NCBI RefSeq assembly: GCF_947623445.1
Contig: NC_135245.1
Coordinates: forward strand, 3,975,501 to 4,039,500
Direction: 5' to 3'
Origin: Clavelina lepadiformis
Lineage: Eukaryota > Chordata > Ascidiacea > Aplousobranchia > Clavelinidae
Length of the DNA stretch: 64,000 bases
The notes under the pieces are model-generated. The model did no database searches and had not been told where the DNA came from. It worked only from the letters and a program-made list of their open reading frames with translations. Below are positions 1-64,000 of the stretch, in pieces. The number at the start of each line of letters is the position of its first letter. Position 1 is the stretch's first letter. A program made the translations under genes and the position numbers.

Positions 1-1551
1 GGCAACTGACAACCAAACGTTGAAAGTTCAATCAACATGGCATTTGTGAAAATTTTATGTATGTAAGGTGTAAACATAGATGACTAATCTCAAAATAGCC
101 ATCTTTTCATGCCTATAGACATCCCTCATTGACCTACCTATTCTACCAGCAAATCTTGCCAGACTAAAAAAAGTTTTTAAATTCCTTTCAGCAGTAACAG
201 CAACAAAGAATTCCTCATCCTTCGCCATGTTCTCCAAGTGCATTAAAAGCGCAGCATGCACAGCTTTCATTTCTGGTGTCATGTTTTCATACTTTCTAAG
301 AGCGGCATAGCAAATTGAAACATCCTGCAAAAATGATTAGATTTTATTATTTTTGTTTTTCATAATACATAACCCATGAGTGAATATGAGCCTATGGTAT
401 ATCGAACAGAGTTCTGTAATCTGCTAACCATACATCATACTCACGGCTGGGCTTAGGCCAATGCAAGCGATGTGATTGCACTGGGCCCAGTACTACTTAG
501 CACCAAAAGAAAAATAATACTTTGGCTTTTATTTTGGCCAAATCTCAATGTTATTTGTATTTCTCAGTTTGTTTTTGATACAGGGTCCTGGTGAAATTAT
601 TCCACTAAGAAAAAGTTTAATGGGAGTTGATTTGCAAAGAGTTGATATGTGATTCATGTTAATATTTTTTATTATTACACTAATTTATATAAAATTGGCA
701 AGGGGTCTCGCCATCAGATCTTGCATGAGGGCTGGGCCGGCCCTGATCAGTGAGCATATTACCAATAGGTATCCTCTACTTGCTACAAATATCGGTAATA
801 TAAAATTGGGCAGGCTAAACTATTTCCTTAATAAACATATAGTGCAGTTGGTCATTATTTAAATTTTTTTAATCTTTATATCAAAATAAACCACATTCTT
901 GATAAACAAGGTAACATGATATCCTACCTTAGGAAAGAAGTCATTTATTCTCTTTTGAATAGAGATCAGAATGTGTTTTACAACAAAACTTTGCTCTGGG
1001 ATTTCAAGTTTTCCAATAGTCCACAACAGCCATGCCAGTTCAGTAGATTTCAAATATATCGATGCCACCATCATTTTCTGCAAAAATACTTGAAAATTTT
1101 CATTGTTTAATATAAGTTGTAAGAGATCTTCCTTGCAATCAAGATCATGATCATATGAGTCAATATGTTGGCTGAGTGCATGCATATACATGATAAACTC
1201 TTCATTCCAAAGCTTGTTAGAGTGGTGCATATCTCCGATTAAATTCAAAATATCATCCAAGCTAGCACAACCAGAAAGGAGTTCAGGTGTTGTTGTGGTG
1301 TCTTCTGGCTCATTAGGGCGTGACAGAAATATTTGCTTGTTGGCATAGTCAATCAACTCTGACACATTTTGAAGTGGAGGTGGGGTTAATTGCCGTGGAC
1401 AATAGAATGCAGCGGAAGTTGATAGCAATTTGCCATATATGTGGTTAACTTTCAATGTTTGTAGGTTTAAAAAATTCTTGAATGAATTTGTACTTGTACA
1501 TAGGACAAGCATCCGTCTTCGTGAAATGTACAATCGCTTTATAAACTCCAT
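1..1551 (-). CDS. FASTK-domain-like mitochondrial protein, N-terminal part (runs off left edge)
   Basis: Two coding exons are visible: exon 1 at 928-1551 (208 codons, phase 0) and exon 2 at about 138-324. Exon 1 ends at an AAG|gtagga donor. Exon 2 starts after a TTTTTGCAG acceptor and ends at a G|gtaggt donor, so the gene continues to the left. The N-terminus is basic and hydroxylated with few acidic residues (IKRLYISRRR), which fits a mitochondrial targeting peptide. The body is a run of amphipathic helical repeats such as ELAWLLWTIGKLEIP, resembling the helical repeats of FASTK/FASTKD proteins, which act in mitochondrial RNA processing. The diagnostic FAST and RAP domains would lie outside the window, so the call is a resemblance only. 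Another mitochondrial helical-repeat protein is possible. The start codon lies 6 nt after a strong 3' splice acceptor and 80 bp after the upstream micropeptide gene, suggesting the second cistron of an operon. Confidence 0.45.
442..744. mobile_element. probable degenerate hAT-type MITE in an intron
   Basis: The left end starts CACGGCTGGGC and the right end, read in reverse complement, starts CAGGGCCGGCCCAGCC. These are imperfect, GC-rich inverted ends of a hAT style in otherwise AT-rich intron sequence. The flanking 8-mers (atcatact and atcagtga) match only partly, so the target duplication is weak. It lies in the intron between the two visible exons of the FASTK-like gene. Confidence 0.35.
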
Positions 1552-1557
1552 GTTTAT

Positions 1558-1611
1558 CTAAAAATACAACCAAGGAACCAACCACAATATAGATTTGGCT
1601 TTGTATTTAAT
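1558..1611 (-). promoter_or_regulatory. candidate intercistronic trans-splice acceptor and poly(A) signal
   Basis: Read on the minus strand, the short gap between the micropeptide stop and the FASTK-like ATG contains ATTAAA (complement of 1606-1611), a poly(A)-signal variant. It then has a T-rich tract ending in TATTTTTAG (AG at 1558-1559), leaving a 6-nt leader before the ATG. An upstream poly(A) site followed by a bare acceptor is the layout of SL trans-spliced operons in tunicates. A cis-spliced 5' UTR intron is the alternative, but the donor would have to lie inside or beyond the upstream coding region. Confidence 0.5.
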
Positions 1612-1631
1612 ATCTTTAGCAGCATGAACTT

Positions 1632-1802
1632 TTATGTCACATCCAAACGTTTCTTTGTTTCCTCCAATTTTCGCTGCAAATAATCTCTTTTTGCTTGTAA
1701 CCACTTTCTTCGAAGATTTCCAAATTGGTATCCAGCTATAAATCCAAGGGCAAAGCACACAACCGAAAAAGTTACTAACTGTGCATCTTTAAACTCACCC
1801 AT
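1632..1802 (-). CDS. mitoregulin-like micropeptide, copy 1 (56 aa)
   Basis: This 56-codon single-exon frame starts MGEFKDAQLV and ends KRLDVT. It has one hydrophobic segment at about residues 9-25, then a strongly basic amphipathic helix (RRKWLQAKRD, QRKLEETKKR). Length, membrane segment position, RRR-type boundary and K-L-x-x-T-x-K-K-L-D ending all match human mitoregulin (MTLN, 56 aa), recalled from memory. Mitoregulin is an inner mitochondrial membrane micropeptide linked to respiratory complexes, lipid oxidation and calcium handling. A longer in-frame extension upstream exists, but this ATG is preferred because a TTGCAG acceptor sits 1 nt before it and because the length then equals the family length. 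Copy 2 agrees at 37 of 56 positions. The FASTK-like gene starts 80 bp downstream, probably in the same operon. Confidence 0.8.
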   Translation of the reverse strand: MGEFKDAQLVTFSVVCFALGFIAGYQFGNLRRKWLQAKRDYLQRKLEETKKRLDVT

Positions 1803-2294
1803 ACTGCAACATAAAAAGTAATTAATAAATAAGTCAAGAATAAACAAGACAATGATTCAATGAAATATGCCTCATACCATTCTCTACACTGCAAAGTAAT
1901 TATTCTCTACACTGCAAAGTAATTCAATTACTTCACAAAACTAGTAACCTTAATCTATAGCAATAAATAATCTAAAATGTTTAAGTAATAAATGAACAAC
2001 AAGAAATGTGAACTATGTGTACAGTTCAATAAAATTAAATAATCAAGCTGATTAATTAAACAATCAATCGATGGTCATCTATCTTCAGCAGTGTGACTAC
2101 ATTTTAATGAACATTATCTGAGAACATGAAACGTTTTCACTAAAACCCACCCAATAAAATCATTGCAAAAGTTCTAAAGGATCATAAAGAGTATCATTAG
2201 ACTACCATGACCTATTCCAAGTTAAAGTAGACAAAAAGAACTAAACAAAATCGAAGAGTAATCAGATGAGCAAAATGCAGCAAGCTTGACAGAT
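1803..2294. other. spacer between the two micropeptide genes
   Basis: AT-rich sequence with no credible reading frame. A TTGCAG acceptor abuts the copy 1 start. The only other structure is a perfect 23-bp direct repeat in two adjacent copies at 1879-1901 and 1902-1924. Confidence 0.6.
1879..1924. repeat. 23-bp perfect tandem repeat, two copies
   Basis: The unit begins attctctacactgcaaag and is repeated back to back without mismatch. It lies upstream of mitoregulin-like copy 1 and could be replication slippage or a duplicated regulatory site; nothing in the sequence decides between these. Confidence 0.8.
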
Positions 2295-2465
2295 TCAAGA
2301 AACGTCCAATTTTTTGTTGGTTTCCTCGAGTTTCCTTTTCAGAGCATCTTGCTTTCTTTGTAGCCACCTGCGACGAATGTTCCCGAATTGATATCCTGCG
2401 GCAAACCCAACAGCAAAGCATGCTATTGAACATGCTACCAGTTTAATATCTTGCCATTCACCCAT
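2295..2465 (-). CDS. mitoregulin-like micropeptide, copy 2 (56 aa)
   Basis: A 56-codon frame starts MGEWQDIKLV and ends NKKLDVS. It has the same design as copy 1: a hydrophobic segment (residues about 9-25, with CFAVGFAAGYQ), then RRRWLQRKQD and KRKLEETNKK. Aligned without gaps to human mitoregulin from memory, about 19 of 56 positions are identical, including the RRR boundary, K-L, T and K-K-L-D. Identity to copy 1 is 37/56, concentrated in the membrane segment and basic tail, with many conservative changes, so both copies appear to be under protein-level constraint. It lies 492 bp upstream of copy 1 on the same strand, a tandem duplication. A possible acceptor (GTGTAG) lies about 23 nt before the ATG. 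At 56 codons it is shorter than usual gene-calling limits. Confidence 0.8.
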   Translation of the reverse strand: MGEWQDIKLVACSIACFAVGFAAGYQFGNIRRRWLQRKQDALKRKLEETNKKLDVS

Positions 2466-3161
2466 AATGGATTAGCATAATCAAACCTACACGAATAATT
2501 GAGTATTACATACATGTTACCACTGAATAAGTTAACTACTTATGCACTAATTGGAGCAAGATAAGAATAAAATGAGTAAGAAATGCACCAGTAAGACGTA
2601 AAAAGACTTCAGTCAAAAGAGCAGGACTAGCACACATTGCTGCATATATGTAAACATGGATATTTCAGCATCTAATCATACTAATGAAGTTTAACAATGA
2701 ATATTGAATCTAAGCTTTGTTTTTCATCACTACCACAGCACGACTGTCATGAATTGAATAAGTCTCTCATTTAAATATAAAACTTTAAAATACAGATATA
2801 TGCAATTCAAGCACAGTGTTTATAATGTGACTTGAGGCAAGGTCACAGTATGAGTTACCAATAATTAATTAAAATATACTTTACTCCAAAAACTCTTGCA
2901 TGCACACACAAAACACAGTATACATATAAGTATCACAAGTACAACAACCACAGTAAATATATTTAGTTCCAGTGTAAAAAATTTCATAAAAATCACACTG
3001 TTGACTGTACATACAAAATCTCTGAAAATTGAAGGAATGTGTAATTATGAATTCTAGATATATGAAGACAATAGAATTATGAGTTTAATACTATTACTAT
3101 TACACAATAAAAGCACGAAAGTCAAATGAAGACAAAAATTGTCCTTCAATAAAACATTTGA
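2466..3161. other. gene-free AT-rich spacer
   Basis: This spacer lies between the CCDC157 stop and the mitoregulin-like copy 2 start. No reading frame, tRNA or recognisable repeat was seen. It must hold the CCDC157 3' UTR and probably the promoter of the micropeptide genes. Confidence 0.5.
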
Positions 3162-5237
3162 CTATGTCCAAGGTTTTAACAAAGCTCCTTTGCTTCGTGA
3201 GTTTGGTGTTAAGGCAGCTCTATTAGTCCTTTGCCCTGCTCCAGAAAAAGGGCGTAAAGGTGAGACATTTGGGCTTGTCTTCTTTTCAAAAGAATTCCCA
3301 CTTTGAGAGTGAGCATTGAACAAATATGTATTTTCTCTTCTAGCAGGTGCACCACCTTCCTTTTCGGACTTCCACTGCTCTTGTGATGGAGATTTCTTCC
3401 ATAACTGAACTGTCTGAGCTTGGTACATGCTCTCTGAAGATAAAGATTCAGCTTCTGAAGCAAAATCCAAATCTGAGTTTGATCTCGAGGAGATCTTACT
3501 AAGAGTCTGCATCAGATTAACATTTTCTTTTTTAAGAATGTCAATACGAACATTGTTGGCTTTTATTTGTTGTTCCATGTCTATGATAATATCACCAGTG
3601 CCAGTGGGATTTATACTAGCTGTGTTTTGTAAATCTGGATAAGACACAAGAAGTTTTTCTCGCTCCGTGAACTTTTCAACTTGCTCTTCCAGTCTTTCAG
3701 CAGTCAACCGCAAATCATTTATGGTCTTTTGCATGGTTTCTTTTTCCTTTTCCACAACAGAGGATTGCTCTTCCAGGGATCTCAGTTTGGATGTTTGCTC
3801 ATTTACAGTGGCACTTTCCCGCTTCATTTTTTCTGCTTGTTCATCGTGCTCTTCTTCGACAACAGCCAGTCTCTCCCTCAGTGCTTCACATTCCTCATTT
3901 AATTCATCAAAGCGTATAAGAATGCTCTGATGTTTTTTTTGCACAACCTCTTCACGATTATATATGGTTTTACTGCGGCTTATTTCTTTTTCAAGGTGGA
4001 TTTTTGTAGTGTTTAGTGTATTTTCAGCACTTCGCAATTTTTCTTGCAATTCTAAAGCTACAGTTTTCATTCGAAAAATTTCTGCTTGACACTCTTTTCT
4101 TTCTTCAGTTTCATGTTTCAGTTGAGAGTTAACATTATCCAAACAAATCAAAGCTTTTCGTCCCTTGAAGAGTTCTTCTTTTGAGTCCGACATTAAAGAC
4201 TTTAAAGTGGAAACTTCTTCACGCAATTTTTCATTTTCATCAGACAGGCAACTAATGCACTTTTGTAAAGACTTTTCATTCTCCTTAAACCTGTATTCAT
4301 ATTTTCTTTGCTCTTCCTGAAATTCGACCAGCTTTCTGCCACTGATTGATTGCAACCTGGCAATCTCTTCTTTGAATTTTTGTTCGTTTTTCTCCGCGGT
4401 AGAAACATTTTGCTTTAGAGGGTTGATTTGCTTCATTAGTGAATCCAAGTGACGATCAATGCGAGACAAATCTCTCTTTTGTAAATTTTTCCACCGAGAG
4501 AGCTCGGCAATTGACATCAGTGAAGAATCTGTCTGCTTGGCAATGTAATCTTCAAGTGCCGTGGGCAGTCCTTGGGATTTGCAGACATGAACCAAGGATT
4601 TTCCAACTTCATGAAGACAAGTTTGAGTCCTATCACAAACTTCACAAACAACATAAGCTGTTTCACTTGTTTGGCTGCTGCAATGAATCATAGTTGCAAA
4701 AGGTTTGGAAAGCGCACCGCTTGAATCAGATGCATCACTTGCAACTGAATCCGTATCACTTGATTTTGATTTTCTTATATGTGCAGGTTTCCGAGTATTG
4801 CCTAACTGTTCCTTCTCTATTTGGTTAGCAAATTGCTTCAATACTTTTGCGACCTGTGCCAGCCTTCCCCAACTTCTCTTGACAGTTAGACCAGCAGATA
4901 TCGAGCGCATACTGCTGGACTTAGGAGATGACTTAACACTAAGTAAGATCTCATTGAAATACGTGAAACAATGAAAAAGAAACAAAAGTCTATCAATTAG
5001 TAAATCATAAAGCATGACATGAACGACTTCATTTCTTTCTTCATCAAGCTCTTCATATGCATATTCACTTAGCAATCCATCTACGTCAACATCCATTGAG
5101 TGTTTATCTGGAAATTTCCATGATTGATACTGCACACTTCCCACTCGAGAAATGATTTCTACAATTGTATCCTGCACATCTTTTATGTCATGTTGCAAAC
5201 TCTCAAGACAATACTTTGTACCCAAAAGTTGTGTCAT
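3162..5237 (-). CDS. ccdc157: coiled-coil domain-containing protein 157
   Basis: This is a 691-residue uninterrupted frame. The N-terminus (LLGTKYCLESLQHDIKDVQ, then VQYQSWKFPDK) matches the start of vertebrate CCDC157 (LLGSQACMDSL..., FPSWKFPD). GLTVKRSWG, the SQTSETAYVVCEVCD segment with paired cysteines, and TEREKLLVSYPDL (family: ERERLLVAFPDL) also match in the right order. Residues about 245-545 are a long heptad-rich coiled coil, followed by a serine-rich disordered tail. Length is close to the vertebrate protein (about 750). In mammals CCDC157 is needed for spermatogenesis and has been linked to Golgi traffic; the role here is inferred from that. The gene seems to have lost all coding introns. 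Confidence 0.9.
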   Translation of the reverse strand: MTQLLGTKYCLESLQHDIKDVQDTIVEIISRVGSVQYQSWKFPDKHSMDVDVDGLLSEYAYEELDEERNEVVHVMLYDLLIDRLLFLFHCFTYFNEILLSVKSSPKSSSMRSISAGLTVKRSWGRLAQVAKVLKQFANQIEKEQLGNTRKPAHIRKSKSSDTDSVASDASDSSGALSKPFATMIHCSSQTSETAYVVCEVCDRTQTCLHEVGKSLVHVCKSQGLPTALEDYIAKQTDSSLMSIAELSRWKNLQKRDLSRIDRHLDSLMKQINPLKQNVSTAEKNEQKFKEEIARLQSISGRKLVEFQEEQRKYEYRFKENEKSLQKCISCLSDENEKLREEVSTLKSLMSDSKEELFKGRKALICLDNVNSQLKHETEERKECQAEIFRMKTVALELQEKLRSAENTLNTTKIHLEKEISRSKTIYNREEVVQKKHQSILIRFDELNEECEALRERLAVVEEEHDEQAEKMKRESATVNEQTSKLRSLEEQSSVVEKEKETMQKTINDLRLTAERLEEQVEKFTEREKLLVSYPDLQNTASINPTGTGDIIIDMEQQIKANNVRIDILKKENVNLMQTLSKISSRSNSDLDFASEAESLSSESMYQAQTVQLWKKSPSQEQWKSEKEGGAPARRENTYLFNAHSQSGNSFEKKTSPNVSPLRPFSGAGQRTNRAALTPNSRSKGALLKPWT

Positions 5238-6447
5238 TATTCCACATTCAAAATCCCAAGTGCCTGATCAATATAGTAAAAGGTTTCCTCTGCTGTGTTC
5301 GCTACAATTTTAAAAGATGAATACACATTATATATTATATATGTATAAAATCAAAGCTATCATATATATATAGTAGAATATACAATACAACCAGGTTGCC
5401 TCTCCAAGTCACTAATTAGTATCTACATGCCATTACCAATAGCAAGGTGCCGGGATCTATGGTGTTACTCAAAAGTTACAAAATCAGCAGGTTGTAATTA
5501 GTGACGTCACGAGAAAATTTTAGCAGGTGCTCAGTTAAAACTGCTACTAAAAATCGAAGGCTAGGCTAAACGTAAAGCGTGTGGCCTCTTTTTTCACAAG
5601 AAAATTGTGCTCTTTTTCATCTAAAACAGAGAATTCCCCTTCCAAAAACACAAAGAAAAACACGGAAGTGCAAGAGTGAATGCCTCATTTTTCTAAAGGT
5701 CATACTTTCCCCTAAAGTTGACATTAGGGTGCAGTCTTGAAAAGACACGAGGAGGCAGTTTATTCATTCTTCGCCATGCCTTTCACTTGACTCTGCCTAT
5801 GGCATCCCCTGACCCTTATGTGCATAGCCATAGTCTAGTGCATGCAAATGCTGAAATGATTTTTATAATTTTTAAATTTATAATATAATTTTTATATACT
5901 AAAATTTTCATAAAAACATATCAAGGGTGTACCAGCTTCACCTGATTTCAAAGGCGCATACCAAAACCACCATTTTGCAAAATTGCAACTTTATTTAGCC
6001 GGTACTAGGCTAGCCTAGTATATTTGAAAGAGTAGGCTACCTAGTGCATGTTATTTTGAACGAATCAACGGAATTTTGATAAGGATACATAGGCCTAGTA
6101 GCGCTTGAGCAAAATTCTCACATACCGTACCGATGTGCTTAATCAAAAAACAAAACCAAAATTAATAGGTAAAGTTAGAAAAGAAATTAGAAAATAATTA
6201 TTTTCGATAAGCTTTGAGTTTAAACAAAACCACGAAGTTAACTCGTAAATTCACATTGGTTGAGACCATGTCTAGATTTTAAAATGAAAACAAAAACCAA
6301 AGAAATTTTAACTGATCCTTCAGCTTCGATGGCATTAAAATGCCAAATATTTGGGTCATTTTTGGACTTTAAAAGCCTGAGCTAAAATTCATACCTTTTT
6401 GGTGGATTTTTTCGACAAAAGTGAGGCTTTTTAGGCAGAACACTGCT

Positions 6448-6523
6448 AGCTCTCTAACTAATACAATACGTTAGATAGCTCTCTAACTAATACGATACGA
6501 GAGTTAGATACGAGAGTTAGAGT
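6448..6523. repeat. short mixed direct and inverted repeat cluster
   Basis: ctctctaactaatac occurs twice and gagagttagatac-like units follow twice. The second type is partly the reverse complement of the first, so the tract can fold back on itself. Confidence 0.6.
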
Positions 6524-6611
6524 TCTTTATATCGTTGATAATACGAAGGCACAAAAAGTTTGATATCGTTTACTGTTTATCACCACATGCTGTAGAGTGT
6601 AGACTGTAGAG

Positions 6612-6953
6612 CAGGGGTTCCCAACCGGTGGTACGCATACCACTAGTGGTACGCGGGAGCTTTTCAGGTGGTACGCGAGCAGCTCTCCGTTGCATGCGAT
6701 ATACAGTATAGTAGTATAACAATTAAATTTTGAGTTGCTAAAATATGCGAACAACACTTTTATTTCTTTCCGTACTAAATTCCCTGCACTCAGTAAGCTA
6801 CTTTTGTCGATCTTGCTGCCTGCTGTCATTGTTATTAATACAATGCTGCTGTGCGAATATTGGATCAAATTAGTTGTTTTGAAAATAGTGGTACGTGTTG
6901 ACAATCCGTGGTGGCTAAGTGGTACGAGAACATAAAAAAGTTGGTAACCCCTG
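6612..6953. mobile_element. hAT-type MITE, 342 bp, with 8-bp target duplication
   Basis: The left end CAGGGGTTCCCAAC and the complement of the right end CAGGGGTTACCAAC form terminal inverted repeats (13 of 14 identical). The perfect 8-bp target duplication ctgtagag lies at 6604-6611 and 6954-6961. Internally it repeats the word ggtggtacgc. No transposase frame is present, so it is non-autonomous. The intact duplication argues for a fairly young insertion. Confidence 0.9.
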
Positions 6954-7646
6954 CTGTAGAGTATAGACTATAGAGGACCTGGATGATGACTCACAATCTT
7001 ACTCTGACGTCACACATCTGGCCGTCTATGGAGTAACAGAATTTTTAACATTATTTACGGTTTTTCTTGGTTTTACCACGAGTAGCTGCAAAAAATCTAA
7101 ATCTTATCATGATTAAAAAAAGGCGATCGCTAATGAGTAGTCGCGCGCTTTTGAGTATCATTTAAGCCAGGGTTATCACCCAATTACTGATATATTAGTC
7201 TACTTATGCCTTATAAGCAATAGCCTTTTTCAATGCAATATCGTATGACTGAATAATGTGTATATATTTGATCAAAAAAGCAATATTATTCATTGAAGAA
7301 GAAGTTATCCTGTTGGTTATAATTTTTTATATTTGTCGCCATTCTACAGTTTACAAAACTTCGGCAGCTATGCTATCTTATAGAAGATCTAACAGCACAT
7401 CTCATTGAACTCAAATACAAAGATGGACGGTAAAATCAATAATCAGCCGTAAAACAGCGAAATCTTGACAAATATACAACAAAGCTACAAATTGGGAGTG
7501 TTCACAAGCTCTCTGAGGGAAGCGAAACTAACAAAACATGAACATAAAATGTGTTGTAAAATTATACAAACTTTAAAACGGGTTTTAGTAAGTAAGGACG
7601 TTTTTCAACACCTTTGAATCGGGGTTAAAAATTGTTGCAGATGAAT

Positions 7647-9602
7647 CTACACAGTATTTATCGCTATGTCAACGTCATTTTTGTACGCTACATTTTCTTT
7701 AGCAACAGAAGTTATAGCAACTTGTCTTCTGGCATCATCCAGTTTGTAGACTGTTTCATCATCGCCCAGCCAACCATGTCTTCTGCCTACGATCATTACT
7801 AGGCCCATAGTGATCGAGTATACCAGCTGAAAGACCCCGTAGAGGAATGGAAAGAGGACAGTCTTAACCAAAACAGCCGGGATTGCTCCGAACGAGATCT
7901 GAATAATTGAGCCCGCCACCTGAACGTTTTGTAGAGCGATCTCGACCGCCACCGTACGGCGACATCGATTGTCAACCTCCAGACAAGGCAGAAGTGCTGA
8001 CAGAAACCCAATGCCAAATGCCAGTATTGGCATAAGACATGCAACCTAAACATTGAGCAGTTAAATGACAGGAAGTACTTAACAGGATTAAACGATTTCA
8101 AATCAAAAAGAGACTTTTATATGAACATCTTTCTTTCGCGATCATTTATTAAATCGCCATAACCTAAAGTTGCTTACCATACGAAATAAGATTTAATAAA
8201 TTTTGAAATAACTGACCAAAAGAGCATATTGGTTGCAAGATAGTATTTACCAGAGCATTAAAAAATAAATACCACAATTTGCTTCCACGTAAATATCCAA
8301 GGTATTTTCCGCAGAATACTGGTAACTATCACAGATATAATGATAAAAAGCGTCAGGGTGCCGACACATATCTGTACAGGATAAAAAAATAACGCATATA
8401 ACGTAATTCATGACGTCCATTAAATTCACGTAAGTCTAATAACTAAAAACCATATCATTCGTCTTAATGTTTTAGAAATAATATTGATGGTTTATCTTAT
8501 ACTTTGGTAACAAGCTCAGCTTTTTTGGGAAATTTCGTCCGAACTGTCATACCAAGAGCAAGAGGAAGAATTAAGCTTGCCAAGAGAATACCTAAGATAT
8601 AAATAAGCTTGAATTCAACGCATTCTGGGTCCAGAATGCTCGATAATTAATCACTGAAAACACAATTACGTGCCTAACTTGTCAAACGGAACCAATAAAT
8701 TCACGGGTAGCTCTTCGACTTTGCTGAATATGAAAAGCCACATTGGCATTGTGCCAAGGGACAATAAGGTGGTTGTGGCAGTCATAGCGACGCTTAAAAG
8801 AAAACAGAAAATGTCAAAACATGTCGTCGTTGAAAGGCGGTAAAACTGCAAAAGTGTCAGTGGCAGACATTTTCAGTCACAGCTGTCTGAATCTTGTACC
8901 TTAGGTCGATTACTCCTCCGGTCCAAAAGACTACGAGATTACTAATGGTGCCACCAGGGCAACTTCCCTGGATCATAACACCCAAAGCTTCCGCCCGAGG
9001 CATTTGGAAGATTTTGGTGAGAGCCCAGGCCAGTGCTACAAAGAAGAAGGGAATAAAATAAAAATTTTATGAACATATCATCCTGATTGACTGTAGAATA
9101 TATTTTATAAATTAAGTGCTGTGGATAGCCTACTCACGCGGAACACAGGCTAACTGTATAAAAACACCGAGCGCGTAAGCATGTGGTTTTTTCAGGTACT
9201 TGAGTACGACCTTGTAGTCAACGGTCGCTCCGATGCAAATCATACCAAACGATACAAATATTCTATAATGAAGAGCAGAAACAAATAAATGTGCTTGAAA
9301 TTTTTTGCAACAATGTCTTGGTTCACTGTGCCACTTACGTCGTCAATATGAATACGATTAATTCACGTTGCATGACCTCGGGTGAGATGTTGCTTGTCGA
9401 CTTAGAAGCTGTGTTATTCGGAGAAAGTGTTGTAGGAAAATCTATGTAATTTGTAAAAAATTTTATCACGTAAAAGTCAAACTCTCTAACAATAAAGTCT
9501 CGACCCGCGTCCAATCATTTACACATTTATTACAATTATTCATTATGAATTACCGTTATTTTACTTACCTGTTGTCAAAGAAAAATTGGTAAAAGACGCC
9601 AT
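7647..9602 (-). CDS. SLC10 family sodium-dependent cotransporter, copy 1
   Basis: Eight exons join in consistent phase: 9569-9602, 9339-9441, 9138-9262, 8900-9035, 8670-8792, 8503-8638, 8273-8371 and 7647-8045, giving 384 aa. The extracellular N-terminus has several Asn-X-Ser/Thr sites. GSCPGGTISN (residues 110-119) matches the ASBT/NTCP GCCPGGTGSN sodium-site segment. CRRTVAVEIALQN (about 280-292) matches the family CRTVAxExxxQN segment, with the sodium-coordinating Glu (287) and Gln (291) retained. Length and multiple membrane helices fit SLC10A1/A2/A6-like plasma-membrane carriers of bile acids or sulfated steroids; the substrate is unknown. Exon 5 seems to end in GGC at first sight, but the donor is AC|gtaatt 4 nt later. 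The gene is divergent from the GT32 gene of the same unit, with about 4.2 kb between them. Confidence 0.85.
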
Positions 9603-12600
9603 CTTTTGAATTAAACTTGGTTTAACCAAATTAGTATTCAACCGGTGAACTTATTTTTGTAGGCCAACTCTCAAATCAAAAAATTTTACATATACTACCC
9701 TAGAGTTCGTGGATACTGCAAAACTCAAATTTTTAGCAAAAGATTTTTAAAACTAAAACCGAACTGAAGCTCTATAAAGATAAAACGAACAAATTGAAAT
9801 TGATATGGTTTTTTAAACTGTTTCTTAACTCTGCACTGGAAAATTTTACCGTTTTGTAAACTAGACCATAGCCATCGACAAGATTTTTCGTCTGTAATTT
9901 TGATTTGTAAAATATTATATGAAGTTAAGGTTAGGGTAAACAATTCTCTTTGTGCAAAGTTGAAGAAGGATAGGTGTTATTGTATAAAGCGGTGTTTACT
10001 CTGAACAGGTCATTATTCAGAATGTCGGCAAAAACAGCAAGAAGCTTTGACAACTTGGCACACGTTGTGTTGATTGTTTGTAGGCTGTCATCCGGTAAGC
10101 CGAGAAAAGCCTTCAATCATTATGCCGTCGTTACGCAGTCTTGGGGACAAATAACTGCGAAAACCAGACAAATAAGTGCGAAATGCCTCGGCCAAATATT
10201 TACAACCTTGAATACAAAAAAAACGTCAAGCAATTGTTTGTGTGCAAGACTCCACGTCATGGTGTTCTTAATGGAAAATGGTGATGACATCATAAACTAG
10301 TTGGAAAAAAGTAAGTTAGCCTAAATGCTTGTTTTCTTCTTTCAACAGATTGACCATGGCTGATCAGCTGTTATTTTGACTACGACGTTATGCCATTCAA
10401 TTCTGTTTCTAGCCCTCGTTAACTGCATGAGGATTTCTTGTGTGAATATTTTGATGCTGGCGATGTATCTGAGTTTTGACCTTCATCTTCACCTCTTCCG
10501 TCTGTTTTGTTGACCATAAATTTTTATCACTTTTATACTTAGCCAATAAAAGTGACTACTAAACAAATAGCAAACAAAGCTTCGCCATGTTTTCTCTTTT
10601 CTGAAAAATGCAAAATAAACATAATGTCTAAACTCTAAAGGCATCCAACAGTCTCAGAAATGGCTTGTTTCCTACTGAGCTTTTTCACTATAAAGTTGTA
10701 GTTTATAGCTAAACCGATCCAATAATATTTGCCTTAATTACAAAATGACTCACCATACAGAGCTACAGAAATATCTGATCGGGGATAAAACATTGCGAGT
10801 GAAAACACCCACAGAGGTTATCTAATGTTTAACTTAGGTTGGCAAAATATTTTGGCTGGTTCACATGCTTATGATCAGAAAAAAAACAGACATTTTTTGT
10901 GTTTTTCCAATTTGCAAAAACAGTAAGAGAACAGTGATGAAGCGAACAACAAGTGAGGAAACTGTTTTACGCTGAATCTCCGCTGGACGTCCTGATAACA
11001 TTGACCATACCTGACACTCCAGCAGTTAACTTTAGAACGACCGAGGGGGTCGAAACCGACCTTTAGCCAAATTTGTACAGCTATTTTGCTAATGTTTGAA
11101 ATCGGTGCGATTTCAAACTTTCAGTCGCTTCCTAAGTAGGTTATTTATGAGCGGTATGCTAACACAGAGTTTTTTTCAAAACGTTATTTAGTTTACCCAC
11201 AATTACTACGTATACCTACAACCACCGTAAGGTTCGATAACGACCTTTATAAAAATCTACCTTTAAGATCTACCTTCAATCTACCTTCTAAGGTGGCCAG
11301 CAGCGCATTTGCGAACATACGCGATTACAATGCGAAACATACATTAGCCATTCACAGGGCAAAACACCTTTCCATTTGTACATACACATCTTAACTGTGG
11401 TAGTTGCCTTAATCTAACCATTTGTAGCGGTTTACATCATTTTCGCTGTTGCTTGCATGCTTGGTAATATCTTTCCAGTTTGGTACCATTGATTCATATT
11501 GCTTGCCATAGATTTACTGACTGACTGCCAATGTTAATACTGTGCCTCATTGCTCGGTTCTTCAGCATTTAAGCCATACACACTTAATTAACTCTTAGAC
11601 TTTGTTGAGTTTGAATGTACCCGAATTTGTCATCGCCCGTAATCATTTGTAAGATGTTCCTTCTTCATTTTTCATCATATGTAGCTTATTAACCATTGTA
11701 GTGTGATCGTGCTATGATCTTTCTTAATAAGTGTTGTGCAGACTTGGTGTTCATGTCAGTTACCTCTTTTTGTTACCTCTTTTCATGTCAGTTACCTCTT
11801 TTTGTGTACCAGTCATGTCTGGCTTGCTGCCGCCGAATTTGTCCGTTTTTTTATCAGAAAATAACTTCATTCCACTGTGTTATTCTGGGGCCGGTATATA
11901 ACGTCCAAATTAGCATTAGTGTTTATTCCAATTATATGATTTAAGTGATAATGATTTATATGATTTTGTGTCGCCAAAAACTCCAATTAGCTTTGTCATT
12001 TCGTAACTAAACTCGTGTGTCTTTGTCTTGAATTCCTTTCTTTAGAACTGATCAGCCGTGACATGCTCGTTAACACTCAAATTCTTTGTGTTAGCACATC
12101 AGTTTAATCCCAGCCAATTTAGTATGTATTACAGTTGTTAGCCTGACTTGTTTAAGGAGTGTTGCATGCAGTATGATGAGTTAGTTGCCATTCAACCTGT
12201 TGTAATGCCTATATTTGTTAGCCACGTGATTGAGATCAAATTTACTAGTATTGCCGATTATTACTATTGTTTGCAGACTGACAGGGTAGTGTTCATTTCC
12301 TTACTTTGGCCTTGCTCGTACTTTCAGATGATAAGTAATATTACCCTGGGTTATGTACTTATAGAAATCACACACATACCACACAAACTGTTCACTAGCT
12401 GTTCTGTTCGTCTGTTCGAGTGATCATTTCTTTCTACCCGTTCAATATAAGACTTTGAAGAAATCCGTGTGCATTTCTAATATCCAGGGTAGGGTGGCAT
12501 TCAGGCCTTGCTGGCCCGAAGGACACCCCTTAGGTCAGGGGCGGGCAATTTTTTCGGTCGGCGGGCCGGATTCCTGAATCGATACATTAATCGTGTATTT

Positions 12601-13718
12601 ATCCACCTATGCAAGGAATAAATCGTATTTAATGTAAACTTTAAGTTTTAAGCATAGAGACCAAAAACAGTATTTAATGAATTTATTAACGATTAATGTA
12701 CTTCAATAGCTGCTGAAGTCAAAACTGAACTGCTAAACTGAACTGCTGAACTGTCTGCGGGCCGCTCAAAATCCCGTCGCGGGCCGGGTCCGGCCCGCGG
12801 GCCGTATTTTGCCCACCCCTGCCTTAGGTGATCGGCATCTATAAATTTGCCGGTTACATATAGTTTTCAAAGGGTACGCAGGTTTAGATGCAGTAACTGG
12901 CCAAACCAAGCGTTTGACTTTTTCAAAGGATTTGCTGTAGATACCCGTACTTTGACATAAATTGCAAATAATGAAGTCTGCTGCATAAAATTTGCACTGT
13001 TTTTTTTCTAGTAAGTACAAATACTTTAACTTAACAAAAGAGTCGACGTAACAATGTGTAAAAATGTTTAGACTGTTATATTTTTGCTTACTCTGGACAG
13101 GGATTGACAGCGTCTAAAATCGGTCAGTTTAGCTACTGTTGGTTAGATATATAACCTATACTTTTCGTTAAAGCAACGTGACAAATGTTCAATATGAAGT
13201 AGAGTTAAGTTTAGCTTGTGGCGCATAAACAATGGAAGGTTGAAAATGAAAAATAAATTTAATTCTATCTGCAATAAACATTCTGGCTTGCACTCTTTCC
13301 CCCTAGTTTCTTGGCCCAAACGTTTTTGTTACTTAAAAGGCTTTGCGAGACCCAAGCAAGAAAGCATTGCTCTACTTATAGATTCAAATATATTATATAT
13401 AAGCTATGTAACACGTATACGTGCTATATAGTGGAAACACGCAATGTGAAAATGCAACTATATATTTTTCTTCACTATACTGTAGCCTATATACTTAAAT
13501 AAAAAAGCAGAATATTGGATATACACTATATATGTATATGCACTCTATAAGGTTTAATTTTATTTTAATTTTCTTGGTATACACAAAATTCCGCAATTAT
13601 CACCTTACTTCATCAGGTAGCCTATAGGCCTACCTAGAGGTTATATTATTTATTTATTTTGTGTATCATTGATCATATTTATACACAAAAATATATTTAT
13701 CTACATATTTTTATTGCA
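9603..13718. other. shared upstream region of the divergent SLC10 and GT32 genes, unit 1
   Basis: About 4.1 kb with no credible gene. It contains the hAT MITE at 12536-12821 and a short hairpin (gtttgaaatcg/cgatttcaaac) near 11093-11118. Small frames here persist in the other units only because the duplication is recent. Confidence 0.5.
12536..12821. mobile_element. hAT-type MITE, GC-rich, 286 bp (unit 1)
   Basis: The ends CAGGGGCGGGCAA and (complement of right end) CAGGGGTGGGCAA are inverted repeats. The perfect 8-bp target duplication ccttaggt lies at 12528-12535 and 12822-12829. No coding capacity. The inner right arm is very GC-rich (ggccgggtccggcccgcggg). The same insertion with the same duplication is present in unit 2, so it predates the segmental duplication. 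Confidence 0.9.
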
Positions 13719-13785
13719 GCTGAGTAGGCCGAGCTTTTTTCGAACATCGAATTCCTTTACGCTCGTTTATTTCGCGCACAAAGCG

Positions 13786-15589
13786 ATGCAGCGAGGAAGA
13801 TTAAATAAAAAATTCTTGAGTCGGGTTTTTCTAATCTTGCTCATTCCTCTTTGTGTGTTTCTTCATTTAATTTTCTATTCGGTTCGAAGTGCATGGATTC
13901 TTTCTGCTGTAAATCACTCATCGGAAAGGTTGAAAAAAACTGAGATGGAAGATCCTATCTCAACTGCATTTTCTGGCTTGCCAAGCGAGTTTGTCAAACA
14001 AGGTTGTCAAAAAACAAACAAAAATCAAAATTACACTGTTTGTGATCATTTACCATACAGCGAAATTAAATGCGGCAAGTTGGCGGCAAGGCGAGATTTC
14101 GATGAAAACGGAATAAAATACAAAGTGCCAAACATAGTTCATTTCATTTGGTTGGGTCAACCCGCTTTCGAGTATTACAATTACCTGGCTATCCGCTCAA
14201 TAGCGAGCATTCAACAACCTGAAAAGATCACCATTTATTATGACAAAGCAAAGCCAAGTGGTGAGTATACTTATTCTCAAATTACGATTTTTATTGCAAA
14301 CAAACCAGTTTTGTGCATTTCCTACACTTAGGGCCGATGTGGGAAAGGACTGCACGAGAAGTACCGTGTTTGGAGTTCAAACAAATAGCTCGGCCAACCA
14401 GTGTTTTGGGCAAAAAGGTAGGAAAATAAACGTTTTACATGGTGTATACTAATGCGCTCTACTGCATACAGAAACGTTCGTAAACGTTAAAAACTGATAT
14501 GATTTATTTCACTAGAGGTAACACCTTTTGGCAAAGATATTAACTGAAGAAATCTTTAGTATATATAGGCTATAGTTAATTTCGCGCTTTATAACAAAGC
14601 ATTTAAGCTTGTTGATGAAAGTGTCATTTACTTATAAACGGGCTATCCTATACCGAAAGGCATACTTTGTACATGAAAAACGTTCAAATTTCTTTACTTT
14701 AGATTTCCCATACTGTTCCCCAGACCGATGCAGCTCGTTTGCAAATCTTAATCGAGAAAGGAGGAATTTACATAGACGGTGACGTCATAACTTTGCGAAA
14801 CTTTGATTCACTACGAAAATTCTCTGTAACTATGGGCAGGTAGCATACAGTTTTTAATCAAATTGTTTGTCAGGTGTTATGAATACAGTGTGAATTGTAA
14901 AAACATCTTTGCTGAATTTTATATACAGGTCCCTTGCCGACATCATCAGCATGGGCATTACATTGTCAGAACCAAACGCACCATTCCTTCAAGCGTTTTA
15001 TCATCAATACCCAAGCCATTTTGAAGATCTCCCCGGAAAAGACTGGAAGTTTGCCACCTACTATTTAATGACGTTTTACAGAGAAAATATGGAAAAGGTT
15101 TATCTAAAATTACCTGGTTTTGTTGTCCATGTTGCTGCCGATGGCGAATAGCCTACTGGTATACTTAATTTTTAAACCCAACTTTTATGGTCTATAATCT
15201 ATATCCATGTATTCTTAAATGAATTTCATATGACATAGGATTGGATTCACATCGAAGATACATCAATGCAAAGACCCAATTCCGCTATAAGCCATGATGG
15301 CAAAACCGCTACCACATTCGATCATTTCGACTTGACCGGCCATTACTTCCTGCATTTGCACCCCACCACGGTATTTGGGACCATCATTGAAAGAAATCAA
15401 TTTTTCTCCCAGAAAGATGATCAGATACGGACTGCAGATACCACTTATGGCGAAGCAGCTCGGCTCGCGGTATTCAACAGGTCTGATTTAATCTTTAAAA
15501 GTGGTGAAACGCCACGTAATCGGGTGCCAGCAAAAAAAATAGTTCGCCTTGAACCAATACAACCAATCAGGCGAACAACACAAAATTAG
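13786..15589 (+). CDS. GT32-like type II membrane glycosyltransferase, copy 1
   Basis: Five exons join in phase: 13786-14260, 14332-14417, 14703-14839, 14929-15097 and 15239-15589, giving 405 aa. There is a short cytoplasmic tail, one membrane anchor (about residues 14-33), a stem with Asn-X-Ser/Thr sites, then VPNIVHFIWLG (114-124). IEKGGIYIDGDVI follows, whose DGD (212-214) is the DXD nucleotide-sugar/metal motif of the Gly_transf_sug (GT32) fold. WIHIEDTSMQRP fits the conserved segment following the catalytic region in metazoan relatives. The topology suggests a Golgi enzyme; donor and acceptor are unknown. Exon 4 seems to run to a stop at 15151, but the AAG|gtttat donor at 15097 joins in phase to GATTGG at 15239. 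A TTATTGCAG acceptor 67 nt before the ATG suggests trans-splicing or a 5' UTR intron, and supports this ATG over the upstream in-frame ones. Confidence 0.82.
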
Positions 15590-18500
15590 TAAAACGAATT
15601 TTCAAAAGAACACAAAATGACCGCGTTCCGATATGACTGGCTTGCAGCTGTAGACTGAACATCTTACGGTGTTGAAGTCGAATTTTTCGTAATTCGATAT
15701 GAAAAGCTTCAAAACACAATCGCATGTCCTCAGAACTACAGATTCTTAAATAACTAAGCGATGCGATTTTTGTTTTTTGTCGCCGTGAAATCTATAATTT
15801 TGTAACATGAAAACGATTCCTAAAACTGGTAAACTTTCTTATTAAAATATATGCGTGTTAGTATATAACTTAAGTAAATCTTTTCAATATTTTTTGCTAA
15901 AGTATCAATATTTTTGATATTTCTCATTTACATAAAGAAGACGTGACTCCAAGAAAAATACGAGTCGTTCATCGAAACTACAATTTCCACGTTTGCTTTT
16001 ACAACTATTCTATTAAATAGCTTCTATTTTTGGGGGCGATGTGTTTTTTTCGATTCATTAATTAACATTAAACTTTTTTATAGCGGTGCTTATATTTTTT
16101 ATATATCTGATCATCTTTTATTTAATCGCTTAATTCACTGACTCTAGATTCCTCAGTGTTTCACTTTTACAATGTTCTGTTGTTTAAGCATCAGCCTGGT
16201 GACTTATAATTTAATCTTTACATAAGAAATAATTTAAAATTAAATGAGTAAGTTGAAAGTTATCTTCTCGACAATGTCAAGTTTATTCTAGATGCGGGAA
16301 ATTTCACCACCAGTAGAAGGCTGTACAACGTTATAGCCTTGACTATAACCAAAATAACGTTATAGCATTCTATAGCTTATAACTCATGCAATCGGTATAT
16401 GGACTTTAGTCGTTTGTATGACAGTTGTAAGAGTTCCAAATCATCATACTTAGTCTTAAAAACGTACCACTATATAAAGGTGTTTCAAACGCTTTGTGGT
16501 TATCGCTATTTATTTTGTCTTGATGTTTCTGTTATGGCGGCAAGAGTAAACAACTTACATAACATCATGATTTACTCTAGACTGAGTTATCCAGGTTTAA
16601 ATACTTTATAATATACTTTTTTCATACTGTTTTGTTGGTATTGGTAGTTATAAAAGCTGTAAATATGTGAAATTGTCAATGTGTGGAAATCGACAAGATT
16701 TGAGTGTAAGGTGTTTGATAATAATGAAGGCTGCTGTTGTGATCAGTGTAACCGCTTGCGGTGGATATCATAGCACCTACTGTTTATCAGACATTGTTGC
16801 TGCAAAATTTGTAGCCTTACAATATATAGGTCTATATATAGTGATAAAAATAAAAAATAATTTTGAGGATAAATAGCCTCCAACTGGTAGTGAATAATAA
16901 ATATGGCTTATTGCTTATGTAAAAATAAATGTGCGTCATAGTAAAAGTGTGTATCACTCAAATACCACCAAGAAATACGTTTATTCTTGGAATATACAGA
17001 TCATTTACCTTGTTTACATTTACTGATGTGAAACACAATCAGTCATGCCCAACTGAAATTGAAATATATTCCTACTTATGTTGTTAAAGGGTCTTTTATA
17101 AAAATGCGTCCTGTTATAGTTTTTGAAATCGTTACCGTCGATTATTACCAACACAAACTAAGGCTATTGGCAGTGGTAGGCTTAGGCTTGGGGAAGCCCT
17201 AGGCGCGGTATGGCGCAACTTAAATTTGGTCGCCCCCAAATTACAGAAGACGTAGCAAACTATCCTAAGGTGAGTCAGGGGACCATGGTACCCAGAAAAA
17301 TGTTTAATTTACATGCATGCACATTAAAATGCAGAAAACTTGCTTTTCTTTCAAAAAACAACTGTCTGCGATTTGTTTGTACTATCGAGCGTCTTATACC
17401 GCAGATGTTTGCCAGCAGAGAACACAACTTTTTCTTTGTCTTGGCAAAATGTCTTAAATCGTGTGAGCGTTTGAGAAGTAAGCTATATGAAAGTAATCTC
17501 AAAGAAAGATGGAACCAATTCACGGAGATTAAATTTACACAACTTTCCCCTATTCTAAATACAGTTTATGCAGCTAATTAGCATGAACCAGTGAATGACT
17601 CATGACCTGAAAAAGTGCGACTAATTAGCAATAATATTCCTAAGCAATGTTTGTTTTAGCGCGTATAAGTTACAGAAATAAGGAGGCCAAAGGCGATCGT
17701 CTCACCCTAAAGCCACTGCTGACTACAGATCAACACAGTGTACCGGACCGAAACTATCCATGTGCTTCATTTTCATGTTATGGTAACCTGTATAAACAAA
17801 CCTTAACTGGACATTTAATACGGCTTTTTGTATTTTTACTAGCCCAAGCCAAAAAACCGCTTTGTTTACATTAACGAGGTTTACACTGTCTCTATCTACT
17901 ATCTATACTATAGTTTTAATAAAATCATAACTGAAGGCTTGCCTGAATCAACGTCGAAAGAAGGTAGCCTACTGTTCAGCTGGACTCTAGACCGACTTCA
18001 TAAACATACATATCGGGAAGTATAGAATGGTTGGGAGGCTATAGGCAGTAAATTATTATCATTATTTTCATCGTTTTTTACTTATTTAAGATAGCGGAAG
18101 CTAACTAAGACAATGCTACATATTGCTATGTCTTTCTATGGTGACATAACTGTAACTGATAAATAATATTATTAGTATAAATATATAATTTACGATAACT
18201 TTAAAAAACCGACAGATATAATCATCTTTTGACGTATATAAGTTTTTTGTAATATACACCCAAAGTAGGTAGTCCCATCTAGGCCTCTACTGTAATAGCT
18301 GATCTGTACAATACGCATTTTGAAGAACCATAAAACGCTGCTTTAGTTTCTATTCTATTATATGGCAACCTAAGCAAAGCTTTATTCGAAAACAAATATT
18401 TTACGCTTTTTTTTTTAGGGGACAAGAAATATACTTGACTGAAACAAATCTACTCATTTCTCGTTTTTTGCTTCTTCACCTGAATCCTTATAGACCTACT

Positions 18501-18637
18501 GTTGTTGGGGTCAAATGATTATTATTGATGTAAGCCTTACACTGCATGGAATTTCCGCTGGACCCTTATTTCACCAGTCTCATTGCACGAGTGTCAGTTT
18601 GGAAATTCTTCAAATTACAGTCACTTTGGGATTTTTT
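15590..18637. other. gene-free 3' part of array unit 1
   Basis: AT-rich. A 123-codon frame at 17210-17581 has no recognisable domain and no splice context. The block from about 17165, with words like ggggaagccctaggcgcgg, has the feel of an unclassified dispersed repeat. Confidence 0.4.
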
Positions 18638-19058
18638 CAATGCAATATCGTATGACTGAATAATGTGTAGGGTATATATTTGATCAAAAAAGCAATATTA
18701 TTCATTGAAGAAGATGTTATCCTGTTGGGTATAATTTTTTATATTTGTCGCCATTCTAAAATTTACAAAACTTCGGCAGTTATGCTATCTTATAGAAGAT
18801 CTAACAGCACATCTCATTGAACTCAAATACAAAGGTGCATGGTAAAATCAATAATCAGCCGTAAAACAGCGAAATCTTTACAAATATACAACAAAGCTAC
18901 AAATTGGGAGTGTTCACAAGCTCTCTGAGGGAAGCGAAACTAACAAAACATGAACATAAAATGTGTTGTAAAATTATACAAACTTTAAAACGGGTTTTAG
19001 TAAGTAAGGACGTTTTTCAACACCTTTGAATCGGGGTTAAAAAATGTTGCAGATGAAT

Positions 19059-21020
19059 CTACACAGTATTTATCGCTATGTCAACGTCATTTTTGTACGC
19101 TACATTTTCTTTAGCAACAGAAGTTATAGCAACTTGTCTTCTGGCATCATCCAGTTTGTAGACTGTTTCATCATCGCCCAGCCAACCATGTCTTCTGCCT
19201 ACGATCATTACTAGGCCCATAGTGATCGAGTAGACCAGCTGAAAGACCCCGTAGAGGAATGGAAAGAGAACAGTCTTAACCAAAACAGCCGGGATTGCTC
19301 CGAACGAGATCTGAATAATTGAGCCCGCCACCTGAACGTTTTGTAGAGCGATCTCGACCGCCACCGTACGGCGACATCGATTGTCAACCTCCAGACAAGG
19401 CAGAAGTGCTGGCAGAAACCCAATGCCAAATGCCAGTATTGGCATAAGACAAGCAACCTAAACATTGAGAAGTTAAATGACAGGAAGCACTTAACAGGAT
19501 TAAACGATTTCAAATCAAAAAGAGACTTTTATATGAACATCTTTCTTTTGCGATCATTTAATAAATCGCCATAACTTAAAGTTGCTTATCACACGAAATA
19601 AGATTTAATAAGTTTTGAAATAATTGACCAAAAATGTATATTGGTTGCAAGATAGTATTTACCAAAGCATTAAAAAATAAATACCACAATTTGCTTCCAC
19701 GTAAATATCCAAGGTATTTTCCGCAGAATACTGGTAACTATCACAGATATAATGATAAAAAGCGTCAGGGTGCCGACACATATCTGCACAGGATAAAAAA
19801 AATAACGCATATAACTTAATTCATGACGGCCATTAAATTCACGTAAGTCTAATAACTAAAAACCATATCATTCGTCTTAATGTTTTAGAAATAATATTGA
19901 TGGTTTATCTTATACTTTGGTAACAAGCTCAGCTTTTTTGGGAAATTTCGTCCGAACTGTCATACCAAGAGCAAGAGGAAGAATTAAGCTTGCCAAGAGA
20001 ATACCTAAGATATAGATACGTTTGAATTCAACGCATTCTGGGTCCAGAATGCTGGATAATCACTGAAAACACAGTTACGTGCCTAACTTGTCGAACGGAA
20101 CCAATAAATTCACGGGTAGCTCTTCGACTTTGCTGAATATGAAAAGCCACATTGGCATTGTGCCAAGAGACAATAAGGTGGTTGTGGCAGTCATAGCGAC
20201 GCTTAAAAGAAAACAGAAAATGTCAAAACATGTCGTCGTTGAAAGGCGGTAAAACTGCAAAAGTGTCAGTGGCAGACATTTTCAGTCACAGCTGTCTGAA
20301 TCTTGTACCTTAGGTCGATTACTCCTCCGGTCCAAAAGACTACGAGATTACTAATGGTGCCACCAGGGCAACTTCCCTGGATCATAACACCCAAAGCTTC
20401 CGCCCGAGGCATTTGGAAGATTTTGGTGAGAGCCCAGGCCAGTGCTACAAAGAAGAAGGAAAAAAAATAAAATTTTTAAAAATGTTATAAACATATCATC
20501 CTCATTGACTGTAGAATATCTTCTATGAATCAAGTGCTGTGGATAGCCTACTCACGCGGAACACAGGCTAACTGTATAAAAACACCGAGCGCGTAAGCAT
20601 GTGGTTTTTTCAGGTACTTGAGTACGACCTTGTAGTCAACGGTCGCCCCGATGCCAATCATACCAAACGATACAAATATTCTACAATGAAGAGCAGAAAC
20701 AATTAAATGTGCTTGAACTTTATTGCAACTATGTCTTGGTTCACTGTGCCACTTACGTCGTCAATATGAATACGATTAATTCACGTTGCATGACCTCGGG
20801 TGAGATGTTGTTTGTCAACTTAGAAGCTGTGTTATTCGGAGAAAGTGTTGTAGGAAAATCTATGTAATTTGTAAAAAATTTTATCACGTAAAAGTCAAAC
20901 ACTCTAACAATAAAGTCTCGTTCTGTGTCCAATCATTTACATATTTATTACAATTATTCATTATGAATTACCGTTATTTTACTTACCTGTTGTCAAAGAA
21001 AAATTGGTAAAAGACGCCAT
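19059..21020 (-). CDS. SLC10 family sodium-dependent cotransporter, copy 2
   Basis: It has the same eight-exon structure as copy 1, from the ATG at 21020 to the stop at 19059. Splice sites are conserved, with slightly better acceptors in places: exon 6 reads CCAG where copy 1 reads CGAG, and exon 7 reads GTGCAG. The sodium-site segments (GSCPGGTISN and VEIALQN) are unchanged. Amino-acid changes against copy 1 include Ser-to-Leu and Ser-to-Asn in the N-terminal tail, MICIG to MIGIG, Leu-to-Arg in EFKLIYI, and GFLSALL to GFLPALL. No disabling change was found. The changes fall mainly in the tail and membrane-segment edges, so transport is probably retained. Confidence 0.85.
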
Positions 21021-24000
21021 CTTTTGAATTAAACTTGGTTTAACCAAATTAGTATTCAACCGGTGAACTTATTTTTGTAGGCCAACTCTTAAATCAAAAC
21101 ATTTTACATATACTACCCTAGAGTTCGTGGATACTGCAAAACCCAAATTTTTAGCAAAAGATTTTTAAAACTAAAACCGAACTGAAGCTCTATAAAGATA
21201 AAACGAACAAATTGAAATTGATATGATTTTTTAAACTGTTTCTTAACTCTGCACTGGAAACTTTTACCGTTTTGTAAACTAGACCATAGCCATCGACAAG
21301 ATTTTTCGCCTGTAATTTTGATTTGTAAAATATTATATGAAGTTAAGGTTAGGGTAAACAATTCTCTTTGTGCAAAGTTGAAGAAGGATAGGTGTTATTG
21401 TATAAAGCGGTGTTTACTCTGAACAGGTCATTATTCAGAATGTCGGCAAAAACAGCAAGAAGCTTTGACAACTTGGCACACGTCGTGTTGATTGTTTGTA
21501 GGCTGTCATCCGGTAAGCCGAGAAAAGCCTTCAATCATTATGCCGTCGTTACGCAGTCTTGGGGACAAATAACTGCGAAAACCAGACAAATAAGTGCGAA
21601 ATGCCTCGGCCAAATATTTACAACCTTGAATACAAAAAAAACGTCAAGCAATTGTTTGTGTGCAAGACTCCACGTCATGGTGTTCTTAATGGAAAATGGT
21701 GATGACATCATAAACTAGTTGGAAAAAAGTAAGTTAGCCTAAATGCTTGTTTTCTTCTTTCAACAGATTGACCATGGCTGATCAGCTGTTATTTTGACTA
21801 CGACGTTATGCCATTCAATTCTGTTTCTAGCCCTCGGTAACTGCATGAGGATTTCTTGTGTGAATATTTTGATGCTGGCGATGTATCTGAGTTTTGACCT
21901 TCATCTTCACCTCTTCCGTCTGTTTTGTTGACCATAAATTTTTATCACTTTTATACTTAGCCAATAAAAGTGACTACTAAACAAATAGCAAACAAAGCTT
22001 CGCCATGTTTTCTCTTTTCTGAAAAATGCAAAATAAACATAATGTCTAAACTCTAAAGGCATCCAACAGTCTCAGAAATGGCTTGTTTCCTACTGAGCTT
22101 TTTCACTATAAAGTTGTAGTTTATAGCTAAACCGATCCAATAATATTTGCCTTAATTACAAAATGACTCACCATACAGAGCTACAGAAATATCTGATCGG
22201 GGATAAAACATTGCGAGTGAAAACACCCACAGAGGTTATCTAATGTTTAACTTAGGTTGGCAAAATATTTTGGCTGGTTCACATGCTTATGATCAGAAAA
22301 AAAACAGACATTTTTTGTGTTTTTCCAATTTGCAAAAACAGTAAGAGAACAGTGATGAAGCGAACAACAAGTGAGGAAACTGTTTTACGCTGAATCTCCG
22401 CTGGACGTCCTGATAACATTGACCATACCTGACACTCCAGCAGTTAACTTTAGAACGACCGAGGGGGTCGAAACCGACCTTTAGCCAAATTTGTACAGCT
22501 ATTTTGCTAATGTTTGAAATCGGTGCGATTTCAAACTTTCAGTCGCTTCCTAAGTAGGCTATTTATGAGCGGTATGCTAACACAGAGTTTTTTTCAAAAC
22601 GTTATTTAGTTTACCCACAATTACTACGTATACCTACAACCACCGTATATAAGGTTCGATAACGACCTTTATAAAAATCTACCTTTAAGATCTACCTTCA
22701 ATCTACCTTCTAAGGTGGCCAGCAGCGCATTTGCGAACATACGCGATTACAATGCGAAACATACATTAGCCATTCACAGGGCAAAACACCTTTCCATTTG
22801 TACATACACATCTTAACTGTGGTAGTTGCCTTAATCTAACCATTTGTAGCGGTTTACATCATTTTCGCTGTTGCTTGCATGCTTGGTAATATCTTTCCAG
22901 TTTGGTACCATTGATTCATATTGCTTGCCATAGATTTACTGACTGACTGCCAATGTTAATACTGTGCCTCATTGCTCGGTTCTTCAGCATTTAAGCCATA
23001 CACACTTAATTAACTCTTAGACTTTGTTGAGTTTGAATGTACCCGAATTTGTCATCGCCCGTAATCATTTGTAAGATGTTCCTTCTTCATTTTTCATCAT
23101 ATGTAGCTTATTAACCATTGTAGTGTGATCGTGCTATGATCTTTCTTAATAAGTGTTGTGCAGACTTGGTGTTCATGTCAGTTACCTCTTTTTGTTAACT
23201 CTTTTCATGTCAGTTACCTCTTTTTGTGTACCAGTCATGTCTGGCTTGCTGCCGCCGAATTTGTCCGTTTTTTTATCAGAAAATAACTTCATTCCACTGT
23301 GTTATTCTGGGGCCGGTATATAACGTCCAAATTAGCATTAGTGTTTATTCCAATTATATGATTTAAGTGATAATGATTTATATGATTTGGTGTCGCCAAA
23401 AACTCCAATTAGCTTTGTCATTTCGTAACTAAACTCGTGTGTCTTTGTCTTGAATTCCTTTCTTTAGAACTGATCAGCCGTGACATGCTCGTTAACACTC
23501 AAATTCTTTGTGTTAGCACATCAGTTTAATCCCAGCCAATTTAGTATGTATTACAGTTGTTAGCCTGACTTGTTTAAGGAGTGTTGCATGCAGTATGATG
23601 AGTTAGTTGCCATTCAACCTGTTGTAATGCCTATATTTGTTAGCCACGTGATTGAGATCAAATTTACTAGTATTGCCGATTATTACTATTGTTTGCAGAC
23701 TGACAGGGTAGTGTTCATTTCCTTACTTTGGCCTTGCTCGTACTTTCAGATGATAAGTAATATTACCCTGGGTTATGTACTTATAGAAATCACACACATA
23801 CCACACAAACTGTTCACTAGCTGTTCCGTTCGTCTGTTCGAGTGATCATTTCTTTCTACCCGTTCAATATAAGACTTTGAAGAAATCCGTGTGCATTTCT
23901 AATATCCAGGGTAGGGTGGCATTCAGGCCTTGCTGGCCCGAAGGACACCCCTTAGGTCAGGGGCGGGCAATTTTTTCGGTCGGCGGGCCGGATTCCTGAA

Positions 24001-25140
24001 TCGATACATTAATCGTGTATTTATCCACCTATGCAAGGAATAAATCGTATTTAATGTAAACTTTAAGTTTTAAGCATAGAGACCAAAAACAGTATTTAAT
24101 GAATTTATTAACGATTAATGTACTTCAATAGCTGCTGAAGTCAAAACTGAACTGCTAAACTGAACTGCTGAACTGTCTGCGGGCCGCTCAAAATCCCGTC
24201 GCGGGCCGGGTCCGGCCCGCGGGCCGTATTTTGCCCACCCCTGCCTTAGGTGATCGGCATCTATAAATTTGCCGGTTACATATAGTTTTCAAAGGGTACG
24301 CAGGTTTAGATGCAGTAACTGGCCAAACCAAGCGTTTGACTTTTTCAAAGGATTTGCTGTAGATACCCGTACTTTGACATAAATTGCAAATAATGAAGTC
24401 TGCTGCATAAAATTTGCACTGTTTTTTTTCTAGTAAGTACAAATACTTTAACTTAACAAAAGAGTCGACGTAACAATGTGTAAAAATGTTTAGACTGTTA
24501 TATTTTTGCTTACTCTGGACAGGGATTGACAGCGTCTAAAATCGGTCAGTTTAGCTACTGTTGGTTAGATATATAACCTATACTTTTCGTTAAAGCAACG
24601 TGACAAATGTTCAATATGAAGTAGAGTTAAGTTTAGCTTGTGGCGCATAAACAATGGAAGGTTGAAAATGAAAAATAAATTTAATTCTATCTGCAATAAA
24701 CATTCTGGCTTGCACTCTTTCCCCCTAGTTTCTTGGCCCAAACGTTTTTGTTACTTAAAAGGCTTTGCGAGACCCAAGCAAGAAAGCATTGCTCTACTTA
24801 TAGATTCAAATATATTATATATAAGCTATGTAACACGTATACGTGCTATATAGTGGAAACACGCAATGTGAAAATGCAACTATATATTTTTCTTCACTAT
24901 ACTGTAGCCTATATACTTAAATAAAAAAGCAGAATATTGGATATACACTATATATGTATATGCACTCTATAAGGTTTAATTTTATTTTAATTTTCTTGGT
25001 ATACACAAAATTCCGCAATTATCACCTTACTTCATCAGGTAGCCTATAGGCCTACCTAGAGGTTATATTATTTATTTATTTTGTGTATCATTGATCATAT
25101 TTATACACAAAAATATATTTATCTACATATTTTTATTGCA
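21021..25140. other. shared upstream region of SLC10 and GT32, unit 2
   Basis: Nearly identical to the unit 1 region. Visible differences are few, including a 4-bp insertion (ccgtatataagg against ccgtaagg) near 22648. No independent gene was seen. Confidence 0.5.
23958..24243. mobile_element. hAT-type MITE, 286 bp (unit 2 copy)
   Basis: Same element and same ccttaggt target duplication as in unit 1, carried along by the segmental duplication rather than inserted again. Confidence 0.9.
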
Positions 25141-25207
25141 GCTGAGTAGGCCGAGCTTTTTTCGAACATCGAATTCCTTTACGCTCGTTTATTTCGCGCA
25201 CAAAGCG

Positions 25208-27011
25208 ATGCAGCGAGGAAGATTAAATAAAAAATTCTTGAGTCGGGTTTTTCTAATCTTGCTCATTCCTCTTTGTGTGTTTCTTCATTTAATTTTCTAT
25301 TCGGTTCGAAGTGCATGGATTCTTTCTGCTGTAAATCACTCATCGGAAAGGTTGAAAAAAACTGAGATGGAAGATCCTATCTCAACTGCATTTTCTGGCT
25401 TGCCAAGCGAGTTTGTCAAACAAGGTTGTCAAAAAACAAACAAAAATCAAAATTACACTGTTTGTGATCATTTACCATACAGCGAAATTAAATGCGGCAA
25501 GTTGGCGGCAAGGCGAGATTTCGATGAAAACGGAATAAAATACAAAGTGCCAAACATAGTTCATTTCATTTGGTTGGGTCAACCCGCTTTCGAGTATTAC
25601 AATTACCTGGCTATCCGCTCAATAGCGAGCATTCAACAACCTGAAAAGATCACTATTTATTATGACAAAGCAAAGCCAAGTGGTGAGTATACTTATTCTC
25701 AAATTACGATTTTTATTGCAAACAAACCAGTTTTGTGCATTTCCTACACTTAGGGCCGATGTGGGAAAGGACTGCACGAGAAGTACCGTGTTTGGAGTTC
25801 AAACAAATAGCTCGGCCAACCATTGTTTTGGGCAAAAAGGTAGGAAAATAAACGTTTTACATGGTGTATACTAATGCGCTCTACTGCATACAGAAACGTT
25901 CGTAAACGTTAAAAACTGATATGATTTATTTCACTAGAGGTAACACCTTTTGGCAAAGATATTAACTGAAGAAATCTTTAGTATATATAGGCTATAGTTA
26001 ATTTCGCGCTTTATAACAAAGCATTTAAGCTTGTTGATGAAAGTGTCATTTACTTATAAACGGGCTATCCTATACCGAAAGGCATACTTTGTACATGAAA
26101 AACGTTCAAATTTCTTTACTTTAGATTTCCCATACTGTTCCCCAGACCGATGCAGCTCGTTTGCAAATCTTAATCGAGAAAGGAGGAATTTACATAGACG
26201 GTGACGTCATAACTTTGCGAAACTTTGATTCACTACGAAAATTCTCTGTAACTATGGGCAGGTAGCATACAGTTTTTAATCAAATTGTTTGTCAGGTGTT
26301 ATGAATACAGTGTGAATTGTAAAAACATCTTTGCTGAATTTTATATACAGGTCCCTTGCCGACATCATCAGCATGGGCATTACATTGTCAGAACCAAACG
26401 CACCATTCCTTCAAGCGTTTTATCATCAATACCCAAGCCATTTTGAAGATCTCCCCGGAAAAGACTGGAAGTTTGCCACCTACTATTTAATGACGTTTTA
26501 CAGAGAAAATATGGAAAAGGTTTATCTAAAATTACCTGGTTTTGTTGTCCATGTTGCTGCCGATGGCGAATAGCCTACTGGTATACTTAATTTTTAAACC
26601 CAACTTTTATGGTCTATAATCTATATCCATGTATTCTTAAATGAATTTCATATGACATAGGATTGGATTCACATCGAAGATACATCAATGCAAAGACCCA
26701 ATTCCGCTATAAGCCATGATGGCAAAACCGCTACCACATTCGATCATTTCGACTTGACCGGCCATTACTTCCTGCATTTGCACCCCACCACGGTATTTGG
26801 GACCATCATTGAAAGAAATCAATTTTTCTCCCAGAGAGATGATCAGATACGGACTGCAGATACCACTTATGGCGAAGCAGCTCGGCTCGCGGTATTCAAC
26901 AGGTCTGATTTAATCTTTAAAAGTGGTGAAACGCCACGTAATCGGGTGCCAGCAAAAAAAATAGTTCGCCTTGAACCAATACAACCAATCAGGCGAACAA
27001 CACAAAATTAG
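25208..27011 (+). CDS. GT32-like type II membrane glycosyltransferase, copy 2
   Basis: Exons at 25208-25682, 25754-25839, 26125-26261, 26351-26519 and 26661-27011 give 405 aa, exactly 11,422 bp after copy 1. By eye only three coding differences from copy 1 were found: one silent (ATC ACC to ATC ACT), Ser-to-Ile before VLGKK, and Lys-to-Arg in the last exon. The VPNIVHFIWLG and DGD motifs are unchanged. With so few changes, the copies may be almost interchangeable, so dosage is the likeliest immediate effect of the duplication. Confidence 0.82.
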
Positions 27012-30000
27012 TAAAACGAATTTTCAAAAGAACACAAAATGACCGCGTTCCGATATGACTGGCTTGCAGCTGTAGACTGAACATCTTACGGTGTTGAAGT
27101 CGAATTTTTCGTAATTCGATATGAAAAGCTTCAAAACACAATCGCATGTCCTCAGAACTACAGATTCTTAAATAACTAAGCGATGCGATTTTTGTTTTTT
27201 GTCGCCGTGAAATCTATAATTTTGTAACATGAAAACGATTCCTAAAACTGGTAAACTTTCTTATTAAAATATATGCGTGTTAGTATATAACTTAAGTAAA
27301 TCTTTTCAATATTTTTTGCTAAAGTATCAATATTTTTGATATTTCTCATTTACATAAAGAAGACGTGACTCCAAGAAAAATACGAGTCGTTCATCGAAAC
27401 TACAATTTCCACGTTTGCTTTTACAACTATTCTATTAAATAGCTTCTATTTTTGGGGGCGATGTGTTTTTTTCGATTCATTAATTAACATTAAACTTTTT
27501 TATAGCGGTGCTTATATTTTTTATATATCTGATCATCTTTTATTTAATCGCTTAATTCACTGACTCTAGATTCCTCAGTGTTTCACTTTTACAATGTTCT
27601 GTTGTTTAAGCATCAGCCTGGTGACTTATAATTTAATCTTTACATAAGAAATAATTTAAAATTAAATGAGTAAGTTGAAAGTTATCTTCTCGACAATGTC
27701 AAGTTTATTCTAGATGCGGGAAATTTTACCACCAGTAGAAGGCTGTACAACGTTATAGCCTTGACTATAACCAAAATAACGTTATAGCATTCTATAGCTT
27801 ATAACTCATGCAATCGGTATATGGACTTTAGTCGTTTGTATGACAGTTGTAACAGTTCCAAATCATCATACTTAGTCTTAAAAACGTACCACTATATAAA
27901 GGTGTTTCAAACGCTTTGTGGTTATCGCTATTTATTTTGTCTTGATGTTTCTGTTATGGCGGCAAGAGTAAACAACTTACATAACATCATGATTTACTCT
28001 AGACTGAGTTATCCAGGTTTAAATACTTTATAATATACTTTTTTCATACTGTTTTGTTGGTATTGGTAGTTATAAAAGCTGTAAATATGTGAAATTGTCA
28101 ATGTGTGGAAATCGACAAGATTTGAGTGTAAGGTGTTTGATAATAATGAAGGCTGCTGTTGTGATCAGTGTAACCGCTTGCGGTGGATATCATAGCACCT
28201 ACTGTTTATCAGACATTGTTGCTGCAAAATTTGTAGCCTTACAATATATAGGTCTATATATAGTGATAAAAATAAAAAATAATTTTGAGGATAAATAGCC
28301 TCCAACTGGTAGTGAATAATAAATATGGCTTATTGCTTATGTAAAAATAAATGTGCGTCATAGTAAAAGTGTGTATCACTCAAATACCACCAAGAAATAC
28401 GTTTATTCTTGGAATATACAGATCATTTACCTTGTTTACATTTACTGATGTGAAACACAATCAGTCATGCCCAACTGAAATTGAAATATATTCCTACTTA
28501 TGTTGTTAAAGGGTCTTTTATAAAAATGCGTCCTGTTATAGTTTTTGAAATCGTTACCGTCGATGTTTACCAACACAAACTAAGGCTATTGGCAGTGGTA
28601 GGCTTAGGCTTGGGGAAGCCCTAGGCGCGGTATGGCGCAACTTAAATTTGGTCGCCCCCAAATTACAGAAGACGTAGCAAACTATCCTAAGGTGAGTCAG
28701 GGGACCATGGTACCCAGAAAAATGTTTAATTTACATGCATGCACATTAAAATGCAGAAAACTTGCTTTTCTTTCAAAAAACAACTGTCTGCGATTTGTTT
28801 GTACTATCGAGCGTCTTATACCGCAGATGTTTGCCAGCAGAGAACACAACTTTTTCTTTGTCTTGGCAAAATGTCTTAAATCGTGTGAGCGTTTGAGAAG
28901 TAAGCTATATGAAAGTAATCTCAAAGAAAGATGGAACCAATTCACGGAGATTAAATTTACACAACTTTCCCCTATTCTAAATACAGTTTATGCAGCTAAT
29001 TAGCATGAACCAGTGAATGACTCATGACCTGAAAAAGTGCGACTAATTAGCAATAATATTCCTAAGCAATGTTTGTTTTAGCGCGTATAAGTTACAGAAA
29101 TAAGGAGGCCAAAGGCGATCGTCTCACCCTAAAGCCACTGCTGACTACAGATCAACACAGTGTACCGGACCGAAACTATCCATGTGCTTCATTTTCATGT
29201 TATGGTAACCTGTATAAACAAACCTTAACTGGACATTTAATACGGCTTTTTGTATTTTTACTAGCCCAAGCCAAAAAACCGCTTTGTTTACATTAACGAG
29301 GTTTACACTGTCTCTATCTACTATCTATACTATAGTTTTAATAAAATCATAACTGAAGGCTTGCCTGAATCAACGGCGAAAGAAGGTAGCCTACTGTTCA
29401 GCTGGACTCTAGACCGACTTCATAAACATACATATCGGGAAGTATAGAATGGTTGGGAGGCTATAGGCAGTAAATTATTATCATTATTTTCATTGTTTTT
29501 TACTTATTTAAGATAGCGGAAGCTAACTAAGACAATGCTACATATTGCTATGTCTTTCTATGGTGACATAACTGTAACTGATAAATAATATTATTAGTAT
29601 AAATATATAATTTACGATAACTTTAAAAAACCGACAGATATAATCATCTTTTGACGTATATAAGTTTTTTGTAATATACACCCAAAGTAGGTAGTCCCAT
29701 CTAGGCCTCTACTGTAATAGCTGATCTGTACAATACGCATTTTGAAGAACCATAAAACGCTGCTTTAGTTTCTATTCTATTATATGGCAACCTAAGCAAA
29801 GCTTTATTCGAAAACAAATATTTTACGCTTTTTTTTTTAGGGGACAAGAAATATACTTGACTGAAACAAATCTACTCATTTCTCGTTTTTTGCTTCTTCA
29901 CCTGAATCCTTATAGACCTACTGTTGTTGGGGTCAAATGATTATTATTGATGTAAGCCTTACACTGCATGGAATTTCCGCTGGACCCTTATTTCACCAGT

Positions 30001-30059
30001 CTCATTGCACGAGTGTCAGTTTGGAAATTCTTCAAATTACAGTCACTTTGGGATTTTTT
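27012..30059. other. gene-free 3' part of array unit 2
   Basis: Matches the 3' part of unit 1 almost base for base. Nothing gene-like was seen beyond the same unexplained frames. Confidence 0.4.
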
Positions 30060-33000
30060 CAATGCAATATCGTATGACTGAATAATGTGTAGGGTATATA
30101 TTTGATCAAAAAAGCAATATTATTCATTGAAGAAGATGTTATCCTGTTGGGTATAATTTTTTATATTTGTCGCCATTCTAAAATTTACAAAACTTCGGCA
30201 GTTATGCTATCTTATAGAAGATCTAACAGCACATCTCATTGAACTCAAATACAAAGGTGCATGGTAAAATCAATAATCAGCCGTAAAACAGCGAAATCTT
30301 GACAAATATACAACAAAGCTACAAATTGGGAGTGTTCACAAGCTCTCTGAGGGAAGCGAAACTAACAAAACATGAACATAAAATGTGTTGTAAAATTATA
30401 CAAACTTTAAAACGGGTTTTAGTAAGTAAGGACGTTTTTCAACACCTTTGAATCGGGGTTAAAAAATGTTGCAGATGAATCTACACAGTATTTATCGCTA
30501 TGTCAACGTCATTTTTGTACGCTACATTTTCTTTAGCAACAGAAGTTATAGCAACTTGTCTTCTGGCATCATCCAGTTTGTAGACTGTTTCATCATCGCC
30601 CAGCCAACCATGTCTTCTGCCTACGATCATTACTAGGCCCATAGTGATCGAGTAGACCAGCTGAAAGACCCCGTAGAGGAATGGAAAGAGAACAGTCTTA
30701 ACCAAAACAGCCGGGATTGCTCCGAACGAGATCTGAATAATTGAGCCCGCCACCTGAACGTTTTGTAGAGCGATCTCGACCGCCACCGTACGGCGACATC
30801 GATTGTCAACCTCCAGACAAGACAGAAGTGCTGGCAGAAACCCAATGCCAAATGCCAGTATTGGCATAAGACAAGCAACCTAAACATTGAGAAGTTAAAT
30901 GACAGGAAGCACTTAACAGGATTAAACGATTTCAAATCAAAAAGAGACTTTTATATGAACATCTTTCTTTTGCGATCATTTAATAAATCGCCATAACTTA
31001 AAGTTGCTTATCACACGAAATAAGATTTAATAAGTTTTGAAATAATTGACCAAAAATGTATATTGGTTGCAAGATAGTATTTACCAAAGCATTAAAAAAT
31101 AAATACCACAATTTGCTTCCACGTAAATATCCAAGGTATTTTCCGCAGAATACTGGTAACTATCACAGATATAATGATAAAAAGCGTCAGGGTGCCGACA
31201 CATATCTGCACAGGATAAAAAAAATAACGCATATAACTTAATTCATGACGGCCATTAAATTCACGTAAGTCTAATAACTAAAAACCATATCATTCGTCTT
31301 AATGTTTTAGAAATAATATTGATGGTTTATCTTATACTTTGGTAACAAGCTCAGCTTTTTTGGGAAATTTCGTCCGAACTGTCATACCAAGAGCAAGAGG
31401 AAGAATTAAGCTTGCCAAGAGAATACCTAAGATATAAATAAGCTTGAATTCAACGCATTCTGGGTCAAGAATGCTCGATAATTAATCACTGAAAACACAA
31501 TTACGTGCCTAACTTGTCAAACGGAACCAATAAATTCACGGGTAGCTCTTCGACTTTGCTGAATATGAAAAGCCACATTGGCATTGTGCCAAGGGACAAT
31601 AAGGTGGTTGTGGCAGTCATAGCGACGCTTAAAAGAAAACAGAAAACGTCAAAACATGTCGTCGTTGAAAGGCGGTAAAACTGCAAAAGTGTCAGTAGCA
31701 GACATTTTCAGTCACAGCTGTCTGAATCTTGTACCTTAGGTCGATTACTCCTCCGGTCCAAAAGACTACGAGATTACTAATGGTGCCACCAGGGCAACTT
31801 CCCTGGATCATAACACCCAAAGCTTCCGCCCGAGGCATTTGGAAGATTTTGGTGAGAGCCCAGGCCAGTGCTACAAAGAAGAAGGAAAAAAAATAAAATT
31901 TTTAAAAATGTTATAAACATATCATCCTGATTGACTGTAGAATATCTTCTATGATTTAAGTGCTGTGGATAGCCTACTCACGCGGAACACAGGCTAACTG
32001 TATAAAAACACCGAGCGCGTAAGCATGTGGTTTTTTCAGGTACTTGAGTACGACCTTGTAGTCAACGGTCGCCCCGATGCCAATCATACCAAACGATACA
32101 AATATTCTACAATGAAGAGCAGAAACAATTAAATGTGCTTGAACTTTATTGCAACTATGTCTTGGTTCACTGTGCCACTTACGTCGTCAATATGAATACG
32201 ATTAATTCACGTTGCATGACCTCGGGTGAGATGTTGTTTGTCAACTTAGAAGCTGTGTTATTCGGAGAAAGTGTTGTAGGAAAATCTATGTAATTTGTAA
32301 AAAATTTTATCACGTAAAAGTCAAACACTCTAACAATAAAGTCTCGTTCTGTGTCCAATCATTTACATATTTATTACAATTATTCATTATGAATTACCGT
32401 TATTTTACTTACCTGTTGTCAAAGAAAAATTGGTAAAAGACGCCATCTTTTGAATTAAACTTGGTTTAACCAAATTAGTATTCAACCGGTGAACTTATTT
32501 TTGTAGGCCAACTCTCAAATCAAAACATTTTACATATACTACCCTAGAGTTCGTGGATACTGCAAAACCCAAATTTTTAGCAAAAGATTTTTAAAACTAA
32601 AACCGAACTGAAGCTCTATAAAGATAAAACGAACAAATTGAAATTGATATGGTTTTTTAAACTGTTTCTTAACTCTGCACTGGAAACTTTTACCGTTTTG
32701 TAAACTAGACCATAGCCATCGACAAGATTTTTCGTCTGTAATTTTGATTTGTAAAATATTATATGAAGTTAAGGTTAGGGTAAACAATTCTCTTTGTGTA
32801 AAGTTGAAGAAGGATAGGTGTTATTGTATAAAGCGGTGTTTACTCTGAACAGGTCATTATTCAGAATGTCGGCAAAAACAGCAAGAAGCTTTGACAACTT
32901 GGCACACGTTTTGTTGATTGTTTGTAGGCTGTCATCCGGTAAGCCGAGAAAGGCCTTCAATCATTATGCCGTCGTTACGCAGTCTTGGGGACAAATAACT

Positions 33001-34124
33001 GCGAAAACCAGACAAATAACTGCGAAATGCCTCGGCCAAATATTTACAACCTTGAATACAAAAAAAACGTCAAGCAATTGTTTGTGTGCAAGACATGGTG
33101 TTCTTAATGAAAAACGGTCATGGCGTCATAAACTAGTTGGAAAAAAGTAAGTTAGTCTAAATGCCTGCTTTCTTCTTTCAACAAATTGACCATGGCTGAT
33201 CAGCTGTTATTTTGGCTACGAAGTTATGCCATTCAATTCTGTTTCTAGCCCTCGGTAACTGCATGAGGATTTCTTGTGTGAATATTTTGATGCTGGCGAT
33301 GTATCTGAGTTTTGACCTTCATCTTCACCTCTTCCGTCTGTTTTGTTGACCATAAATTTTATCACTTTTATACTTAGCCTAATAAGGTTTTTATTTTAAG
33401 AGAATTTCAATAAAAGTTACTACTAAACAAATAGCAAACAAAGCTTCGCCATGTTTTCTCTTTTCTGAAAATGCAAAATAAACATAATGTCTAAACTCTA
33501 AAGGCATCCAACAGTCTCAGAAATGGCTTGTTTCCTACTGAGCTTTTTCACTATAAAGTTGTAGTTTATAGCTAAACCGATCCAATAATATTTGCCTTTA
33601 GTCACAAAAAGACTCACCATACAGAGCTACAGAAATATCTGATCGGGGATAAAGCATTGCGAGTGAAAACACCCACAGAGGTTATCTAATGTTTAACTTA
33701 GGTTGGCAAAATATTTTGGCTGGTTCACGTGCTTATGCTCAGAAAAAAACAGACATTTTTTGTGTTTTTCCAATTTGCAGAAACAGCAAGGGAACGGTGA
33801 TGAAGCGAACAACAAGTGAAGAAACTGTTTTACGCTGAATCTCCGCTGGACGTCCTGATAACATTTACCATACCTGATACTCCAGCAGTTAACTTTAGAA
33901 CGACCTAGGGGGTCGAAACCGACCTTTAGCCAAATTTGTACAGCTATTTTGCTAATATTTGAAATCGGTGCGATTTCAAACTTTCCGTGGCTTCCTAAGT
34001 ATTATGAGCGGTATGCTAACACAGAGTTTTTTTTCAAAACGTTATTTAGTTTACCCACAATTACTAGATATACCTACAACGACTATAAGGTTCGATAACG
34101 ACCTTTATAAAAATCTACCTTCAA
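30060..34124. repeat. tandem array unit 3, truncated (about 4.1 kb)
   Basis: Homology to units 1 and 2 runs from caatgcaatatcg to the word atctaccttcaa near 34123, then stops. The unit keeps the SLC10 gene and about 1.7 kb of its upstream region but lacks the MITE and the GT32 gene. From about 33090 onward it differs more from units 1 and 2 than its SLC10 part does. Confidence 0.88.
30481..32446 (-). CDS. SLC10 family sodium-dependent cotransporter, copy 3
   Basis: The eight-exon structure is conserved, with the ATG at 32446 and stop at 30481. The last exon reads GFLPALLSCLE, with Pro as in copy 2 and a private Ser. Exon 6 carries the copy-1-like EFKLIYI, so the gene is a mosaic of copy-1-like and copy-2-like segments. 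All sodium-site residues seen in copy 1 are kept and no disabling change was found. This copy has no GT32 partner, because the unit ends about 1.7 kb upstream of its start codon. Its regulatory region therefore joins unrelated sequence at 34124, which could change its expression. Confidence 0.84.
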
Positions 34125-35246
34125 GATTGCGTTGTGCTCTTCAAACAGCAGTAGTTTTATTGGTGATCTACAAGAAGTAGTTTTTTTGGTGATCTCAATT
34201 TGAGATAAAGCATTGTTTGGTTGCCTTTGTTTGACCTTAGCAAATTCTGAGTTAACTCTGGAGAGAAGTGTTGGCGCCTGAAGGGATGACAGTTGTAGAC
34301 AAAAGTACTACTAACTTTTTAGCTAAGAGCAGAAGTGCGTTGCGCTGTGCAGTATGGCAATTGTTGCTTACCAGGATACTTCATACCAACAATGGCCTAG
34401 CCTCAGAGTCATAACCAAACTTATGACAGACTACTTTTTATTATGGTGGGCGTACTGTAGCTGTTTATACATAGAAACAGGAAGATTAGCCAATATTTTC
34501 CATTGTTGAGTATTGTGAGTTCCGTTTTCACCATGAACCGAACAAACAGTTATAAATAATTGTATCCTTTAATTATACAGCTTTAATAAACAAGAACTAA
34601 ACTAAGCTGCAACACAACAAGTAAATTTAGACAAAAGCATAAAAAGGAAACTTGTATTCTTAGAATGGTAAATCGTAATCACGCAACTGCAAAGAACTGA
34701 GGAGTTGAACGGAGAGCATCATCGGCGTGATTGCTGCGAGGTATGCGACAAAGCTGCAAGGGGCGTTGATTAGGGACCCCGAGGAGCGTTGCATTGATCA
34801 TTACACACCATTTAGTTATTTTAGTAGAACTTTTACTCTACAGCCAGACTGTTGATGAACAAACATTTCCGATGAAAAATAGATGCTCTTTTATCTTTTT
34901 TTTTGCGGGACAAAATTGGAATGAGTCGGTTTACGACTGGACTTATTGGAATTAGTCAAAACACGGTTTACGAAAGCAATTTACTAAACTTGAAAAATTC
35001 TAAAGGACTTTTCCACAACTAAACCATAATAGCACAAATTTTAAAAATTGAGAGTTTTTTGTTTGCTTTATTCCGCTTGGGTTATCAGTTTATCACCGTT
35101 CAATTTCGATCTCCATAAATTAACCTCAGTTAAATAACTGACTTTCCTGCCTTTTTACGTAACTTCTATTAATTATATTAATGCTATGCTAAAACCAATC
35201 GATAAAATTTTTGTATTTATTGCTGTCACATATGTCTCCAAATTTC
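34125..35246. other. gene-free right flank of the array
   Basis: Single-copy, AT-rich sequence between the array end and the UTP6 stop codon. No credible frame or clear repeat was identified. Confidence 0.5.
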
Positions 35247-38200
35247 TTACACGTGACCTTGAACACCAAGCAACGTATAAGACGCAATAAACCTTTCAGT
35301 GAGATCGGGTTTTAAATTCTTCATCGCTCTCCAATGCAGTTCCCCCACTTTACTAGTCAAAGAACCGCCGTTTTTTTGGCAGAATTCAATGTACTGCAGC
35401 CATAGGTCAGGACAGTTTGAGCCGTGAGCACTGAGGGCTTGCTCGAAACAATCTTGCACCGACTTCGATTTCACGTCTGGAATGGCGGTAAGCATATGCA
35501 GGACACTTTGGAAGAGTTGGAGCGAAGGTGTCCGCAAATTGCACATCTCGCTTTTAAACATCTAGAAAAAAGTTAACATGCCGTGGTTACACTAGCAATA
35601 AGCATTACTACATGTTTAGTATTTACATCTACTATTAGTCTACTTTAGCAACTATTTACACTGACTTGGTGCGATGCCAATACGCCACGTTTCACTGCCA
35701 CCCATTTTAAGAAGATATCCTGCATAGAAATTAATGCTTCTGGTCTACAGCCAACACAGAGTTTGGTGGCTACGTTCTTTGCTTGTTCTTCGTCATCTAT
35801 CGCTATCGCCCACTGCACCCACGTAGACCAAAATTCGAGTTCTTGTTTCAGGGACATCATCTTCCTGTGTTTAAGTATTTCTTTGAAAAGGGAATCCGTC
35901 TTCAACGTGTAGCTGTCGTCGTCGACGGCCAGCAACATTGTCAATTGTAATTTTTTTAGCAAGAGTTTCACGTCAACTTTGACTTTGCAAACATCGTCTG
36001 CAAGTTTTTCTGCTTCTTGTAAAAGACCTTGGTTGATGAGGAATTCGATTATTTTCGGATAGCGATCAGCGCTGACTTTTTCATCATTGTGCGCTTTAAG
36101 GATGATTTTTAGGGCTTGTTGAAGTATACGAGATTTTGTGTCCGCATCAGCAGCTCCTAAAGTTTCATTCGAACCAGCCTGCGATCCACAAAGCGACAAA
36201 AGACAGTCGATGTACTCCCCCCACATCTCCTGAGTGTCAACTTCGGCAACAGCGTCCTCAAACGTTGAGAAAACTCTATCGAAACGATCCTGCCCTGGTG
36301 ATGTTTTGGGTAACTTTGATGAGTTCACCTTATCTGCAATTTTGAAAATATCAGCTACTGCTCTATTATTCTATCATAATCAGTCAAAATGTTTGTTGAC
36401 ACCAGTTGGTGTTTCAAAGCGAATGCATAGTTCGGTGACATTAGAACTAGACCAGTAATCAAAATCATGTATGGCATCTAGGTGTAGATATATTGATTCG
36501 AACGATATTAAGAAAAAGTTTAAAAAAATGCCAACTATTTGTAAAATGTTCGGAAAACTGCCAGGACCATGCACTAATACTAACACAAGAATATTTCCAT
36601 TATATAGAGAATAGCATTGCAAAAATTAAGTTATTTGCGAACTCTTATATTTTAGGATAACTTCAGGAGTTTAAAATATATCTGAAGCTTCCACTAATAA
36701 AAAAATAATTACTGTAATCGGATAGATAGGATTTTTATTACACAGCTAAGAGTATATCTGCATTGGAATTAAAAAAGAGATTTAATCCAGTATTACCATA
36801 TTTGGGGTTGAGGTGGAGTTTTGCTAAGGCGGAGTGAACAACAGGATCTGTGGGAAATTTTTCTTTTAAATCTTGTCGCACTTCTTCCAAAACGTCAGTA
36901 GCAAAAGCAGATGTTGCAACAAAGTCAAGTACAATGTCCATGAACTTGGCATGAAACGTAACATCATCAGAGATGGTGCCAACAGCGTGTCGGTAAGCAA
37001 TTTTAGCCGCTTGGCCACTCAACAAAAGCTGCTCACTCCCTTCAACACTGCACAAAACGAAATTTGTTGTTAGATGTGGTGGATAACCTACTCACATAGA
37101 TTTATTAACATTAATGAAAACTGTGTTACTTTTAATAATAGAAAAATATAACGTAGAAAACAACATTGGCCATGGTCATGGTACATTAGATGCCTAATGT
37201 TGTTCAAAATCAACACATGAACTAGTATCACAATCAAAGTATGGGGACAAACAAGGTGGCTTTTATTCTAGTCGGAGCACAACGAATCCAAGTTTTTTCC
37301 GGTCACCGGCGTATGCTTTAAAACCTGATTTTCAACATGTGCTTGATCACTTTGTAACTAACTGCACTGGCGACACGCAGAAAATAAAACCGAGATACCC
37401 AATCTCTTTCTCAAGCAATCATGCTTAGACATGACAAATTACTTAAGGAACTAATAGAACTGCTGCCCAAAGGAGAAGATAGTTAACTACAAAGGAAGAG
37501 ATACGTGATAGAGTTAATAACACAACTTACTTTTCAACGTTTTCATCAGAGGTCAATAGCTTTAACCTCCTGCGAAGCTTTTCGGCAAAGAGTAATTCGG
37601 CACGGAAAAATTCCCACCAAACTTTTTTATTGTCCGGATGCAGCTTGACAGCTTGCATGAACAACGCTCGAGCTTTATCCATAGAATCACCACATTCCAT
37701 CTCCCATTTGGCAGCAAGCACCCACATGTGAGGTTTGTTGCCATGAATCTGAAAAATAAAAATAATAAAGAGAAATATAGAAAAATAAAACGTCTATTTA
37801 AACAAATACAATTTTTTTAAAATACTATCTTATATACAACTTTAAGTAAATGATCGTAAAGGAAGAGTTATCTTAGATGCGATATAGATATGCTCATGTA
37901 GTAATCTTTCATTAAATAAATAGATTTTAAAGACCTGCAGCAAGTTTGTACAAAGTTTGCTGAGTTGTATTTTTTTCTTCCACTTAATGCAGAACTTAGC
38001 ATGAGACATCCACAACTTCAAATCGTGGGGCCATCGAAAAATCATCTTCTTAAATAATCTAACAGGTACAGACGATACATTGAAGTCATTGATGCCATGA
38101 GTTTGAAACAAAAACTTCACATTAGTTGGAAAACGAAACGTTCAGGTAGCATATATGTAATCAATGATCTGCTGATGCAAAAATGTAGTAATTCGGGATA

Positions 38201-38902
38201 ATCTGTGGTGCGATTATTCTACTTACCCATGTATTCTTGAAACAATCGCATATTCTATTTCATCCTTTTTAAAGAAATAATTTTCTCGGCCACGCCTCTT
38301 GTGGATCAATGCCAGAAGATTGATCTCGTATTGCACATATGAAACAAAATCTTTCTTGTCCTTCATTCTTCGCACCAGCTTGTATTCATGAGCTGTACGC
38401 TTTTTTATAATTGCTTTGATCTGAGAAAGCAAAATATAATAACTTTAGTAACAAACTTAATTGCTTCTGTTCTATTTAGTCGTTTCCTCAGGATAAAAAT
38501 ATGGCAATATACTTTTTTATATGTTCAAAGAAAACTGTGCACGTCTTGTGAATGAAAAGTGCTGGCATTTAGACACAGTTTGAAAGAAAATGAGCGAATA
38601 TATTATCAGCAGAAGAACATTATTAAAATACACAAAAGGAAACAAATACAAACACTTTCAAAGCTTAGAATTGTTCTGAGACAAATTTAGAAATATTTCA
38701 ATGGCACTCCATTTCCATGTAAAGTTTTAGTCTACACAGTCATGGAACAATAAATTAGCTCCGCAGTATTTCTTCAAAAGGCCACCATAAGCAGAACATA
38801 GTAAAATAAACTCACTTCTTGTGAGGAAAATAGGCCAACTCTCTGAAGTTGCTCCAGCTCTGGGAGCATCTCTTCGGTGTGACGATGAACATATTCAGAC
38901 AT
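35247..38902 (-). CDS. utp6: U3 snoRNP / small-subunit processome protein UTP6
   Basis: Seven exons join in phase: 38816-38902, 38227-38420, 37935-38058, 37531-37748, 36744-37047, 35666-36328 and 35247-35561, giving about 634 aa (human about 597). The N-terminus LPELEQLQRVGLFSSQE followed by IKAIIKKR matches human LPELEQLERIGLFSHAE-IKAIIKK. YVQYEINLLALI, FKKDEIEYAIV, NKPHMWVLAAKWEME and ELLFAEKLRR are also family signatures. The body is HAT (half-TPR) helical repeats; the end is LHWRAMKNLK...GHV as in human YWRAMKML...TGHL. UTP6 acts in the nucleolus in 18S rRNA maturation. Exon 6 is best started at GTGAAC after ATAAG, because the nearer GCAG acceptor puts the frame out. An acceptor (TTTCTGCAG) lies 29 nt before the ATG. 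Confidence 0.92.
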
Positions 38903-39329
38903 TTTGTTTGTACCTTTCTTGAAATCCTAATCTGCAGAAAAATATGTAAAAGTAAAAAATATAAAATTCGATAAACTGACTCTACATAGCAGTTAAACAA
39001 CATCTATGATGGAAAACAACATGAAAGTAATTTTCATTAAGTTCAATAAATTCCTAATTCTAACAAAGAGCAAAAATTTAGTGCACTTTAATACATTCAT
39101 GTATATATTTGCAGGTGTTCTCTATGTTTGATATGCAGTTGTGATACAACTGAATTCCTGATCACACATATTTGTGGCAGTTTGATCAACATTAGCACAC
39201 AAGAAAGGCAGTATAGATATAAAACATCTAAATATTGGTGTAAACAGAAACAGAATTTTAAAATAAATTATTATATCATTTGGCATCGTTAGAAAGTAAA
39301 GAAAACAGAGAATGGTTATGACCATTATT

Positions 39330-39950
39330 TTACTCAGACATGTCTCGTTTTCTCTTGCGATGACGAGATACAAGTTCAGATGAAGAGAGCTTCCGGCTTT
39401 CCCCCATTTCCCATTGCTGGAAACTTTGGAGAGATTTCTGACCAAGTTTAAATAAATTTCTTTCTACTTCATCTAACTTTTCTTGTCGCTCCGAATTGTC
39501 ATGTTCATACGCGTTAATTGACCAATCCATTATTTTACGAAATCGTTCCATGAATGTCAGCACCAGACATTTCGCCATTTGCAAGGACTCATTGTGGTTC
39601 AAAGTCAATAATTGCTGACCAAAAGCATAGAAAAATGGACCTATTTTATGCAAGTCAACAACGCTAGCGTCTGCTTTTAATATCTCTCTGTAGGTCCCTT
39701 TATATGGCTTTGTATAATCAAAGCTTATAAACTTCTTTCTAGGATGGGCAAGACTCAAAACTAGCCACAGTGGTAAATCCATCTTTGTGCCAACAGCGAT
39801 ATCCTTTTTATTTGTGCTAGCATCGAGAAACCCAAGACCTTTGACAGGAACCAGAAAAACACTAGGTAGTCTTTCACTCGACATCAAAATGTCATCGATA
39901 CTCATGTAGTCTTGTAACATACCACTAGATGATTTGTGTGATACATCCAT
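39330..39950 (-). CDS. gins3: GINS complex subunit 3 (PSF3)
   Basis: A single 206-codon exon. SIDDILMSSERLPSVF matches the GINS3 signature SLDDILMSHEKLPV. DLPLWLVLSL, ASVVDLHKIGPFFYAFGQQLL (human NVVDLHKMGPHFYGFGSQLL) and FRKIMDWSINAYEHD follow in order. Length is close to human GINS3 (216 aa). It is a subunit of the nuclear Cdc45-MCM-GINS replicative helicase. The ATG lies only 4 nt after a TTCTTGAAG acceptor, consistent with trans-splicing. UTP6 starts 427 bp downstream on the same strand; that gap is large for a tunicate operon, so co-transcription is possible but not shown. Confidence 0.95.
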   Translation of the reverse strand: MDVSHKSSSGMLQDYMSIDDILMSSERLPSVFLVPVKGLGFLDASTNKKDIAVGTKMDLPLWLVLSLAHPRKKFISFDYTKPYKGTYREILKADASVVDLHKIGPFFYAFGQQLLTLNHNESLQMAKCLVLTFMERFRKIMDWSINAYEHDNSERQEKLDEVERNLFKLGQKSLQSFQQWEMGESRKLSSSELVSRHRKRKRDMSE

Positions 39951-39954
39951 CTTT

Positions 39955-42900
39955 CTTCAAGAAAAAAGCATGTGTGTTATGTTACAATGAATCAGCTAAG
40001 CCTGTAAAACCATAAAGTCAGCAAAACACATTTACTGGTAGTACTAATTGCATTCCCATGAGTCAGATCACACCAAGAGTCGAGAACAATTTTCAATAAT
40101 ATGTACTGTATATAGCCTGATATAGGCTAGTGGTTGTCATGAGCTGTTTCTGCAAACAAAATAAAATGTATTCTAATTTGCTGCTAATTATGTAGGAGAT
40201 GGAGCTGATTATATGATGTAACGTCAATAAATTTATTGCGCTTATACTATATGCTGGCATTTGAATTAAGTAACTTAGCCTAGCTCTAGATAAAGCTTGA
40301 CTTGCAGGTTGAGTTTGGTTCTTATGAGTCTGGTTCTGGCCACAGGCGCTGAAGTTTGAAAATGGCAGGATGTTTTTGGGGATTTTCCTTAAACATTAAT
40401 TTTTTGGTAGTAAATGTTGTACTGTACTTGTACATAGTATGCTACAAGTATAAACCTCATTTTTTGAGTTATAACTTCTTCCAGTTAACAGACTTAACAT
40501 AACGTAGGAATTTCTAAAATTGAATGGGATTACTTACACATATTTTACAAAAAATAATGTAGTTGCAAAAACAATTTGTAATAATTCTACAACCAACATT
40601 ATTGAACGCTTGCTGTTAGAATCTTAAATTCTTGAAATTGAAATTACACATTAAAGTTGATGCAAGTTTCGCAAAATATTGTTTGCTTTCATTTATCAGG
40701 CCCTGGGTCCTCTTACTAGTGCATTGACCACCCAGCGAACTTAAGTTGAACCCTACAATGTGGCTTTGAACGCATGACAAGTGCTTTAATTATGTGTCTC
40801 TCTTATTTTGTCGTTCTCAAGATTGATTATTTTCTTAAACTCTTGACATGCGCTGTGTGTGCTCAACAAAAAAAGGATAATGGCAAATGGTAAAAACTGG
40901 ATTAAAAGTTTGTGTTTTTAATTTACTGTAAAATTAAAGCTCACATTTTTTTAAAACGTGGTTCTATCAAACACTGGTTTTATTCCTAATCTTGCACAAC
41001 GAATGTTTGTTACTCCAAAACAACAATCGTTATATATAACGTGACAATATTTTTCAAATGCAAACTAAGCATTTACAGTATATTGCCTTGCAAAATTAAC
41101 TGTCGAGACCTATTGAGGCTTTCACGCATATACTTTGATTATGGCTAAGTCTGCAACATGCTGAACTTGATTGACAATTCGCTTTGCTTACAGACAATAC
41201 ACCATTAACTCGATTTTGCAACAACGAAAAAAACGACAGTGTATGGTTACGCAGTGTAGAGGTTAACACAAGGTCAAACACGCTTTTCCTCACTTTATCT
41301 CTCTATTTTTTGCTGTGACCACTCCCAAATTTAACTTATTGATTGGCGCAGCTAGGCTACTGTAGATTATTATTATAGTAAGAAAAAACACATTGCTAAG
41401 TCATCGCTTATTAATATAGATTTACCTATTTCAAAACTTAAGTTTTGCGATATAAAATTATCAAAAGAGATAACTGGTATGTGTTTCGAATCTTTACTGC
41501 ACGTCATTACAGTATGAGGCTATGTGCCTAAGAAATCTATTTTTTGAATTGCCTTATAAAATTTAAAGTACTACATCACAAGTAAAAGTTTTCTGTCTAA
41601 CAGCAGACCGAGTAATGAAAATGGTGATCAGGAATGGTGAAAAGTAAAAAAATAATATGGCTCGTATTCACATACTGTGCTATGCTTTCCACTATGGATT
41701 ATATAATTAGAGCCTTACAATTACATTTTGTGCAGTATGGCTTGCCAAAGAAATGCTAGCAAAGGATGTACCCATGCTTTCAGTCGTGTCTGACATTGGA
41801 GCTTAAAAAATGATGTAACATGTGGTGTGCGTCAATGAGCTTTCACTTTCAGCTTTTTGTACTAGGCCTAGAGCACATTTTTTCTATAGCCCTATTCGCT
41901 AGGGTCCAGGTTTAACCTACTCGTGAACCTTGCTTGCTGCATTTGTTTTTTACAAAACTTTTTTAATGCGTTACAATTGTAATAAGCTATGTAGCAACAT
42001 ATAATAGGCTAGCAACTTCACAAGTAGCCTTTCGTTGACCGAATGGTGCAGATATACACCTAAATCACTATTGTTAATCTGTGATAGGCCATCTGCGTGC
42101 GACTGACAGAGTGGATAGGCAGTTAAGCAATTTGATAAAAAATTAGATCAATGGATAACGCCATAATTAATTATAGGCCAGACTAATTTGAACTGCAGCA
42201 GTAAAAACTGGATAAATTTTTTGTTGCTTAAGAGACGGCATGGCCATGGAGTGTAGGCGACTTAAACCCGGCGATGATTGGATTAGATCGCAATTACCGA
42301 CAAACTTCTCAAATTCGTCGAATTCGACAACCAAAATTATCCAGTCGGCTAGCCTAGGGTATTCGTTGAAGTTTGAATGGCCCATCATGGATACATGGGC
42401 TAAAGAACGAAGAAGAATCATTACAAAATCCATTCCGCGCCATGCGCGACCACGGAAACGCAGGAACTTGGTGAGGAAAAATCGATATCTATTTTGAGTG
42501 GAAAATCTTTTCCTCTGTAGGCAATTTCTGTCCATTCACTCTTATCTTAATTGTTTGTGTGGTTTTCTTTAACCATCTATTTGTTATTTTGTTATTTGTT
42601 ATTATTCTATTTGTTATTTGTCTATCATTACAAAATCTATTCCGTGCCACGCTCGACCACGGAAACGCAGGAACGTGGTGAGCAAAAATCGGTATCTAGT
42701 TTGAGTGGAAAATCTTTTTTTCTGTTGGCAATTTTTGTTCTTTTACTCTTATCTTGTCTCTTATTTTGTTTGTGCGGTTTTCTTTAACCATCTATTTGTT
42801 GTAGACTTAAGATATTCATTGTCATGTGAAATCATGCCACTTGATATATTTATTTCGCAGGGAACATGTCCTCTATATCTTCCAATAACGTAGTTGTTTT

Positions 42901-45900
42901 CTTGTTTGTGTTATTTTGGTTTTAAGTTCGTTAAAATTAGGAAATTATTTGTGGGTATGGTGAGAATTGTAACCTACTATCTAGCATAGTACAATTATGT
43001 TATTGTACTATGTGTTATTGCATGCTATCTTGCATGTTTTAAGCCCTTGGGCTTTGCCACATTTTCCTAATCGTTAATTGTTCATGAGAATGTTTTTTGT
43101 GCTATAACTACAACATTTAGCATCCTAACCTTCGCTCCGAACAGTTAATGGCGAAAAATAAACAATACAATCTTACTTTTTTAAATAGTTTTGTCTTTAA
43201 TTTTATGTTTTTCAACCCTAATTACCCAGCTACGGTTAAATGCGGACAAACCTCAGCTATTTCTTTAGCCAAAATCTCAGCAAAAGTCGTTTATGGCAAG
43301 GATGTTACATGTAAGTAGCGTTTAACCAAATATTTTAACCGTGGTTCACGGATCCGTAAGTAGTCTGTTGGGAAATTTCAAAGTATTCACGGTGGAATCT
43401 GGAATAGTAGTCTATATTTAGCCTAATGTTTATTAAATAACCCAAAATTTTAAATTAGTGCTTTAATAGTTATCCATTCATTCTGTGCGTTATTGTTTCA
43501 ATCATTTGTGTAAATGAAAATTAGAAAGGCGATATACGTTTTTCAAAATTGCCACTAGCCCTCTAGCGCTTTAAAGTATACGTCCACGGCTGTTGACGGG
43601 AAGTTGGTAGGGTTTTAATGTAATTTGTTGCTAGTTTTAAGCGAAAAAATGAAAGCAAGCACACTAAAGTAAAGTAAATATTTGAAATAAATGTGGCGTC
43701 GTACGATGGTTCGCCAAGGCATTGCATGCTAGACTATCTTTAAATGGTCAAGGGATTGATAAAATGATACGCACGCACTGGCTTTGTGAAGGTTTGCGTA
43801 TAATTATAATTGATTCGAAGGACGTTATGTTTTGTAGTGTGCTTTGAGCAAAAAAAAATTTTTTCAAAATCAACGTAGTTAGAGATGTTCCACTTAGATA
43901 TTCGCTCGAAGATGATAAAAATTTGACTTGGTACTAGCTCAAATATCATAAGTTATAGCCTATATGTAATATCATATAGGTCAACGCAAATGATCGCGCT
44001 CGAAATTTTTTGTGTCAGCACCAAGCGACAAAGTTTCTTCAAAAGATAGACCAACTTTGGTTAATAACATGACGCCATCGTTTTCATTGTTTAAAATAAC
44101 GTAGGTTTAAAAAACATTTAGGAATCTAAACACCTTGGTGAATTTTGAGAAATTTCTATAGGCCTACTCCAAGAGAATGTTATCCCTACTTAACCACCAA
44201 AGGTCATCGCTTTTCACCACAGTCGATGGTGGACACTTCAATATAGCTCAAACTACTGTAAACTTTTGTTCCTCGCACTTTCGGGAGGTGTTTAGCTACT
44301 ACCAATTCCAAATAGAGAACTGCAACATCGGATTAGCCTATACCTTGTCACGAATACTAAGATAACTAAAATGATTTTGTATGGTGATGAGCTTTTACTT
44401 TTATTGGCTTATTGATATTTTTCATGAGGACATAGCCAGGTGGTTCCCTTTTCTTAGAATATATTTATTTATTACATCAATTGTGTCTGTTGGGCGGATT
44501 GTCACTAGATGGAATACGGAGTCGCAGAAAAATCTCGTTACAGAGAGTCCAATTTCATTATCAAGTAGGCCTATATAAAGTAACAGGGGTTAAGCAACGG
44601 CACTTGTTTACAAATTAAATGAACAATTGTCAAATTACGCCAAAATTATTCTACCTTTACTATTGGTAACTAAAATATAGCCAAGTGAACATTTTGCGAT
44701 ATTTATTCATTAAGAGTTTGTTACTATTTTAGCAATTAACTTTAGCTTATGCAAATACAAAGTTGAAAAGTGAATTAGGACGACGATATAGTCTTTTTTG
44801 CAGAGTATATGTATCGGCGTTGATGAGTTATTTTGTGTTTTTTGCAGTTTATGGTTGGATGTAAGCTTAGAAAATGTGAACAAGCATAAACATTTGTTTA
44901 AAATATGGTGAGGTATAAGCTAGAGCGTCAAGGCATTGCGTCCAACAATATTTCTAATATTCGCATCATTACCAATTAAACATTAGTACGAGAAGATCAC
45001 TATTCTATTATAGTTTCATTGTAATTTGGAGTAGTGTGATCAAAGTTAAATGGTAGGATTTTTAGTTTTTTCCTTTGTTTTACTGTGCATTTAGTCGTCA
45101 ATTAATTTAGTAACTGCAATAGCCTACTTTTGTGTCAAGACTTAGGACCGAGTGATAAATCTTCGCTGTATTAGTAACATACCTTTGCTGCTTATTTTGA
45201 AAATTATTATTTTAATTATTGTTTAATATTTTATGTTTAACGGCAACACTAGAATTACAGGGTAGTTGGAAATGTAATAATGCATTTGGGCAAGACATTA
45301 TCGGCGTTAGCTTTAATAATTTAGTAAGTTAGTCCTGCTTGTAAACGGTTTCACATTCGGACAATAAAATAAGAAAAAAAAAACAAAAAAATATAAAAAT
45401 ATCAACCGGAACTTTCACAAAGAATATATAACTCGATAACCAGGGCTCGAGGGATGAAGTCATGCAAAGCAACAAAAATATCATTTTCTTCAACTCACTT
45501 TACATAATTTTCACCAATTGTTTGCATCGTACGCCTTCGTAGATAGATAAATTCATTTCAAGTTACACTTTAATGTGTTCGGATCAATAAACAGCGATTT
45601 GTTTTACCTTAATGCCACGAATCGGCTAGAGTTATTTGAGATATTGACTCGAGTCAAGTCAAGTCTTTCATTGACTTCTACAACACCAATAGGCCGACAA
45701 GCAATAGGCCTACTCGATTCGGCCGAAATAATTTGTTTATTTTATTCAAAAAATCGGTTTCGGACCGAAACCAAAAGGGCACGATTCGGTACAAACCTAT
45801 AGGCCTACTTGTATAGTTGATTTTACAAAACTCACTGTGAGGTGCTTAATTATATTTAAATCTGAGTTCTGCCACTAATCCATGATAATGACTTTGTATC

Positions 45901-47383
45901 TTAAAAAAGATAACTTATAGGAAATAATTGATTTTGATTCTATATTTGATTCGCTTACGTGGTTTGAATCGGCAGCAGTCTCCAATAAATAACTTCCTTT
46001 ATTGCATTTCTGCAACTTTCTGGCGACATTGTCATACACAGCAGCTTTTAAACGAGTGCAACTGCTCTGGGAAAATTAATTTCCAAGCACAACTTTATTC
46101 TAAGCCACAATTGTTGATCTCAGCTGGAACTGTCACTTTCAATATAAACGACTATCTTCGTCACTGCTCACTAGACCTCTCATTGTAAAACGTTTTACCT
46201 GAAAATGTTACAACACAAGGTGCTTAAGTTCGCGAAACCTCTTTGAAGTTTTGATACGACAGGCTGTCTTTGGAAGTGAATTCCCTCATATATTTTACTT
46301 TCCGTATTAGCTTAAACTTTACATTTTTTCTACTTTGCTACTGAAAACTAAAACCAAAGTTAAAAATCTTGGTTTGAGTGTCTTACTGTATATAGGTCAA
46401 ATTTTGGTGGCAAAGTTTATCAAACAGGTAATAGCGATAGTTTGTTTTTATAAACAGTATAGCTTATATGATGATCTTAGCTTGGAAAACGTATATCTTG
46501 TGGAAGCACCAAGTCACTACTTCATTGTTATAAAAGAAAAAAGAACACGTTTAAGGTATGTGAATTAAGTGGAAAGCAACCAAAGTAGAACTTGTAGTCC
46601 ATAGCGACTACATCCATATTTTATTAACATTGTGTAGTAGCCTATAGCTTTTGCCAGCATTTAATTTGATCTGCTGTTCAAGATTGACACCATCAATTAT
46701 TTGAAAGATCCAAACAAATGAATGTTTTTATCTGATTCCAACAATCTTGTTGACTAGATTTTAAATACCAGTCTCCCACAAACAGTTTCCTTTATTACTT
46801 CCCGTACATGTTTTCAACTACAGTACTACTTTTTCTACCCTTTGATTTAGATGTAAATGACTGTTTCAGCATATTTTCGAGAACATTGAAACTGACTAAC
46901 AAAATATTTTCCAGACACAATTTTTTGGTCAAAGGGTGTGAGTTCAAGAATTTATATAGCCACGGTTATATTTGTAAGCATCAGGTACATTTCGAGCACG
47001 ATTGACAGTGAGTAATCGCAAAAAAGCAATTCAAATTGGTGCTGGGTTGAATCAAGACAGGAACGTTAAATAATATTTTGTTTGGCAATGGCCGATAGTG
47101 CATGTTGTACTAATTGATGCGAGGTATGTACAGTAGTTAATCTTTTATAGGGTCTGCTTTGTAGATTTTAAACAAAATATGTAAAAGAACAAAGTTGTGA
47201 AGGGTGTGTTTTTCTGCATAAACACAAATATCTTACCAGAAAATCCTGTCAGCTGTGCTTAGAAATCAATTTCGGGAAAGGCTTCCAGAAAAAAAGTGTT
47301 TGTACAAATTTATGTATGTACAACTTCAATTTGATATGTTTTGCTTTGAAATAGGTTTATGACTTAACAATTTTGCGTCAATT
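39955..47383. other. 7.4-kb stretch without a recognised gene
   Basis: No domain or spliced conserved exon chain was recognised on either strand. Contents: a tandemly duplicated exon-like segment (about 42417-42805), an A-rich tract near 45370-45400, and a short dispersed-repeat-like word near 46770-46800 (cacaaacagtttcctttatt) that recurs with changes near 59430. Confidence 0.5.
42417..42805 (+). repeat. imperfect tandem duplication (about 207-bp period) of an exon-like segment
   Basis: The first copy begins atcattacaaaatccattcc at 42417 and the second atcattacaaaatctattcc at 42624. Both contain ccacggaaacgcaggaac followed by a G|gtgag donor-like site and then ttgagtggaaaatctttt. Both end near gttttctttaaccatctattt. 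Each could encode an arginine-rich end (HARPRKRRN) before a splice donor, with a TTTCGCAG acceptor near 42860. Coding status is uncertain. Confidence 0.6.
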
Positions 47384-50300
47384 ATGATGATTTCTCCGCG
47401 ACTTTTATGGATCTTGCTAATGGGATATATTACCAGCAAAGGAGTGATGAGCTCCTTTATTGATCATTATATGTCCATGTCTTCATCGTCGAACCAAACT
47501 TCTTCTGAAGAAACATTAAGGGCTCAAATGAATTTGTCCCATTTCGCCACAGACATTGAGTCAATTTTAGCCGAAAAACCTCGAGAAACGTCGCATCGTT
47601 GTGCCTGTGATTCCACCAAATTTGCGCAAATACACACCAAGTTTGAAAAGATCAATGGTATAATTTTGTTTTTATCTGAAAGGTTCACTGAATAATTGAA
47701 CCTAAAACTTGCAAACAGTATGATGAATTTTTCTGTTATAAACGATTTCTTAAAAAAAATTAAAATAGTTTATAAAACCTTGTTTTAATTCTACAGAAAC
47801 TCTAACAGATATCACTGCAAAGCTTGAAAGTTTGAACGAATTGCATTACTACGCTACAAAAGGTAATGAAATATAAAACTATTAAGCTGCTATATCCTAA
47901 ACCTTAAACTATACGAGACAGCGTAAAAAAATGAAAAGCAAATCAAATTATTGAAATACTATAGGCCGTCTATATACCAAAACCTCGAGATTCAAAAATC
48001 TCAACTATAGTTACTGGAATATATAACTCTACAATGAATGAATGGTTTTAAACTCAATCATGCTTTACGCTAGATTAGGAGTTCGATTTTATTTTCTATC
48101 TATTAAGCTTATTATGGCCCAGCAGCTTGCCATGCAATGAAACCTACCAATATATAAGACTGCCGTTTCATAGGATCGTCGTGTCCACTGTAATACAATG
48201 CAGTTATACGAGCATAATTGGAGTTAGGCTACTTGTTAAATTAGTAGCAGTGACTGCTGGAATAATCTGCTAGTTAATTATCATTCTGACATCGTTTGAG
48301 CACATACCTTTATATTTTGCATAAAACTTGTAATCTTATATCGAAATAACATTTTAGTCGATCAATGCAACCACATGCCATGTAAGAATGGAGGAACTTG
48401 TATCAACGATGGAAACTCTTATATATGCAACTGCACTGACGGATATGAAGGGCATGATTGCACCTCAAGTAAATTGATTTTACAATAAAAACACAAGTTT
48501 GTTTACACAAGTTTATCTAAATATATTTTGAGACTTTTTTCAATGAAAGTGGTTTAAATTCAAAAAATTAGTATTATTTTATTAACATGTATTAACAAAT
48601 AATTGCTTAAACTTGGTTTAAATCATTACACAGCGGTCCACTGCGTTGTCCCTCCGGCGCCAAATAACGGGACAGTGTCTCAACCAAGTGGACAGCTGGT
48701 GCCGTACAACACAAGTATAACGTACAGATGCAACGACAAATATCTTGTGGCCTTTGAAGTGCACAACTTTTTGGTTGCAGTTTGCCGGCAAAATAAATGG
48801 ACAAGATACACTCCAGTGTGCGTGTGTAAGTCAACCAAGTGCATTTGTTTAAAGTATTTGCTATATATTTGTGAGAATTTTAAAATTTACAGTTGATGAT
48901 TGTAATCCTGACTCATGCTCTGGAAGAGGAACTTGCATCAATCAAATCGGCCGAACAATTTGTGAATGTGATGAAGGATACGAAGGAAGCGATTGCTCAG
49001 TTCAAAGTGAGATTTTCTTAGAGCAAACGCAGTAAATATCGCAATTAATGCAATGATGATTGTCATTATTTCGTCATATTGGGATCATCCGATTCTACGA
49101 TATGTAAAGTTCTATAGTTCTATACAAAATCACATTTGCTTACTGGCTACACTGTATATAGGTAATCCCTGTGATTTGTTTCCCTGTGGTGAAAGGGGTG
49201 TTTGTATCTGGAATGGTGGTACCAGCTACACTTGCAGATGTCTCGTTGAATTTCGAGGATACGACTGCGAGACATATGACGGTTGGTAAATTGTTAATAG
49301 AATTAACAATAGAAGTGTTCATCTCCAACTTAGAGATATCAGTTTTGCATATTGGGGTGCTAGATCATCAAAATTGCTAACAACTGACTACACATTGCTC
49401 ACTACTGGAGCAATAGCTGCATCTAGTTTATTTATACCACAGTTTTAGTTTTGCTTGACATTTGTCTTGATTTACATTTGCAAAACCAGTGCTTATATAG
49501 CGTACAGGTAAAGTTGATTTTATTCTGCTGTTTTACAGCTAACTTGTGTGCACATACTGTTGGTATGGAAGATGGTAGAGTGGAAGACGGAGATATTTCG
49601 GCATCACGTAGCAGTAATCATCCATCGTACCGAGCTCGATTGCATAATTCTTATGGATGGGAAATATATTCAGGTATATCATAATATGTGCACATTTATC
49701 TACGATATTTTGCTACATGACCATCGTCATATAAAGTTAAGCTATAGGATAAAGATGTCAATTTGTATAAGCATTTATAGCTATTTTGTACATATTTGAG
49801 TAGTTTATTAAGTTATATTTATCACAAGGTATAATAAGTTTGTATTATTTCTATGAATATATTAATAGCATAACCTAATTCTAGTGCATAAATAAATCCG
49901 GCCTTTTATTTACCATTTATCATTCTTATCTCTTATAGCCAACATTTATGACTGGCTTCAAGTGGATTTGAAGAAAAATACAACCGTTGTAGCTGTAGCG
50001 TCCCAGGGGAGCGCGAGTCGTTCACACTACGTGAGAAGTTACAAAATTGCATATGGGTTTGCCCCTAACGCTCTGCAAATCATCAAAGACAGCAACGGAG
50101 AAGATTTGGTAAATGTATTCTATGGTTTCATAAAAGTAATCAATGCGACTATTTTATCAAAAATATAAGTCGAAATATAACGATATATATTAAAGTTGCG
50201 AGATAAGGAAAACGATAGGACGGCAATAGGTTTGGGAAATGAATCCGCAAAAGCTGAATTTACTTATTTTAGATTGCACCTTTAGTAGTGTTATGAAATA

Positions 50301-52050
50301 CAAAATAAATTTGGAATAGGTTGAAATTAGCATGCGATACCTTTCAAAGTTGTATAATGTTGAATTCTTTAAGTTCAAGATATCCCGCCTTAACGGTTAT
50401 TCACTTTAGCCAAACCTACAATTTTTTAAATGCCTCCACCTGTCGACCGAATCAAAGCAACGATTTTGTTTAATTTTCATAAAAACTCATAATTCGGGCA
50501 GAACTTCATTCGAAATTACTTGTCGTGATCGCCCTCCGTCCTTCCAATCATGTTAAATCAAACAACAAAAACAACGCACCGTTCATCAAGCTACAGTAAT
50601 TAAAAGTTGCAATGGGCATTCCTTGCCTCGAGGCTCGAGCAGAGAAGGCGTAAATGGGATTCGAGACAGTTCGGTACACTGATTGCACATTTGATAAAAC
50701 GTGCGAGTTTTCAATCAAAACTTAAACACGTGTTTACAAACGAATAATATTCTTTATAACTGTGTCGGTTCGAGATGTCATATCGGTATATACAAAAAGA
50801 TACAAAAGTCAAAGTCTGTGTAAACTTATACCCTATACAGTGCAACAAACAGATACAGTCGAATCCGCTTAATTCGGACACCGGATAACCCGGACAACCG
50901 CTTTATTCGGCCAAAATGCTCGGGAACGGAACAAAAGTAAAAATTGAACGTAAAAAACTCCTGTTAATTCGGACAATTCTCCGCTTAATTCGGACACATG
51001 TTCGCAATTCAATCGTTAGGTTATGACACAATAAACAGTACTTCGTTCGTTTTAAGACAAGATGCAATTGCATTATGAGCGATTATGGTGAAACAATGAC
51101 GATCGATGCAGTAACAATCGACAATGAACTCATATAAGGCCGTGCCAGCTTCATAGTCGCTTTTACTTCGGTACAATCGCGTCCATCTTGTAGGACAAAA
51201 TTGTACAGAAAAGTTTAGGACAAAAAGTGAAATTGCTCACTAAAGTAAACGAAGACGTTTTATGCGATCAGTGCCAGTTACTGCAGTATAGCGCAGCTGC
51301 AATTCATTTATTACGCAACAGTACAGTATTTTAAATGCGATTTTTGCCTTTACGCATGACCATGAAACGAACAATTGATTTTCCGCTTAATTCGGACAAA
51401 GCCGTTTCTCCGCTTAATTCGGCCAAAAGTGAGCGGAACCAAAGTGTCCGAATTAAGCGGATTTGACTGTACGTAACAAGCATACGTGTGCGTGCAAGCA
51501 AGCTACATACATTCAGTATAAAACGTTAAAAACGAAAACATATAAAAGTACAAGACAACAAAACATACATTTCGTAACAGTTGTTTAAGATTTAATCAAA
51601 ATTAGTAGCTTTGAACGCTCGAAATATTGAGTTTATAATTGTTAAACAATGACGTGTAAAAGCCTGGTCGTTTTAGCAAATGCACCAAGTAAAATCTCCG
51701 TCAAAAAGTGAGTCCAGTGCTGTAACACATCTGTGTTTAATATAAAAGAAAACATGACAAAAACTTTTAAAATGCCTTGTTGGTACAGTATATGTAGACC
51801 TACCCTCAATGAATTTCGAGGAATGAAATGCATTTATATGCAGCAAGTATGTCTAACCTATTTCAACAAAGTTTAAGAAATTAAACATTCAGCTTTTCCC
51901 CAGATTTTTCAAGGAAATTCGAACCACAATACAGTCGTGAGAAACAATTTCCCTTCTCCGGTTACAGCGAGATATTTCAGGATTCTTCTACAAAGTTGGA
52001 ATGGCAATTATGGAGGCCTACGCTTAGAGTACTATTCCTGCTATCCTTAA
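47384..52050 (+). CDS. secreted EGF-sushi-EGF-EGF-F5/8C protein, paralog A
   Basis: Nine exons join in phase: 47384-47657, 47797-47862, 48358-48468, 48634-48825, 48893-49006, 49162-49281, 49539-49673, 49939-50108 and 51904-52050, giving 442 aa. Order: signal peptide (residues 1-20), Ser/Asn-rich stretch, CACD hinge and short helix (to about 113), EGF (114-150), sushi/CCP (151-214), two EGFs (215-292), and one complete F5/8 type C domain (about 293-442, opening with LCAHTVGMEDG, ending LRLEYYSC). The first two EGFs carry the O-fucose consensus between Cys2 and Cys3 (CKNGGTC, CSGRGTC). Such proteins usually act outside the cell in adhesion, glycan or lipid binding, or complement-like recognition; the function here is unknown. 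It converges on paralog B. Start chosen at the first Met after a GAAATAG acceptor; the next Met is one codon later. Confidence 0.88.
50856..51469. mobile_element. pogo/Tigger-type MITE, 614 bp, in intron 8 of paralog A
   Basis: The left end CAGTCGAATCCGCTTAATTC and the complement of the right end CAGTCAAATCCGCTTAATTC extend to about 26-bp inverted repeats with one mismatch. TA duplications flank it at 50854-50855 and 51470-51471. Extra subterminal copies of ccgcttaattcgg lie inside both ends. No transposase frame. It makes up a third of the 1.8-kb intron that splits the F5/8C domain. Confidence 0.9.
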
Positions 52051-54277
52051 ACATTTTTTGACCGCAAAGTTTAAGATGAGATTGAATGTTAATCATACTT
52101 CTCTTACTGTTGCTTTTATTTTGGTTACAATTTAACCTAATAATTCTATGGGAAAGATTCCTTGATACGTTGGTTGTTTCAAACGTCCAATAACACAAAC
52201 GCAGCGACATATGTAATGAATATTACAGGGAAATCTTATAAAAAGAAAAATAGCACTGAGTACCATGAGATTATTTCATCAAAGATGTATATATTTGTTT
52301 TTGTACTTAACAATTGCATACCCTACATACTGTATAAATGAGCTCTGCTTTCTAAATATGTTTTCTTGGAATGTTTTATTAGGACTCGGCGAAAAGCAAA
52401 CATAAGGTTGAATAAATTGTACCCAATATAACGCGGTGCTTGTCCGAGTGTCAGCTCGTGTCACGTTTATACAGCATCATATAACATCATTTATACAACA
52501 CACTTTTCGAGTAATCTGTATCGTGCTTGTTTATAACTCGTGAGTTAAACTGTTTTGCTTCGTGTGTATTAGTGGTGATGTGCATCACTACATTGATAAA
52601 TGTACTTACGATAACAAGAAAAATATATGATAACAACACAAACCTGTTGGCTTGCAATTTAAATGGTCTAATCTAAGCTTTGAAATAAAAGCAGTATCTA
52701 AGGTAAAGCAGACATGACAAAAAGTTATTATTTTGTTTATTTAGCAGAATTGTGTCTTAGTAAGAATGTAACGGAAAGTTTTCGCTTAAAACATTTTTCA
52801 TTTTATATTTAAATTTTGGCATCAATTCTCATTTTTGAAATCTCCATAAATATTTAAGGACAGTTATATAAATGTTTTCAAAAAGATAAAAACAAATTTA
52901 TTTTGTAAAACCGCATTTCGTATTACACAATTGCTGAAACACTGTAAAAATAATAATACAGCATATTATGGACAACCTATCTAACACGTAATCTCATGTG
53001 GCATCATAATCATGCATGTAGATATGCTTGCATGTCGAAATTCCTAAACTACCTAATTGTTTGTTTTCAATAAAATTTCTGGATATAAAGGAAGCTGCGT
53101 GAAATGGGTTAAAGCTTTCCTACTTTTATAGTTATTCAGTTACCAATTCATTATCGCCAACCAACAATATTTACAATTGACTAAGTTAACAAAAAGGTGT
53201 AATGAGGACTGGAATTCACGTTTTGAATATATAACTGAATAAATAGCTAAAAACCGGGAAACAACTTGAAACCAGTCCTAGAGTAGTGCGATTTGGGTAA
53301 TGTCACTTGAACCAGTAGCGAACCGAGCACGCGCAAGCTTTCTGAATCTGATGTGTGGTGGCCGACACGTGACACAGAAGCTTTTTCCTAATTTTGCCAA
53401 TTTTTCTTTGATTTTGTTTTTAATCTATTTTGTTATTTTCCCATTTTTTTTAAATGTTTTTGCACTATATATTTCATAATTTTTTTGTTTTAAAATACTT
53501 TTTCTTTTCAAAAACATTATATTTATAAAATATATTTGTCAGTAAATCTTTTTTATTTAATTGTTTTAAATTTATTTTCAATTAATTTTTTTAATTTAAG
53601 TTTTAAAAACCTTTTTTAATTAAAAATTAATTTAAAATTTTTCTAACAAAAAATAAAATATTTTTAAAAACTTTTCACACTGTGGGATTTTCACGAAGTA
53701 AGTTGACTTCAAATCTCAAGAAGCCTCCTCTCTTCGAAACCGAGAAGTGCCGAGAAAGTGTTTCTATGCCAGAAAATATCTTTTTGGGTACATGAAGTTT
53801 GCTAGAGTAGACTTTAGGAGGTTAGTTAGGTTTTGTTGCAGAATGCAATGTGGTACAACAAATTGTGTGATGGCGTTTTTTTTGGTTGATTACCTAGCTT
53901 TTCATGTTTTGAATGTATGAACAGTGCTGGTATGTAGGCCGACAGCACAAATAAATTACCAGTAGATACCGTACTTCAGCATACCGTCATAAATCAGTCT
54001 GTTGGAAATTACTTTCCACACACAACAAGATGTCAGAATTAGCAAAGTTCTAACGTTAAAATGAAATTTCGTGAAGCTTTAACTGAAACTTTGATTGAAA
54101 CAAACAAATGTGTTAATGGCAGAATAATCTCGAAAGATAGTTAATATTCTTAACAACGTTTGTTTAACGTTGAAGCAATTTATGTATTGCAATTATATCG
54201 CAAAAGTATCACTTATATACATGCTAAACGTATAGCTAGAATTTCAATCATGCAGTTACATTATCACAAAAAAACTG
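52051..54277. other. spacer between the two convergent paralogs
   Basis: About 2.2 kb that must hold both 3' ends. No gene was seen. A very T/A-rich tract lies at about 53390-53680. The spacer does not visibly continue the inverted homology of the flanking genes. Confidence 0.6.
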
Positions 54278-57200
54278 TTAAGGATCGCAGGTATAGTATT
54301 CTACGCGTAGCCCTGCGTAATTGGTGTTCCAACTATGCAGAAGGATTCTAAAATATCTTGCTGTCACTGGAGCAGGAAAGTTGTTTCTGACGATAGTATG
54401 CGAGTCTCGATTACCTTGAAATATCTGAGAAAACAAACAAAGCAATATTAAAAAAAATTCAATCACATGTGTAATTGCATGGCGTTTTTAATAAAGAAAT
54501 GTGACGTGTTTAGTGAAGGTATGTATGTATCGAAGGCATAGGTTTAGCCTTATAATTAAAAGTTCGTTAAACGATGGGTTACAATAACTTCGCTGCTCTA
54601 AAACGTAACAGCAAATGCCAAATTAATTAGTCATCAGCTGTAACTAGATAAACATTACTCCACCAAAGTGAAATATTAATTTTTACTATTTTTTATTATT
54701 ACCATTCATAGTATTCCTTGATAGACTTAGTTCATTAACATTTTTTCTACATTTTCTTTTGCTGTTTAGATCGTTAATTGGAGCGACCATACTTCACGTA
54801 AGAAATAATTTATAAAATACCAGGCTGCACTTACCAAATCTCCTCCTCCACTATTGTGCATAATCTGCAAAGCGTCCTGGCTAAAACCGAACGCTATTTT
54901 GTAACTTCTCACGTAGTATGATGAACTGCCTTGGTCACCTTGGGTTGCGACAGCCGCCACAGTTGTATTTTTCCTTAAGTCCACTTGAAGCCAGTCATTA
55001 GCATTAACTAAATAAAACAATTAGGAAACATACGGTTAGAAAAGAGAAATGATGGGATATTGCTGCTTTATTTGTCGAAGCTTTATTTATATTTTTATCT
55101 GATTCCACAGTAATAATTTTTACAGGTTGATGATAAACATAGGCTTATAATTATATATAAATTACTACGGAATACTTCTCATATGACAGCAGCAAAAAGA
55201 TAAGAAAAAGTTGCTAAAACACATCGCCAATTTAATCGAGTTAAAGGTTAACCTGGATGTAGTCGCCAACTGTTAGAATACTGCAGTCGGGCATACGTTG
55301 CGGGGTAACCGCTGTAACGCGACGCGGTAATATCACGGTTCTGTACTCTTCTGTCTTCCATACCAACAGTGTACCGACATAAACTTGCTGAACACATATC
55401 ATAAAATTACAAAACTAAGCAAAATTTAATTTAATTTAGTTTAACGTGGCTGAAAAGTTTACGATAAAGATAAATACATCAATTGGAAATACCTAGCTAT
55501 AAGGTAAATGTGCGGTATAAAATTAATCTACATTGCTTTTCGACAACTTAATTTTTAATTTACTTTTAAATGTTTCGCAATGTCTTCCTTTATACCCTGG
55601 AAGACATCTGCAAAAGTAGTTTCTGCCACCTTCTGAAAAGCAAACCCCGCTTTGGCCACAAGGAGGATTGGCCATGTGACAAGGATTACCTATAAGACAA
55701 GTTACTTCTAAAATATTTATATGTATAATCTCAAGATCGCGTCATATAGCAATAATAATAGTAATTTATGTCACCCATATAACAATAATTTTTGATTTTG
55801 TTTTCGAATTAGTTTTTACTTTCTACTAAACATTCGTTCCCTTCGTATCCTTCTTCACATTCACAAATTATCCGGCCGATTTCATTGATACAAGTTCCTC
55901 TTCCAGAGCATGAGCCGGGATCACAATGATCCACTGAAAACAAAATTTCACATATTTTGACAGGAAGACGGAAATTAATGTAACTTGCAGGTATATTTTA
56001 AAACGCGATTGCGTTCGACTTACAGACACACACAGGAGTATATCTTGTCCATTTCTTTTTATGACAAGTTGCAACAAGATAATTATTCACGTCGTAGGCC
56101 ACTACATATTTGTTGTTGCATCTGTACGTAATGTTTTCGTTGTGTGGAACAAGCTGTCCACTCTGAGGAAATACTGTTCCGTTATTGGGCGCCGCCGGCA
56201 CTACGCATTGGACCCCTGGTCATAACATTACAGAAATCAAATTGATTTTAATTAAATTATTTATGTAACAAATTCGAACTATCTTTTGTTTCGCAAAGGT
56301 AAATGCAATGTAACTAAAATCTATGATAAGTACGAGAATGCCGTTTTCAAATATACAATAAATTTAGCAAAAATACCTGAACCAAATTTGTCCTTGAGCT
56401 GTTCGCATTTTTGCAATTTGTCCGTAAGTGTTACGTATGTTTACCATACCATTATTTACAAACGGCATCCCACATAAACAGTTGATATATAGAGAGATAG
56501 CTCGTGTATGATTAAAAACCATAATTACTTATGGAGCAGTCATGTCCTTCGTAATCATCAGTGCAGTTGCATATATACGAGTTTCCATCGTTGATACAAG
56601 TTCCTCCATTTTTACAAGGCATGTGGTCACATTGATCGACTAAATATTTGTTTGCATGTAATGGATTATACTCATAAACTCGTTTTCATCAATCAATCAA
56701 TTAGCATTAAAAACTAGTCACAATAATACTAACAACACTTTAACTGCCAGAAAGGGCCTTAAAAAATGATTTGGAGGAATCAGAAAGTGGAAAATGTTTT
56801 TTCGGGTATGCATAATTTGTATTTATAATTACACTTTCCAACATTTTGAAATATTTAATTTTGGCACTAGTTTGTTTTCTGTATTTTTGATTGCATTTTT
56901 GACGTCACTTTTTATGACAGCAGCCGCCTTACTTTAATAGTACCCTATGACGTAAGAGGAATAACTTTTTACTTGCAAGCAATAAAACATGCATTTTCTT
57001 GTACAGCAATAATAATTACAAAATAATAGCGTGTTTTTTTAAATAAAACTTAGTTCCATATTTTTGGCCATTGTATAAAGTAAACATAGAATGTTGATGG
57101 TTATTATGTAATCACTCAACATTTTACAGGCCTGCATGAACTTTAAAACCAACAAAATTTGCAGTATATCACAAGTGAGGAGTATATCATGCCTATAAGT

Positions 57201-57970
57201 TGGGTCTCAAGTTTTTGGTTTGATTCCTTTGATAATGAAACAACAGGAAATACAGTCTAAACGCAAAGGTAAGAGTTAAAGCATTCATGCAATAATTTAA
57301 AAGCTATAAAAGATGGCTAGAAGTAAAGTAACAATATACCACCCAAGACGTCAAATAGGTCCCTGCTGCTATAATTGCTTGAAATATTCTGTAAACGCAG
57401 CACAATCATATATAAATGACAAACAAACCTGTGATAGCGTAATGATGCAATTCACTCATACGTTCGAGCTTTGCCGTGATATTTTCCAGAGCATCTTAGG
57501 AAGTAGAACAAGTTTTTAAGTTTAACTACATTTGGCAAAACATACTAAGTATAACCTAAGTTTCAGATTACAGTATCTCAATTTATAGTCTTTGTATTAT
57601 TATTATATGTATTATTAAACGTATTGGACTTTTAAACACTATAATGGACTTAAAATTTTGCACATTTTATATATCAGGTACAATTTAACTTGAATGAAGC
57701 TAAGTTATTGAACAAGCGATTAGATACACCTTCAAATTTTTCAAACTTGCTGTACATCTGTGCAATTTCACTTGGATCACAACCGCAACGGCCAGGAATT
57801 CCTCGTGGTCCTTGCGGTCCAACTGCTAGCTTAAAACCGTCAATAAATGTTGAAGAATTTTGGTTTGGCGATAAAGGTATGGGTGTATAGGCTTCGCTAT
57901 ACGAGTTAATTGCCCCATTCCCCAAATGATATGTCATTAAAAAAATCCACAAGAAACACGGAAAAATCAT
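54278..57970 (-). CDS. secreted EGF-sushi-EGF-EGF-F5/8C protein with collagen-like stub, paralog B
   Basis: Nine exons join in phase: 57730-57970, 57429-57494, 56529-56639, 56024-56215, 55820-55933, 55564-55689, 55253-55387, 54835-55007 and 54278-54424, giving 434 aa. Exons 2-5, 7 and 9 have exactly the same lengths and phases as in paralog A; exons 6 and 8 are 6 and 3 nt longer. Domains: signal peptide (about 1-20), three Gly-X-Y triplets (GPQGPRGIPG, 51-60), RCGCD hinge and short helix, EGF, sushi, EGF, EGF, and F5/8C from CRYTVGMEDR to the final YYTC. The collagen-like stub is absent from paralog A. A TTGTTTTAG acceptor lies 15 nt before the ATG. It is secreted and probably oligomeric through its N-terminus, with unknown ligand. 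Confidence 0.88.
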
Positions 57971-60900
57971 CCTTATTCAATACTCTAAAACAAACATTAT
58001 AAAGTATGTATGAAATAACGAATAATAAAATCCAACTGACTTAATGAAACATAAATCATTAAATTATTTATAATTAATTTTTTTTCGAAAAATACTTCCT
58101 TCACTATAAACTGACTTGGACTATAATTGCAGGGAGAACTCCTTGATTGTTGTGTATTCTTGTATTTCATACTTATAACTATGTATCAAACTTTTATGAA
58201 AGCAATGTAATATGAGCTAAAAAATGTGCGTACCAACTTATGCTTACTATATCAAAAAGTATATTGCCGTACGTAGCATGCTCATATCTTTTGTAAATGT
58301 GCAGCAATGGTGCAACGCTAACATCCTAAATACGTTCAAATATTTGCCGGCAAAAACTCGTAAATTTTAAAATACTTTATTGCAGCAGCAAATTATTCAT
58401 GAATCTCCCTGGGCCACAGCTCCCTACACATGTAGTGCAAACCTTTTACTTTATCATCAGACTCACCGCAATAATTTTATAATATACGCACACTCCTGCA
58501 AAAAGCACTGCCACTGTGGACTTCTTAAGTCACAACGACATCAACTTAGATATTTGGTTGCTGCATTTATTACCTTTTTTTACATACAAATTTAACGTCG
58601 AGTTGTTAAAATCTTTCTGTCTCAATTCAAATAATTTTTGAGAAACGTTTTTCATCGTTTTGCTTGCTCACATTGTTTTTCCTGCGTTTTTCCGCTTGCG
58701 GGTAAACAAAATTACAGTTCTCGCAAGGCTAAGAATTTCCGAAAATGTGGCGCTTTTTTCCTTCAGACAAGGGTCAATGTTCTGCAGACAAATGTTGTCT
58801 GCAATGTTCGGGCACTTTGAAACGTAACCAAAACTCAAACACAATTGTTTGTCGACATTTTTGTTGTTAGTTGTCTGCTAACCCACCAGACTGATCTTAG
58901 TCTGATCAGTGATACTGATAAAGCTAATTACACACGCAGAGGGAAACGACATTGAATAGAAAAGAATGATTACAATAAGATAATTTAGTTTCCACTAAAT
59001 CGGTTGATGTGCATACTTAACTTGAATTTGTGAATGATTCTGTGTTCAATCGCTATAATTCATAGTGCTAACGACCTCATTAAGTGACTGCAGCTAGCCT
59101 GCTGATCGCAATCAATTTCTAAGGCATCATTTAAGTTGCTAGGAGGAGTTAAGAAACTTAGACCCAAAGGATGAGAAAAACAAGCAGATAATCATTAATT
59201 GCCTATGTATACAAAGGATAACCCAGTAATTTAAATAAACTTTTCGTTATCTGGTGACGCAATTTGCCGATTCTGAACTTTGCAAGTTATATTTTGTAGT
59301 AGTTTTATGCGTTTCAACAGCATTGAAAACAATTAATAATTGAAATACTTTCGTCATGGAAAAATATTTAGTTTAAAGAATTCAACAGAAGAACCAACCT
59401 TTTTGGCTGCGTTTAAAATATCAACTTTCCACAAACAATTTCCTTTACTACGCCATTATTGTCGAAACTGAAGTTTTGAACAGAGCGTGGTAAAGTTTTA
59501 ACTTTTCAAGTACTTGATGGCGACGAACAAGATTGCTTGTTGTTCGGACTTAAAATAGAAACTTTCTACAAACAACTCCCAAGCTCATGTAATTAAACTG
59601 TCATTGAAACCTCCATTTGTGAAAAAATAATTTGCCCCGTGTTTACGAAAACAAGATGCCCTCGACTTAAAAAAAGCCTTAGAGCTGTTGCTGGCATGAC
59701 GAGCTCTTTTGATACTGCATTTCAACACATCCACCTTCGGTTTGCTTGAAACTTCGAATCTGTCTGACTTGCTTAAGAAAACTGAACCAAAGTCTCCAAA
59801 TTCAGGTTTGGTAGTCTTATTATGTCAACGTTTAAAAGTAAAAACATATTTCAAGCATAGAAATAACCCCCTTATAAGTGGTAATTAACGGAAAGAAGAA
59901 TAGAGGCAATACAAAGCAAAATGTTCGAATTTTTAACTATATTAAATATTGATGTTTTCATCTGAATATGCGCTTCACCATCATGACATTTATCTTACAT
60001 ACATGAACACAAACCCAAAGATGTCAAGGTTGTTACGTTGTAAAAGTCCTGTTTGTATCACCACGTGTAACGTTGGTTTAATTGTTGATTACATGAACCA
60101 GGTATGAATAGAATGTTTCGTGTGGCCAATAAATCAATAGCAGTAGGATTAATTAAAGAATGTACTTAAGTATAAAACTGGAACATTTTGCGGTAAATTT
60201 ACCTGAACTACAGTAGCTTACATTTGGTGTATTTGTACTAGTTAATGTAGATGTTAACTAGTACAAATTTTCTAAACAACCTAAATCAATTTTTAGTAAA
60301 AACATTTGTTGTTCATTGGTAGAAAACGCTGCAAGGTTTGGACAAAAGTACAGTAAAATGACTTGAAAGTAGGCCTAATTCTCATAGCAGTAAATTTAGA
60401 GAATCTGTACAACTCGACTTGCTGGGCAATCTGATGACAATTGACGTCAATTAATTGGGTTTAACGCGATTCAACAACATGGTAGCAAAATATTTGCTTC
60501 TAGCTGACAATTAAAGGTTTTGGTTTTAAAAGTTTTAATTTTATAAAACCTATAAATTTAAAATGTCAATTCAAATATATAATATCGTTTATTACGTGAA
60601 TCTTTTATAGCCTTCATATTCTCAGCTACTGGCGCCATCATTCTTTATTTTGGTTTTCATGAGCATGTATGTCAACAACATTTCAAAGAAAACTAACAAA
60701 ATTTTGTCTTTGACTTATTCCAAGGCAAGATTGTTTATTGAAAATATCAAAGGACCAGGTAAACGTTTCAATACCGATCAAAAATGTTGGCGACAAAAGA
60801 CTATCTTTAAATAATGTTTTAATTGATTCTTTAGAAAACTATTTTCATTTACCATTTACCGAAGTTTGTCGACCAAACGAATCAGCTTCGTTGCTTTGCT

Positions 60901-61800
60901 TAACAAAGTAATATTTTACCTCTTGACCTCAACGAGAGTTAAGTCAAAGTAAAATTGTAGTCAGTAAAGTGAAACGTTTGAAAACTTATGACAACGTGGA
61001 ATTAGAAGTCCTGTTTCGCAATGTATTAGTCGATTAGCTGATTGAAATTGACGCTCATTTAGTAAGGACTAATTCTTTTCTTAGACCGAACAAATGGATA
61101 GCGAGGTTTGAAAAAATACTCATTCACAACGGTATGTTTTAAGACAAATTGAACTTTTTACAAACCTATAACATCGCCAAATAGGCAAGCAAAAACATCT
61201 GAAACATAAAGTTGCTATATAAATTAATGGTGCAATTAGAGCAAAACGCCCAAGAAGCTGGCACAAATGTGATATTACTTGAAACAAATTGGCATAAAAT
61301 ATCGATACCACTAATCTGTAGCGTATTTCAATTCTACTTTTGCTATGTTTCTATGTTCTTTTGTTGGTATGAACTTAACTCTTAACTCTTTCAAACGAAA
61401 TGCATGGAAATAGATGTCGAATGGAAATCCCATTGAAATCCCTCTTGTCCTGTGATAAATGAACATAGAAGTATATCTCTACAAATCATTCCAGCTTTTA
61501 ATGAAAGCATCAGAAGACACAATAAAGTTTTTAAGTAACGAATTTTACTTTTAATATACTGTGACGGTTACGTCACGAATCACGAGTTGTTTTTCAAAAT
61601 GCATGAATTATATTTTGAGATCTTGTAATTCAGTTGTTGACCAGATTTGAGTTCTCCTTAATGACGTCAGATAATTTCCTTGATACAAAAAATATTTCGT
61701 AATTTCTCACTTTCCGTATATTAGTATCGCCTTACTTGGTTTCCTCTATCTGTAAATTAGTGTTGTTTTGGTCTTGGCATGTCGTTTTAAACCACGTGAC
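57971..61800. other. gene-free region right of paralog B
   Basis: No credible gene on either strand. The perfect hairpin at 60231-60268 and a word near 59430 shared loosely with 46770 are the only structures noted. Confidence 0.5.
60231..60268. repeat. perfect inverted repeat, 15-bp arms, 8-nt loop
   Basis: atttgtactagttaa and its exact complement are separated by tgtagatg. The arms are too AT-rich and isolated to assign to a terminator or RNA gene. It may be the remains of a small palindromic element. Confidence 0.85.
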
Positions 61801-64000
61801 GGAAGCGGAAAAGCTTTAAAGCATAAACAATCGCCAACAATTCATTTCTGGTCGTAGAATAGTTACGTTCGCCTTTAACGATCGATTGTCATAAGCAAAC
61901 ATTTGTTCGCCGCCATCAACTTCCTGAGATAAGACTCAACCAACGGCGACATCTAAAGCGTCGGTGTCGAAAATATAAGGTTTATTAAAATCGGAGTAGC
62001 TTGAAACAGGTGAGCTTATTAAAACACGTTCTGGCACACGCCGATCCAAAAAAACGTATTTTCTATATCAGTAAGTTTATGTAGAAGTGCTTCAATCAGT
62101 GCATAAAGTCTTTAATGAATTTTTTCTATAGTAAGAAGTTAATCCAACAAAACGTCTAACGTGTTTGAAGGACAGCGGAATTGGTCACTCCGTTACAACG
62201 CGAGCCTTGTCTGGATCGCATTTTATGCCACATTGGGTCACCACGTGATCAAAAATTGTGAACTTTGATGTAAAACAACGTACATTTCGTACATTTCTCC
62301 GGTGTTAAACAACGTACATTTCGTAGGCTTACGAGTGAAGCGCGTAACTTTAAACCGCTCCAGAATTGATTCAGCCTATCCAGGTGTTCTTCAAACGTAC
62401 AACCATATACAATTATGTCATCAAGATAAGTTAGGACGTCGTTCCCCTCCACGCCATTATTGGCATAAGGCGCTGAAAACTGGTAGTAGAGTTATTCAAC
62501 CCCTTAGGCCAAGACTTCTCAAACTTTTTGGTTCTGCGACCTCATTATAGAAACGAAATTTCTATGCGACCACTTGAGGGGTAGCCTACATGTTAAAGAT
62601 ATTAAAACAATAAACGCCCAATTACAAATTTCAAGTGGTATTTTGTCTCTAGCAAAATCATACAAGTGCACACAATCCACCAAAGTACAGTGACTGTAGC
62701 CTGCAGCAATAAAAGAATCTCGTGATGGAAACAGTAAAGCGAATAAAGAATTAACAAAAAACAATCCAATTTATGAAAATTTAATTTGTTTCACGACCCC
62801 AAAATAACATTTTGTGACCCCAAACGAGGTCGCGACCCACATTTTGAGAAGCTCTGCCGTAAGCAATAAATTGTATTCGAAACGACCGACATGGCTTGTG
62901 AAGGCCGTAACCTTGCGCGATGGGTCTTATTCATTGGTATCCGCCAATACTCTTGACTTCAAGCAGAAAAATATTTACAACCCGCCAACTCGTCGATACT
63001 ATCGTTAATGCTACAGTTCAGGAAACTATTTTTCTTGGCTTTTTTTATTTACCTGGCGGTAGTCGACACAAAATCGCGTCACACCTGCTTTCTACTTCAC
63101 CAACACAATTGGACTGGACCAAAGCGACTTCAAGGTGGTTGTTAGGTCTTCTTTGTGCATGTCTTTGATAATATCTTCCACATGTATTTTCTGCTGAAAT
63201 CCCGTCCGCCCTGCGTCTGTATCGTTGGATTGGCGCCCTGTATCTATAACATGATGAATGCAGTGCAGCCAGGATTGTTTTTCCAAAACTGAAAGCGCAC
63301 TTTGGTGTTTTTATTTAAAACTGCTAAAATGTGTTGCTAAAATGTAAAACTGCTTGTGTTTGCTTGCTATACAGCCCCTCGTTGAACTTGACGTCACCTT
63401 GTATCTTATGTGCCAGTGTTTAGGATTATTTTGCAGAGCCTTCGCGGTTGCAGTAGGTTAAACTGTTCCCTGCGTAAACACATCCGTAATCTATATAACT
63501 GCAGTACTTTGGAATAAGATTCTCAATTCGCTGTCTTCACTAAAGTATGTCAGCAACAATGGAACACGTGCATCCAACGAAGTCACAATGCAACTAGCCG
63601 TTAAAATTCCATACTTAACCCAAAATTCAGATTTCCGCTCTAAATAGGCTGAAAAGATAAAAGATATTTTCTATGGACGTCGTTGTTGAGTTTAACCCCG
63701 CTGATCTCGGAAGAAGCCAGAACGATCGCTGTCACAAAGATCTCGTTTTGTTTCGGGACGAGCGGCCATTTTAGCAAAGGAACTTCTGCAATGGACATGC
63801 TCATAAAAGTATTCCACAATGCTCAATGATAAAACTGTAGAAGATCAGGGCCGATTATTAGATCAAGCACTATATTGGAACAAACAAAATGATCAACATT
63901 AAAGGTTAAAGACACAAGTGTGAACGAGACTTTACCTTTACCCTCAATGACGAAGTCGCTGCCTCCGGCTAAAACAAAATGCGTTTCTACCGCTGATGCT
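61800..64000 (-). mobile_element. Ty3/gypsy retrotransposon pol fossil, cut by window edge
   Basis: Recognisable pol parts occur in the expected minus-strand order. Protease-like sequence is near 63.8-64.0 kb and the start of reverse transcriptase near 63.1-63.3 kb (WSSPIVLVK). The reverse transcriptase catalytic box is near 62.3-62.45 kb (LTYLDDIIVYG, then FEEHLDRL), and RNase H-like sequence near 61.8-62.0 kb. The copy is clearly broken, with at least several interruptions spread along it, and is old. A hAT MITE has inserted into it. No terminal repeats were identified; the left limit is approximate and the right end lies beyond the window. Confidence 0.85.
62510..62856. mobile_element. hAT-type MITE nested in the gypsy fossil, 347 bp
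   Basis: The ends read caagacttctcaaacttttt and, in complement, cagagcttctcaaaatgtgg, with gcgacc-type inner arms, the pattern of hAT elements with TTCTCAAA ends. The flanking 8-mers ccttaggc and ccgtaagc agree at 6 of 8 positions, a decayed target duplication. It lies between reverse transcriptase parts of the fossil, so it inserted later. Confidence 0.75.

Follow-up and report, generated by a model that had tools for sequence, protein, structure and literature searches.

Two adjacent mitoregulin-like microprotein genes in the tunicate Clavelina lepadiformis and their probable origin by an old tandem duplication

How far back the history of mitoregulin reaches is the question raised by two short frames in the genome of the ascidian Clavelina lepadiformis. 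The protein is described as a vertebrate one in PMC11920140, and a review states, with reference to the discovery papers of 2018 and 2019, that mitoregulin is lacking in invertebrates. A search of the open-licence literature gave no reports of mitoregulin in Ciona or any tunicate, and the lamprey mentions in the mitoregulin papers examined concern other genes. Protein databases may contain tunicate entries that are unannotated or were named automatically, and invertebrate members may already be included in PF22002, the Pfam model of the family. The DNA analyzed here, called the window below, is a stretch of 64,000 nucleotides (contig NC_135245.1, positions 3,975,501 to 4,039,500 of the forward strand), and coordinates are those of the window unless stated otherwise.

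Both frames, the downstream copy MTLN-A (1632..1802) and the upstream copy MTLN-B (2295..2465), are intact 56-codon open reading frames, running from ATG to stop on the minus strand, which makes B the upstream gene. Read in the direction of transcription, this strand carries first a 691-aa coiled-coil frame (5237-3162), then B (2465-2295) and A (1802-1632), after which a further gene starts with its first exon (from 1551). The initial annotation had described adjacent frames of 56 codons sharing 37 residues and carrying a membrane segment, an RR(K/R)W boundary and a K-L-E-E-T-x-K-x-L-D ending. The coordinates, the lengths and the 37 identities among 56 residues in an ungapped alignment were all borne out, the boundary and the ending were found in both copies, and hydrophobic peaks on the Kyte-Doolittle scale are located at residues 9-27 of A and 7-25 of B. 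When the residues of the two peptides were shuffled, none of 100,000 trials reached 37 identities, the largest number being 16.

The assignment to mitoregulin, proposed in the same annotation, was upheld by the search of Pfam-A. For both peptides the best match was MTLN (PF22002), whose curated cut-off is 27 bits: A scored 54.5 bits (E 1.1e-14) and B 47.3 bits (E 1.9e-12), and no other family exceeded its own cut-off. Both copies matched the family again in a repeat search. Of the 56 positions of the model, the match covers 4-55 for A and 3-55 for B. A profile scan of the whole 209-Mb assembly revealed only two places above the cut-off, namely A and B (53 and 45.8 bits), and a protein search of the genome with A returned the same two places and nothing else at E up to 10; as these scans read the genome exon by exon and score best candidates only, they could overlook a copy that is split by introns or has diverged further. 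Three further genomic places under the cut-off, with E of 2 to 7, were taken as chance matches and not as distant copies. Among solved structures nothing credible was found (best E 0.47 for A and 0.073 for the A/B alignment), and Rfam gave no matches in the window at gathering thresholds. Bacterial or viral origin of the pair was rejected, as scans with the A/B alignment gave 75 pattern matches on viral contigs and 59 on genome contigs, of which none was confirmed by tblastn.

At the nucleotide level, A and B are identical at 109 of 168 positions, the identity at codon positions 1, 2 and 3 being 36, 46 and 27 of 56 codons, and the same codon is used at only 17 of the 37 common residues. A dN/dS comparison between the copies, suggested as a check in the initial annotation, gave by the Nei-Gojobori method a pS of 0.87, which is past the correctable range, versus a pN of 0.21 (dN 0.25). 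Maximum likelihood estimated dN at 0.21 and dS at 18, the latter value meaning only that synonymous change is saturated, and Fisher's test of synonymous versus non-synonymous change, on rounded site counts, yielded p 1.1e-12. In neutral simulations with 59 random substitutions, 37 residues were kept in 0 of 20,000 runs (mean 22.0, SD 2.5, largest 34). The likeness is limited to the coding frames: alignment of the flanks was no better than that of shuffles (upstream 25 versus a shuffled mean of 26.0, downstream 19 versus 19.4), and the 492-bp spacer between the B stop and the A ATG (1803..2294, minus strand; one ATTAAA and no AATAAA) gave no alignment beyond shuffles with the region upstream of B. 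Saturated synonymous sites, a pN of 0.21, the outcome of the neutral runs and the unalignable flanks together indicate an old pair subject to purifying selection; it is the protein rather than the DNA that has been kept in both copies over a long time. Recent duplication is ruled out by the saturated synonymous sites and the unalignable flanks.

Comparison with the human protein was made using a working sequence of MTLN, nine residues of which correspond to an siRNA target given in PMC11899852. Over 56 positions aligned without gaps, this sequence is identical to A at 20 positions and to B at 19, and in none of 20,000 shuffles preserving the make-up of each half was it matched as well as by A or B; 17 residues are identical across A, B and this human sequence. 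A and B are closer to each other than either is to the human protein, which fits a duplication within the tunicate line, this comparison being based on 56 residues and one outgroup sequence and not constituting a tree. Mammalian and zebrafish mitoregulins are 71% identical according to PMC7214441, where mouse LEMP is also reported to rescue a zebrafish LEMP knock-down. Judged by sequence, the known mitoregulin family is extended beyond vertebrates, with a duplication, and the pair could be restricted to the Clavelina species studied.

One might argue that the frames do not encode mitoregulin at all, but a small membrane protein similar to it by convergence, such as one of the LapA type, which is matched through a shared layout of hydrophobic helix and basic coil. 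LapA_dom (PF06305) is indeed second in Pfam, with 17.7 bits and E 0.0034 for A and 19.4 bits and E 0.00099 for B, and the MTLN profile also gives sub-cut-off matches in the E. coli control genome. However, both LapA_dom scores are under the cut-off of 28 bits for that family; MTLN exceeds them by 36.8 (A) and 27.9 (B) bits, it alone is above its cut-off, its match covers nearly all of the 56-position model, and no tblastn-confirmed relative was found on prokaryote or viral contigs. A rival small membrane family scoring higher than mitoregulin had been named in the initial annotation as the finding that would speak against it, and in Pfam MTLN proved to be the best. We consider convergence very improbable. 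Another view, that one of the copies is a decaying pseudogene, could be derived from the lower score of B than of A against MTLN (47.3 versus 54.5 bits), but both frames are intact, their synonymous change is saturated while non-synonymous change is low, and a neutral copy at the A/B divergence gained a stop in 18,553 of 20,000 simulations with the same 59 substitutions. Decay of either copy is thus hardly credible.

We assign a probability of about 0.87 to the reading that A and B are genuine tunicate mitoregulin genes, formed by old tandem duplication of a gene from the tunicate-vertebrate ancestor, and that their products are likely single-pass mitochondrial membrane microproteins. In the proposed mechanism, an ancestral mitoregulin gene would have been inherited from that common ancestor, and the old tandem duplication would have followed. 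Each product would most likely span the mitochondrial membrane with residues about 7-27, as a predicted single pass, and contain a glycine zipper composed of G20, G24 and G28. These glycines make two overlapping GxxxG steps in both A and B, of which the human MTLN sequence used has the first. As the same zipper glycines are present in both copies, A and B probably form homo- and hetero-oligomers. The basic helix, from RR(K/R)W on, would lie on the membrane surface, putatively binding acidic lipid (cardiolipin) and partner proteins; residues 29-56 carry a net charge of +6 in A as well as in B. An N-terminal transmembrane segment together with a positively charged C-terminus is given as a mitoregulin feature in PMC11920140. 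AlphaFold2, supplied with the two-sequence alignment of A with B, predicted A as a single continuous helix (2-55) with a mean pLDDT of 80 and a pTM of 0.37, though such a lone predicted helix proves little.

By analogy with what has been reported for mammalian Mtln, A and B would tune fatty-acid oxidation and respiration. The mammalian protein, according to PMC11920140, binds cardiolipin, HADHA/B, CYB5R3 and others, self-oligomerizes, and has been placed in the inner mitochondrial membrane or, in a later study with split GFP, in the outer one, with its N-terminus in the intermembrane space; both its localization and its partners are described there as disputed even in mammals. For the Clavelina pair we infer that the genes are transcribed and are expressed by trans-splicing or from an operon, and that their products are mitochondrial, oligomerize and bind lipid.

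A separate problem is how the two genes might be expressed. The Ciona spliced leader with its donor, ATTCTATTTGAATAAGGTAAG, was found with at most one mismatch at 1503 places in the whole genome (827 forward and 676 reverse), and the reversed control pattern at 0 places in the same genome. The 100 places listed out of these 1503 were all without mismatch, and 97 of them lie on the contig that holds the window, C6. The listed places at 12139467-12233776 of this contig form a tandem array of spliced-leader RNA genes, with 92 of 96 steps equal to 745 bp, and the 21-nt stretch of leader plus donor is identical in the 100 listed places. In one leader copy (L015) the sequence that comes next is GTAAGTCAATCTGAGCTTTTG, close to the Sm-binding AGCUUUGG quoted in PMC7986045, where ATTCTATTTGAATAAG is given as the single leader of C. 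intestinalis, with at least 670 gene copies. Presence of a Ciona-type leader in the same genome agrees with the remark in the initial annotation that the DNA came from an apparent tunicate; taken on its own, and assuming that the leader is used by no animal outside the tunicates, it makes a tunicate, most likely an ascidian, very probable.

The acceptor-like TTTTTATGTTGCAG (1804..1824, minus strand), which ends one base before the ATG of MTLN-A, is a candidate acceptor for cis splicing or for spliced-leader trans-splicing; a site as good as this occurs within 25 nt upstream of 138 of the 2328 ATGs in the window. Before MTLN-B there is the weaker ATTCGTGTAG (2487..2507, minus strand), ending 21 nt from the ATG, whose score is reached or surpassed at 281 of 2328 ATGs, so that as a putative acceptor it offers weak evidence. 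The 80-bp gap from the A stop to the next ATG on the same strand (1552..1631, minus strand) contains ATTAAA and the acceptor-like TATTTTTAG, which ends six bases before that ATG and whose score level is likewise attained at 138 of 2328 ATGs. No acceptor-like site was found by the same scan before the ATG of the upstream coiled-coil frame. A perfect two-copy 23-bp repeat is present upstream of MTLN-A (1879-1924), each copy containing the minus-strand TTACTTTGCAG, a duplicated acceptor-like sequence. Ciona operons are operationally same-strand gene pairs with under 100 bp between them, as stated in PMC2760879; measured on frames and not on transcript ends, the distance from the A stop to the next ATG is 80 bp, and the 492 bp from the B stop to the A ATG is outside this definition unless untranslated regions fill the spacer. 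The 80-bp gap, together with acceptor-like sites before A and before the next ATG, makes an operon with trans-splicing plausible for A and its downstream neighbor, as far as can be judged from sequence.

This neighbor, a possible operon partner, is represented by an open reading frame at 859..1551 (minus strand) that holds its first exon, with a donor inside the frame as the probable exon end; the gene continues past the window start, into L008. Neither its single frames nor a hand-joined four-exon product had a Pfam match, and the joined product gave three weak matches only against PDB (best E 0.13, SART3). A by-eye guess that the gene is FASTK-like was abandoned when the FAST_1 search came out empty, though its control also gave nothing. 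The 691-aa coiled-coil open reading frame upstream of B (3162..5237, minus strand) had no Pfam match at E 0.01; we take it to resemble CCDC157. Elsewhere, a 238-aa frame at 6649-7365 of L008 (minus strand) looks by eye like a piggyBac-type transposase, and the window contains a segmental tandem duplication (7226-34127) whose step is about 11.4 kb and in which 7226-22691 corresponds to 18633-34127 (98.6%) and 7226-11269 to 30055-34127 (96.0%). Frames repeated in it are found at 7647, 19059 and 30481 (minus strand), 13621 and 25043 (plus strand), and 17186 and 28608 (plus strand). Pfam matches above cut-off to GINS subunit PSF3 (39330-39956) and to the UTP6 C-terminal domain (35645-36370, minus strand) were also obtained.

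Expression of A and B might be shared by splicing, either within one gene, whose common upstream non-coding exon would be cis-spliced to the acceptor before B or to the one before A as alternative coding terminal exons, or through an operon transcript that also covers the downstream gene and is resolved by spliced-leader trans-splicing; this proposal concerns the mode of expression only and is compatible with the best explanation. It would account for the acceptor-like sites that precede B, A and the next gene, for the distance between A and that gene, which lies within the Ciona operon definition, and it is consistent with the occurrence of the Ciona leader in the genome. On the other hand, B is preceded by a weak acceptor, the sites in front of A and of the next gene are equalled before other ATGs at the frequency given above, and the B-A distance exceeds Ciona operon gaps unless untranslated regions fill it, so we treat shared splicing as possible, with the balance somewhat against it. 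Alternatively, the locus could be bicistronic in the manner of sloth1/sloth2, with one transcript containing both frames and the paralogs acting as obligate partners with non-redundant roles. A and B are in tandem on the same strand, homologous and of equal length, and there is no AATAAA in the gap between them; in PMC9681215, Drosophila Sloth1/2 are non-redundant paralogs produced from one transcript, and the sea-squirt homologs reportedly have a similar bicistronic architecture. Nevertheless, the same source gives 5 nt between the Drosophila frames against 492 bp here, and the ATTAAA in the gap, with the acceptor-like site directly before the A ATG, points to separate mRNAs, which makes this arrangement unlikely. 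Similarly doubtful is a more elaborate version of the preferred reading, according to which mitoregulin predates the tunicate-vertebrate split and is represented here by two co-regulated, trans-spliced paralogs with an extended glycine zipper, forming mixed membrane oligomers whose activity is set by the A:B ratio.

If A and B are genuine tunicate mitoregulin genes, as we favor, such clear copies would date the origin of mitoregulin to the tunicate-vertebrate ancestor or earlier and would separate the protein from vertebrate-specific traits. Tunicates would then offer a small experimental animal group for probing its disputed basic role, and the 17 residues common to A, B and the human MTLN sequence used provide a shortlist of the positions likeliest to matter functionally.

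Among known systems, LapA proteins are generally similar to A and B in layout, with a hydrophobic stretch followed by a basic coil, and the LapA domain (PF06305) is the second-best Pfam match of both, below its cut-off in each case. Sloth1 and Sloth2 (human SMIM4 and C12orf73) are, like A and B, adjacent paralogous microproteins with one predicted transmembrane segment each, and are mitochondrial; unlike A and B, they share 27% identity and, in Drosophila, are separated by a 5-nt spacer on one bicistronic mRNA (PMC9681215). This family was set apart from A and B by its name. The closest likeness is to vertebrate mitoregulin (MTLN, also MOXI, MPM or LEMP; PF22002), which has the same 56 amino acids and one N-terminal transmembrane segment, and whose human sequence, as used here, shares the RR(K/R) boundary and a basic C-terminal helix ending in K-L-x-x-T-x-K-x-L-D. 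A and B differ from it in that their host is outside the vertebrates, in that they form two tandem copies, and in possessing G28, the third zipper glycine, which is present in both of them and absent from the human MTLN sequence used.
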